DNA from: Powellomyces hirtus | Lineage: Eukaryota; Chytridiomycota; Chytridiomycetes; Spizellomycetales; Powellomycetaceae | NCBI GenBank assembly: GCA_025526995.1 | Contig: JAHLKG010000007.1 | Coordinates: 434,001 to 498,000, forward strand | DNA length: 64,000 bases | Reading direction: 5' to 3' | Shown here: positions 1 through 64,000 of the stretch, piece by piece | Numbering within the stretch: position 1 is the first letter of the stretch | How the letters are laid out: each line of letters opens with the position of its first letter | The notes under the pieces: model-generated | Database searches by the model: none | Told to the model about the DNA's origin: nothing | Seen by the model: only the letters and a program-made list of their open reading frames with translations | Made by a program: the position numbers and the translations under genes

Positions 1-724
1 CCAGCCTGGTGGCGCCCTAAAATAAACAAAAATGCATCTGTATTCGGCAGTGCCGAGAGTGCAAGTAATGAGTTTCTTACATGGATATAGAACCAACCAG
101 GGCAATAGGAAGAGCTACGCCTAACAGACAGAAGATGGAAGATGCATCCATTTTACTTACAAACATGTGATCCCTAATCCGACGCATCATTTTGTTTGGT
201 CAAGATCTCACAGCAAAGGAACCAGGTGCGCTCCTATCATGGATTTGAGAAGACTATTTTCCTATCTCACTCTGTGATTGGATGCTATCGATATTCTGGA
301 AGGAGAACAATGTATTGGAATCCGGGAAAGTTCCACAAACTCCTGCCCAAACTCCGTCATCGGAACACGGAAGACGAGTGGTTACAACTGATAAGCGGCA
401 CGCGTTTTGGACTTGCGGCACGCGCGTCAGCAATAATGGATTATTTGGAATCAAAAGGGAACTCATAAAGTATGACTGATGTACTGGCAATAAAATCCAT
501 TGATTGTCTAGAAGGGGCGTCGTCGAAAGGACGGAATCACAGGGTCCCAATCGTTTGAAATGCTTGTCGCTCGTGCACTTGTCCTCCGCGGAATTTGCCC
601 ACCATGCTACAAATTCGAGCTTTCTGTGAAGAACTCATGACTGCAAACCCCACGTGATAGCTACAGGACATTTCAACAAGAGAGAGTTCTCCAAGAGCAT
701 AAAAGTAGTGTGCAAACAAAGATT
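1..724. other. intergenic, no gene seen
   Basis: No reading frame here shows a recognisable domain, and none is supported by splice sites. The one motif worth noting is a CACGTG hexamer at 651-656, the same E-box core that recurs in the tandem repeats just downstream. Confidence 0.5.
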
Positions 725-1563
725 GCGTGGGATGCACTGATACCGGTAGAGTAATTTCCGTACTGTCCACGTGCTGGCATTCATGGCGAGCGAAAGTACA
801 AATCGCTGCGGAAACGCATTTGGCACTCCAAGGCGCGAGACGGGCCCGACTGGAAACCCCCCGCGAACCTGACTAAAGCCTCACGCAGAACTGACGCCCC
901 CCGTCCCTTCGCCCCACTTGCTTGTGCTCATTCCATAATGTGGTTTGGAATTTTCTCGTAACATGCGTGGGATGCACTGATACCGGTAGAGTAATCCCCG
1001 TGCTGTCCACGTGCTGGCATTCATGGCGAGCAAAAGTGCAAATCGCTGCCGTTGACATGTGAACAGTCACGGATGAGGAGGGCAGTTATGACGCTGGAAA
1101 CGCATGGCACTTCACGGCGCGAGACGGGCCCGACTGGAAACCCCCCCCCGCGAACCTGACTGAAGCCTCACGCAGAATGTTCTAAAGCTGACGCCCCCCG
1201 TCCCTTCGCCCCACTTGCTTGTGCTCATTCCATAATGTGGTTTGGAATTTTCTCGTAACATGCGTGGGATGCACTGATACCGGTAGAGTAATCCCCGTGC
1301 TGTCCACGTGCTGGCATTCATGGCGAGCAAAAGTGCAAATCGCTGCCGTTTGACGTGTAAACAATCACGGAGGAGGAGGGCAGTTATGACGCTGGAAACG
1401 CATGGCACTTCAAGGCGCGAGACGGGCCCGAACGAAAACCCCCCCGCGAACCTGACTAAAGCCTTACCAAGAATGTTCTAAACCTGACGCCCCCCGTCCG
1501 TCCCTTCGCCCCACTTGCTTGTGCTCATTCACGCATAATGTGGTTTGGAATGTTCTCGTAACA
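725..1563. repeat. three tandem ~300-bp repeats upstream of the H+-ATPase
   Basis: Three head-to-tail copies begin with GCGTGGGATGCACTGATACC at 725, 965 and 1262. The spacing is 240 bp (first copy has an internal deletion) and 297 bp. Copies two and three are nearly identical. Each unit contains a CACGTG box (768-773, 1008-1013, 1305-1310), a C-rich run and a shared end near CTCGTAACATG. The array ends about 160 bp before the H+-ATPase start codon, so it may act as an upstream regulatory array. That role is inference; the repeats and hexamers are seen directly. Confidence 0.85.
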
Positions 1564-1657
1564 TGAATGTTACGCGTGATGATGATGACGCACTCGGGGT
1601 TCACAGAGCCGTCATGACCTTGCAAGGAACGGAATAATAGTCGGTTTAACCCACCAG

Positions 1658-1665
1658 TTATAAAG
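1658..1665 (+). promoter_or_regulatory. candidate TATA box of the H+-ATPase gene
   Basis: TTATAAAG lies 61 bp before the ATG at 1726. Position and sequence fit a core promoter element, but no transcript start is visible in the sequence. Confidence 0.35.
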
Positions 1666-1725
1666 CCGCCTTCTCATCTTGGGCGCTCTTGTCCAAACCC
1701 ATTGGCTGGTCGCTGATCCTCAAGC

Positions 1726-4700
1726 ATGGCCCACAACGGCAAGCCGAACAATCACATCACAATGCAGGTTGCCCAACCGGGCAGTAGTAGCAACCCAAAC
1801 TACATGTCCACTCCACACACTGCTGGGCAGTCGGAGCCGGACAGCACCTCGTCCAATATGCCACTATCGAGAGACTCTCGAAACCTGCCTCACCGCGCGT
1901 CCAACACCAGCACGGAAATCGGGCACGACGAGACCAACCAGTCGTTCCCGCCTCTTTCCGCGGGCGGCAAACCGGCGGCCAAAAGCAGGCTCAGGCGGGG
2001 AAGCACCCCGCATCTTGAAACCGAGGACGACCTTGAGAATCTCCTCAAGGCGCTCGCTGAAGAGGCGGGACAGAATGCTACTACCTCCCCTGATGACTCT
2101 GCCGCGGACATCCACGATAGCAAGTCCGCTGGTCCGCATGCTGTTATCAATGTTCCTGAGGAATACCTCAATACGGACGAGAACACGGGACTGACGACCG
2201 AGGAAGCCGAGAAGAGGAAACGCAAGTTTGGGCCCAATCAGCTGGCGGAACACAAAGAGAACCTGGTTTTGAAGTTTTTGGGGTACTTTGCGGGACCCAT
2301 CCAATATGTGATGTTTGTAAGTGTAGATCAACGTGAACAGATGTGTTGCGCGTAGAAGGACGCGTCTTGTATAGCCAATGCTCATCTTTTCTTCATCATT
2401 GCAATCCAGGCCGCCGCAGTCCTGGCCGGAGGTCTCGAGCACTTTGTCGACCTCGGTGTCATCCTGGGACTACTCATGCTCAACGCCTGCGTTGGTTTCC
2501 TACAAGAGTACCAAGCCGGAAACATTGTAGCTCAGCTCAAACAACAACTCGCCCTCAAAGCCACGGTCGTTCGCAACGGTCAGGTCACTGAAATCGATGG
2601 GAAAGATGTTGTACCGGGTGATATTGTCAAATTGGAAGAGGTAAGCGCGGCAATGAGAATTAGTTGATCACAGAGGAGTAGTAGATCACTATAGCAGCAA
2701 ATGCGTCGCTAATGTCAGGTGTGGGTGTTATGTAGGGAACAATCATCCCAGCCGATGGCAAAATTCTAGGCGAGAAATCGTTCCTGCAAGTCGACCAGTC
2801 CTCGCTGACCGGAGAATCGCTGGCCATCGAAAAGAAGGCCGACGACGAAGTTTACTCTTCATCCGCCGTCAAACGGGGTCAATGCCTGATGGTCGTCACT
2901 GCCACGGGGGACAACACCTACGTTGGCCGCACCGCCAGTCTCGCGTCCGGCACGGCCGCCCGCGGTAAATTTACCGAGGTCCTTAACTCTATCGGCAGCG
3001 CCCTGCTCGTCCTCGTCATCTTCTGGGTCCTCGCGATCTGGATCTCGGGCTTCTACCGTGGTACTTCGATCGCGGATCTTCTCACCAATGCTCTGATCAT
3101 CACGGTCATTGGCGTGCCCGTCGGTCTTCCCGCCGTTGTCACCACGACCCTCGCTGTTGGTGCCGCGTACCTCGCAAGAAGGGAAGCCATTGTCCAACGT
3201 TTGTCTGCCATCGAGTCGCTTGCTGGCTGCGAAATCCTCTGTTCAGACAAGACCGGCACGTTGACTAAAAACAAACTGGTGCTGCACGAACCGTACTGTT
3301 TGAACGGTGTTGACCCTGCCACCATCATTCTTGTCTGTGCGCTCGCCTCGTCACGATCAAAGAAAGGAATGGACGCGATCGACAAATCCATTATGCTCGC
3401 CCTTCTCTCCCACGACAGTGCGCGGGAACAAATGCGTCACTACACCACTTTGGAGTTCCAGCCGTTCGACCCGGTCACCAAGCGTATCGTCGCGGTCGTG
3501 CAGGACGATGACGGGAATCAGATCACCGTCTGCAAGGGAGCGCCGCCTGCGGTTCTGAAGCTCGTAGAGCAAGACCATCCCATTGATCGAGCGGTTCTTA
3601 AGGCGTACAACGAAAAGGTTGCGGAATTCGCATCGCGTGGGTTCCGTTCCCTTGGAGCTGCGTGGAAAAAAGGCGACGATCATTGGGAGATTTTGGGTAT
3701 CCTCTGCCTGTTTGACCCGCCGCGTGATGATACTGCCAGCACGGTCGTGGAGGCCCAAGAACTGGGTCTGAAGGTCAAGATGCTCACTGGAGATGCAGTC
3801 GGAATTGCAAAAGGTACCTGAATGACACGCCAACGTCGCTTTTCTCACGCATTTCTGACGCGTGCTTTCCTCTCAGAAACCGCACGTCAACTCAGACTCG
3901 GCACCAACGTCTACAACACCAAATTGCTGGTCGATGGCTCCATGCCCGGGTCCGAGCTGAACGACTTTGTCGTCGCTGCCGACGGTTTCGCTGAAGTATT
4001 CCCTGAGCACAAGTACATGGTCGTCGACATTCTGCAAAAGCGAGGTTTCCTTGTCGCCATGACCGGTGATGGTGTGAATGATGCGCCCAGTCTGAAGAAG
4101 GCCGACGCTGGCATCGCTGTGGAAGGCGCGTCGGATGCTGCACGCACGGCTGCCGACATTGTGTTCCTGTCTCCTGGACTGGGAACTATCATTGACGCGA
4201 TCAAGACTTCTCGCCAGATTTTCCATCGCATGGTGAGTTACTAGTTAACTTGTGATTACAGTCTCATCTGGATTGATTTGTTCTGATTACTGCAATCCCA
4301 GTTGTCCTATGTCATCTACCGTATTGCTCTTTCCCTGCATCTGGAAGTCTTCCTGACAACCTCATTGATCATCTTGGACCAAACCATCAATCCCGAACTC
4401 GTCGTCTTCCTCGCCATCTTTGCCGATATTGCCACACTCGCCATCGCGTATGACCGTGCACCGTTCTCCCACACACCTGTCAAGTGGGACTTGCCTCGAA
4501 TCTGGGGACTGGCTATCGTCTCTGGTCTCCTCTTGTCGGCGGGGACTTGGATCCTGTACGGAACCCTGATCCAGACTGGCAACAGCGGCGTCGTCAACCG
4601 CGGTGGCCACGGCGGTTACCAAGAGATCCTTTTCCTCGAAATTACACTGACGGAAAACTGGCTCATTTTCATCACACGCTCTTCGCATTCCCTATGGGAC

Positions 4701-5228
4701 ACCTGGCCATCATGGCAACTCGTCGCCGCCGTCTTCACTGTCGATGTACTTGCTACGGTCTTTGCCATCTTTGGCTGGTTCAGCGGGGAACGAACCGACG
4801 TCGTCACCGTAGTCCGCATCTGGATCTATTCCCTGGGCGTCACCACCATCATCGCCATCCTCTACTACACCCTGGCCAACTCGTCCATCTTCTCCAACCT
4901 CGTCCGCGGTCGCATCCAGCGGCGCCAGAAACACCTCGAGGATTTCATGTACGACCTCCAACGCGTATCCAAGATGCATGAGAAGGATGTTGTCTATCAA
5001 CCTAGCAAGAGACGACGCTCCAGCCGCGCCTCACGCGTCCGCAAACCCATGGCGTGGAAGGAAGAGAGCACCAATGAGCGGGATGAAGACAGTGACTTCC
5101 TCGCCCCACGCGCCTACCACACCCGCAAACTCAGCGTTGATCCTGACGCGCCTGACGATTCGGATGCTGACGAGTCGGGCGAGGCGTGGAGGAGGTCCAG
5201 AAATGCGATGTTTGAGAAAAGCAAGTGA
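1726..5228 (+). CDS. PMA1: plasma-membrane H+-ATPase (P3A type)
   Basis: Exons 1726-2316, 2410-2640, 2736-3813, 3877-4232 and 4302-5228 join in phase to 1060 codons. The product resembles yeast Pma1 throughout: TGES at about residues 299-302, the phosphorylation motif CSDKTGT with the catalytic Asp at about 445, and TGDGVNDAP at about 696. Membrane segments lie on both sides. Such pumps export protons using ATP and build the gradient for nutrient uptake. Two parts differ from the ~918-residue yeast enzyme. The N-terminal tail is longer and rich in Ser, Asn and acidic residues. About 80 residues rich in Arg, Ser and Asp follow the C-terminal LEDF...RVS regulatory segment. A repeat array and a TATA-like box precede the gene. 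Confidence 0.96.
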
Positions 5229-5264
5229 ATTGGTTGATGTTTTTGAAGAGTACATATACCCGTA

Positions 5265-5282
5265 CCCCCCCCCCCCCCCCCC
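5265..5282. repeat. C18 homopolymer
   Basis: A run of 18 C lies 37 bp after the H+-ATPase stop codon, probably in its 3' UTR. Its length is likely variable and prone to sequencing error. Confidence 0.8.
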
Positions 5283-5381
5283 AATCATGGCAGTATCACG
5301 TTGTTACATGCATATTTGTTTCTTGTAAAACAGCTTTTTTGGAGCACCCCTTTTTTTGTTTGGTTTTCTGACTCCAGAGTA

Positions 5382-5506
5382 GCAATCCGAAGGAATATGA
5401 CGGCGAGTCCGATTTTGCAGTGTAGTAAATTGCAGCCGCACCACACGGCTTAGATGATTACTAGGCGGCAAATCGGACTCGACGTCATATTCTTTCGGGC
5501 TGTTGC
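5382..5506. repeat. 125-bp palindromic element, MITE-like or hairpin
   Basis: The left arm (5382-5418) and right arm (5468-5506) are imperfect reverse complements, about 37 bp each, around a 49-bp spacer. The shared core reads CGAGTCCGATTT in the left arm. No coding capacity is present. It could be a miniature inverted-repeat transposon or a structural hairpin 3' of the H+-ATPase gene. Confidence 0.7.
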
Positions 5507-6670
5507 AACATGATGATGAATCTCAGACCTTTTCGTCACCAAGCGGGAATTACTGGCTCCAATTTCTCAGGGATCTCTTCACGATTCCGAATCGGCCAGA
5601 AATCCAAAACCTGGGTGACATCTTCACATCATCTCTGCAGCCGACAACGCAAAATGAACGAGTCCTCGCGGTGTTGGATTTGGGTTATGAGCTTAGGGTG
5701 TGAATTCTGAACGAGTTTGAACGGTCAGCCATCCTTGATTCCCAGGATATGGCCACGTGACTTGATGTCACAATTCACATCACCCCGGCACCGCAATGCG
5801 AATCGCGCACGGGCAATATTCGGCGAGAGATATGTGAAGCCAATCAGTGGGCAGTTTTGGTTTCATGAGTGATTCCCACGGCATTCTCCCATCCATTGGC
5901 AATGTGGACACCAGATGCCCCGTTACCCCGGTCCTCGGTACCAGATACATGTCGTGAACTGCCCGTCTCTCAACAGACGACAATGTGCTGCCCTTGTGGG
6001 TGCAAAGGAGGCAGTGATAATGCACGAGTTTATCGATAGTGATAGATAGATACCGAAAGAGATGAGATGGCATGATAATCGTGCATTGTTTACGAATGAC
6101 CGAGTTGGGTTAAAGTTCGTCGTTTTGAGAGGCCGTTTCGGGAACAAACGGAATAACAAATCATTCGTTCCCTATTGGTATCATAGCCGCCGGGACATTT
6201 GCCATATTGATCTTAGGTGCACAACAGTTTGGCATGGAGAGAGAGAATTGCCAGTTGCACACTGAACACAACTGGCTTATTTGCACACATTCATTCATCA
6301 GTCTCGCACACACATGCTCTGACCATTCACATCCGTCTGTCCCTCCCTCCCGCTCGGGGGACATCAAAAACTAAGGGACATATCCCAGTGTTCCACGTAT
6401 CTTGTTTTTTAAACAGCACATCCTCGGTGGGGAGTCCGTTTGAGGACAAACATAACAAAGCATTTTGCAAATCACAACTGCTCTATCTGGGACAACATCA
6501 CACACTTGCTGTACTGAACACTGCCCGGAGCCAACTGGCCTTTTTTGGTTACTTTATCTGCCACTAGGCCATTTCGCAGTATCTTCCCAAGAAAACTTCC
6601 CCAGTTCCCTGGTTCCCCGCCCTCCGAGCAAACAAGGCTGACGCCAACACCTGCACACGCGCGCGCGGAC
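5507..6670. other. intergenic, promoter region of the next gene
   Basis: No supported gene. Short frames here match no family and lack splice support. The last 300 bp before 6671 presumably hold the promoter of the Gln-rich factor; no clear core element was recognised. Confidence 0.5.
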
Positions 6671-9557
6671 ATGGCCGACGTCTCACCAAACGACACTGCC
6701 GGTGCAGACAGTTCGAACAATGAAGAGCTGGACAAAACACATAATATAACAGAAGCGAGTCCCATCGCCGTTGTGAACGACGAAAAGAAGACAAACGATA
6801 AAGAGGCTGAGGACATAGGAAACGAGGAGTACGCATTGGAAAAGGTTGTAAGCAACCCTGAACGAAATGTCGACGAGAAGATGGAGGGTGGCGTGAGGAG
6901 AGAGTCAAACTCACCGGAAGCAGAGGGCCCCTCTCTGGACACGAAGCCGGCAGGCAGGATCGACGCTGACCACCCGAGTGGAGATGAGAAAGCGCGCGTG
7001 GACGAGAAGTTGACCGACTCCCCACTCTTGGCGAGACCACCGTCGAGAGGCCATCACCACCGCCACCACCCGCACCACCGCCGACATTCCGGCAGCAGCC
7101 CGAGAAACGGACGCGGGGGCTCGCCAATATCTTCAGAATCGTACGTGCTTACTATCGTTTGCATTCTTGCATCACGGGAGAAAATCGAGTGTTAACGTTT
7201 TGGACCGTTCCCACAGTTCTACATCATCCTGCAGCACATGCGACAGCGACTCGGATTCGCGATCCTCGCATTCTAGTCGGTTCCATCGCTCTACGTCTTC
7301 GGCGTCGTCGTCATCATTGGGCACCCATCGCAGCAGATCTCCCAGAAAACATTACAGAAAGCGATCGCGCGCATCAGTAGGACGGAGCAGGTCTCTCACC
7401 CCGGCTGGGCCTTTTGGAAGCAAGGCTAGCGCACACATGCTGTCCATGTCCGCCCCGGCGACTCCGGCAGTTGCAACGCCAGATCAGAACGACGCGAGTC
7501 GCAAAGGGCTGGCGCAAAACCTACGGACAACGCACTCTGTGTTGATACAGTTTGGACTTGTCAATGCTGACGGACAGCCATTTCCGATTTCTTCTGAGAA
7601 TCTGGCAAAGTACATCGACATTCAATCGGAGCGCATGCGGGGAGGTGCGATTCAGTTCTCATCGCTTAATTGGTATTTGCATTCCATGCGGAAACTGCAC
7701 AATGAAAACGGCTGGGAGTGGGATGCGGTTCGAAAAGCACCGATTGTTGCGAGTGCTTGGAATGCGGCCAAAGCGCTGACGGCTGAGGCGGCGATCGTGA
7801 GAGCCAATAAGAGGGCGACAAAGGCAAGCCAGGTTCTGGAACAGTTGGGGGCGACAGATCAGCAAAAGGCCGCGGTCGCAGTTCAATTCAGACCAATCTT
7901 GCCGAAAGCAAAAGCAGCAGCGGCAGCTGCTGCCGCTGCTGCCGCCGCCAAATCTCGAGGGGGTGAGGCATTCAATGATGAAGAGTCCATGATGGACGTT
8001 GACTATCGACACGGGGAAGAAGGACATGGCGAGGCTGGATCACATAGTCAACAACGTCCTTCGATCGATTTTTCGGGACGAAATCCATCAATGAGAGTTA
8101 CGGACCGGTCTGCAGAGTTGGGATTGCCGTCGTCGCGGAAGCGCACACACAGTCATCACTCCAACGGCAGTGGTCTTGCACCTGGCGACGAGCATCATCA
8201 TCACCAAGAAGCTGTGTTTCACGCCGATCCTCGATATCACCGCCACGACCCAAGCTATGGACAACCGTATCCGGTTGACGCAGCAGGGAACCCTCTTGTG
8301 CCACGGGGCCGTGACCCGCATCCACATCCTGGCTATGGACAAGCCATGGCGGTAGGTCCAGATGGACGGCTGACTCCTCTGGGCACGCATATGTCCCGTC
8401 AGGACATGATGGATGTGGGCGGTGGTTCTATAGCGGGTTCGCCAGCTCCTGGAGAGGACCCCCGACATCTTCACCCGTATGCGGCATCCAACAAGAAACA
8501 GCGACTTGATCACCATCACCAGCTTGCGCAACAACACGAATACTCCTCGCGCCACCACCCCTCAGAACACCCGCAGCAGCAGCTTCTGGAACAGCAGTCA
8601 AAGCGCGGTGCGGTCCGTGAACTTCGGCCTGCCGCGGGCGTGCCGACCCCGAACCTCAGCGACGCTGATCTTGAAGACATTATCACCGAAGCAAAAAGCG
8701 AGCTCGACAAATGGGCTAGGGATCAGTACCTCATTCGACGACAGCGCACACATCAGCATCAGCGTCAACAATCACAGCAGTTACAACAATCGCAACAACA
8801 ACAGCAACAACAACAGCAACAGCATCTGCATCATCATCAACTTCAGCAACAACCGCATGGCAATCATCATACCCCTCCGCAGCTACTTGTCAACCACCAG
8901 CATCCGCAACACGCGCAACAACCGCAACACCAGCAGCAGCAATCGCATATGATGCAACTCGGCCCAGGCGGCGCACCGTTTCATCATTCGCACTCTGCGG
9001 GTTCGTCGCACATTCCGCAATTCCGACCACAAAGTGCTGGTTCTGCGCAGCCGCAGGGGCGCCCGGGCACCGCCACACCGGTCGCCAGCGGGAGCAACAA
9101 TGGGCAATCACAAATTCAGCAACAGAGCTCAACGACAGGGTCGAAAAACTACTGGCACTACTACCGCCCTCAGCAGAAAGCTGCAGATACCCCACAACAA
9201 CAACATCAGCAGCAGCAGCAGGAACATGCAGGGACCGGAGCAGGCGCTAACGCCCAAACGCCGGAACAAGCAGTGTTCCACACGCAATACTCTGGCCACA
9301 ACTCTGCACCCCAACCCGTCCGCATTGCTCCCCGCCCAGCCATAGATGCATCGAACACACCAACCATGGTTGCCGCGGCACCCACCAGCAAACAAAAAGC
9401 CGCCGCGAATCGCCGAGCAGCAGCGTCGGCCAGGAAATTCGCCGCGGCATCATCTGCGTTTCCAACGTCTCCGCCCCTCCCATCAGCGAAAAAGAAACGA
9501 GTGCGAAAATCGATGCCGACCACGTTCATGGTCGGGGAATCACAGCCGCCTTCTTAG
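6671..9557 (+). CDS. Gln/His-rich nuclear protein with integrase-like helical domain
   Basis: Exons 6671-7140 and 7217-9557 join in phase (936 aa). ATG 6671 is the first canonical start in frame. The order is: an acidic Ser/Glu-rich N-terminus; a His/Ser/Arg-rich stretch; a compact helical domain at about residues 253-343; poly-Ala; then long Gln and His tracts, and a basic C-terminus (KKKRVRKS) that could be a nuclear localisation signal. The helical domain (SSLNWYLHSMRKLH and neighbours) resembles the SAM-like core-binding domain of tyrosine recombinases. No catalytic recombinase domain follows. The composition is typical of transcriptional regulators. The function is unknown and the recombinase resemblance is by eye only. 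Confidence 0.8.
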
Positions 9558-10146
9558 TGTTAAATTGGACTTTACGAATACCGATGTGCACCGCGTATCT
9601 GTTTTACATGCATGCTATATACATAAGTAGTCTCATACATATCTAGATGTTTTAACTGCTGTCTTGTTCTCATGCAGCTTTGAAATCTTCAAATAGTCGA
9701 AACCGTAACTCGTCAATGGCATTCTGCTCATGCCTCGGTATGCGATTCTTTGGATGGCTGGCCTTCCCGGAATCCTTTCATTTAACTCTGGTTGATCGGT
9801 AGTCTGCGAATCAAACGAGCTGTTTTGGTTTCGAGTCCTCGGTGACCGTGTGCGCCAAGGGTTATATGTCTTGGTTGTCTTCCAACAAGCACGGAGCCTG
9901 GAATCAGGAACAGGTCACTGAGGGTGTGTCAATCCGGAGGAAGTGCATGTTGAGACGGGGTTGAGGCGAAATCCAAAGTCCGCTACATCCCACAGAATGG
10001 TGACCCGCCGGAAACGCGATGCTTTCGGCTCCTTGACAGCTTGCAACGGAAGGATGTTCCGGAAGGGTGCCGTCCGACAGTCCAATAGCACATTGACGAT
10101 TCGTGAGATCTGATATGCATGTTTTGCCCATGCAAACGCTGCTTGC
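9558..10146. other. intergenic between convergent genes
   Basis: This is the 3' flank of the Gln-rich factor (+) and of the release-factor-like gene (-). No gene, tRNA or repeat was recognised. Confidence 0.5.
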
Positions 10147-10914
10147 TCACGTTGATCTGCGGGACGTCCCATCCAGCGATACATCTGTATTTCCCTTCTC
10201 GGGATCTGAGGCAACAGAGCACTCGCCATTCGCACCATCCGTTGCTTGACTCCCCGTATTCTCGGTCTCCACGCCATCACCATCAACAACATCAGCAGCC
10301 GTCATTCCCGGATTATTTTTGTGCTTCTTCTTTGTTTTCTGCGCCGCCCTCGCTTTCCGTTTCTGCTCGAGCGCAATCCGAACTTGTCGTTTGGACAGAG
10401 CGCCATTGTGCAGTTCGTCGAGTTTGAGGGCGAGGAGTTTACGCGCTTCTTTGCGGTTGCTGGTCAGGTCCCGGAAGCGTTGAGACTGAGAAATGAAATA
10501 ACGCGGGTGAGAACCCCAGAAAAATGCGAAAAAAAAAGCGGGGATTTTCTTTGTTACCTCTACTCTGATATTGGTAGGGATATGACGCAGCTGCACCCGA
10601 TGCCGACATTTGTTAATCTTCTGCCCGCCGGGTCCGGAGCCCTTGACGAACGCTTCTTCAATGTCCTGCTCAAGCAGAACGATGGGAATTTTTTTGGCGG
10701 GTTTGAGTGGTGGTGGTGGTGGTGGTTGGATTTGTGGTTCGCATTCCGGTGGTGTTGGGACTGGAGTTGATGGGAGGGCGTCGTTCCGTGTGGGTGTGGG
10801 TAGTTCGGGGGTGGTCGAGGAGAGTTTGTGGAAGGGGACGGAGGACGGGCGAGGAAAGGGGAGGGGAGGACGAAGGGTGAGGGGCGAGAGGGAGGCGAGG
10901 ATTCTGCGGAACAT
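10147..10914 (-). CDS. mitochondrial class I release-factor-like protein (GGQ domain)
   Basis: Exons 10914-10558 and 10485-10147 on the minus strand give 231 aa. The sequence GSGPGGQKINK contains the GGQ peptidyl-tRNA hydrolysis motif. It is followed by HIPTNIRVE and, across the intron, SNRKEARKLL, which match the RF-1 domain of the MTRFR (C12orf65)/Rso55 group. A Pro/Ser/Arg-rich N-terminus with few acidic residues fits a mitochondrial targeting peptide. The basic Lys-rich tail is typical of ribosome-rescue factors that release stalled peptides. The 72-bp intron (10486-10557) is in frame and stop-free, but splicing restores the family alignment exactly, so I treat it as removed. The codon-recognition domains of standard release factors are absent. 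Confidence 0.88.
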   Translation of the reverse strand: MFRRILASLSPLTLRPPLPFPRPSSVPFHKLSSTTPELPTPTRNDALPSTPVPTPPECEPQIQPPPPPPLKPAKKIPIVLLEQDIEEAFVKGSGPGGQKINKCRHRVQLRHIPTNIRVEVTKKIPAFFFAFFWGSHPRYFISQSQRFRDLTSNRKEARKLLALKLDELHNGALSKRQVRIALEQKRKARAAQKTKKKHKNNPGMTAADVVDGDGVETENTGSQATDGANGECSVASDPEKGNTDVSLDGTSRRST

Positions 10915-11508
10915 TGTTTTGCAAATCGATTGTGATTGTCGCAGGGGTTCTTACAGAACCGGGTAACTGTCAAAACGCGAAGTGGCTTTGCATTCCGTTA
11001 CAGTTTTGTTCATTCTGGCCACTCTCGACTCCAAAGACCAAAGTGCAATGCGCCATTTCATCTGGAGTTGATTTGGCGCAGCTTCCCGATGAAAACAAAA
11101 AAGAAAGAGGAGAAAAATACATGCTGGTTAGGCAACGGACGTACTTGACAGGTCTGCCGCCGCCCTGTTAAAACAGACAAATGTTGCTGGATAATGACGG
11201 ACGACATTCACTTCCACCACGTGTGAGTCAGTCAGCCTTTTACTGAGCGCATGGATTCTTCTCTTTTGCGCGACATGGGTTGGCGAATTGTGACGGCATT
11301 CTGTTGTATGTATTCGTTGTTCATCCCCTGAATTCCCGCCTCCGGGACGAAGGCCGCACGTTACTCAGACGGGAGCGCGCCAGAAGCTGCTACAGTAACA
11401 GTCCCTGACTAATTGACTACATGCATGTTATACATAAGAGTGAGGAGACCTCGTCCGCTTCCCACCCATTCTCCATATCGGATAATAAGCGCAAGATCCA
11501 ACATCAAA
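10915..11508. promoter_or_regulatory. divergent intergenic region
   Basis: This region separates the start codons of the release-factor-like gene (-) and the NmrA-like gene (+), so it should hold both promoters. No specific element or additional gene was identified. Confidence 0.45.
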
Positions 11509-12530
11509 ATGGCCACCACCACTACTCACAAAATTCTGGTCTTTGGGGCCACCGGCCGCGTCGGCGGGTTTGTCGCCGCCCGCGGTATTAAAGATTACAA
11601 CGCAGAGATCCACCTCGCAGTCCGGGACACCGCGAAACCATTTCGTCTTTTGGAACTTGATTCGTTCTTCTCAGACAGCAAGCATAAGCATCTGAAACAC
11701 AAGGCGGATCTGACCGACCCCGAGTCGATCCGGAAAGCGGTAGAGGCAAGCGGTGCTACGAGTGTGTTCCTTAATCTCGCGGGGTTGACGGGTGCAGATG
11801 AAGATCTTACCCGCCGCGTCGTGGACGCGCTCAAGGTACCTGTTGAGACTGGCGCGCAGCAAGAGTATTTCGCTCACATTTTCGTCTCTTTTGTGTGCAG
11901 GCCGGTGGGATCACTTACGTGGTATTGCTATCGTCCCTAAGCCTTGGAACAGAAGAAGCCGTGAAACTTGAACACCCCGACGCGATTCAAAAGCCGCAGC
12001 TCGATGCTGAGCGGGCCATCATCGCTGCCGGCTTCACCTCTGGCTACACGTTTGTCCGGCCGGGCCACTTCGATTCCAACGCAGTCGAATTCTGGGGAAC
12101 CCAGATCAAGAGTGGAGTGGTGCACATGCCGTATCCCGAAGCGCCTTTAGCACCCGTCTCCGAAAACGATATTGGAGATGTGTCCTACGCGTTGCTTGCG
12201 TCGAAGGGCGCTGTCATCACTGATGTTACAAAGAGGCGCGTTGTACCGCTGGTGGGACCTGAACTGTTGACCCAGGAACAGCAACTGCAGATTGTTGCCA
12301 AAGTGCTTGGACGGAAGATTGAGCTGAAACCTCTGACGGAGGAGCAATTTCTGGATACTGCTGGAAGTTGCATGCCACCTGGAATGGCGGATGCGGTTGT
12401 TGGGTACTGGAAGGAAGCAATTCAGAAACCGGATGACACACGGCATGCAGAGAATGTTGCTGGATATGCAGGTCGACCCGCCACCACTTTTGAGCAGTGG
12501 ATGCGGACCAACAAGGCTGAGTTTGATTGA
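11509..12530 (+). CDS. NmrA-like NAD(P)-binding protein
   Basis: Exons 11509-11835 and 11901-12530 encode 318 aa. The N-terminus has a Rossmann-fold dinucleotide motif, GATGRVGG, at about residues 13-20. The body follows the atypical short-chain dehydrogenase/NmrA pattern, with an SSLSLGTEE strand, an FVRPGHFDSN segment and an NDIGDV motif. Such proteins act as NAD(P)-dependent redox enzymes or as redox-sensing regulators; the substrate cannot be told. ATG 11509 was chosen because it places the glycine motif near the N-terminus, as usual, although a longer frame opens upstream. The 65-bp intron keeps phase. Confidence 0.88.
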
Positions 12531-12593
12531 AGCTGTAGGCTGGCTCCCGAGAAACCTTGGCCTGAGAATAATTCACCCTACCGCATAGTTTTT

Positions 12594-12612
12594 GGGTTAG
12601 GGTTAGGGTTAG
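12594..12612. repeat. short interstitial telomere-like repeat
   Basis: GGGTTAGGGTTAGGGTTAG contains about three TTAGGG units, 64 bp after the NmrA-like stop and about 130 bp before the ZNF511-like start. It may be a telobox-like promoter element or a scar of break repair; the array is too short for a chromosome end. Confidence 0.75.
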
Positions 12613-12740
12613 TCGTTGTCCTTTCCAATCATAATTCACACGCGTCACGGACACTACTGTAGCTGCGCAGTTCTACGCGCTTTTGAACATTCTCTGGCTT
12701 TGCTTCGTCGTCGACTCCCATACTCAGTTAGTCATTTCAC

Positions 12741-15184
12741 ATGACTGTCCCAACGCCATCCAAGGCACCTGTTGACCAGCCGTGGAAATGGCCGACAGGC
12801 AGCCGGAAGCGGCGACGCAACAGCGAAGTCGCAGATGGGTCAGCCAGCGACAGTGAGGTGCTGTTTCCCGCGTCCAAGAAGCACAACAAGTTGACTGCCG
12901 AAGAGGATAATGAAGAGGACGTTGGGACTGCGGAAGCTGGAAAGACGGGGGGAGGCCCTGATGAGCTCGAAACTGCAACCAGCGGCAACGAGGTGCCCGA
13001 CATGCTGACCGCCAAAGAGGATGCCGAAAAGGCAGCGGGGACCGCAGACGCTGGCACGACGGGGGCGAACACTAATGGGGCGGGTGTTAAGGCGCAAACT
13101 TCCGAGGCGGAAAGCATGGAACTCCATCAGATGAGGAGACGCAAACGTGAAATGGAGGCGTCTGACGACGAGGAGGAGCTCATTCCCATGTTCACAAAGT
13201 ACAGCAAGCTTACCACGGAGACGGACGACTTTTCGGCTACACAGTAAGTGTTTCAGCAATATGCATCCGATATCACACAACTTTTCTAACAACTGCGAAC
13301 AGAAACCGGGCATTGAAGTGTTTCCTGTCGCCGCAATGCACTCGTCTACCTGCTTTCACGTCCGTACTAGGTTATGAAGAACATTACGCTCAGGCCCACG
13401 TCAATGTTTGTAAAGTGTGCAAGCGTCCAAAAATCTTGCCCACTCGGAGACTTTTGGATCTGCATCTCATGGAGGTGTGTATGTTTACTCCTTTGACTGT
13501 CTCGCTATCCGAGGCCTTTCTAATCCGTTTCTGGTAGGTTCATGATTCGTTTTTCGCCGTATCAGCTGAGCGGCAGGCTATGGTGAGAAGCAAAAGTCAA
13601 TGTCGTAGCAACTCGCAAAGGGCTCGCCTTTAACCTCTGTTCCTTTGTCTTTTCTTTCCTTAGTACGAATGCTTTGTCGACGAATGCCCAATCAAGCACT
13701 CCACAATCAGACAGCGCCGAAGGCACTTGATGCGGGTGCACGGATTCCCGGCAAACTTTCATTTTCAAGTCGTTGAGCAGGGGCAGCAGCGTGATAATTA
13801 CAATTATAAGCCGAGCACGGAGGAAGGTCAGCAAAACAAGCAGCAGAATCAGGAGAATAAGAAAACCAAGCAGAAGAAGCTACAGAATAAGCTTGGGGAG
13901 AAGAAGGCAAGCGTTGGCGTCAGTGCACCAGCTGATGAGAATGAGAAAGGAAAGACCACCCACGCGGAACCTGATGGAGTCTGGAAGGCGGTAGAGGAAG
14001 AGGATGATGCAAATTTGAGGAAGAAGGGAACGAGGGGAAATGGGGGAACGAAGGGACAGATGGGATCGAGCGCCGAGGAGAACCCTCTTGTAACCAACGA
14101 GGCTTCGGACCCAATGGAAAAAATCTCTGAACAGCCGTCAGACTCAGTTCTAATAGCTAATGGTTCGGTAGCTGTACCGCAGAACTCGAGTTTGTCGTCT
14201 GGTGATGCCAAGCCAAAAAAAAAGGTGCACAAAAGGGGACCAAAGGCTAAGAAGCAGCCTCTTGTAGCCAGCGAGGTCTCGAACGCGATGGAAGTGACCA
14301 TGGCAGAGACGCCACAATCAGCGTCCCAGGCCGCCGTCTCGGTTGCTGACCCGCAGGATGCGAGTTTGTCGTCCGGTGATGCTGACTCAAAGAGGGGACC
14401 TAAGGTTAAGAAGAAGCTTCCTGTAGCCAGCGACGCGATGGAAGTGACCATCGCAGAAACTCCACATTCAACGTCCCAGGCCGCCGTCTCGGTAGCTGTA
14501 CCACAGAACTCGAGTGTGTCGTTTGGTGATGCCAAGCCAAAAAAGGTGCGCAAAAGGGGACCAAAGGCTAAGAAGCAGCCTCTTGTAGCCAGCGAGGTCT
14601 CGAACGCGATGGAAGTGACCATGGCAGAGATGCCACAATCAGCGTCCCAGGCCGCCGTCTCGGTTGCTGACCCGCAGGATGCGAGTTTGTCGTCTGGTGA
14701 TGCTAACTCAAAGAGGGGACCTAAGGTTAAGAAGAAGCCTCCTGTAGCCAGCGACGCGATGGAAGTGACCATCGCAGAAACTCCACAATCAATGTCTCAG
14801 GCCGCCGTCTCGGTTGCTAAACCGCAGGACGCGAGTCTGTCGTCTGGTGATGCTAAGCCGAAGAGGGGACGTAAGGCTAAGAAGAAGCCCGTTGTTTGCA
14901 GCGAGGTGCCGGGCGCGATGGAGGTGACCAATGCAGAGACGCCACCATCAACATCCCAGGACTCGAGTTCGTCACATGTCAACCAAAGACCGCCGCAACC
15001 GTTGCCGGCAACTTCGATAACTGTGGACAGCCTTACGAAATCTTTTGCACGCATGCAGATCCCACGACAGATAATCTTTGGACGCCGAAACGGACCCCCT
15101 GTCTTTGGAAAACGCCCGACTCCCCGAAAAGCAAAGTCGTCGACAGCTCATGTTGGTCAAATCACCGAACCAGACAGCGACTAA
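12741..15184 (+). CDS. ZNF511-type zinc finger protein with five AT-hook-like repeats
   Basis: Exons 12741-13243, 13303-13474, 13538-13582 and 13664-15184 join in phase to 746 aa. After an acidic, basic-patched N-terminus comes a conserved block. It has a C2H2 finger (CFLSPQC...HYAQAH), CKVCKRP, then LLDLHLMEVHDSFF and YECFVDEC...RRRHLMRVHGFP. This order matches the ZNF511 family of nuclear zinc finger proteins of poorly known function. The 45-bp third exon supplies the conserved VHDSFF segment, which supports the gene model. The C-terminal half has five tandem repeats of 50-58 residues. Each carries a basic KRGPKAKK-like core resembling an AT hook, plus SSGDA and AMEVT motifs. It converges on the TLC gene, 251 bp away. 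Confidence 0.88.
14173..14970 (+). repeat. five coding tandem repeats in the ZNF511-like gene
   Basis: Five copies of a ~150-175-bp unit alternate between a longer form with KRGPKAKKQPLVASEV and a shorter form with KRGPKVKKK and SDAMEVT. Adjacent long-short pairs are close to identical, so the array probably grew by duplication of a two-unit block of about 325 bp. Confidence 0.85.
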
Positions 15185-15435
15185 AAATGGCGAATGAGGT
15201 ATGACGACGCACCCCGGGTCTGAATCATCCATTGTAGAGGACAAATCGAACCGCGGGTACGGAAGGGGAGATTCATCTTACAAGCTATCTGGTAATTGCG
15301 GCGCCAGTTGAAAAAGATACTGTTTTGTAGATATGGACAGAAGAATAGTACACGTACGGTTATTTGTGAGTTAGGGAATCCAGAGACTCTATGTAAATAT
15401 ATAAGGCGTTTAGCCTTTGGGAATTGAGAAACCGT

Positions 15436-16442
15436 TCACCGCTGCTTATCTATGCTAGCTTTGGCGACGACGTCCGCGGCTGGATATAAGGCTGCTACAG
15501 CGGCTTTCTTTGAGCTGCCGACGGGTTTCCGTTTGGAGGCGCTGAAACGGCTTGTCAAGGCGGAGATCATTTTGCTCAACCAGAAGACGTTGAGGCCGTT
15601 AAGGAGAATGTTGGCAATGCCGTACACATAGACGTAGGCGGTAGGAATGTCGTCCATGCGGCTCATGCAGGTCACTGAAGAGAGAAGGGGATGGATATCA
15701 GATCTGGGATTGAGTACATGGTGATGTGACCTCCGTACCTGCAAAATCATACGAGTTGATGAATCCAAAAACAATGCGCGCCATAAAGAAGGCAGCAATG
15801 AGGACGATCCCGTTGACGAGCTGTAGAGTAGACCCTGTGCGGCCCGTCTTGTCGCAGAACCAGTGGATGTTGAGGAACGGCGTGCTCAGCTCGAACATTA
15901 GGAATGCGGCGCCGTAGTACATGAGGAAGGGTCGCTACAGCGTCAGGGAGAGCAGGAGATAGAGGTCATGACATGATATCTGTAGACCAGCCCCGCGTGA
16001 CGTGACAGACACTTACGAAAGAGAGCATGAACACGGCAAGACATGCCACTCCATGTAGGGCAAAGCCGATCCCGAATTGCTTCACATTCCACAAGCATAT
16101 GACACTGTCCCACAGAAAGTAACCTGCCGCAATCGAGTACACAAACCCAGCGTAGGGGTCATACGCCAAGATCTTGTCGGCTTTCAGTGTCGGGTTGTCA
16201 AAGATGGGGTATGCGAGAAGAATGATCAGGGTGGCGTGGACCGACGACACGATATGAATGCACCAGTCAGCTTGCTTGATTGGCGACAACTTGCGGTAGT
16301 GTGATGAGCCTTTGGAGAAGTGGTGCGCGCCCGAGTAGATCAGCGACCAGGCCATGACGGATGCCATGAGGCTGTTGGCGTGGGCCGGCAGCTTGGCGAG
16401 ATCGAGGGCGGCCGCGAAGGATTCGACGGGTGAGGGCGACAT
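15436..16442 (-). CDS. TLC-domain membrane protein (TLCD4/TMEM56-like)
   Basis: Minus-strand exons 16442-16017, 15934-15739 and 15674-15436 encode 286 aa. Several hydrophobic helices carry the TLC (TRAM-LAG1-CLN8) pattern: a DSVICLW segment, HGVACL, then RPFLMYYG and ELSTPFLNIHWF in the last core helices. TLC proteins handle or sense lipids in the ER and other membranes; those with the HG and STPFLN motifs but no Lag1 motif are not ceramide synthases. The C-terminal tail is Lys/Ser-rich and may face the cytosol. Both introns are of normal length and phase-consistent. The exact function is unknown. Confidence 0.88.
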
Positions 16443-17050
16443 TGTCGTGTCGTCGAGAAAGTGAAGGATTGTCGGGAGAGTGAGAGAATGTGACCGATCC
16501 TAATGAATGCACTCACAACGCAGGACGACGACGGGGACAATGTCGGCGCGCACTACAAGAATATATCACTAACACCCTCCCCCCACAAAAAAAGAAGGCC
16601 GGGAAAAGGGGTGTGTGCGCGGCGAGACCGGGCGCAATGTTCAAGCGACAATAATTACGTACACATCAGCACGTGCTCAGAGCAGAGTTTTTGTGTGGCT
16701 GTGTGTTGCCATGGCGCAGCAAAAAGGACTTGTGGCTTCAACTATTACCGGTATTGGGCTTAGCGCGCATTTGCAAGTTTTACACAGATCTTCGGTTTTT
16801 CGGCATGGACCTTCTTTTGTCATGACCCTAGAACATTTAAAGTTTTGGCCGAGTGGATGCACGATAACGTTGAAACGTGGCATACCAATGGAGCAAACTT
16901 TGTAGAGATGTGAGTGACATTAACAATGCCTGCACAAGTTTTGAAGCAAGGATGATGTATAAAAAGGGAAGAGCCGCATTGCAACTCCCGTCACTAGAGT
17001 AGCGAGTATAAATCTTTTCATTTCGTCATCATACTGCGGCCACAGTCAAA
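16443..17050. promoter_or_regulatory. intergenic between TLC gene and GH43 pseudogene
   Basis: Promoter region of the TLC gene (-) and former promoter of the GH43 gene (+). No gene seen. A TATA-like TATAAA occurs near 17008, about 40 bp before the old GH43 ATG. Confidence 0.4.
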
Positions 17051-18112
17051 ATGTTCAATTTATCACTCGTCATGCTTTTCGGCATGCAGTTACCTACCTT
17101 TCTGCTACCCACAACCATCCGAAATCCAGTTGACTACCCGAGCCTTAACTCAGCCTTATCGGCGTGCACGATCCCGTAATTGTAGACGTTCCGGACAACA
17201 CCTACATCATGTTTATTCGACCGCGCCAGGCATTGCGATCGCCAAGTTGCGCGACCGGCTGAACTGGGTCGCCGCCGGCACCGCGTTCACGGACACGTCA
17301 TGGGCAGACCTTCTCGCCGGCAAGAACGGGCGACATCTGGTCCCCTGACGTGTAATTGTGTAGCGGTTCTTTGAAGTATGGCGTGTCCGTCTTCTCATTA
17401 GCTTGTGCCTTGCGTTCAGGTCATTCCATAATGGCCAGGTTTTTATCCACTACTGTGCTTCAAAGTTCGGAACATCCAAGTCCGAAATCTACGTCGCAAC
17501 TTCAACCACCGGTCTTGCGGGAAGCTGGATCCATCAAGGTCTGGCAACGAGCTCAGCCAGAACCTCAGGCTACAACGCGATTGACTCTCAGGTTCTGGGC
17601 GAGAACGGTACGAACGGTAAGTGGTACCTGACGTCTGGATCTTTCTGGTCTAGCATCAAGCAAATCGAACTCGACCCCAGGGCAAGCCCTTTCCTGGACC
17701 CAAATCATCGTGACCCTCAAACGCTCCAAATGGCGACGCAATTATTGAGGCTCTCGTCATCTATAGCCGCACAGCAACGGACTTTACTACATGCTGGGAT
17801 CGTTCGACAACTGTTGCAAAGGTGCTTGTCAACATACCGAATCGTGGTCGGTCGGAGTACCTCGCCAACAGGCCTATTCGTCGACAAAGACGGCGTCGAT
17901 ATGATGAACAGAGGTGCCACACAGATCATGGCTGGCCGTCATCCATCCATGGTCTGGGAGGCCAATCCATTCTACAGGACAGCGACGGGACATGATCGTC
18001 CACCACTCGTACCGCAATGATAGCACACATACGCTGGCTTTAAGAATGCAAGAAACGACTTTTGCATGTTCTCTGTTTTACACGACCCATGTGGTCTCTC
18101 AACAGCCTAGAT
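17051..18112 (+). pseudogene. GH43 endo-arabinanase pseudogene, multiple frameshifts
   Basis: The family hallmarks of a glycoside hydrolase family 43 arabinan endo-1,5-alpha-arabinosidase appear in order but scattered over three frames. After a signal-like start (17051) come GVHDPVIVDV (17161), YSTAPGIAIAKL (17214), DIWSPDV (17332), NGQVFIHYCAS (near 17432), GSFWSSIKQIELDP (near 17640), NGLYYMLGSFDNCC (17776), STYRIVVGRS (near 17838), LGGQSILQD (near 17960) and VHHSYRND (near 18000). One intron (17352-17419) still joins DV to SFHNG in phase. At least six frame changes separate these blocks, while amino-acid motifs remain well kept. So this is either a young pseudogene or a locally error-rich assembly. 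Confidence 0.82.
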
Positions 18113-18341
18113 AGACGCCAATAGATATGATCTGATTGAAAAACGTTTCTTCACGAGACTTTATATGTCTCCGTCTTTTTTTTTTTAAGATCTGTATTGA
18201 TGTCAAAAGTATGAAGATTGTGCCTTTGTCACAAAAACGGTTCACATGAAAGCCTTGAATTTCTCACTGGGCCTATACAAGCAGTGCCCCTGATAATGCC
18301 TTATGTACATAACTCCCATCGATAACGTTCTTCAAGAAGGC

Positions 18342-19048
18342 TCAAGCAGGCGACAGGGCCTGAGCAGACTGCACAATCTGGAATCCAGACTCTCCGCTAA
18401 CGACAACCGCGGCATAGAACGACACGTTTCCAGTGGTAGTTGCTGCGGGAGGCGTCCTGTCGGTGGTTGCGAGAGAGAGAGAGAGAGAGTGATATCAGGT
18501 ATGGTCTTCAGATAAGATAGCAATGAGCGTCACTCCCGCACCAGGTAAATCTTGCGGGGAACGGTTTGACTGCACCAGAGGAGTGTGACAGTGTCGAACC
18601 GGTGCCGTATACTCCGCAGTTCGCAACTCCGCCAGAGGCTTCAGCATCAAGTGTCTGTAGTTCAACAGAAAAGCACGTCATTCAGTGGCTATGCAAAGAT
18701 AGACATCATGGGCTGACGCACCTGGTAAGCGGCCGGGTCGAAGTCGCTCCAAGTTCCAAGATGCTCCGTCGAATCCAAAGCCGAGGCGGCATAGAGGAGC
18801 AGACCAGTGTATCCACCGTCGCCAGTCAAAGTAAGAGTGACAGGACTCTCTGTGAAGGTTGTGTCGTTCCCAGCCGTAGATAGGGTGAAGGGTAGAGCAG
18901 AGTTTTCCGTGCCCATTGCGCCCACCCCTGCAATCGTAGCACTGTCGGCGATACAGATCCCAGAGCCTTCAGGGAATGCAGAGACCAGCTTGATTCCACT
19001 GGCCACGATTGAAAAAAGAAGAGCATTGATGGATTTGGAGATAATCAT
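18342..19048 (-). CDS. secreted Reeler-like domain protein
   Basis: Minus-strand exons 19048-18722, 18654-18542 and 18456-18342 join in phase to 184 aa. The N-terminus (MIISKSINALLFSIVASG) is a good signal peptide, which decided the start over an upstream ATG at 19105. Following residues include a CIAD segment, GYTGLLLYA, a Cys in GGVANCGVYG, TLSHSSG, FTWTPP and NVSFYAAVV. These match the beta-sandwich Reeler fold of small secreted fungal proteins related to the reelin N-terminal domain. Such proteins are extracellular and thought to bind or coat surfaces; some animal relatives are defence proteins. A GA/CT microsatellite at 18472-18489 lies in the second intron as its polypyrimidine tract. 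No GPI signal was recognised. Confidence 0.8.
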
Positions 19049-19462
19049 GGTGTTGGGTTCTGAGCAATGAAATGGATTGACGTATTTGCCGGTGTACAAT
19101 GGCAACGAAGGCGAAAGGATCGCTCCTGGCCCCTTTTAAACAAAAACCTCAGCCGTTAGAGTTTGTGAGAGGGGCGGAAACAGCAAGTTATGGACAATCA
19201 GGATTGCATTGGCAGGACACGCAGGCAGTGTACGGAGGCACTGCAAGAAACATTCAGCCCTCTACGACTGACAGGACCGCTTACGCAACCAGAGACGCGC
19301 GGATTGACAGTATAGCTTGCCATGACTGTGCACAAGTCCATGGCTGTGCCTTCCGTCGGGTGGCAACGGGGCGGTTGACGGGTCAAGCGAGAGATATACC
19401 CATTGCCGGACCCGAGGCATCAACGACTCATTGCACATTACCCGAAACGTCACTAGCCAGCA
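19049..19462. promoter_or_regulatory. divergent promoter region
   Basis: 414 bp between the starts of the Reeler-like gene (-) and ATP synthase subunit g (+). Frames in this stretch have no family match. No specific element was recognised. Confidence 0.45.
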
Positions 19463-20221
19463 ATGTCTCGCCCAGTCCGTTTCTTCAACGTCGCTGCACG
19501 TCAGACCATCTCCCGCAGGAATGCGTCCACTCCTTCCGTCGACTCAGCCGCTCTCAAGAAGAGCGGCGAAGCCGCCGTTGGAAAGGTCACCGGTGAGTAA
19601 TCCACATACTGAATGCAAATGCTCTGTACATAGGGTAGCTTGAGGGCCGGGTTCCTGATCATCACACGTCTATGGGAGAAAAATGGAGATAATGGAGTTG
19701 GAACACTAGGCGCCTCGATTACGAATATTACTTTTGTGGAGTTTGAGTTGTTAAAGTGCAAATTGCGTGGACTATATTGCACCAACCCCGAACCCTATTG
19801 AGAGGCATATCTAATTTTCCATGCATCGATGAATTTCCAGCCTTCGTCGAGCCTTTCATCTACTACGGTCGCGTCGGTCTCGAATTCCTGCGCTCCGTAG
19901 CCGTCCACCAGAAGATTGCCATCCCCAGCATCGACAATGGAATCAGCGGCCTGACAAACTTCTACGGTGCTCTCAAGAACGGCGCGTGGAAAAAGGTCAC
20001 CCTCGCCCAAGCCGGTCAGCTCACTTTGGAAGGTGTCAAGGTTGGCGGATTCTTCCTTGCCGGCGAGATGATTGGAAGGGGAAGCGTTATTGGATACCAG
20101 ATTCACGGGTAAGGAAGCATGCAAAGGGCAAAGGTTTATGAGAGACGATTTCATTGACCGTTGATCTGATTGCTTGTTGGATTATTGTAGAGCTGACAAC
20201 CATGATGGAGAAGGCCACTAA
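19463..20221 (+). CDS. ATP20: mitochondrial ATP synthase subunit g
   Basis: Exons 19463-19592, 19841-20108 and 20191-20221 encode 142 aa. The first exon is an Arg/Ser-rich mitochondrial presequence. The core has the subunit g pattern, with YYGRVGLEFLRSV, then a helical segment and a C-terminal membrane helix containing EMIGRGSVIGY. Subunit g sits in the membrane part of the F1Fo ATP synthase and helps form dimers and shape cristae. The glycine-containing helix is the expected dimer-interface motif. The first intron (248 bp) is the longest in this window. The last exon encodes only the final ten residues. Confidence 0.9.
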
Positions 20222-20229
20222 ATGTTTTT

Positions 20230-21440
20230 CGCCTTCGACTGCACTGAGGAAGATGATGACATTGTAGATGCTCCGCTTGCAGCCAACTCACCAAAAACAA
20301 AATATACACAAACCCCATTTCCTCGTTTCCTTAAATCATCAACAGTGATCTTCGTGCCTCATGATCAGAAGGAATGTTTTGGCAGATGGGCGCAGATTGG
20401 GTTGGGGTGGATATGTGAGTTCCAGTTTCAATCTGCTCAGACTCTAGAAACGCTTGGCATACAGATCTCGTGCTGGGAAGTTGCTACTAAATGCTGATTG
20501 CCTGATTGCTTGATTGTCTTCAATTGCATTGAGGAAGACGCTGAGCCTACAGTATCTCCGCTGGCAGTCAACTCACAACAAAACGAAAGAATACACAATC
20601 CAATTCTCCTCTTTTGCTCCAGCAATGTTCTGGGATCATCAAGAAGATTGCTTGGAGAGGGCACGAGTTGAAGGTGGTTTGAATGCGTGGATTCCGTCGG
20701 GGCCAATCGAAATGTTTGGCATGCCAATCCATCATCTAAGTTGCTTTTGCACTGAGAAGACGATGACAATATAGACTCTGCCTTTGCTGCCAAAATATAC
20801 AGAAACCGCATCTCGTTTCCATCCTCAACAATGATCGTCCTGCCTCATGATCAATAGATCTTTTGGGAGACCGGTATCGGCCGGAAGGGGGATGAACTGC
20901 GTTTCAAGTCAGTCTACTCGCATCTCCGGATATACCGTAATCGGCATAGAGATTTACGACGAGAAGTTATGATCAAACGCAATGAGGGAGACAATGAGAT
21001 TTTACACTCTCTGCTTGCAGCACAATTTCGTCGTTTCCTTGAATCATCGACAAAGATCTTTATGCTGCACGATCAACAAGAGGGTACTGGAAAGGAGTAC
21101 CGGGTAGAAGGGGGTTGAATATGTGGGTCCAGTTTAATCTACTCGGACGGTCCGCTTACAGATCTGCTACTGGGAGCTGCTTGCTACTGAATCTCTGTAC
21201 ATGGGATGCAAGGTGCACGTCACATCAGACGAGTCCGCAGGATGGCCAAATGGCAAATTACCAGAGACCACGCTGTTGAACAGCACAAAGCTGTGGACCT
21301 GCACGTACGGACAATCCCAAGGTGATGAATGTGGGTGCTTTCCAGCTCGATTCACTCGGACCGTCCGACAGATCTGTTACAAACACTGACTGCCAAGTGC
21401 ACGTCGCTGTACTTGGCCGGATGGTCAAAGTGGCAAACGA
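20230..21440. repeat. eroded tandem repeat array, unit about 230-280 bp
   Basis: At least four diverged copies begin with a GAGGAAGA-type segment near 20246, 20529, 20752 and 20983. They share a Leu/Cys-codon-like CTCCGCTTGCAG stretch, CGTTTCCTTGAATCATC and CCTCATGATCA. Later parts (near 21155 and 21365) repeat a CCAGTTTAATCTACTCGGAC-like block. No copy keeps a long open frame. The array starts immediately after the ATP20 stop. It could be an expanded 3' flank or remains of a transposon. Confidence 0.6.
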
Positions 21441-21690
21441 CCAAAGAAAAGTAGGAATTGTAGAATTGCACGTACGAACATCGCAGAGTAAGATACGAAG
21501 TGATTGCACGGAAGGAGTTTCTTTTTTCTTAATTTTTGTTTCATTTTATTGCAAAATGGGGGGGGGGGGGGTTGGGGGAGTAGTGTTCGCGTATTTGCGT
21601 GTGTGTGTTAGGGCAGTCATCCGGTCCAAAAACTCTATGTCTATGTCTATTATGGGTATCACTCGTTGCGGTCGACCGTCGTCGCCGTAT
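21441..21690. other. 3' flank of CLASP gene with G14 run
   Basis: No gene. A run of 14 G occurs at 21558-21571. The rest is AT-rich and low in complexity. Confidence 0.5.
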
Positions 21691-24524
21691 TCAGGCGTCA
21701 AAGTTGAGCACCCGCTTTCGGTTCAAGATGGAGGGTTTCATCAATGCGACGAACTCCTTGGGCAGGTAGTTGCGTGCGGCGTCGAGCACCTTTGGGATTA
21801 GCTTCGAGGGTATATAATAGCTGGCTTCATCAGGAGAGAGTGATGTCAGCCCGCGAAACTGTCGTGCAACCTTCCATACTGCGCTTGCAATGTTTATTTC
21901 CTCTCCCGTTTGCCACTGAAATAGGGTGAATCGCGGAACTTTAGTTGAAGACTTTGCATTTCGAGGAAAACACCGGGAAGTTACCTGACATGCGGCTTCC
22001 GCAGTCAAACATTTGGCAAAGAGCCACAACATGTCCTGCAACTTCGCGTCGCCTTGCCGAACTGCTTTGGCTAGCATGGTCCTGCAGAAAGGGATATCCC
22101 GGTCTTGCGAGAAACCGTACAAAGCGGTTTGGAAGCACGACTTCGGTGTCGTGTGCGAGATGAATGTGGTGATCATCTTATCAATCTTCGCTTTGACAGC
22201 CTTCTCACCCTCGACCTTGAAAGAATGGAGGTTTGTGAGAAAGCGTCGTCGCGAAGCGATAATGAACTGCATGCACTTACACCCTGGCAGTCTCTCAGAC
22301 AATCGATGAGCGGCATCCCGGGCTCAGCTTCCCCGAGAAAAGGGTGATTACTCACCACTCCCGGGTGGTTTTTCAGCGTGCTCCCTAGGTCGTTCATGGC
22401 AAGGCCATGATGCCTTTCGAGGAAGTGGTGCCAGACGTGGAACCACCGCGCAACAATCTCCTGGTTGGACTATCGACGAAGAACATCAGATTTGGTACAA
22501 AGGGCCATCCAGCGCGCATGAAGCTCACCTGTTGCTTCCTGTCCAAACACCTCTCTCTCACCCTTGCCAGGATGTTCTTCAACCAAGGTTTGTTACACCT
22601 TTGGTCGAAGAGGCCCCCTTCAATTCGTTGGACGTCCACGTCCAAGTCATCGATCCAGCCGAAAATTTCGTCCGGCACCCTCGCCATTCCTCGAGAGAGA
22701 GGAGGGGGCGACCGCTGAAGAGGCGGCGCGCTCTCTCGAGGCTTCAGAGGTGAAGCTCTGAAGGGGGCGGGGTGCTCTACAACGACATGGGGCGTCGTTG
22801 GCTCAAATTTGAAGAAGTGTATTCTTCTCTTTGCGTCCCAGGACCGGGTTTCTCCCCGCGGGAATGTCGGGCCCCGTCCCGACGGCGACGGCATCCGTAC
22901 GACCGTTATACGCGAGGGCGAGGGCGACGGCGTCCGCACGACAGGAGCTTCGCTGATGCGCGAGGGCGAGGGCGACGGCGTCCGCACGGCAGGAGCTTCG
23001 CTGATACGCGAGGGCGAGGGCGACGGCGTCCGCACGACAGGAGCTTCGCTGATACGCGAGGGCGAGGGCGACGGGGTCCGCACGACAGGAGCTTCGCTGA
23101 TACGCGAGGGCGATGGCGAGTTAACGGCAAGTACATCCATCGAAATCTCGACGATGGGGACATCCTTGTCGAGGGCCACTTGAGGAGGCGAGATTGGTTG
23201 CTCGTAGCATGTCGCCGACAAAATCCGCGGTCGGGCCGGAACTCGTGCTGGTCCTACGGCAGCGCGTGGGGGGACCGCTGTTCGTCGCGGCACGCGCTGA
23301 GGACCCGGCACTCGTTCGACCGCGCTCTTGTTGGCACGAATTGGCGCACGACTTGAGCCGTATGTGGAGGAGACCGTTGATGTACGGCTTGCCTCTGCCG
23401 CGGGAGGAACGGATGGTCCCCGATTTGGACCGATGGTGGAGGAGACTGACGAAGCGCGGCTGGTGGAGGAGACTGCCGAAGCGCGGCTCGTCGCTGCCGC
23501 AGAAAGAGCCGTTGGTGCACGGCTTGGCCCGGCCGAAGGCGCCGATCGGCGCAGAGCTTGGCCTACAGGAGAGTCCGGTGCCCAGCGGCAGTCGATGGAC
23601 TTCCGTGGAGAAGAAAACTTCCAAGCGCCAAAGAGCTTCAGAGCCTTGTCGTTTAGATTGAGTTGCAATCTAAAGATCTCCAGTTAGTAGATGCACACAA
23701 GAGAGCAAGCAGAGCGGCAAACCCACCTCTTCGCCTCCGTCGTCCTGTATGCAGCTTTCGCAACGTTTCTAATTTCGGCCGATTGATCGGCAGCGCTTGC
23801 ATTGACAATCCTCGATATTGCATCGTTGTGCTTGATGGAAAATTCTCGAGGGCCTTTCAGGAACGCATCGACCACCAGGATAGCCGCCAAGCGGAACGAC
23901 AACGATTTCTCCTTGTGGGCTTCAACCAGCTCTTCAACGAAGGAGGGTACGGGCCCGTGATTTACGAGGAAGATCAGAGCATCCGTGGCTCTGGTAACAT
24001 AGACCTTGTTCGCCTTCTTCGTGAGCTGCAATATGGCCTTCATGAATTCTACGGCGAGGGGCTCGAACGTCAGTGCGATGCGAAGAACGACTTGGAAGAC
24101 GACGCCAATGGCAGTGAGTGCCAGCTTTGTCCTTTCAGAACCGAGCTGTGATCGGAACGAGGCCAATAATGTGAGTTGCTATATCAGCCAAGGCAGAACA
24201 CCAAGGTAAAGAGTGACATACCGCTGCGAGCAGAGGCTGTCGGTAGTACTGCTTCACAATTGGTCCCAAGACCAATGACTTGTTGCAGGCTAAAATTATA
24301 CTAGCCAAGTTTTTCAGGGCTTCGTCGTGCCCTTTCCAAGTTTCTTCCGTCTCTCTCTTCTCAAAAGCCTTAGTGTGCTTTAGCACTTCCCTCTGAAGGA
24401 CGACCTCGTCCGAGATCTGACATTTGAAATAAAAGGTCAGCAGCAAAGATCAACATCAACGCTGATTCTGATCGGATCAATGAGCTTCTTAAAGACATAC
24501 CTCGGACGGAACGTTGGACCTCAT
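21691..24524 (-). CDS. CLASP/Stu1-type microtubule-associated protein
   Basis: Minus-strand exons 24524-24501, 24416-24222, 24178-23727, 23669-22529, 22469-22281, 22215-21985 and 21915-21691 join in phase to 818 aa. Residues about 15-225 form a TOG/CLASP_N HEAT domain: FEKRETEETWKGHDEALKNL opens it and SAEIRNVAKAAYR closes it. The middle (about 230-530) is Ser/Pro/Arg-rich and includes a 16-residue tandem repeat. The C-terminal part is helical again, as in CLASP C-terminal HEAT domains. CLASPs bind microtubule plus ends, promote rescue and act at spindles. The last intron (69 bp) is in frame and stop-free. The 43-bp second intron is short. The start is the least certain part; an in-frame stretch extends upstream. 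Confidence 0.85.
22908..23120 (-). repeat. 48-bp coding minisatellite in CLASP linker
   Basis: Four to five copies of a 48-bp unit encode ISEAPVVRTPSPSPSR on the minus strand. The last residues vary. The Ser-Pro pairs are potential proline-directed kinase sites. An Arg-rich frame on the opposite strand is a by-product of the repeat. Confidence 0.85.
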
Positions 24525-26327
24525 GTCGGAACCCAGATGACTGCAGGCCTTTGACGATGTAAGTAATTCAATAGCTCCGACTCCAGGTAAACGGCTTTCT
24601 GCTTGAACGCAACACGGTGACTTTTCCGTGTTCTGATTGCTGCTTGTTTGGTAGAATTGATCGAGAATTGATTTTGGCTCTTTTTGGAAACATGCAGTGG
24701 AAGGGAGGGGTATGGAGTCGAGGGGGGAGAGCGGGGGGGTCAGTTCTTTTATCTCGTTGCGCGTTCGCGTGGTCGCTTGCAAGCATTTTGTGACAGACAT
24801 CTCCGGACGTTTGCACTTACACCCACACCCGCTCCGAATCAATATACCAACTTTTTTCACTCAAAATGTAGCTCTGCTTTTTGCGAATTGATAGAAATTT
24901 ACCTCGTATTTTTCGACCTTTTTTTGACGGGTTGACATCCAAACTCCCGATCGCAATTCCTGTCATTTTTTCCCATTTGTTTCGAACTCCGCAAGGTCAG
25001 GGCCAGGCGTGCCGGGCCCATTCTGCATGACCCTGAGAAATGCCACTACCCCGAGGCTCTGCCGGGCCTCTCACATCATAAAGCATTGCAAAAGTCAGGC
25101 CCCGAGCGAGCCCCTAAAAATTGTGACGACACTTTTGCATTATGATTCCGCTTTTGCGTGCTGAGCGGACTTCCTTCAAACTCCGAACGGTCCAGACCTC
25201 GTCGGCCACCGATGTGTATCTCGCCCTGCCTTTCAACAGGTAAGCAGAAAAATGCTGTCAGCAGATGATGGCCATTTTGGACTGCCAAGACATGCAAATT
25301 GTGGCCCGGCGTGGTCTGTTTGAAGTCCACTCCTGATTGGCCCGTTTTTTGATAGCTTCGCAAGAACACTAGGACGAGTATGATGCAATTTGGGCGACCG
25401 CCAGGGTAACAGGAGTGTGTTACGGAGAATCCCATGCTGAGCGGCCAAACTCCCAACTTGAAGGTCATCCAATCAAAGGTGATATCTGCACCGGTTCAGA
25501 TCTCTACAAGTCATGCAAAAGCCACATTGTAGTAGTTTTCAAAGTGTAACAACAGCATGTGTACACTTTTCTTCTCATACATCATTTCTGTGCTGCACAT
25601 ATGCCGGCAATGCCAGTTGGAGCTCATTTTGGGGGCGAGCAATGCTGGTCTGTAAGGTCACGGCCGGGCCTGGACGAGAACCGAGCTGGAATTTTCGTTT
25701 GGGTTTGGGTACTCAATGTTTTTGTTTTGGACCGTGTTTTTTTACGCGTAACTTTAATCCGGACGCGGTGTCCGAAGTGGCTTGCAGTCACGCTCCGGGT
25801 GGCGCAGGATGCGCAGGTCTCGAAAGTTCTCACGCGCGCACATCCGCTTGCAATATTCCCCACAAAACCGTAAATTTCTTCTTGCACACAGATTGTTAAC
25901 GTTTTCCTAAAATCAACGGGCTCATCCATTGATGAGGAAAAAGCTAGTTTGGAATGCACAATAATCTGCTGCAGAGGTAAAAAAAACTGTATCAAGCACG
26001 CGAAGGCGTACAATGGCCATTCCGTCCATTGGGCTTTAGCACCTTGAGTAAGTTCTTGGCTCACCTACTGCTCCGTTTTCAGTGATGTAGCAACTTTCAG
26101 GAAGAGAGAAGTCTTACGCCATTGCTAGACTGCAGGGTCAAAATTCCGATATTTACCCGACTCCACACGAGCACCACCGGATACAGCGACGCAGCTACTT
26201 TCCCACGCCAGTCGCCTTCGGAGGTTGACAATTGCTTGTACGCAGTTTTGCCTCTTCTACCACTGCGTCCTTTTCCAAAAACGAACGTTGGCCCATGCCA
26301 AGCCATGCATGTCTACCGTAGTTCCGC
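24525..26327. other. intergenic between CLASP gene and Harbinger element
   Basis: About 1.8 kb with no supported gene. It includes the CLASP promoter near 24525-24900. Frames at 25076-25899 lack domain matches and splice consistency, and the stretch may contain old transposon remains. Confidence 0.45.
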
Positions 26328-26600
26328 TCAGGCCTGGTTTTTTCTTATTTGAGATCACTTTTGAACGAGAAATCAATTAGTAAAAGTCACGTTTCTGTCA
26401 TGTGCTTTTTGAGATGGTAATGGGCCAACAGCCTGTTACACACAACTCTGGACCGCGTCTCAAAACACGTTCTCAAACACAATTTCAAAAAAGGCCGTTT
26501 TTGCAGTTATAATCAAAAAGGTGGAACTCAAATATTAACAGTTTTTGCACCCCTTTTGAAACTCCTTTTGACATACGGCCATCTCAAACACGATTTCAAA

Positions 26601-27832
26601 ATGAGTTTTTACTGTTTTGATGCCGTACCTCTTCCGGTGATGTACGCGAGTATACGTCAGCTCCAACAGGAAGAAGCCCGTCACCTGCGTCGCCCTCGTC
26701 GATCCCCAAACAGAACGTGGAGCATATGGAACCTCGTCTCTGATTGTACAGACAGGGAGTTTCTGGGCAGGTTCAGAGTGTCCAAGCCTCTGTTCCATTG
26801 GCTGGTCAATAAGCTGCGCGTTAACCTTTGGAAAGACACTGTTAAAGGGGGTGTTCCTGTGAAAAAGCGACTCGCTATTGCCCTCTACAGATGGGGATCC
26901 GGGATTCCACTGCGCGTTGTTGCAGATTCCTTTGGAGTTACGAAATCCACTGCATTTCACTGCTGCAAAGACGTTGCAGAGGCCATCGAGGAGGTTCTGT
27001 ATTCTCGAACAGTGGGGTACCCTGCTTTGCATGACCTAGAAGGTTGGAAGTGCATCTTGGACGGCTTTGCATCCAAACGAGGCATCGAAAACGTCATTGG
27101 TGCCATTGACGGGACGCACTTTCGCATTCTGAAGCCTGCAGGTGATGAGATTCACAATGCATACACCAACAGAAAGGGTTATCAATCTATTGGATGTCAA
27201 GCTGTCGTGGATGCTGAAGGGATCTTCCGTCACGTAGGTGTTATTAACAACATCGACGACTTTCCGATGCCATTGATGATGATTTTAACTTTAAGTTTCA
27301 TCTGTATCCGATGTAGGCCGTCATCGGTTGGCCTGGCAGCGTTCCTGATTGTCGCATTTGGCGCAACTCAAGCATTGCAATCAACGCTCGAAATGACAAA
27401 ATATGGCCAGGAGGTCATTTCCTGATCGGAGATTCCGGTTATCAACTCAGTTGGTACATGATGGTCCCTTTTCCAACTCGGGTCAGGCAGCCGCCGTATG
27501 AGACTTCATTCAATTTCATTCTCTCTTCCACCCGGATTATTGTGGAACAGGCGTTCGGGCGTCTTAAGGGATGTTGGCGAGTGTTACTGCATCAACAGCA
27601 GGAGAGTCCCAAACAAGCTGCAAAAGTAGCACTCGCTTGTATGGTACTGCATAACCTTTGTAGTGCTCGAGCAGACAGTGCTTTCATGGAAGAGTGGGCA
27701 GTGCCAACAACCACCAACGACAACGCAACGTCAGAAGCCAATGCAGAATTGCTGGACGATGAGGAAGATGAGGGAATGAAGGGGCTGCGCATGCGGATTG
27801 CACAGGAACTGTACTCTAGCCCTGTTTATTAA
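26601..27832 (+). CDS. PIF/Harbinger DDE transposase (HARBI1-like)
   Basis: Exons 26601-27233 and 27317-27832 join in phase to 382 aa. An N-terminal helix-turn-helix-like region (RLAIALYRWGSG...SFGVTKSTAFHC) precedes the catalytic DDE_4 domain. The three acidic residues are visible in VIGAIDGTHF, LIGDSGY and RIIVEQAFGRLKG. NRKGYQSI and IGWPGSVPD are further family motifs; the second becomes contiguous only after removing the 83-bp intron, which confirms the splice. Catalysis would cut and paste the element at 3-bp targets. Nothing is broken, so the enzyme may be functional. It should need the Myb/SANT-like partner at 30924-31990 for DNA binding and nuclear entry. Confidence 0.93.
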
Positions 27833-27867
27833 ATACATTACTGCGCTGGCCGTAATCTGCATTATTG

Positions 27868-27966
27868 AAGATGTTGACGAGATTTCAAAGTCGTCGATGT
27901 TGGCAAGATTTCGAAGTCGTCAATATCGGAGATGTTGGCGAGATTTCAAAGTCGTTGATATTGTCA
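27868..27966. repeat. degenerate minisatellite, Harbinger spacer 1
   Basis: Three imperfect copies of GATGTTGGCGAGATTTCAAA plus GTCGTC, between the transposase and the oxygenase. The motif is related to the 36-bp repeat at 29423-29594. Confidence 0.65.
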
Positions 27967-28236
27967 ATGGCCGTGAATTTCTCGTAGATACGTTATTGTG
28001 TATGTTTGCACATCTCAGATACACACGTGAAGCGCGTGGGTTAGATATTTGTGCAGGCGCGCGCTTGTACCGAACGAGTTTGCCATCTTTCTTGTCATCC
28101 GGCATACCATCTCGCTTGCATTTTCGCGGCAATCAGTGTGGCAGGCAGTAACCCGAGGTGATAGACAGTGTCCCAGAGCTTGAAGGTTATCGCACATATC
28201 GGCATCTCGAAACTAATGCTGGTCTCGCAGAACAGG

Positions 28237-29406
28237 ATGGCCCATGGCAAGCGCAAGCGACAAAGATGCAAGAGCAACCTAGGCATCCCCCCAACGTACG
28301 CCCAGGAACTGTCTGATGGACTTGCCTCTGATGAATGGCGCAGAATGGACGCCTTGGTGAACGGGGTTCCACTCGAGTGCAGTATGGGGGAAAAGCCGTG
28401 GAGCATACGGTCCCCCACGCACGAGAATTCTGCGCTGATTGTCTCTGACAAGCCATTCCCGGTGTTCTACAACTGCGTTATACGCCGTTTGGAGGACACA
28501 CTGGCACGAACGGCGTGGGATCAGCACTTGACCGTTTCACTGGATGATCTGGCGCAGCAACAGAATAAACGACAAGCACGGTCATCAACGATATCGCCAG
28601 TCTCGGGGAAGCCTTTATCACCTGAAGAGGAGTTCGTGGAGAGCATACAAGAAGCCGAGAACTATCTTGAGATCCCAAGGACCCTGTTTATCGCCACCGA
28701 CTGCAAGAAGAGCCGTTTGTGCTGTTACATACCTGGCGCACTCCCCGAAATCCTCCGCGATCATCTGACAATTGAGTTACGACGTTTCTTGCGGAATTAC
28801 CCCCCTGGCAGCTTGCCAACGGTAAAACCTGATAACCGTCATGTCACGTTTCATGACCAGCCCAAACTGCACGGCATTTATCACCTCGGCGTTTGGCAGG
28901 CGCAAGCGTCGAAGGTCCCCACGGTGTCGCGCGAGTCCCGTAGCAGCAACCTACAACTCAATGCCACGCAAGATTGGATCCAGTCCACTCCCGTGCGCAT
29001 GATGTGCTTACTCGTCATGAAATGCTTTGCCGCGCTGGATCCCGAGATGGCAGCGGCTTACAGAAAGGCATGGGCACGAATGCCACGGTTGGGCATCGGG
29101 TTTTGGGGCCCAAACACTTGCAACCAGAGTTTGCAATGATGGTTCTCGTCATAAACGAGTACGTGAAGAAACACCGTGACTTGCGCGACTCCCGTTACGG
29201 TTGGTGTGCCGTTGTATGTCTCGGTGACTTTCGTGAAGGAGAATTCTGCCTCGCTGACTTGCAACTCAAGTTCCCTTTCCAACGCGGCGACATTATCTTC
29301 ATCCGTTCATTCGCGCTGGAGCACTTTGTACGGAAGTGGAAAGGCATTGAACGCTTCACGATTGTCTTCAAGATGCACCAGTTGATTTTGACTGGCATTC
29401 CGACAT
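28237..29406 (+). pseudogene. TET/JBP-like 2OG-Fe(II) dioxygenase with one apparent frameshift
   Basis: Two overlapping frames cover one protein: 28237 to about 29115, then the next frame to 29406. The C-terminal part holds the double-stranded beta-helix core of fungal 2-oxoglutarate oxygenases. An HRD gives the HxD iron ligands (His at 29172, Asp at 29178). RYGWCAVV, LGDFREGEFCL and KFPFQRGDIIF follow. The distal His is in ALEHFV (29322), and ERFTIVF offers the 2OG-binding Arg. This pattern is known in fungal TET/JBP-type proteins that are often linked to transposons. The break lies in TTTTGGGGCCCAAAC (about 29102-29116) and is a single-base shift, so it could be a real mutation or a read error. 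The basic start MAHGKRKRQR may follow an upstream exon. The N-terminal ~290 residues match no domain I recognise. Confidence 0.75.
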
Positions 29407-29422
29407 AGAGGACCGTTATCAC

Positions 29423-29594
29423 AGACGTTGGCGGCTTCTCGAAATTGTCGATGATGGCAGACGTTGGCGGCTTCTCGAAATCGTCGATGATGGCAGACGT
29501 TGGCGGCTTCTCGAAATCGTCGATGATGGCAGACGTTGGCGGCTTCTCGAAATCGTCGATGATCGCAGACGTTGGCGGCTTCTCGAAATCGTCG
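29423..29594. repeat. 36-bp minisatellite, Harbinger spacer 2
   Basis: About 4.8 near-identical tandem copies of a 36-bp unit that begins AGACGTTGGCGGCTTCTCGA and ends in TCGTCGATGATGGC. There are no spacers between copies, so this is not a CRISPR. It lies 16 bp after the oxygenase stop codon. Confidence 0.9.
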
Positions 29595-29699
29595 TCTTAC
29601 GCACATCAGCTAACAGACGGACATATGTGGTGAAACGGAATATATTGAAAGACCTTATACTAATACTAATACACTAATACAGAGACATAACCAATGCAC

Positions 29700-30611
29700 T
29701 TAAAAGGGATCCATAAACCATTGATGCGGAAGGTGACGAGAGGGTCCCCACCGTGAAGGTGCTACGGCACGGTTATTCCCGAAGGCTACGCATATATCAG
29801 TGTTGTTCATGTCTGCCATGAACACAAAGGCGCCGTCGAGCTGGATAATGGTAAGGCTCTCTAGCAGACGAGAGATGGCGCCAACAGCACGAAGGCGGTG
29901 ATATCCTAAGGGATCAGTGACTACTGGCAAATTGCAGTCAAGCATTAGTTGCTGCAGGCGGCTGTGGGCATCGTAGAGGGCTCTGATGGTGGTCTTTGCT
30001 GATTCCAAGATTGCAACCGCTTGTTGCCTATTCTGGTTATCCCATTCGTGGAAATTCCACGTCTTGCTCCTGGGGCCCGACCCATTAAGAACCCAACGGA
30101 CCGTTTTCAGAGTGACACCGTCTGCGGGATCCGTTTCAACAATTCCTCCAAGAGGAGCGGGTTTGATATGTGCACCCACATCTGTGGCTTTTCTGTAAAA
30201 CCCTATGCGCTCTGCCCTGGCGGAGGGGACCACATCTAGAGAAGCAAAGATGGTTTGAAGCGACTGGCCAATCTGGGGTGGTAGTGGGATATGGGGGATG
30301 GTGTTGGCTCCACCCACGCTGAAACCCGGCCTCGGCGAGACAGCCTTCGTAAGCCATCCTTGCGCTCGGGAACCGGGGGGCGCGGCAATGGTATGAGATC
30401 TTGAGTATAGAAGCTTCAGAGCATCCGGGGGGGGCAGGAGCATCCGATCAGGGCGACAAAGCCATTCCACAAGGATCTTGCCCAAAACAGCTCCCCATGT
30501 GTTACAATCGGAAATTGACCAATCGTACATCCCGGTGTCATAAGCCACTCCCGGTATGCCTGCAGGATCCACATGGCAGAGTGCATGGTCGAGAGCTTCC
30601 CTCTGGGGCAT
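29700..30611 (-). CDS. unknown protein, cargo ORF of Harbinger element
   Basis: An uninterrupted 303-codon frame on the minus strand. The first ATG is at 30611; the frame itself opens further up at 30710. The protein is balanced in composition, with no signal peptide or membrane segment. Visible segments include GMYDWSISDCNTWG, a Pro-rich loop, LKTVRWVLNGSG, a Gln/Ala-rich helix (NRQQAVAILESAKTTIRAL) and NNTDICVAFGNN. I recognise no family. Its place between the oxygenase and the Myb-like gene suggests it moves with the element. Its length and lack of stops argue for real coding, but this has not been tested. The related minisatellite motif lies just upstream of its start. Confidence 0.6.
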   Translation of the reverse strand: MPQREALDHALCHVDPAGIPGVAYDTGMYDWSISDCNTWGAVLGKILVEWLCRPDRMLLPPPDALKLLYSRSHTIAAPPGSRAQGWLTKAVSPRPGFSVGGANTIPHIPLPPQIGQSLQTIFASLDVVPSARAERIGFYRKATDVGAHIKPAPLGGIVETDPADGVTLKTVRWVLNGSGPRSKTWNFHEWDNQNRQQAVAILESAKTTIRALYDAHSRLQQLMLDCNLPVVTDPLGYHRLRAVGAISRLLESLTIIQLDGAFVFMADMNNTDICVAFGNNRAVAPSRWGPSRHLPHQWFMDPF

Positions 30612-30687
30612 TTTCCGTGGAGCGCGCGAGTAAAGAAAGATTGGAGAGGTAGGGAGACGTTTGACGTTGGGGAAGGTCCGATAGGTT

Positions 30688-30780
30688 GGAAACGTTGCAG
30701 ATTTTGGCAAGTCGTCGATGTCGTCGATGATTGCAAACGTTGAAGGCTACGGCAAGTTGTCGATGTGGTCGGTGGCCTAA
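30688..30780. repeat. degenerate minisatellite, Harbinger spacer 3
   Basis: Two to three imperfect copies of GCAAACGTTGAAGGCTACGG followed by CAAGTTGTCGATG, related to the 36-bp unit at 29423-29594 and in the same orientation. Confidence 0.55.
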
Positions 30781-30923
30781 ATTGTTAAAGAATTTGACAG
30801 GTTTTCAACAGCTGTGATGAATTTATACATGCGAGCTATTGCACGCATTGCCACCGTGCCATTGACAGGGATTCCTTATACCAGTATTCCAATGGCGTAG
30901 ATTCATTTACATAACATATTTAT

Positions 30924-31990
30924 TTATTTATTTTTGTTTAGTACCTCTGCAACAGCCGCCAACATAGTTGCACCCATGTGTGCCATCAATTCACCCATTG
31001 CTTGCCTCATCTCAACCTGGCGTTTGGCTTCCCTTTCCTCCCGTTGCAATTCCAACTGTGCCATGAATTCTCTATTCTCTTGGTTGAGTTCCTTGCTCAT
31101 CTGGGTGATCTCCGCCAAAGGTGATGTCGTCTTCTTCCGGCGTAGGGAAGATCGCGGCGGTGTTTCTTGGGTGGTGTCGTCATCATCTTGGGAGCTGGCA
31201 TATCGTTTCCGAGATCTTTCGGGAGTACTATCTCGCTCAACGCCATTATCATAGACGTAGTCGGGCTCAATGGAGGCGTTTCCCGTGTTCGCTCCCTCCA
31301 TTTTGTCCCACCAGCAGTATCTCTCACGATAAAACTGCAACCCGCGCCCTCCAGTAGCCTTCAGCGCATCTTTGGCTTTCCGATATTCGGTCATAATGTT
31401 GTTATACTTCGCCTTGCACTATAGCACAATACGTTAAAGATCGACGGCTTTGAGACCTCGTCGACATCGTTGACATTGTGGGCGTTTCCTACCTGGTCAT
31501 AAGTCCACTTTGCCGTCAAGCCTGTTTCCGACAGATGCCGCTGCATATATGCCTCTTTCTCTTTCGAGAGGAAGATCCCGTTGAAGTCGGATGCTCGCAC
31601 TTTGCCTTCGACCCAAATCTTGTACTTATTGTTCAAGTCGACCAAGGCAATCATCTCCTCGTCATTCCAGCACCGGCGCTTACTTTCCTCACTTTTGACC
31701 TTCCGGCTTTGTGGGACCTTTGCAGCCTTGACGTCTACCACTGCTTGCGGTGCAGATGTGACCTCTATCACCTCAGGGGCTCCGGAAACAGCTGCTTGCC
31801 ATGTAGGGAGGTCATCTTGTACAGATATAGGAAGGTTGTCATCCACAGTAATAGTGGCCATAGGCGACCGGATGTGTTGAACGAGCTGCTGGTGATGCCG
31901 CTGCACGATGTCAGGGTGTTTGCTGGCCAACTTTGCGAGTATGTCTGCCCTTTCAGTGGTGAGAGCTCCATAGGGTTGATTCACGTTCAT
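30924..31990 (-). CDS. Myb/SANT-like DNA-binding protein of the Harbinger element
   Basis: Minus-strand exons 31990-31493 and 31418-30924 join in phase to 330 aa. The central part has a Myb/SANT-like trihelix pattern: CWNDEEMIALVDLNNKYK, then LTAKWTYDQCKAKYNNI across the intron, then YRKAKDALKATGGRG and CWWDKM. A Ser/Arg-rich linker and a long charged coiled coil (RREEREAKRQVEMRQAMGEL-like) follow. In PIF/Harbinger elements the second protein binds subterminal DNA and carries the transposase into the nucleus. The 74-bp intron contains another trace of the spacer motif. No defect is visible. Confidence 0.87.
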
Positions 31991-32372
31991 GCTGAACGTG
32001 CTGACGTTGTTTTCGGGGTTGGATGGATATTGGATGGACAGTGGTTGGATGGAGCAAGAGACGCCATCTCGTTTTCAAACTCGCGAGACCTCCTGAGGTA
32101 CTTTGAGATTGCCACATTATTTTCGACATCCACATGACCATCCAGTGACAGTCATCTGACAATCAGCTGAAAAGTCACGTTTCTCAGGATGTTAGAGATT
32201 TTGGTTCCAGTTGGTTCCATCTGGTTGCCATTTATCACCTGCAAAGTCAAAGTACCTCCAACCCCAAAACGCGCTTTCAAAAGTTGCCACCTCGAGTCAT
32301 ACAGCTTATGTAAAGCGCGTCTCGATGGCAATCTCAAAAGTCAAGTGGAAAAAGTGCAAAAACCACGCCTCA

Positions 32373-32830
32373 GCAAGCCACGGGGAAGGTCACCGGATCC
32401 CGCGCTCTGGTCAGACATCTTCGGCGAAGAAGCAAGTCCCGCCTTTCTATGAATCGTTACACCGACGTCTCCGAGGTGACTCCGGTCCGAAAGGTTTCTT
32501 ACGCAATGACTGAGTAGCACAATCTCCACGTAAGGGGTAATGACGCGACGCCCCATCGGAGGAGCATGTGACCATTCGACGACGCGACATTCCCGTCCCC
32601 TTGCAATTCCTTCTTTGGAAATCAACATCGCGTCGGACTTACGGACTTACACAATGTCTTCGAAGGTCTGCGCTGGATTCTCATGCGCCTTTTTCGGAGC
32701 GTTCTTTGGTCCTGTGGAAATAAAGAAGCAAGGGGAACTCTTCGGTACTGATCCAAAACCAAGGAGGGGGTTCGGGGTTACCCACTATCACGAGGGAGGC
32801 ACACGCTTCTGAGAACGCCCGTATTATTAA
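32373..32830. other. gap between the two transposons
   Basis: 458 bp separate the Harbinger right end from the mariner left end. A 52-codon frame at 32654-32812 has no family match and no support beyond being open. Confidence 0.5.
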
Positions 32831-33015
32831 TATCCTGCCTCTCGTTTGCCAACGGCGGATCTTGCATGGGAACGACAAACGCGCAAAATGGAAGTGACCC
32901 GAGTTGCCACATGGACAATTTTTTGTCATGGTAACATCATTGGGTGTGGATTTAAGGGCAAACATAATGGGCGCTCAACGACACTTTCTCGTACGAGATC
33001 AACTCGCCTGCCGCA

Positions 33016-34167
33016 ATGCCCAAAGGAGCTATCCACCATCGCCGCAACTGCATTGACAATGACTTGCGCCAGCGAATCATCAAGTCAGTCATGGACCTTG
33101 GCAATACACCTGCGCAGACTGCCAAAAACTTCAGCTTGCCACGCGGAACCGTCTACGGCATTCTCCAGCGCTTTGAGGAAGACGGCACCATGGAAAAGAA
33201 GCGCTCAGAGCTTGCGCGCCCACCATTGAAGATGACTAAAGAGATGGATGTCTGGGCTCGCCAGCAATTGGATGGCCATCCAGAGCTCACACTCACGGAG
33301 CTGGCTGACATGGTCAACAGTGAATTTAACACCAACATTTCCAGCAAAACGGTCTGCAACCACCTCAACAAGGGTGCTAAGAAGGATCGGTACTGTCTCA
33401 AAGTTATGCGCTATGAGCCTGAAGACTTCAACTCTGATGCACGGCTTCGTGCACGCAAGAGTTGGTGTGAAGCCTACCTGATGCATGGTGGAAACATCAT
33501 GGACGACGTGCACATTGATGAGTGTGGCTTCAATCTTCGGTTGGTCAAACGCCTTGGCCGTGCTCGCAATGGCGTCCGTCCTCGCCAAGTCCGTCCTACG
33601 CAGCGTGGCCGCAATGTCACACTGATCATTGCAGTCTCGAGAGCAGATGGCGTTGTCGCTAGCCGGATGCAAATGGGCGGTACTGTCAATGCCGACTTCT
33701 TCCGCAACTTCATGATTGAAGACATACTTCCCGCACTGGAAGGTCGCCATCTCAACATCATCATGGACAACGCACCTGTCCACAACGGCGTAGAGCTAGA
33801 TGAGCTGTGCGAGGAGGCAGGGCACAGACTGTGGCGCTTGTCCAAATACACACCATACCTGAACTGCGCTGAGTGGGTGTTTGGAAGTGTCAAGCCCTAT
33901 GTCAAGAAGCAGGACATCGACAAGGACACGCTGCAGGGACATGTCATGGACGGGGTGGCGAGGCTCACACGAGAAATGATTGGGGGATGGATGCGTGAGG
34001 TGCAGCGCAACTTCACCATTGCACTGCGGGGAGAGCGCCTTAGCCGCATGTTTGACAACCGTAGCTACCGTAGCCTAGCACAGTTTGAAGGGATTGATTT
34101 GGATGATGTGGAGACGGCGACGGACGTGCACAATCACCAGTTGGTATTTGGTATGGGTGCGGTATGA
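33016..34167 (+). CDS. Tc1/mariner transposase (DD34E)
   Basis: A single exon of 383 codons. The N-terminal paired-like helix-turn-helix region includes LGNTPAQTAKNFSLPRGTVY. The catalytic triad is visible in VHIDECGF, IIMDNAPVHN and YLNCAEWVFG. Thirty-four residues separate the second Asp from the Glu, which is the Tc1-type spacing. The enzyme binds the inverted repeats and cuts and pastes the element into TA sites. No stop or frameshift is present. The start at 33016 is the first ATG of the frame and gives a normal N-terminus. Confidence 0.95.
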   Translation: MPKGAIHHRRNCIDNDLRQRIIKSVMDLGNTPAQTAKNFSLPRGTVYGILQRFEEDGTMEKKRSELARPPLKMTKEMDVWARQQLDGHPELTLTELADMVNSEFNTNISSKTVCNHLNKGAKKDRYCLKVMRYEPEDFNSDARLRARKSWCEAYLMHGGNIMDDVHIDECGFNLRLVKRLGRARNGVRPRQVRPTQRGRNVTLIIAVSRADGVVASRMQMGGTVNADFFRNFMIEDILPALEGRHLNIIMDNAPVHNGVELDELCEEAGHRLWRLSKYTPYLNCAEWVFGSVKPYVKKQDIDKDTLQGHVMDGVARLTREMIGGWMREVQRNFTIALRGERLSRMFDNRSYRSLAQFEGIDLDDVETATDVHNHQLVFGMGAV

Positions 34168-35160
34168 GCAGATGTGCGAAAACGTGCAGAAATTGCATTT
34201 CTATTCACCACTCCCTCAAAAATGGTCCGAATAACGAAAGGAAAACAGTTCTAGGCTCGCGCGGGTCTAACGTACGATTTGGTATGTGACGGAAGGCGTA
34301 TCTGTGCATATGTAGAAAGTAGTTTTTCAGCGTGCGCCTACATATATGACGTGTAATTGTATTTCTACTCACCACTCCCTCAAAAATGGTCCAAATAATG
34401 AAAGGAAGACAGCTCTAGACTCGCGCAGGTCTGGTGTACGATGTGGTAACATTGCGAGGCTGGTATCTCTGCAGGCGCCGAAGAGGTATGAGCAGATGTG
34501 CGAAAATGCGTAAACATGCATTTCTACTTGCCACTCTCTCAAAAATGGTCCAAATGACAAAAGGAAGACAGTTCCACGTTCGCCAGAGCGTGATCTCCGA
34601 TGTGGTGATATTGCAAGGGTGCTATCTGTGTGGGGGTGGAAGGGGTATGAGCAGATGTGTGAAAGCGCGCAGAAATCGCATTTCTACTCACCACTCCCTC
34701 AAAAATGGTCCAAATAACGAAAGAAAGACAGTTCTATACTCGCGCGGGTCTGATGTACGATGTGGTAACATTGCGAGGCTGGTATCTGTGCAGGGGTGGA
34801 AGGAGTATAAGCAGATGTGCAAAAAACCGTCGAAAAACGTGAAATCGAATAACTCTGTCAATACCTGTCCAATCAATGAAAGGAAGACAGTTCTGAACTC
34901 GCCAGGGCCCGCTCTACGTTGGGGTAATGCAGCGCTGGGTCTGTGTCGGGTTTGGGAAGCGAAATGCCTGCAGAGATGTCTCTTATGGTCAAAAAACCGT
35001 CGAAAAACGCGAAATCGAATAACTCTGTCAATACCTGTACAATTGACGAAAGGAAGACAGTTCTAGACTCGCAAGGGTCTGTTCTACAATGTGGGAACGG
35101 CGGAGGGTGGTCTAGTGTGTTTAGAAACTGAAATGCACACAGAGATGTTGTCCATATCAT
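34168..35160. repeat. six ~160-bp tandem repeats inside the mariner element
   Basis: A block TCACCACTCCCTCAAAAATG recurs near 34203, 34368, 34525 and 34686. Two further units at 34847 and 35018 carry a diverged version (AATAACTCTGTCAATACCTG). Each unit also has an AAAGGAAGACAGTTCTAGAC-like segment. Period is about 157-171 bp. The array lies between the transposase stop and the right inverted repeat, entirely inside the element. Confidence 0.85.
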
Positions 35161-35359
35161 CGTCAAAAAACCGCCGATTTTGCGCGTTCGAACCTGTATG
35201 AGCAGTTGTCACTAGTCACTCTGAATAAATGTCGTTGATGAGTGTGAAGGTGCCGCTGCCATACGAGAGTTTTGTCGTTGGCAAAACACGAGTCATTTCC
35301 ATTTTCCGCGTTTGTCGGTCCCATGCAAGATCCGCCGTTGGCAAACGAGAGGCAGGATA

Positions 35360-35808
35360 CAGCATGTAGTTCTTGATTACTCAAGACTACAGTTTGTTAA
35401 TCCAAAATGGGGCAAAGCTTAACGGTGGCACATCCAACACCATTCAGACGCGCGTAAGAATCAAACGAATGGAGACTTGCAGTTCATCAATTTGCAACGA
35501 GTGCATGATGCGAGTGGTCTGTAGGTTCAACATCTCAGTTCCTACAAATGGACAGTACCAGCAGTTGAGATGTCTGCGCGGCTTTTGCGTTTACTGCGTT
35601 TACTGCGCATGCGTATTTGCTGCGCATCGCGTCTGAAGATCGCGGGCAATCCAGGTGGTGGGCTCTGCATTGCGAGCCATTTTCCATTGAACAGCGGTAG
35701 AAACGGAGCGAGCGACGGAAGCAGATAATGCCATATGTTACGAATATTTTAAGAGAGGCGATGTTTCCAAAACGCGCTTGCCCCTTGCAAACGACGATCT
35801 ATTGCTTT
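35360..35808. other. 3' flank of UTP22
   Basis: No gene seen between the mariner right end and the UTP22 stop codon. A short (GCGTTTACT)n-like duplication is present near 35590. Confidence 0.5.
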
Positions 35809-38800
35809 CTAGCATACATCCACGGCAACGACTAAACCTTCACCAAGACGATGCATCTCAGATACCATAGCCATTAGGTTTGGCTTCGTTCTCAGTTTCT
35901 CCGCCGATTTCTTTCCAGCTGATGCTTGTGTCTCTTGTGGTTTCTCAAGCACGGCCTCGACGTTGAATTTTGTGTCAACCTTCCAGTTGCTCTCCACAAC
36001 GACAGTGGGGTTCCAAACAACGCCAATGACGTCGCCACCATATCTGTCGTGGAAAAACAGGGCGCAATCCCCGAAGGCTGTGTGCAGGTCCCGGAGGTAG
36101 TACTCGACGGGGTCTATTTCGGACAGGAGGGCCAGTTCGCGGTCCTTCATGGACACCAGGTTCTTGTATTTCGGCTTTGGGCCGGTGGCATCGGGGTCGT
36201 AAGAGAGACTCTCTCGGAAGCGTGGCAGTTTACTGGGGTCCAAGCGGAGGAGGAGAGAGTATCCCTTGGGGAGGCTGACAAAAAGTTTCTAAAATCATAT
36301 CAAGTGTCAGTTGTGTGTGCTCACTGCGACAGAAATAAAGTGGAATATAGAATACACACCGATATGGATTTTTCACTGCCTCCATTCCGCACCAGTCCAT
36401 CGACATGTGCGAGTGCAGCAGCAGCCAAACCCTTGATTCTCTCCACAATGACCATACCAGGCTTGCCTAAGCCCCACCATTCACCGTTGACATCCTGCTC
36501 GGTCGCGACCCACATGGCCGGATTGACCGGCTTGCGTGGGGAATCAGGGATGAGCGTGCCGTCCGGTTGGAGTCCTCGGCTGGTTCTGAATGCCGTGGCG
36601 ATCTTGTTGCGAATTTCACCATTCATCATTCCCGGTTCCAGCTCAACGATCATTGGCTCCTTCTTCCAGTCCCATGTTCGCAGCAGCTCCAGAGTGCGCA
36701 GGAAACCAACCATGCCACTGCTGGGTGCTCCCCATGACGTGGCTTCCACAAACACCTTGGCGCAAATGATCTCGATCAGTTCTATCGGGACCTGTGGCGA
36801 GAGCAGGTGTGCTGCCAACCACCGCTTGGTGAGTCGGATGGTTTGTGGCAGGAAGGGGAATCGCAAGCAGAGATTCTGGAGACGGGTGGAGTGATAGGTG
36901 CTGCGGATGTAGGATCTCTGGTAATGCATTCTTGCCAGAGCATGGTTTTCATGCGCTTTCGTGGCATCATCATCCTTCAGCGCCTTTTCAAGCAGTAAAG
37001 CTTCCCGGTCAACATGGATGGTGCAGCGAAACGTGAATCCGGAATCGACCGTAACTTCGACATGGCCACTGTCCAAAATGTGAGTACCGAGACCTGTGCT
37101 GACCGTAGCCCTGGTTCCTGGATGTTGTGCCATGAACAATTCGGCAATCTTGAGATAAAACGCGCGTTTGGACAGCTGGATGGCTTTCAGGTCTCCCGGC
37201 CATCGAGGGGTGGTTTCGAACTCTATGATACAGTCCAAAGGCTCATAATAAGGCCTGTACGCTTCAACCGCTGCCTCGTCCTCCTGTAACCGTGGTTGTG
37301 GAACGAAAACAGATGTGTATCGGAGCCCTTCCGCGCAAGGAATCGTTTGTGTCACGCTCAACGGAAGACCTTCCAGATGTCTCAGATTCTTGGCGAACTT
37401 GTTGAACGCATCCATTACGGGCTGGAACGACGACACCTGCATTTCGATCCCGGGAGCGCGAAGGAACTTGTGAAGTTGACCCGCCCAGTAAGACAACCCT
37501 TCCTTGGGACGAATACCGACATGCAGTTCAAGCAGGTACGCGCCCATGCGTCCAATCACAAGCGATCGCTGTTCCAAAGTTCCGTCACAGTCAAAGAGAA
37601 CACTTTCCATAATGTCTCCGTTCTTGAACCGACGCAATTCTGCCTTTTCACCCCAAAGCTCGCGGAAGGCTTGCGTGCCTTCTTCGTCATCAGCTGACGG
37701 CCCGAGTTCAATGACTGCAAGCGAATCCTCGCCTTTCAGCATCAGGCCAATGTGGATCGCGGTTTCAAGGTCCTCGTGGGTTGTGGGTGCCGTGCTGCAA
37801 CGCCATGACGACAGTGGCTCGCTGCGAGCGCAAACCAGCGCCGCACGGTTCTTTAACGCCTTTTTCAGCAACTTCGGGACGAAGGTGAGGAGGAAGTCGT
37901 GAACGGTAGGATAGTCAAGTGCTACTGCGGGAGTGTAGGCAGCGGGTGGTTGTGCCACGGCAGCGATGCGAGCCACGTTGTCATATCGCAGGTGTAGTAC
38001 ATTCACTTTTCGTAAGAAGAGGGCTTCGAAATGATCATTTGCAACATCGTTGAAAAGTTCAGTGCTCCGCTTGGCTTCGAATTGCAGCTCGTCCATTGAG
38101 CTCTTGCTCAGGCTAGAAGCCAAGTTGATTTTTCCAGACGGGTCGACAATGACCACCTCGTACGCGGCAACGAAATCCTCCGCCGAAAACTCTTTATCTG
38201 CCAATGGCTTGCCGTCCGGTGTCATGAACACCGGTTCGACCTGGAAGTCATGATTGGCGAGGAACTCCATGGTCACTTTGAGGAGCTGGTAGGAACTGAA
38301 GCTATTCCCTAACCGTCTGTTTCCATTTTTGTCGTTTGTGCGGAGCAAGTATCCCATGACCATGCTGAACAAGAATCCACTGAACCCGCCGGTCGCACCG
38401 GAGAAACCTCGCTGTGTGAGCCAGACCTTTGCCAAAATGCATGCATCACGGAATCCTCCACAGGTAGTAACGTGATGGTGGAGTAGATTCATGTGTGTCA
38501 CAAAAGCTGTGTCTTGCATGAGTGCCGCATTGTAGCGAGGTGTTGGAGTGTGATCAGCGGTGGAGGATGGGGTGGCAGATCCTGCCAGGTAAGACGGCCT
38601 GACATTGTTGCGCCCAGGTGCCAAACGTGTCGCAGGGAAGAGCGCTTGAGAAAATGTTACCAAGATTCTTATCGAGAAACCAAGTTTGGCGAAATCGTAT
38701 TGAGATCCAACCCCTGCGGATTTTATCACCAAAACGGGCCGTCGCAGATCTCCCTGAAATGCTTCGAATTCAAGTTTTATCCCCAGTTCCTTGCGGTGCT

Positions 38801-39678
38801 TACGAAGTTCCGCAGCTAGCACTGCGACGTAATAGGCGCGCTTGTAAAAGTAGCGGTAGTTCACAGTGTCTTTATCCTGAAATACAGAGTCGGGCATTTG
38901 AACGACGATATCCACATTTGTGCCAGATGGGCTCTTGGCCACGGTCTTCAAGAGGTAGCTTCCAACGACAAAGACTTTGCTGGGACGTTTGAAAGGAAAC
39001 TTGTATTGCGCATCGGCTGGTGGTGCGGGGTTCGGAAACGGGATGACAATTCCTTGTGCTTTCATATTCTGCGTGATTTCGGCCAATCCGAGCTCGGGAA
39101 TGTCATCTACGGTATCCAAAACCTCTTTGACCTTTCGAAGGGCTTTTTCCAGTGCGCCTGTTTTGGTATGATCGATTCTCACGTTGTTCATAAGTTCGTC
39201 AATCTATTGGAAACCTCTTAGCTCAGTGGTCGCTGATCCGCTTCAACCATCTGCTTGTGTCGACAAGCCAGATCCTGATTCATACCTGCAGCTTGAAAAG
39301 GTTGGACTTGAAAAGATCGGTTGTATCCCTCAGCTGCTGCATTTCGTCGTTGGTTGGTGCTTTGTAGAGGTCATGAGTGGCGGCTAGCTTTTTCCGTTTC
39401 GGGGTAGCATCCGCCTCCGCACTATCCTCCTCCGCCGTCTCATCGTCGTCACTTCCCGCCTCGTCCTCGTCAGCACTGTCGTTGTCTCCCAGAAATTCAG
39501 GCACTTCGGCGGTCTCGTCAGCAACGTCTTGTTCACTTTCGCTGCCTTCTTCCTCATTGTCGGAAGGGTCAATGTAAGGGTCGACAAATGCGGGCTGAGC
39601 CGAAACCTTTTGTTGTTGCTGACGCTTTTTGGATACGACAGAAGTCTCCGCGACGGCTTTTCTTTTGACTGCACCCAT
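35809..39678 (-). CDS. UTP22: U3 snoRNP/SSU processome protein Utp22 (NOL6/Nrap)
   Basis: Minus-strand exons 39678-39286, 39203-36360 and 36288-35809 give 1238 aa, close to the family size. The N-terminus is Lys/Arg-rich, then strongly acidic. YKAPTNDEMQQLRDTTDLF marks the conserved start of the Nrap region. The long second exon holds the repeated nucleotidyltransferase-like and helical Nrap domains, with VFVVGSYLL and GTNVDIVVQMP. The final exon keeps the GDVIGVVWNP C-terminal motif. Utp22 belongs to the UTP-C part of the small-subunit processome and acts in 18S rRNA maturation in the nucleolus. Both introns are phase-consistent and nothing is broken. Confidence 0.95.
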
Positions 39679-40011
39679 GTCGAGAATGGCTGCACTAGTT
39701 AATTCTCGCTGGTGTCAACAAATGGCGTGAAACTCCAAAATTTCAACTCGAGCGTCAAAAAGAAAGACGCGGATGCCAGTGCGCAGCATTTACTAAGCCA
39801 CATCCCACATTCGGCACTCCGACTTGGATGCGCCCGTAAAATAGACCGTGAAATAGACCGTGAAATACGCAAGTGGGAGGTAAACAGAGCACAAGATGTG
39901 AGGATGATGGTGGTGTATGATGTCTATGGAGGACGTTGCGTGCCTGCACACTACAAATCAACTCTATGATGTCTATGCAATAACGTCTAGATCTATGTCC
40001 ATAACCTCAAT
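39679..40011. other. intergenic, UTP22 promoter
   Basis: 333 bp between the UTP22 start and the phosphatase stop, both on the minus strand. A small direct duplication (ATAGACCGTGAA twice) occurs near 39841-39865. No gene. Confidence 0.45.
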
Positions 40012-41760
40012 CTACATCGGACTGCCAGCTGCCTTCCACTCATCGAGGGAGTTGTGATCACAGTTCTTCCATGTGCCGCCATTTTGTGCAAACACCTGAC
40101 TCTCGACAAAGTCTGCCAATTTGCACAAACCGTGCGATTTAGCGCGCTCAGGGTTGGTGTTGCAAGGGGCGATGTCCAAAGGCAGAACGGCATGATTGAG
40201 AACTTGGCGGACAAATGTACCGCTGAGCTGCTGCTAAGAGAACCATTTCAGTAAGTAGTGGAGAGCCTAAAGGACGGCTTTATGCTGAAACCTACCGTTG
40301 ATTGCGATTGGCATTTGCCCGGCTTCGATGGTTTGGGAGTGCACTGAATTCGTTCTACCCAAAGCCTGCCTCCCATTTCCGCTATGTTAGGAATTTGCCA
40401 TAAGCGGGAATCATTTCGGACGGTTCCACTCAAGCTCGGAGTGTCTTTCAAGAGACCCATAACAGCAATCGCGGAATTGAGCTCTGAGTCGTGCTAAGGA
40501 TGTGAAGAACAAAGTATGAGATGCTTTGAAACTTTGACCTGTGACAGGTAGCGCGTCAATCGGTTGGAGAAGAACAAATTGGGCGAATGCGTACCGCAAA
40601 ATCCAAGTATACTGGTTGCCTCAATGGAAATGTGGCAGGATCGCTATCCAGCGTAGTATTTGTTGAGGTAGCATCGTTCACAGGACGATCAGTCAACCTT
40701 GCAATGACCTCATTCACCCAGCCGACACCCCGAGCCCTGCCAAGGGGCCCTCCGTAGCCGGCGCCCGTGTATTGCTGAAGATCTTGATAGTAGCTATAGT
40801 TTGCAAACTCCTCAGGTGTGAACATGAGGCATAAAGGAGAGATCTTGTTATAGTGAATCGTCTCAAATGGGCACCCCGAAAGAAGACTCGCAACCTCGTT
40901 GTCGACAAGGTGTAGACCGGGCAAGAGTGCGTTCAGTCGCGCAGCAATAGGCGGAAGGTACTGCGCTGCCCACTGAGATGGAAGAACTCCTGCCACTGGG
41001 CCGTAGAATTTGAGATCATGTGCTTTGCAGTTACCAACAGCCAATGTCGTATTGAAAGTGGGGATGGCGTCAGGGACAACCAGCCAGTTGGTCTTTTGGG
41101 CTTGATCAGGTCCAAGGTAGCCTTGCGCAAAGCTCAAGGCCGTGGAATACATCCGTTCTTGGTCAGTAGTCCGAACTAGGATGTTCCGTTTGGCTTGTGC
41201 GGTTAAAGCCTGATATCTCTTGGCAAAAGTCTGTCCGGCGATGTGCGACCTATAGGAGAAGAGCCACTATTAGCTCTGAATGCTGTCACGATTGAATTGC
41301 CAAACCTACTCTCGCTTGCCCCAGTCCGACAAGAGTTCCGTCTGCAAACCGTATACGTGTGTCTTGAGGAAGGCGAGCTTTGGGTCTAGTACTTCAAATG
41401 TGGAGTTCCGGATCCGCGACGTAATTTTCTCAGTAGACCCGCCAGTGCCCGTGCTAGCATAGCGCATGCCGTGTCGCATAAGCTGAGGTTGAACAGGGTG
41501 TTAGCCACAGACCAATGGTTGGGACTTGCGGATTGGCTCACCTGAGAGACTTGATCGACCACACATTCTTCGGGAAGGTCATCTTTGATCCCATACCCTT
41601 TCACATTTGGTGCCCAGGGTGTGAAGCCACCCATGGTTCGGAAGTAAGGGGGCAGCTCAATGTTCACTATACCATCGGCTTGCTTTACCGGTGCCGCCGC
41701 AGCCGCAGTAGCGGTGATGACAGCAAACGCCGCAAGGCGTGTTGGTGCTGAGAGCAACAT
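40012..41760 (-). CDS. secreted histidine acid phosphatase (phytase-like)
   Basis: Minus-strand exons 41760-41542, 41482-41310, 41249-40595, 40493-40296 and 40233-40012 join in phase to 488 aa. The start MLLSAPTRLAAFAVITATAA is a signal peptide, which decided the start codon over an ATG 75 bp upstream. The active-site motif LMRHGMRYAS supplies the phosphoacceptor His and conserved Arg residues. The acid/base region is AHDSELNSAI (HD motif). Several Cys residues fit the disulfides of histidine phosphatase clade 2. The last exon (LNHAVLPLDIAPC, then CKLADFV and WKNCDH) matches the family C-terminus. The enzyme should act outside the cell or in the vacuole on phosphate esters, possibly phytate. 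Confidence 0.9.
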
Positions 41761-42127
41761 TCTTCTCCTACTTTCCGACTTGCAAACAAGAGTGCCACCT
41801 GATGAGCCTGAGCATTCAAATCGCTGGGACCTCAAACTCCCTGCCCTGACTTTATATCCCTGCGGATATGGTCAAATGCCGCCATGTTCTCCATGCACGT
41901 TTTGCTACGGATCGATCACACCCATGACTCAAACCCCACAAGCTTTGGTTTACGCGTCGCGCACCAGTCGCGCAGCCGAGGCAAAAACGTGCGCGCAGCA
42001 ACAGTCTCGCTGACTCATCACAAGAGCGGCTGTGCACTTGATTAAGGAAATGTCGGTGACTGGTCCATGGCGTCAGTTAATGCTGACTCTTCTGCCCTTT
42101 GCCAATTTACCCCGCACTCACAACGAC
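41761..42127. promoter_or_regulatory. divergent promoter region
   Basis: 367 bp between the start codons of the acid phosphatase (-) and Listerin (+). It must hold both promoters. No PHO-type CACGTG box was noticed. Confidence 0.4.
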
Positions 42128-45100
42128 ATGGGAAGAGAAAAAGATAGAAGAGTGAAAGGAAATCTGCAGCCCGCTGGAAGCAGGTAAATTTGCACTACTT
42201 GGTCGGTGGACCTTGCGTTAGGTCTCACTCCTTTATTTGTAGCCGAGCTGCCGATCTCCTCGCAAGTGGGACCAGTTTCGGGTTCCCAGCTGCGGTGGAC
42301 GCTCCAGCTTTTGGAGCAAGTGGCGATTGGGAGCTCAACAACGCTGCCGCTGAAGTCAAAGTCTTGTTCAAAAGGCTGTCGAAACGGGATAACACAACTC
42401 GGGTCAAGGCATTGGAAGACCTTAGCACTTACGTTGCCGAAGCCGAGGTAGAGAGCGTAAACGAATTCCTGCCAGCATGGGTGCGTATTGGTGGGTAGCT
42501 GAATGGGCTTCCTCAGAGGGTGCTCGATTTGGGAGTTATCAAGGCTGACATTATGTGCTTTCAAGCCCAAGACATACAACAGACTGAGCACAGACGCTGA
42601 TCGTAGAGTTCGAGAGATGACTGGCAACGTGCACCTCGCGCTAGTTAACAAAGTCAGAAAGCAACTTGCGCCGCATCTCAAGGAACTCATTGGATCTTGG
42701 CTGTGTGCAACCCATGACCCACACAAGGAAGTTGCGAGACTTGCGCAAACGTCCTTTCAAATTGCATTTCCAAGCAAAAGGATCGACGTGTTAGCCTTCT
42801 GTCAATCGGATATCCTACGTTTCGTAGTGGATAACCTTATGCATCAAACTCCGGAAACCATGAGCGATCCCCGATTCACATCATCAGAGGACATGAAGTC
42901 AAGATATGCTCGTGTAGTATCGAGCGCCTTGTTGATGCTTGCTTCCCTCATTGAACAACTACCAGGGGAAACCCTCGACAAAGAAGCTGCAACTTACGAT
43001 GAGTTGTACGAGAACTCCAAGTTCTGGAAGCTAGCTTCCGATGAGTTATTTCCCATTCGCAAGGCATTCTACGCGTTCATTAAGATCGCTTCTCAGGAGC
43101 GACCAGGTTAGCCTCTAACCATCATCAGGAACTTTGCTTCCTTTCGCTGATTTCTGGCATTTTTAGAGATTGTATCATCGCGACTGGGAACCATTAGTGT
43201 TGTTTTCCCTGGGCGCGCCTTCTCGGATAAGGAAACTTCTAACCATGGGGAGCTTTGGGAGGCTTTATTGGTCTTTACCAGTACCTTCCCGGAAGCGTGG
43301 ATACTTGCATCAAAGCGGAAACTGATGATGCCGAAACTGTACAGCTTCTTGCGAAGCGGCGCTTCGGGCTCAGCATCCGTTGTGTATCCTAGCTTGCTTC
43401 CTCTAATTGCTCATCTCCCGCGTGAGGTAACGCTAAAATTCTCGTCTCAAACTCGACTCTCGTCATTTAACGATCTCGCTTCCATCACAGATACTCCTGA
43501 ATTCTGAGTTTCAACAAGAATTTTTATCAAGCCTGTGGGCAGGCCTTGACGCCGTCTCCAATGACAAAGCTGCTTCCTCTCATCTGATTATATCCTACTT
43601 GGAATGCATCTTCTTTTTACTTATCCAGTGCAGGTATTACATGCAATCCGCACCTGTCCGGATGTCGTCGGATCTTCACTCATGGTTTATTAGAACGGAG
43701 GCCAGTTTGTCTAATCAAGAGACGTTTTTGATTGAAGTGGACATGTTCAGATCAATCACGGCGTACTTGTACCCAAACAAGGTACGTCCTGAACCTCCAT
43801 GCTATTCTTGGATTTGCTCTGATTTGTCCCTACAGGCGGTTCCACATACTTTGTTAGAATCGACATCTCAGTACATTGTGAAGATTGGATTGAACCCGCA
43901 AATTGGGGGTAAGCATCTGTCACGGCCCCTCATTGATGCCTTTCAATGATCATTATCTTTGTATTCTAACGATGGTTATGGCGTAACAGCGACTGCAATT
44001 CAGCAGTTGACGAGGAAGTTGGCCAAGACCGTTGAGGAAAGCCTGGGTTTGGTCGAATCCGGGACTGCCATCAACGCAGAACAAGTGAGCTCATCTGCTC
44101 CCGATCTTTTGGAGTCGATATTCCGGCAGGCGAGCAAAACAGAGATCCCGAATACTGTGCAGGTGGGACAAATTGTTGTCTCCTTCCCCTTTTGTTCCAT
44201 CGTATCTTACCACGATGATGTGTTCCAGACTTGTTTGAGTGATCTAGTTGTTGACCTTTTCACCAAAGCAATGGCAAGAATGGCAGATGATGGTAAGACT
44301 CAAAGGCATCGTGGCATGTTGCACCAACTGATCACTGGCTTTGACAGAATACCTGGTAAATCTTGCGGTCTTCACTCGCAAGTTATCAGAGTCATTCCCG
44401 AAACTGCTGTTCAACACGACAAAGATAAAGCAAACCTTGTTGCACTTTGCTGTCGTCAAGCTCCACAAACTTGCAGAGAACGGCCACAAAGCAGTTCCGC
44501 ATATGCTGGACATCGTTGTCATGTACATCAGCCAGCTCTCTTCTGGCGAGAACGATACGTTCCAGAAATGCTGGAATAGCGTGATGAAGGTCATATTTAG
44601 TCTCCAGGGAGTAGAGAAGAGTGCAAGTCTCAGCTCCGTCTTGAAAGAGGTAACGGTGCGACCGTGTTTGTGCAGATGGGGACCAGAGCGTTGAGTGATC
44701 TTTTGCCTAGGTTCACCAAGCGCATCTCCAACATTCGTTTAACCTCGGTGACGCGGAGCTGGATGCTTACATACGGGACTTAATGAGCAACGGGCTTGGT
44801 GATGGCGATCAGATAGCTGGGCAAGATGTTGAGGACATCCTTGCGGTTGCCCTCATGTGCAATGAAGGTACCGATATGAGACCCTCCCCGGATCACATTG
44901 ATGGACTCACTCTTGGTCCATCATCTATAGAACAAGCGCTCTTGACGCCGGAAACACGAGGATCTATTCTGCAGATGTTCCAGTCGACCTTAACGTCATT
45001 TGCGAAAGAGTACCTGTACAACGCTTCAGAACCCTCTGACCACTCTGACGCACACGCAGAAGCGCGGAAGGTGTCATCGATCTGCCACATCATTGACAAA

Positions 45101-48100
45101 ATGCTGGCAGGGCAGCCACAGCAAATGTCTGTGTTCTCATCCGTCGCCCCCGATGTTCTCACGTTGGCCAGTGTTAGCCCGATTGAGAACAATCACTTGG
45201 CGTCTGAAACAGCGGACCCCGCAGAAGCCAAGCTGGTGAGGGACCTGAGTCGAACCCACAAGAGCGCGAGTTCGTTATGGACGAGGATGACCGGCATTGC
45301 CGCCAGAGACCCCGATACGCTAGCCTCCACCGTCAAGACGGTGAGCTCGCACTGGACAATGCTTATGCGTGACCCATACTACTGCGGCGGGTAGGTCAAG
45401 CTTCAGCTTTTGCGCGCGTCTGACAGGTTGCCTAAAACGTATCTTCTAGGCTTGATAGTTTGACACAACAAATACAAAGCATTTTAACATTAGCAGGTCC
45501 AGACCAGAACGCCAGAGCACACGCTCTCCAAAGCTTGTTCCAAGACCAAGTCTCCTGGCGCGATGAAAGTGCGGCATACACAGGGGGAGAAATCACACTA
45601 AGCATCCTCGATCCAATTCTATCGACCTCATCTCCGGTCAGATTATGCACAGAAGTCAAAGATTTGCATGGTTTGACCAAATATGCCCGCTTGACCGCTG
45701 TAGCAGCGAAAATCGTTAGTAATGTTGGGATCGAGGTGCTCGGTGCGGCTGAAGATGGTAGTTCTGGCTTTGGCTGGGTGTTGACCGAATTGCTCCGCAT
45801 GCGCGTTGTCTGTGATCATGCAGAGAAGCTCCAGATCGAGTCGCCCTGGGGACCGGACGCTCACGACATATCGGAAGAAACCAGACAAACCATCGGCGTT
45901 GTCTTAAACCAGGTCATTGATGTGACCCCTGAGCGCCACAATTTGGAATGGCATCAGAACCTTGCTCACCTTATCAAGGGGAGCGGCATGGAAGAGACTA
46001 CCGGTGAAGAGCGTGCTGACATATTAAGCGCTGCTGTCGCATCCGCTTTTGCTAGTGTCGGCTCTGGATCTGATTATCGCAAAGTCCTGAGCTTACTCTT
46101 TTCAAAAATTTTCAAATCGGAAAACATTCCATCAGCATGTGCCGACGTCTGGCTGGATCTCGCGGTGGAGGGGGCAAAGGGGGAGTTGGCAGGCGCTGTT
46201 GCCGCCGTCATGGTGCCAAGCTTGTTAAGCATCACCCGAGCCGAATCTCGACAAAACATCGTCTCTCAACTGCTCACCCAAATCAGAGCGTTTGCAGACT
46301 GTGAAAGCGCCATTGCTAGCGCTGCGGGACCTTTGTCTGTGCTGAATGCAGTATTGGGACTGTACGAATCCAAGGACGATATGCAGTGGGGTTCAGACTC
46401 AGTAGCGCTGACAACCCTCCTGCCATCCAATAAAGCGGTGGACCTGCTTCGCCGTGTGCGAGGCTGGTACGAACGAGACGGGGCCATTGTATCCGCGGAC
46501 GATCGGTTCCGGTTGGACAATGAGGTGGCGATTCTTGTCGAAGGCATCATACAACAAATCGATGTTGGTATCAACCTGGGTGGATTTGTTGTTGCGCTGT
46601 GCAAGTACTGGATCCATGTAAGTCTGAAGACAGAGATGATGGGCGACGTAAATGTGCACAGGCTGACACCCATATTTCCCCAGTCAGCAGACATCGCAAC
46701 CCCGGCCGGTCAGGTCATCCTTTACAGGTCTCTTAAAGTCTATTCTGCGTTACTTGACGCTCAACACGCTTATGCCGACACATATGGCATCTTTGAAGGC
46801 ATAAAAAGCGAGACGCAGCTGGATATATTGAACCTGTTTGTTGCCGATGGGTTCAAAGAAACCAAACACATCCCACTACCTCGCGTCCGATTGCACATGC
46901 TGCTAGCAGACATCACGGCACGGACACCGGAGGATATGCTTCTGCGCCGCGATCCGTTCTCGGAGCTCTTTGACATGATCTACATGCCCAGTGCAGAGGT
47001 CCAAGTCACCGTCTACGGCTTGCTGCGTCGGTTGATTGCGGAACACGTGCAGGCAGCTTCCCTGCGCATCGAGATGAAAGCCGCCAAAATCTCAAATGCA
47101 GAGGATAATAACGGGCAGGAGGTGGTTGTTGTCCCTTCGCAGGATGACCAACTCCCAGCTCCACTCGTCACGACTCTGTCGCGAGATGTACCAAAGTGGG
47201 ACCTGGAAGAAGCCGATCACAGTCTCGCAACCGGAACGCTGTCTGCTGATCCGGCCCGCAATGACATGCTAGGCTACTTGCTCTCCGCGATGGCTCTCTT
47301 TGACCACATTGGCGACGCGACATTCGAATTGAAATCCACCTACATCTCCCACGTCCGCAACCTCAACATTGTGCCGCAGTTACTCGAGCACATCTTTACG
47401 GTCTTGGGCGTGGGCCGGTCTCGATCCCCGTTTGATCTGGCGCGATGGGATATCGACCATTATGATGTGACTGGGTTTGATGAGACCTCCCCAGTGGCGT
47501 TCCCGTTATTGGCGGCACACGTGTATTGGAAGTGTTTGCGCAATGTGCCCTCGTTGGTCCGCATTTGGTGGGCGGAATGCAAGAACAGGCAGTTGACGAT
47601 TGCGGTTGAGAGGTGCGCCTTGCTACATGATATGAGTCCCGCCCGTTACTTTGTTTCTGCGTTTATACTAATGTTGGAATTCTATTCATGGCTTTCTAGT
47701 TACACCGAGCGCTTCTTCAGTCCCCTCCTAATCCGCACCGAAGTCGACATTGTCCAGCAAGCCGACCCATCCGCCATCGAGGACCTAGTCATCAAAGTCA
47801 GCAAATCCGGCAACGAGGTCACCGCGTCGTACACGGTCGAAGACGCCACGCTGGAAATGGTGATTCGATTGCCCACCACGTTCCCCCTGCGACAAGTCGA
47901 TGTCGACAGCGGGGTCGGTGCGGCTGCAGCGGGAGGCCGGGCGGCAGGTATCAGTGAAGCGAGGTGGAGGGCGTGGCTGTTGAGTGCGAGTGCTGTGATT
48001 GCGAGCCAGAATGGAAGTATTGCGGATGCCGTCAAGCTGTATAGCAAGAACATTTCGCTGCACTTCAAGGGTATGTGGGCATTGCTTCTGGAGTGGGGTC

Positions 48101-48395
48101 ATCTTTTATGTGACGGACTGGAACTGAACCAAATTCGATACAATTCTAGGGGTGGAAGACTGCGCGATCTGCTACTCTGTAATCGGCGTGATCGACCGTA
48201 CATTGCCCACCAAGCAATGCAAAACCTGCAAACATAAATTCCACGCCAGCTGCTTGTTCAAGGTAAAGCCTCCATGCAGCAGAGAACGTACTGAACACAA
48301 GTGACTAACGCTTTGCGCCTCGTTCCGCCTCCTTTCAGTGGTTCCGCACAAGCAACCAGTCTACATGCCCACTGTGCCGACAACCGACATTCTGA
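42128..48395 (+). CDS. LTN1: E3 ubiquitin ligase Listerin (ribosome quality control)
   Basis: Fifteen exons join in phase to 1778 aa: 42128-42183, 42243-42480, 42566-43106, 43167-43426, 43491-43781, 43836-43908, 43990-44162, 44229-44355, 44390-44649, 44711-45390, 45450-46617, 46684-47612, 47700-48070, 48150-48262 and 48339-48395. The N-terminus ([11 protein letters not shown], then [11 protein letters not shown]) matches the conserved Listerin start that docks on the 60S subunit. The long middle is HEAT/ARM-like. The C-terminus has the [12 protein letters not shown] motif and a RING (CAICYSV...[12 protein letters not shown]...CPLC). Listerin ubiquitinates nascent chains on split, stalled ribosomes. 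Introns 46618-46683 and 47613-47699 are in frame and stop-free. The intron at 44356-44389 is only 34 bp. Confidence 0.94.
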
Positions 48396-48801
48396 TTCTC
48401 GCCCATTCACAATCCCACTCTGCTTTCCACCTTGCGAGTTCTGACTTCCATTTCGCCACCATTCCTCCCATTTTCTTGGCCTTGCAAAAAGCGATACGCC
48501 TTTTGCATAAATAGAGATCGTATGCAACTTTAGCACATACGCATAGGTAGCCTCCCACAATCAAAAGTTGGCATTGTGAAGAAAAACCACATAGAAGAAG
48601 GACCAGGTAGACGGTAATATGAGGTTCCACCCACAACATCCATTCCATTCAGAAGAGTTTGTCGGTTTAAAGTGCGAGGAGAAAGGGTGTCGTTGTTTAT
48701 AGTTTTCACACCAGTCTCAAGCGGTGTCTAATTAAGCAGGCATTCGTGCATAGAAAGAGGGGTCGCGGTCTGAATTGATATATATTTTGATTGTGTAATA
48801 T
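48396..48801. other. intergenic between convergent genes
   Basis: 3' flanks of Listerin (+) and the COX7A-like gene (-). No gene seen; it includes an AT-rich stretch at 48770-48800. Confidence 0.5.
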
Positions 48802-49544
48802 TTAGGATTTCTGTGGGCATAAAAAAGATGCAACGGCAATGAAAGTCTTGGTGAGCATAGATCTTTACAAGCGGTCTTTCACAGTATCAAAGCATAGATA
48901 TTCTACTTACGCCCTTGATGAGCTCGTTGGCCTCCTTCAAGGCGGCAACCATTCCGACGGCGATAGCAACGCTGGTAACACCAAAGAGGAAAACGTCTCC
49001 CTTTCCTCCGCGCACGTAGGTGGGGATCGAGCTGCTCTTCTGTTGAAGCCAAGGCGAAAAAAACCAGCGTAGTATGAGAATGCATTCCGTTTCGCAAACG
49101 ACATCTTTTCCTCCGCGCAATCATAGCTGCAAGAGCGCTTGCGTTTGCATGCACATTCCCTTGCGTTAGACGTGTTTGTATCCAACGTCCACACGGCAAA
49201 TGTTGTTTGTGATTGCGGGAATTTGGTTCGGGTTTACTTACCTGCCAGAAGATGCGGGATGCCACCTGCTTTGCTCGGATGGCTGGCAAAATCAAGACAG
49301 AAATAAGTGAGCACCACAGAACCCAGATAGGTTTTGGCCCCTCTTCAGCATCGCTCCCATCCTTATAAAGTCGTGCTTCTTCAAAGGTATGTGTCCGCCC
49401 ATTCTCTTCCGTCATCACTTTCAAAAGCCGCGGTTTGCGACAACAGCCCTCTCCCCTGGAAGTATAACCACAGAAACGCCCCTAAACGGTATCGTCACAC
49501 TTACCACTTTCGCCGGGGCGGACAATAGCACGGATGAAGCTCAT
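48802..49544 (-). CDS. cytochrome c oxidase subunit 7A-like protein
   Basis: Minus-strand exons 49544-49505, 49282-49242, 49039-48911 and 48810-48802 join in phase to a 72-residue protein. The N-terminal 27 residues are Arg-rich and amphipathic like a mitochondrial signal. IPTYVRGGKGDVFLFGVT matches the COX7A motif (IPxYLKGG...LY) just before the membrane helix. A single hydrophobic helix (VAIAVGMVAAL) follows. Such subunits are small structural parts of respiratory complex IV in the inner membrane. The last exon codes only Lys-Ser-stop. Introns of 222 and 202 bp are long for this genome. None of the standard frames is longer than a fragment, so an ORF scan alone would miss the gene. Confidence 0.75.
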
Positions 49545-49820
49545 TGTTTTTGTTTGCTGTGTTGGGGAATTCGTGGTCACGGCTGTTTGCGGAAGCTGCT
49601 TGGGGATGGACAGGTTGAGGGCCGAGAGTCTGTCTGGCTGGAGTTGCCTGATCGTGCCGGTTGCAGTCACTTAGCACGTGCGTGGTTATGCTACATCTAG
49701 CATGAGTTGAACACGATCCGAATGACGTGAAGTTGACTCTTCACTCTCGCCGCTGTCCTTCCCACCAATACAAGCTCCCACGAATTCATTCCCCGATTGT
49801 GAGGGTGTGTTGCGCCGAAA
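49545..49820. promoter_or_regulatory. divergent promoter region
   Basis: 276 bp between the start codons of the COX7A-like gene (-) and the sphingomyelinase (+). No element was recognised. Confidence 0.4.
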
Positions 49821-51282
49821 ATGACCTCTTCCCGCCCCGTCTCCGACGATGCTCATCCGCTAGCAACCGACCCATCAGAGTCCACCCCGCTGTTACAGTG
49901 GGACGATGCCGCCGAGCTCGAGGCCGGAAGTTCCTCCCAGGATGCCCCACTCCTGACAGCGCAACCCAAGCGCCACTTGCAATGCTGGGCCAGTCTGCCC
50001 CCCGCGCTGCGGAAAACAATTCTGGTGATCTTTATCTTCCTGGCGTCGTTATTTAGCGTGTTTGCGCTTCTGGGTATGTGTGTTGTAGAGCAGTTATGCC
50101 CGCGCGTTTGCGTTGTGGTCTGGTTATATCGGAAGCATTCAAGCTCATGTTTATTATGTATAGCAACGCCATGGCACCCACGGGCACCACCCAGCTTCCC
50201 ACTGGACGGATCCGTTCCCATTCCCGTTCTCCCCGCAACCGGTGCCCGGATCCTCGCCTACAACTTCTACCTCCGCCCTCCACCGATCCAGTACGAATGG
50301 CACGCCGACTACAAGCAAGCGCGGCTGAGTCACTTCATCCAGACGGCGCTCGACCAATTCGACATTATGGCCATGTCCGAAACTTTTGGCACGCTCACGT
50401 CCCGGAGAAGCCGGCTCATTGATGCGGCCGCCAAGAAGGGGTTGAAGTATTGGGCGCATGGACCCGAACGGAATTGGTGGAGGGGCAAAATGGTGGACAG
50501 TGGGTTGTTGGTGTTGAGTAGATATCCGATAGTGAAATCCGACGCCATCGAGTATGTTGTCGGAACCGGACCCGATAGCTGGGCAGCAAAGGGCATTCTC
50601 TACACGCAAATCCTCGTAACCGACAAACACCACCGCGAAAGCCGCATCCACCTCTTCACCTCTCACCTGCAAGCAACCTACATCAAGAACGAGAACGGCG
50701 ATGACCTGTACAGCGAAGCGGCCACCATCCGCGTCCAGCAGTTCAACCTCATGCGATCCTACATCGCCGGCTCTCTGGTCGACAACAATTACAACGCCAC
50801 CACCGATGCCGTCCTCATGGCCGGCGATTTCAACGTACCAGGCGCCCCCTTTGGGTGGCAGCCGGAGAAGGACAGCAGAGAGTACCTCCGCATGCTGGAA
50901 ACGCTAAGACAGGACAATGGGACTGTGGTGGATGTCCTGCGGAAGGCCGCCAGTGAACAGGTCCCGACGTGGCATCCTTGGGCGCAAATGATCGGAGACC
51001 AGGACCCAACCGAAACCGATGATCCGCAAGCTCCCGGTAAACGCTTGGATTACCTGTTGCAGTGGCACAAGGATCTGCCGTCCACCCCTAGCCAACCCAT
51101 GCTGCGTCTAAGTGTGAACGACACTGGTCTGCAACCTTTCAAGGTCAAAGGAGAAAGCTTCAAACAACTTTCCGGTACGTGCCGCCGATAGAAAATTCGT
51201 TCTTTTGTGAATGTTTCTGACGAAATCCCTTCTTGCAGACCATACCGGAGTACGATCAGTGCTACGTATGCATCACCCTTGA
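49821..51282 (+). CDS. neutral sphingomyelinase-like phosphodiesterase
   Basis: Exons 49821-50073, 50164-51174 and 51239-51282 give 435 aa. The acidic N-terminus with two PLL motifs is followed by one membrane helix at about residues 64-84 (TILVIFIFLASLFSVF). Then comes an endonuclease/exonuclease/phosphatase domain with YNFYLRP, MAMSETF, HLQATY, AGDFNVPG (about 302-309) and a terminal SDHTG catalytic His motif. This arrangement fits Mg-dependent neutral sphingomyelinases that cleave sphingomyelin or inositol phosphosphingolipids to ceramide. The last motif lies in the small third exon. The first intron (90 bp) is in frame and stop-free, and may sometimes be retained. Confidence 0.88.
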
Positions 51283-51488
51283 GAGATATATAACATTAGA
51301 GCCCTCTCTTTAGTGAAACGACCCAATGTTTGTGGCCTTCGTTTTTATCTATTTTGTAAAGAGACTACATTATGATCAAACGCAAAGACTATACAGTTGA
51401 CTGGTTTATGAACAGACTAACACTAAGCAAAGAATAAATACAAAGAACGCAGTGTCAGGAGACCAGCTCAGAACACGCTGCAGGAGAT

Positions 51489-53274
51489 CTAGGCGCCAAT
51501 CGCCCCCGCTACCGCGTCCACGGCTCCTTGTGGGTTGGCGATCGCGTCACCTATCGCGGCACCGGCGTTGGCCGCCCCTGGAGCTGCGGCGGATCCGCCA
51601 GGAGCGAATGCGTCCGAAATACCAGGAAGTGCGGCCAACTGGCTAGTGACGCTCACCGGGCAATCAAACGATCGCGGCTCTTGATCAATCTCGGGAGGGT
51701 TCATTCCGGTCCAAGCGAGGATCTTGAGATCGACGGCAACCTTGACCGCCATCCACAACTTTGCGCCTGGAGCTTTGGGAAGTACGCCTGGCAGACCGCA
51801 GGCAACAATCAGTGCACTGATGATCGGATCGTTCCTGGCTGCCAGTTGCCGAAGCGAGTGAGTCAAGGTGTAGTTGACGGAGATGGGGAAAAGGATGGTG
51901 GTGTTGGCCCGCTTGTTGATGCGGATATTTTCGACCTTTGATACAACGTCGAGCTTGTCCTCTCCCACAGGCTTGATGGGTTTAAAGTTTTTCTCCCCTT
52001 GTTTCTCCACAAGCTGACCCTTTGAAACATAGAAAAACACCAGATCAGTAACGAGTTTCGAGCGCGATTGATGAGCCGATTTCGCGATAGCAACTTCACA
52101 TGCCAACTTACTGTGATGACCAGGGAGTTGACACGGAATCCCACATTGTTTTCAGATGTGACTGTCACGTTCACCGCAAGGCCCAGCGACAGAACGAATG
52201 GGTCTTCCTTTGACGCAGTTAGCATATTGTCTGTAGCAAAGATTCCAGGCCGCCATGTCGTCCCAGAAGCAATCTTGAATCCGGCTGCAGACGCAGGAAT
52301 GTATGGATCGGATGTGATGACGCCAGGCACTTTCGGCCAGAAGTACCAAATGCTCACGCCCGCACCAGCCAAAAGTAGGAAAAGAATGAGGCCGTATGTG
52401 AGAAAGCAATTCCTGCGGGTAGCGAAGCAGCCGCAGCAGTAGCGGGCAGAACCGACTTTCTTGTCATCGTCATGATGGTCTGCTTTGTTGTAGCGGGTCG
52501 GCTGATGAGGGCGGTTGTGATGGGTATTGGCCGCTTTCATCGCGGGGACACTAGCGACAGGTACAACGACGGGCGTCATGGGCTTGCTGTATGAGCTAGC
52601 CGACGGTGCGCCACCATACACTGTGGTGCCACCATAACTGTACTCTGACTGCGATGCTTGCGGATAGGGGTACGCAGGCTTCGAGGAAGCAGCATAGCCA
52701 TAGTCTGACGCAGCTGGGGCGGGATAACCGCGGTCCGAATGATGCGGTGTCGCATAACTGTATTCAGTTGGGGGAGGTGCCGGGTAGCCACTGTGGGGTT
52801 GCGCAGCATATCCGTATGCTGGCTGAGGTGGGTAGGCGTACTCTGGCTCGGCAGGGTACGCATAGTCGGGCTGAGTGGGCGATCTGTACTCGGGCTCGGC
52901 GGGATACTCATACTCTGCAAAAGTAGGAATCGCGGCAGAGGTGGGACTGTTTTGGTGATGCTCTGCTACGGGGGCCTTCATCACGGAACGAGGATGAATA
53001 AGCGCCAATCAGACGACGTAACCGAGCAACTACATACCTGGGATTCGCTGGAGCTGGGTATAGCGTAACGGTCCACTATGCTGCCCGGTTCCTGATACGA
53101 AGCCGGTTCATCATAGTAACGGTCATTGTTCCTGTCAGCCGGGTAGCGGTCGTCGTTCCTGTCGTCTGAACGGCGCTCGTAGTAATGGTCTCGCTGCTGG
53201 GGACCTGGGGAAGTCGGCTGCTGCTGCTGCTGGTCCTCGTAGCGATAACGGTCTCCGTTGTTGCCTCCGTACAT
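51489..53274 (-). CDS. LEA2-like single-pass membrane protein with Tyr/Pro-rich tail
   Basis: Minus-strand exons 53274-53038, 52975-52112 and 52019-51489 join to 543 aa. The N-terminal third is hydrophilic, first Arg/Asp/Tyr-rich, then made of Tyr-Pro-Ala/Glu repeats (PAEPEYAYPPQPAYG). A Cys pair (YCCGCFATRRNC) precedes one membrane helix (LILFLLLAGAGVSIWYF). The outer or lumenal part has the LEA2-like beta pattern (NVGFRVNSLVIT, INKRANTTILFPISVNYTL). The C-terminal tail is Ala/Gly-rich. Related fungal proteins are poorly characterised. Both introns end in AAG rather than the usual CAG/TAG, which makes the joins slightly less certain. The gene diverges from VPS25. Confidence 0.78.
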
Positions 53275-54097
53275 CGTTGGGCCGTCGAGCTTGTTGCTTT
53301 CAAGTGAAGTGCGATTAAACGGAAAGGAGAGGAAGAGGAAGCTCTTGGGGGGGTATTCCTATTTGGTTTGGTTATTCCGCAGATTAGACACAGCGAAAAC
53401 CAGCCGAGTTGAAGTGAGTGGGGACTACTAGTATGGGATGGATGGGAGTGTGATCTTTGATGAAGGTGCTAAACATGAAAATTTTGATTGGATGCGTTCG
53501 ACTCCTTTCAAGTTTGAATCGATTCCCTTTTTCCAAATGGGCGTTTGTTGCGGCAACCCAGCCATTCGGATCATCCTTGTTTAATGATGACAGCCACGCG
53601 CCGGTCAAATTTTAAACGGAAGATAGGAGTGATACATTATCATAATCCCCGTTTCAGAGTCGTGCGAAAGTGGCGGATGGGCCTTCATTCTTCCAATTGC
53701 AATAGCCACGGGAATCCCATTTGTAGAACACACCCATCCGGACCTATTCGAGATATCGTGTTCAAAGAATCCAAATATCGACGGTGAAATGGAACATGTT
53801 CGGTGCAGTAATGATGCATGATAAAAAGGGTTGCGTGATTCCGCAAACATGAGAGCTATCTCTATATCGAATGACATTTAGCAAGTGGACACCGGAAAGT
53901 GTTGTATATGATGCCTCAGATAAATTTATACAAGCTGTAGAGCGTTTTTGCAAGTGCGTGTCAACCTCGAACTCATTTGATCTAAAACTGCTGCGCATTT
54001 TGCTGACAACATCTTACCAACCCGCTGGTTCCGTGCACCTTGTCACAATCAACTTCCAAATCCGCCACGAACGCTGCCCAAAAGCATGTCTTGAAGA
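53275..54097. promoter_or_regulatory. divergent intergenic region
   Basis: 823 bp between the LEA2-like start (-) and VPS25 start (+). Short frames lack any match. A GAATCGATTC palindrome lies near 53516. No gene recognised. Confidence 0.45.
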
Positions 54098-54891
54098 ATG
54101 TCAAATTACACTTTCCCCTCCATCCACAGCTTCCCTCCCTTCTACACGTAAGTGTTCTTATCCTCTTGTCCCCAATAGCAAGTCCGCCGCCCCTTGTTCC
54201 TTACTTCTCGGGTCGCAGTCTTCAGCCAACACTCGCAACACGCGCGAAACAACTCCAACTCTGGGGCGAGATCCTCCTCCAATACTGCATCGCAACCCGC
54301 ACCTCGGCAATCCACCTAGCCACCAACTCCAAAGATGCGGCCGCCGTCTTCAGTAACGACAAGATAAGACGTAAAGTCATTTCGTATCTATTGTCTACCC
54401 CCCTTCCCCACTTTGCACCTCACCATCCAAGATCCCTTTCTTTTTTGTGCGCACACAGGACGGCTCGACCGCGAATCCATACAAGCCGTGATCGAAGAAC
54501 TCATCAAGCAGGGCCACGCGGGTTGGGACTCGCCCGCAAAAGACCAATGTCTCATCTTCTGGCGGAAACCCGAAGAATGGGCTGCCATCATACATAAATG
54601 GGCGTTCGACAGTGGTGCCACAAATTCAATATGTACCATTTACGAGCTGTTGCATGGAGATGATACCGTCGGGCTTGGTACGTATCATGTGGAGCCCCCC
54701 AAAGGCTGTCACGGTTGCATGTTGGCCTAGTCTGCGAATATGCGTTCTGACCAACAGGTGGATGTTTGACAGACTTCCATGACTTGGATGAGCGGACAAT
54801 GGTCAGGGCTCTGGAAGCCCTGGCCAAGAGTGGGAAAGCTCAGATCTTTGTCGGCGCGACGGATAGTGAGATGGGTGTCAAGTTTTTCTGA
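54098..54891 (+). CDS. VPS25: ESCRT-II subunit Vps25
   Basis: Exons 54098-54147, 54219-54370, 54459-54677 and 54773-54891 join in phase to 179 aa, the normal family length. The N-terminal FPPFYTLQP is the PPXY-like motif that docks Vps25 onto Vps22/Vps36. RAKQLQLWGEILLQYC and RLDRESIQAVIEELIKQG mark the two winged-helix domains. DLDERTMVRALEAL and GVKFF close the protein. ESCRT-II sorts ubiquitinated membrane proteins into multivesicular bodies and recruits ESCRT-III through Vps25. All splices are supported by the family alignment. No anomalies. Confidence 0.95.
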
Positions 54892-55375
54892 GAATACACG
54901 CTTCTCGAAAAGGCATTCTCCTGTGCCAATCGCCCATGCACGAAACTCGCCACTCGCTGCTTCCCGACGGCCATGATGTCCATTCTGCCGAATAGAAGAA
55001 TGCTATCAATGAACGCGAGTCCCACTTGACGAGTGCCCGCCAATGACACAGCGAGTTGACTGTATTGGCTCATCTATTTTCAAATCATTGGCTTTCGTAC
55101 GAAAAGAGACGCGCGGCACTACGGTCGCCACCGGAATGCATCATTTCTTTACTTTTTGGCTTTGGTTTTAGTCTGTTTTCCGCACAGGGAGGAGTACATC
55201 TTCTAAACATGGATGTATCCAATAGATGCACATACAAGTCCTAGACTCGCACTTATGAGTCTTTCTACCAAACACTAGTACTAAAATTGCAATAACATGT
55301 GTCAGATACGTCTTCCTACTAAACACTAATACTAAAATTGCAATAACATGTGTCAGATACGCCCTACCAGCCAAT
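54892..55375. other. intergenic between convergent genes
   Basis: 3' flanks of VPS25 (+) and the RRM gene (-), with the 51-bp direct repeat described separately. No gene. Confidence 0.5.
55265..55366. repeat. two 51-bp direct tandem repeats
   Basis: CTACCAAACACTAGTACTAA (55265) and CTACTAAACACTAATACTAA (55316) begin two tandem copies. Both continue with AATTGCAATAACATGTGTCA and differ at only a few positions. Confidence 0.9.
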
Positions 55376-58049
55376 CTAGTTCCAAATACTTCGCACACTC
55401 TCAGTGTCCAAGCGGTCCTCTCGAGGTGGTGTTCCATGATTGTAAGTGTTGAATGCGCTGGCGGTATAGCCGCGTGCTTGATTCACGCCAAAGTTGCTTT
55501 GATCGGGAGTAGCGGATCCTTGCAAAAGGAGATCTTCGAGTGAGGCGCACCGAAGCTCCAGCTCGGTGTTAGATTTTTCAAAATCACGCCAGCCTAACTC
55601 TAGCTCTGCGCAACGCCTTTCTGTGCGAAGTTTACCGCTGATGACCTCTTGTTGTTCCTCTTGAAACCTTGCCAAAGCAGACTCGTGACGTTTTCGAAGG
55701 TCTTCGTATCGGGCCTCGCTTTGACGGAGCGCCTGCTCGAGCATACGAATGCGGGCTGCATAGAGGCTGAGCGTCATGGCTGGCGTGGAGGGTGCGGGGC
55801 TGTCATAAGACTCCGATGCGATCAAAGTATCAAGATGCGTAGATGGGCCCATTGGTGTAGGTGTCATCTGCTGCATTGGAGCTACTAGAAGCAGGTTAGA
55901 CTCTGACCGATTGAATGTCCATAGTCTTTACACTAAATATCGAACCGTCAGCGTCCGGAGGGGACGGGTATAAACTCATTCTTGAAACGGTTTGGGTAAG
56001 GACCCTCTCATCCGTGCCCGCAGGCTTTGCCTGATTGCTCCGTTTTGTCAAATAGAATTGCGGGTAAAAAGGGAGACAACGTTGAAGCATCTTACTTTCT
56101 CCACAACTTCTCTTTCCTCTGGAGGAGATGCGATCTGTCCCTGATCTGCAGAAGAACCAGCTCCCAAGCGCAGCCTTTGACTGTAGGATTGATCCGAACG
56201 AGTAGAAGTCGCTTCAAGCTTCTCCCCATCCGGAGAATGTGAGCGCTCCACTTGAGGCGGATTGTACACGAACCGTGCCAGGTCCGGGAAGCAGGGCATT
56301 TGCTGATGGAAGCTCTGTTATCAAAGAAGCAGGCATCCAATATCAAAGTAGTTGACTTACAGCGACGTTGAGCAAGGTAACTTTCTGTCTCTCTGTAAAG
56401 AGAGGCACACAAAGACCAGCTCGCACCATACGCTCCATCAGAGTTTCATCAATGTTATGATCGTAACGATCAAGATGGACCCGCAGGGATTCCAAGGCCA
56501 CTATCAGAGAAAGATTAATGAACATATGCATTGTGAAGCAGCTTGATTGCATGGCGAAGATCACATTTCAACATCTCGAACAGATGATCACGGTGCGAAG
56601 TGCTTATAAGGTGCGGCTCATGCCACGGAACCTTCGAGATAATAGAGATGATATTCTCGAAAGGTCGCTCAGCGCATTTGCGCGAAAAGTGCAACTGTAG
56701 GAACATCAGTAACCAACGGTATTGTTTCCAATGTCAGTTTGAGGTACCTTGTAGTTTCTGCACACCAACAATAGAGCATTGATTTCTTCTCGAAGAAGGA
56801 ATACGCCTTCTTTCGATGACGTCGCGAGAGGCTGGCCAGACATTAGTCCACCCTCACCTGTCGACGAAGTCAGGCAGTCAAATAAAATTAAGAGCCTTGG
56901 CGCCCGCTGATTGATTACAAGCAGCCACTAACCATATGCGTCCTCCGGACAGCTGTCATGCTCCATGATCTTGGTCTCTTTGAAATGGCCAGCACGATGC
57001 GGAAATAGAACATCTACCAACTCTGCCTGTGTGCTCCATTGCGTCACAACAATTCGACCCTTCAGGATACCGCGGCTATGAAGATCTAAAGCTCTTTGTG
57101 CGTCGGTGTACGTAGGGAATTCAACGAAGCAGTCACTATGCGTCTTTCCTGTCGCTCTGTTCATCACGATGTGCACGCCCTGTGTGTAATGAGGCGCTAC
57201 ATGGCCGATGGGTATCTAAGAAACCAAGGGCGAATGATGAAATGTATCAGAGTACTGAGACCAAAGAAAATAGATGTATTACCGTGAAAGGTGCAAAGTA
57301 TGAGGCAACATCTGCAAGGCTGAGATTCCATGCGATATTGCTCAACTTTAAAACCGCGAAGCTTCCAGTAGGAGTTACGTTGGGTCGCAGATGAAGGAGA
57401 ACAACCAAGGAGTTGGTAGAAGCTTTCATAAGAGCCTGTTCCTTGTCTTGATCAATTGCCTCGCAAGGCGATGAGACAAAGTCGAACTCGTTTGCATTGT
57501 ACTGAAAATGGGTTCAACCCATTTAGGGAACATGTCCCATGAACAGCTTGAGATGAACGTGCTTTTTCAGAGACGAACCTTTTTCATGATAGGACTACCA
57601 GAAGGATGGGAAGATGGCTTCCTTGGCCGAGGCGATTGCAAAAGCAAAGGGCTCGGTCGACTGTCTGCGGACAACCTCTCCAGGCTCCAGCGAGTGTCCA
57701 GCTGCAACACATATGAGACAGAGACGGTAAAGACGCCGGCTCAAGACATGTGAAGAGCTAGAACACTGGCCTACCTCCAGCCTTGGGAATCCAGGCGGCG
57801 TTGACGGCCAGCGAGCGATTCCAGGTCCGAAGGGCGGTTGAGCTTCCCAGTCCGGAGGAAAGGCTGTTGAGAAACAAGTTCTAGGACTGCACTTAAGAAG
57901 GCTTCAGGGTATTTACTTGACGTCTGGGACTCGTTGGCTCGCTGGGAGTATTGCATACGCAAAGCTCCTCCTTCGACGCGCTCGTCCGAGAAGGAGTTTC
58001 CCACATACGAATCCATGCTGCGATTCATGGTCGTCCAAGGTTCTTGCAT
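55376..58049 (-). CDS. RRM protein with C-terminal coiled coil
   Basis: Eleven minus-strand exons join in phase to 683 aa: 58049-57917, 57863-57775, 57701-57579, 57501-57283, 57215-56933, 56857-56748, 56694-56565, 56500-56361, 56314-56096, 56030-55934 and 55884-55376. The N-terminal ~130 residues are Pro/Ser-rich. An RNA-recognition motif follows, with RNP2-like AVLKLSNIAWNLS and RNP1-like KTHSDCFVEF, then ILKGRIVVTQW. A helical region of about 130 residues (FLLREEINALLLVC...HFSRKCAERPFENI) comes next, then a Ser-rich linker and a coiled coil (RIRMLEQALRQSEARYEDL). It is probably an RNA-binding regulator; I know no function. The two splices flanking exon 56030-55934 are the least certain. Confidence 0.82.
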
Positions 58050-59342
58050 GGGAAAGGTCGTCGACTAGTTTGTAGACAATGCCCAGGGTCAATAAGCTGT
58101 TTGTTTCCGAGTATGTGCTATGGTAATGGAGTCAGGGTACGTGGTAAGAATGCGTTCCCACGCACACAAAAGTGCAAGCCAAGCCCCCACTTTTTTTCAA
58201 GTGTGCTACCGTCTTTTGATGCATGACGCATAAACTAAGAGTGGTGCCTTTTACCTGAATATACGTATTTTGCTACTTGTTGAAGCAGCCTGGAACCCTG
58301 TTTCTGCCGGCGACAGTTTGCAGCTGACACCGTCGTGGTGCACTTAAATCCGATGTCACTGATGCGCTAGTTGCTGTGGTCGTAGCGGAGCAATAGAGGC
58401 TTCGGTAGCCTCAGTCGCAGTATACAGACAAGACCAGCACCCGGACTTTCTTTTCGGAAAAAAACGCGTGGGAAAGTAGACAATTGGGGAGGAAGAGAGG
58501 AAGGAGAAGAGCGCCGCCAGAAAGCGAATCAAGGGAAGGTTGGATGGGGAGAGCGAAGCGTGTCGGAAACAGCTGCGCGCAGTCACCAAGCCCCATGCGC
58601 ATATCAAGCCTGCGTCTATATAGGTTCCCCATTTCGTCACAAAACCATCAAAACGACTGATAAAATGCAAACATTTTGCAAATAGACAGCATGTTTTTGC
58701 AATGTGCTGTCTGCTCAAACTACTTCGTCTCTGGCGAGAGAGATATGAGCGTTGGCGTTCAACCTTCGGTGGAAGTCCAGAATAGCTCATGCACTTTAAG
58801 TATGCCACATTCAAGCTGCTGACAGGTCCCCAGCGCGTAACCGAACTGCTGGTTATAGATTGTGCCGTCGCATTTCACCCATTTGGATCTTGACTGATTC
58901 CGACAACAAGGCAGAACCCTTTAATTCACAGGGTAAAGAGGGGGTTCTAGGCACCTTAACTGCACAGTGCCTATGTATTTCGCCCGGGAACACAATTTTT
59001 TGGTTATCAACGATATCGTAATTCAACTTCGCGTGTGCGTCTCCAATCGATAACCGTTTCTGCTGTTTGAGTCACTTGCGTGGAAACTAGAGCTAGAATG
59101 GCTAATTGGTGGGAGCATCTCATCACGCAACTCTAACCTTCTTGTAATTTCAATCCATTCAAGTCGAACTACAGCACCGCATGACGTTCACGTGACAGGA
59201 CGCGCCTTACGCAAGCAATGTCAGGCTTACGCAAACGTGTTAGTCTTTCACCTCCGGTTCCAGATCAGGTTTCTTATTTCTCACTCAGCCTTATATCATG
59301 TCCAGGAGTATTCTTATGATCCTACACCGCCAATAGCCATCG
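58050..59342. other. intergenic, divergent promoters
   Basis: About 1.3 kb between the RRM gene start (-) and the F-box-like gene (+). A 152-codon minus-strand frame at 58356-58814 shows no domain and low-complexity sequence, so it is not called. No RNA gene was recognised. Confidence 0.5.
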
Positions 59343-60047
59343 ATGGGCATACTGGTCACCGAGATGTCACGCAATAATGAAACGTCCCAGACTCATGGGC
59401 CAGGGCCGATGTTGCTGCCACCAGAACTTCTGTACCAGATCGCTCTTCTCACGCCGCTCGCAACCATATCCACATTCCGCCGCACAAGCAAGCAGCTTCT
59501 TAGATTGCTTCCGTCAGGCGATGAGCTGCTCAAACGGGAATACGACGCCCTTTTGAAAAAGTATGCCATGCACGAAGCTCTGGGACGATCGCTTGTTCGC
59601 GCATACCGGTTCGAACGTTGTGCTCCAGAAATCGGACAAAAAGCTCACATGCGACTCATACGGATGCTAGTGGAGGGTGGCGCACATTGGGGGAAAGCAT
59701 TCAGCCACGTCTGGCGTCCACGGGATGGCCGGGACTCTGCTTACCGAAAACAGGTGTTTGACGAGGAGTTGATTCTGCGGCTCGCGTGCGGGGACGACCA
59801 AGATCATGCGGATCGGATGCTCGAACAGTATGGCCAGGCGCCAGATGACTCGACGAAGTACGGGATATGGCTGTGGGAGATCCAGATGGCGGTCATCAAA
59901 CGATGGTGTAAAACATTCGGCGAAGTCAACGATTTGCAGGTCATTCGGAGCTTCGTGCCTGTTCTCGGTGTCTTTGAAGTAGCGGCAGTTGCACGTTGTG
60001 CTGAGATCGTGAAGGATGCGGAAGATATCTGGACTGAGTGGAGATGA
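59343..60047 (+). CDS. F-box-like protein
   Basis: A single-exon frame of 234 codons; a second ATG at 59364 is also possible. The N-terminal part reads LLPPELLYQIALLTPLATIS followed by a Lys/Leu-rich segment, the pattern of an F-box that would bind Skp1 in an SCF ubiquitin ligase. The rest is helical, with an acidic patch (CGDDQDHADRMLEQYG), and resembles no repeat family. Substrate unknown. The F-box call rests on one short motif. Confidence 0.65.
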   Translation: MGILVTEMSRNNETSQTHGPGPMLLPPELLYQIALLTPLATISTFRRTSKQLLRLLPSGDELLKREYDALLKKYAMHEALGRSLVRAYRFERCAPEIGQKAHMRLIRMLVEGGAHWGKAFSHVWRPRDGRDSAYRKQVFDEELILRLACGDDQDHADRMLEQYGQAPDDSTKYGIWLWEIQMAVIKRWCKTFGEVNDLQVIRSFVPVLGVFEVAAVARCAEIVKDAEDIWTEWR

Positions 60048-60318
60048 CGAAGAGCACAGTCGGCCATTTTTTTGTATGTTTGTTCAGAGTTTTGTATTCA
60101 TTATGAATCATCACATGCCAAATGGCACGCTGGGAGTTTGGAGTCTTGCATGCTTGCTGTGAGAGCATGGCAAGCGTGTCATATGTGCGTTTTAATATGT
60201 ACAAAAGAACTATGATAAATACGAAATTTTGGGTCTTCCTCGAACACACAGCCCAGTGCAGTCCGCGCACCCCCGCGGCAGTGTCAGCTCTTTAAACCCT
60301 CGGAAACGCTCTACATCA
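60048..60318. other. intergenic between convergent genes
   Basis: 271 bp of 3' flanks of the F-box-like gene (+) and the RasGAP gene (-). Nothing recognised. Confidence 0.5.
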
Positions 60319-63300
60319 CTACGATTGTTTCCCGCCAGGGGCTCCGTTCTTCCATATAACGCTGAGCCGGCTTTTGACCTTGTTTCCCATTGACATGCTT
60401 CGCAGCCTGTTGGATCGTATAGAGCCGGAGTCGCTTCCAATTGAGACCGAGTCTGAATAGTTGGAAGGGCCGTCCGGCATCGGCGGAGGCGGCGGGATGG
60501 GAAAGTTTTCCCTTGAGTCGGAAGACGTCCGTCGGTATGGTCCCGAGCCAGGCATCAAATACCCGCTTTGACCAGGCGGCCGTTCTATTGACTCGTTCGC
60601 GTGTTCCATTATCGGGTTGTTCTGAGCAGGCCACGGCATCTCGACGCTAGTTCGAGACTTGCTACGACTGTCTTCGGATTCGCGTCGCGACATCGTGTAC
60701 GATTCGGTCGACTCTTTGGAACTGATGGAACTTGCACTTCCAAATCTTTTCCGATCGCCAAATGATCCTATCCAGCTCCCTTCCCTGTCGCCTCCTCCTC
60801 CTACATTCATAAGCGATTTGATGAACCCTTTCCCTCCACCGCTCTTCTGACGCGAATGCCCACGCGCATTTGGTTCTGGGGGAATTGGTGGGTGTCGTTC
60901 GAAGCTCTGACTTTGTGTGAGCGGTCCCCCGTATTGGAGGCTGGAGCTGGGCATATCGACCGCGCGGGAACCTTTCCGCTCAGGAGGAATAGGAGACATC
61001 GTCCCAGCATCGCTAGGTCGACGACTGGGATCAAATGGCCTGAAGGAGGTAACATTCGACCGGCCACTAGAGTCCTCACCGCGACTCGCGTCGTCCGGGC
61101 TTGCCGACCGGATACTGGGGCGACGACTAGTATCTGCCGGGCTCGAAGATCTGATGCTCTGCAGACTACTGGAAGCGGCCCGACTGGAAGACCACATAGA
61201 ACTGCCATCCATAGAGTCCAGAATGGCATGCAAATCGTCAAGCGAGCCGCTAGCCTTTGACGAAGTGGCAAAACTTGCCTCCAAGTCCATTCCCGGACGG
61301 AACACAATGCCGTCCCTTATCGTTGAGAAATCTGTTAGACTGATCTGTGGCGGCCGATCAAGGGTGCTTCTGAAAAATGGTCCGGAAACATTTGACATGT
61401 TCTTATTGTTGTTGATGACGCCCGCCATTCCACTTGTGAGCTTCCGAAGACCATCGCCGGGCTTATTCAAACCGGCCAAGCATTCTGCGCTCGTGAAGGA
61501 AGATATCGAAATACCCATGCTTTCAACACTTCCATGTCCGCGAAACTCTTCATGAGCGACTTCCAGCATTCGGCATTCTCTGATCAGATCCTGAACGATT
61601 CGATCGCTTCCCCCCTGCTCTGACAATGACTCGATATGTGCCTCGAAAAAGAGATACAGGTTCTCGACATCCTTTCGGGGCAACGGCCGCGGGTCTTCGA
61701 CGGGCGCACTTGTAGTATCGGAAGGGTCCAGCCCTTGAGCGGTTGATACACCATCTATGAAAGCCTTCATATTCCCAATATTTGACGAGATGAATCCATT
61801 GCATTCAGCCATGTACGGTTCTTTTGATCCGAAATCCGATAGGTTTGCAAGGTTTTGTAAGACCTTTGCAATCAAAGTGAATGTGCGCGACGTTCCAGCG
61901 TCGGGGTGATCAGGTATCAGATTGAATAGCTTAGGGTGCAGGATCGCCGGACAAAAGAACCGAAGAAAGATGAAGCCGCTGATGGCCGCATATTGTACCG
62001 GTTGACTCGTCTCAATCCCGTCAGCACCATCCCATTTGTGCGACACTGACTCTCGCACGAAGGAAAAAACCTCCTTAAGCTCTTTGGGGCAGTTATGCGC
62101 AGATTTCGAAATCGCTTCCCAGAACCCTTCCACGAGCGTCTTCAATTTCTTCCAATTGCGGTTCAGCGCGTCAGCGTGTTCCACTCGCGTTGGATCCACT
62201 TCGCAAGCATCTTTGGCCATGTACACTTGCCGAACCAACAATCCAATGGTGTCGGTGAGATATCCCATTCCAATAACCTTCATGTATTGATCCACGGCTT
62301 TCGTAGCCATGCTATTTCCTCGGAAGATGATATTGGGGCTATCGGTAGCTTCTATCTCGTCGACCAGCAGAGTCTTCAGACCTTGCAGCTCCATCTTCTT
62401 ACTCATCAGAATGCTTATGAAGAGTTTGGCAACAGCTTCTCTTTGTGTTCCACAGACAGATCCAAGCATTTTGATTCCAGTAAATGTCGGCTCAGTGACC
62501 AATTCCACAAAGTGGATGTAGAATTCCGCTGGGAGCAGTTCTGTGACATTGAGGCTGAAGGCGACTCTGATGGAGCCCTTTGCGAGTACTTCAGTGTGAT
62601 TTGGTCGCGGCAACTGTCTGATAGGATACCATTGTTCGATCCGAGAAGATGGCTTTGCTGCTGTCAGATTGATACTAACGTATCCTAAGTCCGTATCACG
62701 TTGTAAACGACTATGATTGAAAACAACAAGACGTAGGCGCGTGTAGTGGGCGCAGATGTTTTGGAATTCGAAATCTTCTCCCCAAAATGGCGCGTCCCCA
62801 GCCTTCGTTGACGTCCGTGATTGTTTGACATCATCCAGCAGAGCGATGCAATACGGATTTAGACCGCTCAGCCCTTGCGATCCTTTGAGATCCTTGGCCT
62901 CCATCACAGATAATTGAAATGAGCGAGTGACGGTGAATCCCGGATCTTCCTCGTTCGGCAATGGGTGAAGACCGGTCTGCTCCCTGGCGATCACGCCTTT
63001 GATGCAACAAGAGGCATGTTTTCGAAGGACGCTCATCCATTCAATCTTGCAGGACGCTGTTTCCGCGATCAAATTGTAAGTTTGACGACCTTTGCGCGTC
63101 AAGCAGATGATTTGCAAGCAGTGTGGTCGGTTGAAGTAACTGTTGTCCAGATGGTGAACAGCGCTATACGGCAGCGAGAGGATTTCCCGTGGTTTGACAG
63201 CCGCCTCGTTGTCAAAGCAATATAGTAAGCCGTCCTCCATCAAAACGAAATATCTCGTTTTCCACCCAGCCACGAAGTCTCCCCGTTTGACCATCATCCT

Positions 63301-64000
63301 GCCGGCTTTGACCGGATTGAGCAAAGCTGCAACAGACACCTGTTGTCCCTGCTGGCCCGGTTCGTCGACCATGTGCGCTTCTGCAAACTCCTCACTGTCT
63401 CCTTCGAGATCTATCAGTTTCAAGCGGTCCGTTAAACTCTCAATGGCAGCCACGTTCGCTTCACGGCATGTTTTATCGAGAAAGACAGTGTCAGCCAAAA
63501 CTTTCTTCACAGCTCCCGAACGTTCCCGCTCCCTTTTCTTGATGTTTTCCAAAAGACTCGGAAGCATTTGTCCGTAGTATTGTTCCTGGGAATGCGATTC
63601 AAAATGGGAGGATAAGAGGAAACTTTAGATCCCAGTGTATCTGATATCAGCTAGTTAAAAGCTACATCTACCTGACTATCCTTGCAGATCTCACCAAACA
63701 CCTGAAGCGCTTCGTTGGCAGCATCAGCTTTCTCTGAAGCAGCCGCAGCGCGGTTTGCAAGCTGAGGGATCACAGTTAGTCTAGATGCTTCAAGCCTGTC
63801 ACTGCTTTGCTATCGTTTCAACCTTTTCAATCTCCTTGTCCTTTGTGCCCGCAGTCATTCGAGCTCTCATATGGTTTTGTTGCGCTTCATTTGCCGCGTA
63901 TTGCAAAGCATCATAGTCTTCCTGCGCCTAAATGTTACGATTAAGTCCAAAGAAACCGCACACGATCTGCTTCTTCGACGTACCCTTTTCAATCCGGCGT
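60319..64000 (-). CDS. Ras GTPase-activating protein, PH-C2-RasGAP, 5' end missing
   Basis: Minus-strand exons 64000-63984 (partial), 63927-63823, 63761-63672 and 63585-60319 give about 1158 residues; the gene continues past the right edge. The first ~140 residues are a charged helix (DYDALQYAANEAQQ, EQYYGQMLPSLLENI) that resembles the end of a BAR/F-BAR domain. A PH domain follows (MVKRGDFVAGWKTRYFVL), then a C2 domain (FQLSVMEAKDLKG) and the RasGAP domain. The RasGAP has NIIFRGNSMATKA, where Arg is the expected arginine finger, and FIFLRFFCPAILHP. The C-terminal ~350 residues are Ser/Pro/Arg-rich. It should switch off Ras at membranes. The donor at 63822 (GTTGAA) is weak. Confidence 0.9.

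Follow-up and report, generated by a model that had tools for sequence, protein, structure and literature searches.

A Harbinger transposon of the chytrid Powellomyces hirtus carries a TET/JBP-like dioxygenase gene

We found that a PIF/Harbinger transposon of 6,039 bp in the chytrid Powellomyces hirtus (26331..32369, plus strand, of the analysed window, a 64,000-nucleotide stretch of contig JAHLKG010000007.1) holds a gene for a TET/JBP-like oxygenase in addition to the standard pair of DDE transposase and Myb/SANT-like protein, as an initial annotation of the window had claimed. In a search for further copies, five transposase copies were found in the genome, counting one on C1, and none of them lacked the oxygenase alongside. 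With a probability of roughly 0.6, we interpret this as a chytrid Harbinger in which a divergent TET/JBP-type dioxygenase is a standing fourth gene that oxidises 5-methylcytosine (5mC) against silencing. Its probable role is to reverse the DNA methylation by which the element is silenced.

The span originally proposed for the element proved to be exact. Copies on C6, C26 and C5 aligned with the element over its full length, and pairwise identity among the four whole copies was 97.7–99.0%. These three further copies, all on other contigs, had identical ends and unlike flanks, with TCA on both sides within CTCAG. In the window, the TCA target site duplications are located at 26328..26330 (left) and 32370..32372 (right), the same trinucleotide flanking all four whole copies at differing sites. 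By direct inspection, the left terminal inverted repeat GGCCTGGTTTTTTC (26331..26344, plus strand) was found to be an imperfect partner of the right one, GGCGTGGTTTTTGC in minus-strand reading (32356..32369, minus strand). Short terminal inverted repeats and a 3-bp TNA duplication, the structural hallmarks of PIF/Harbinger elements, were both present, the latter as TCA in the four whole copies. Six end-only derivatives were also inspected, some of them with roughly placed ends; one was flanked by TCA/TCA, one by TTA/TTA and four had no matching pair. There were no Rfam matches at gathering scores within the 64-kb window.

The transposase gene (plus strand) is composed of exon 1 (26601..27233), which is open in four of the five copies and has two stops in C6, an 83-nt GT-AG intron (27234..27316) and exon 2 (27317..27832). 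After removal of the intron, the product covered positions 1-158 of 158 of the Pfam family PF13359 (DDE_Tnp_4; E 1.7e-35, 122.4 bits, cut-off 24.8), which bears out the transposase of the proposed pair. The transposase is of the DDE_Tnp_4 family, and a KDZ carrier was therefore ruled out. The Myb/SANT-like partner was also recovered, on the minus strand, as a spliced model of exon 1 (31493..31990), a 74-nt GT-AG intron (31419..31492) and exon 2 (30924..31418) encoding 330 aa. In the C1 copy, the public model P0011 has its splice junction at the same residues and carries the PF13837 label, and our spliced protein matched PF13837 with an E of 1.2e-5 and 26.0 bits, under the cut-off of 27.0. The Myb/SANT domain, a hallmark of the second PIF/Harbinger protein, is therefore taken as present.

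The oxygenase gene was annotated at 28237..29408 (plus strand), with the start taken from two public models, P0002 and P0003. In the window it is divided between two overlapping frames (28168-29139 and 28974-29408), with the catalytic half in the second; the gene is interrupted in four of the five element copies, and the copy on C6 is open over 413 codons (L013:2964-4205). The HxD motif (HRD in the element), distal His and terminal Arg that had been noted initially were all found, although those of the window copy lie in the second reading frame. H197, D199 and H247 of the family protein P0005 were invariant in alignment A2, and the 2-oxoglutarate (2OG)-binding Arg aligned with the Arg of NgTET and was present in the sequences whose corresponding end had no frame break or shortened model; P0003 has His at this position. 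A profile search, which the initial annotation had suggested as a check, supported the assignment in part: Tet_JBP was the sole Pfam match of the open C6 copy, but at 18.9 bits it was under the cut-off of 34.9. Ten family sequences or pieces had a match, all of them below this cut-off, and a genome search with Tet_JBP gave no match above it. We therefore use the label 'TET/JBP-like' and regard the protein as a divergent relative. P0005 had only weak PHROGs matches (best E 0.011), and P0001 and ORF3 had none. Among the five near-identical oxygenase copies, dN/dS values were uninformative (0.41, 3.2, 0.97 and 0.64). Homologues of the oxygenase occur in Geranomyces and Cladochytrium; the protein search detects only relatives sharing short exact words, and more distant ones may exist.

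Profile and fold searches on the oxygenase family both pointed to TET enzymes. Only 2/5 of the fold models were good, and the model considered here is of a homologue that is 42% identical across 62% of the query (mean pLDDT 69). Its predicted fold resembled TETs more closely than other 2OG oxygenases, with CcTET as the best structural match. The element's oxygenase thus appears, from this model, to have the fold and the HxD...H...R set in common with CcTET, NgTET1 and human TET2, whereas sequence identity to them was 12–20% in structural alignments and, unlike them, it was not recognised above the Pfam cut-off.

The remaining gene, ORF3 (29700..30611, minus strand, 303 aa), is a fourth gene that went unnamed in the reasoning of the initial annotation. 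It was found in all five copies and belongs to no known family, with no Pfam family at E <= 10 and database homologues from P. hirtus only (two proteins). Two 'Tet4 Variant' PDB rows (E 1.4e-4) were dropped as evidence of homology, no stretch having passed alone, and the fold model (mean pLDDT 33) was unusable. Between the window and C23, dN/dS of ORF3 was 0.68, versus 0.75 and 1.05 in the shifted sense frames and 0.79–0.98 in the antisense frames, and constraint is therefore weakly supported.

The oxygenase was also found without Harbinger ends, on C23 in a block with ORF3 that adjoins a Fanzor1 gene, and on C34 with an ORF3 remnant. These loci speak for a reading in which the oxygenase belongs to a different element adjoining the Harbinger genes by chance. 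We consider this highly improbable, because each of the four whole copies, at four separate target sites, has the gene in the same position between the same pair of ends, and because it is found in the C1 copy too; with the oxygenase alongside 5/5 transposase copies, a chance neighbour was ruled out, and the unrelated adjacent insertion that had been raised as a possible objection is refuted as regards this element.

The element copies showed CpG decay, a methylation-type mutation signature, and the host encodes a DNMT1-type gene, which together make 5mC a plausible target. Because a CpG bias was also observed between two Fanzor blocks (37/271 CpG sites versus 25/1,623 others), we attribute the bias to methylated repeats rather than to enzyme action. 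The oxygenase family has an Asp three residues after HxD, in place of Gly331 of CcTET; NgTET1 presumably has an Asp at this same position, touching the cytosine, and the residue would weakly favour 5mC over N6-methyladenine (6mA). P. hirtus is listed with over 1% 6mA (PMC11258239) and CcTET oxidises both 6mA and 5mC (PMC12730594), so that the oxygenase could act mainly on 6mA. This is distinctly unlikely in our assessment, as Gly331 and Asp337, to which 6mA recognition by CcTET is ascribed (PMC12730594), align gap-free with D202 and C208 of P0005 and are thus replaced by Asp and Cys, and as the mutation signature of the copies sits at CpG. Moreover, 6mA accompanies expressed genes in early-diverging fungi (PMC13297926), and its removal would presumably bring little benefit to a silenced element. 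An enzyme with a TET fold and another DNA reaction (thymine hydroxylation or CMD1-like transfer), or a dispensable passenger, would suit the large sequence divergence from described TETs and the prevalence of interrupted copies; we regard it as unlikely.

Under the preferred interpretation of 5mC oxidation, the DNMT1-type host system would methylate CpGs of the element, and the element-made oxygenase, binding Fe(II) and 2-oxoglutarate, would convert 5mC in the element's own DNA to 5hmC and more oxidised forms. The oxidised mark would be lost through dilution or repair, after which the transposase and Myb genes could be expressed. In other Harbingers, the Myb/SANT protein binds element DNA jointly with the transposase, and the same is expected here.

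All of the 10 window matches of a CpG-bearing repeated motif, AAGTCGTCGATGTTGGC and its variants, were located within non-coding DNA of the element: four units of a tandem array (36-bp unit, 4.8 copies; 29422..29594, plus strand), three matches upstream of ORF3 (30709..30770, plus strand), two between transposase and oxygenase (27888..27965, plus strand) and one on the minus strand of the transposase intron (27246-27262). The C5 copy has more matches, and in a genome scan at one mismatch 2/5 of the motif matches fell in element copies. In the Arabidopsis VANDAL21/VANC system, a short motif specific to the element likewise lies in an intron and in non-coding spacers, some of it arranged in tandem repeats that vary in number from copy to copy, and the available text on it describes no counterpart of the oxygenase (PMC5735166); these are MuDR-type plant elements (PMC12730594), unlike the chytrid Harbinger. 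The Myb/SANT protein or ORF3 might bind the CpG motif and aim the oxygenase at the element's own 5mC, a self-addressed anti-silencing system that we put forward as a rather unlikely speculation. If true, fungi would have an enzyme-based equivalent of the plant VANDAL/VANC system, and if the motif serves as a docking site, demethylation addressed by sequence would have evolved independently in the two groups.

KDZ transposons with TET/JBP genes were reportedly described by Iyer et al. in 2014. As summarised by Kojima (PMC12730594), these resemble the chytrid element in pairing a TET/JBP gene with a transposase gene in fungal genomes, but have transposases of other superfamilies, Zisupton duplicating 8 bp. 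A TET-carrying Harbinger is not new in kind, such elements of rust fungi (PHISTA) having been published in December 2025 (PMC12730594). In that text, PHISTA resembles the chytrid element in its Harbinger DDE transposase, TET/JBP dioxygenase and domain-less further protein, whereas it duplicates TA instead of TNA (TCA), its third proteins lack Myb/SANT where the chytrid element has Myb/SANT plus an orphan protein, and its hosts are rusts (Puccinia), in another phylum. Membership in PHISTA was rejected on the TCA duplication and the Myb/SANT protein. The HxE hallmark of PE-type TET/JBP (PMC12730594) is absent, the chytrid oxygenase having HRD. Canonical Harbinger/Nuwa elements, as described there, have 3-bp duplications and a core of transposase and Myb/SANT like the chytrid element, but no oxygenase (PMC12730594). 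The main text of PMC12730594 does not mention chytrid, Chytridiomycota, Powellomyces, Geranomyces or Spizellomyces, and in searches of open-licence papers we found neither a chytrid Harbinger with a dioxygenase nor transposon-borne TET genes in chytrids. A TNA-targeting chytrid Harbinger that keeps Myb/SANT points to a further, separate TET capture.

Transposon-borne TET-type enzymes thereby reach the chytrids, beyond the rusts, mushrooms and morels/truffles surveyed in PMC12730594. Given the DNMT1-type host enzyme and the methylation-type decay of the copies, TET-based escape of transposons from 5mC silencing becomes testable in P. hirtus, whose 29-Mb genome holds five copies of the element.

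In the 29.26-Mb, 60-contig P. hirtus assembly, the window spans C7:434001–498000. The element (window 26331–32369) aligned end to end with copies on contigs C6, C26 and C5, and pairwise identity among these four whole copies, the window copy lying on C7, was 97.7–99.0%. TCA flanked both ends in all four, inside CTCAG, and the surrounding flanks differed. A fifth copy of the transposase, complete across 1,568 bp at 98%, was found on C1, where the oxygenase begins ∼6 kb past the transposase and ORF3, the orphan frame at window 29700–30611 (−), lies ∼14 kb past the oxygenase start. Given these gaps and an RVT_2 reverse-transcriptase frame in the first of them, between transposase and oxygenase, C1 reads as a single copy broken up by later insertions. 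In the C5 copy (L017), ∼319 bp of the 3′ end were present twice in tandem (L017 1473–1791 and from 1792). Six short elements (L039–L044) retained both ends and little besides, and L045 showed a left-end stretch alone. The target duplications were TCA/TCA in one of the six short elements and TTA/TTA in another; a matching flank pair was absent in the other four at the ends as placed, some of which were placed roughly. The window also contained a 383-aa DDE_3 transposase frame ∼650 bp downstream of the element (33016–34167 (+), PF13358, E = 1.4e-19) and tandem repeats at 810–1565 (unit ∼297 bp), 14165–14889 (∼321 bp), 22908–23119 (∼48 bp) and 34161–35091 (160–170 bp).

The initial annotation had placed the oxygenase inside the Harbinger element, and the other transposase copies bore this out, with oxygenase matches at all five copies. 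Both match lists being lower bounds, the genome held at least 12 oxygenase matches at at least nine places (the five copies, C23, C34, C19 and C3) and at least 24 DDE_Tnp_4 matches, eight of which belonged to the five copies. Among the 16 others listed, C5:74115–74255 alone had an oxygenase match at a distance of 10 kb or less; this transposase match is not enclosed by the ends of the C5 element. Two database proteins recorded as Powellomyces hirtus, P0003 and P0004, were placed on C1 and C34. The relatives on C3 (L020 4000–4955) and C19 (L019 4105–4796) were diverged, frame-broken oxygenases; the C3 relic lies between the eIF3c and CDC45 genes, with a DNA_methylase match ∼5 kb away at C3:1368342.

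The transposase gene matched PF13359 across its full length once one 83-nt intron was removed, and the Myb/SANT gene, with one 74-nt intron removed, matched PF13837 slightly below the cut-off. P0011, the public protein of the C1 copy, has its splice junction between the residues joined in our Myb/SANT model and combines Myb/SANT with ORF3 in one protein. ORF3 (303 aa in the window) was matched in all five copies, and no known family was found for it. Transposase exon 1 was open in C7, C26, C5 and C1 and carried two stops in C6; conversely, the oxygenase had 413 open codons in C6 and was interrupted in the other four. Since an open oxygenase and an open transposase thus sit on different copies, C6 and the window copy being in opposite states, the copies would have to share proteins.

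In CcTET, Gly331 and Asp337, shortly after the HxD motif, are reported to have a role in 6mA recognition, Asp337 compensating for a cytosine contact lost relative to conventional TETs (Kojima, PMC12730594). In P0005 of the oxygenase family (H197-x-D199), their gap-free counterparts were D202 and C208. Asp was also found at the first of these positions in the family sequences P0001, P0006, P0007, P0008 and P0009 and in the C3 relic, and Glu in the C19 relic. At this position, NgTET1 presumably has Asp and TET2 Asn, touching cytosine.

We counted departures from the majority base in the five-copy alignment, in which C1 was covered for ∼3.2 kb only; counting it as whole depresses all transition rates equally. 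Transitions numbered 133 at 776 CpG sites, 10 at 898 CpA, 17 at 713 CpC, 9 at 673 CpT and 33 at 3,022 A or T sites, in each case summed across 5 copies, giving an odds ratio of 11.2 for CpG against other C (Fisher p = 3e-48, in a test that ignores shared descent). These counts contained no CpA excess, the site of Neurospora-type RIP. CpG observed/expected was 0.98 in the window and likewise around the element; this region is therefore not depleted in CpG throughout. A DNMT1 replication-focus domain is encoded at C11:74540–74929, and the genome's 14 DNA_methylase matches include those at C11:76824–78079. Counted against a 5mC reading are a review that describes 5mC as near-undetectable in early-diverging fungi (PMC13297926) and a reported 6mA level above 1% in P. 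hirtus (PMC11258239). Comparing the Fanzor blocks on C23 and C34 gave the same CpG bias (37 of 271 CpG sites vs 25 of 1,623 others), so the bias is a sign of methylated repeats and not of oxygenase activity. C5-methyltransferase matches with equal scores and an identical 736-aa open frame were found on separate contigs (C13:797799–798638 and C50:20464–21303), as if recently duplicated or mobile.

The 17-mer AAGTCGTCGATGTTGGC had 10 matches in the window at up to three mismatches (0.15 expected), all inside the element, although the motif was chosen from the element itself, so that this concentration cannot serve as an independent test. Each of the 10 fell in non-coding sequence, namely the transposase intron, the spacer after the transposase, a 36-bp array after the oxygenase and the spacer upstream of ORF3; such sequence makes up 30% of the element, with exon limits off by at most two bases. 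Taken as four or five clusters, this placement has a chance of ∼0.008 or ∼0.002, compared with 6e-6 for ten independent hits. Matches per whole copy numbered 10 in C7, 8 in C6, 7 in C26 and 13 in C5; in 9 kb around the oxygenase, there were five on C23 and none on C34. At one mismatch, two of the five matches in the genome belonged to element copies and the other three did not; the reversed motif had none. The layout resembles that of VANDAL21, where VANC is described as binding short intronic and upstream motifs that are gained and lost as they evolve by tandem repetition, with loss of CG methylation at these sites (PMC5735166); the likeness is one of arrangement.

On C23 and C34, the oxygenase adjoins a Fanzor1 gene, and ORF3 was also present on C23 and as a remnant on C34. 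For two parts of the C23 Fanzor1, the closest solved protein was the Fanzor of Spizellomyces punctatus (E = 4.6e-35 and 5.5e-20). Features of the Fanzor-oxygenase loci lay at L015 1–1317 (−), 3478–4521 (+) and 4702–5943 (−), L016 4644–5836 (−) and 7307–8287 (+), and L075 5085–5651 (−). C23 and C34 shared the Fanzor, the oxygenase and another block, with the oxygenase block inverted between the two loci relative to the rest. A block beside both loci has a frame that we take to be dynein-light-chain-like (L016 2921–3784 (−), L015 6280–7504). Neither of these oxygenase loci showed a match to the Harbinger ends, and no oxygenase match was found near the Fanzor copy at C1:348367 (89%). The Fanzor-oxygenase block is possibly a second mobile carrier; Kojima describes TET genes moving from one transposon to another (PMC12730594). 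TET/JBP-carrying Harbingers are already in print for rusts. As far as our literature searches show, the chytrid TET/JBP Harbinger variant is new.
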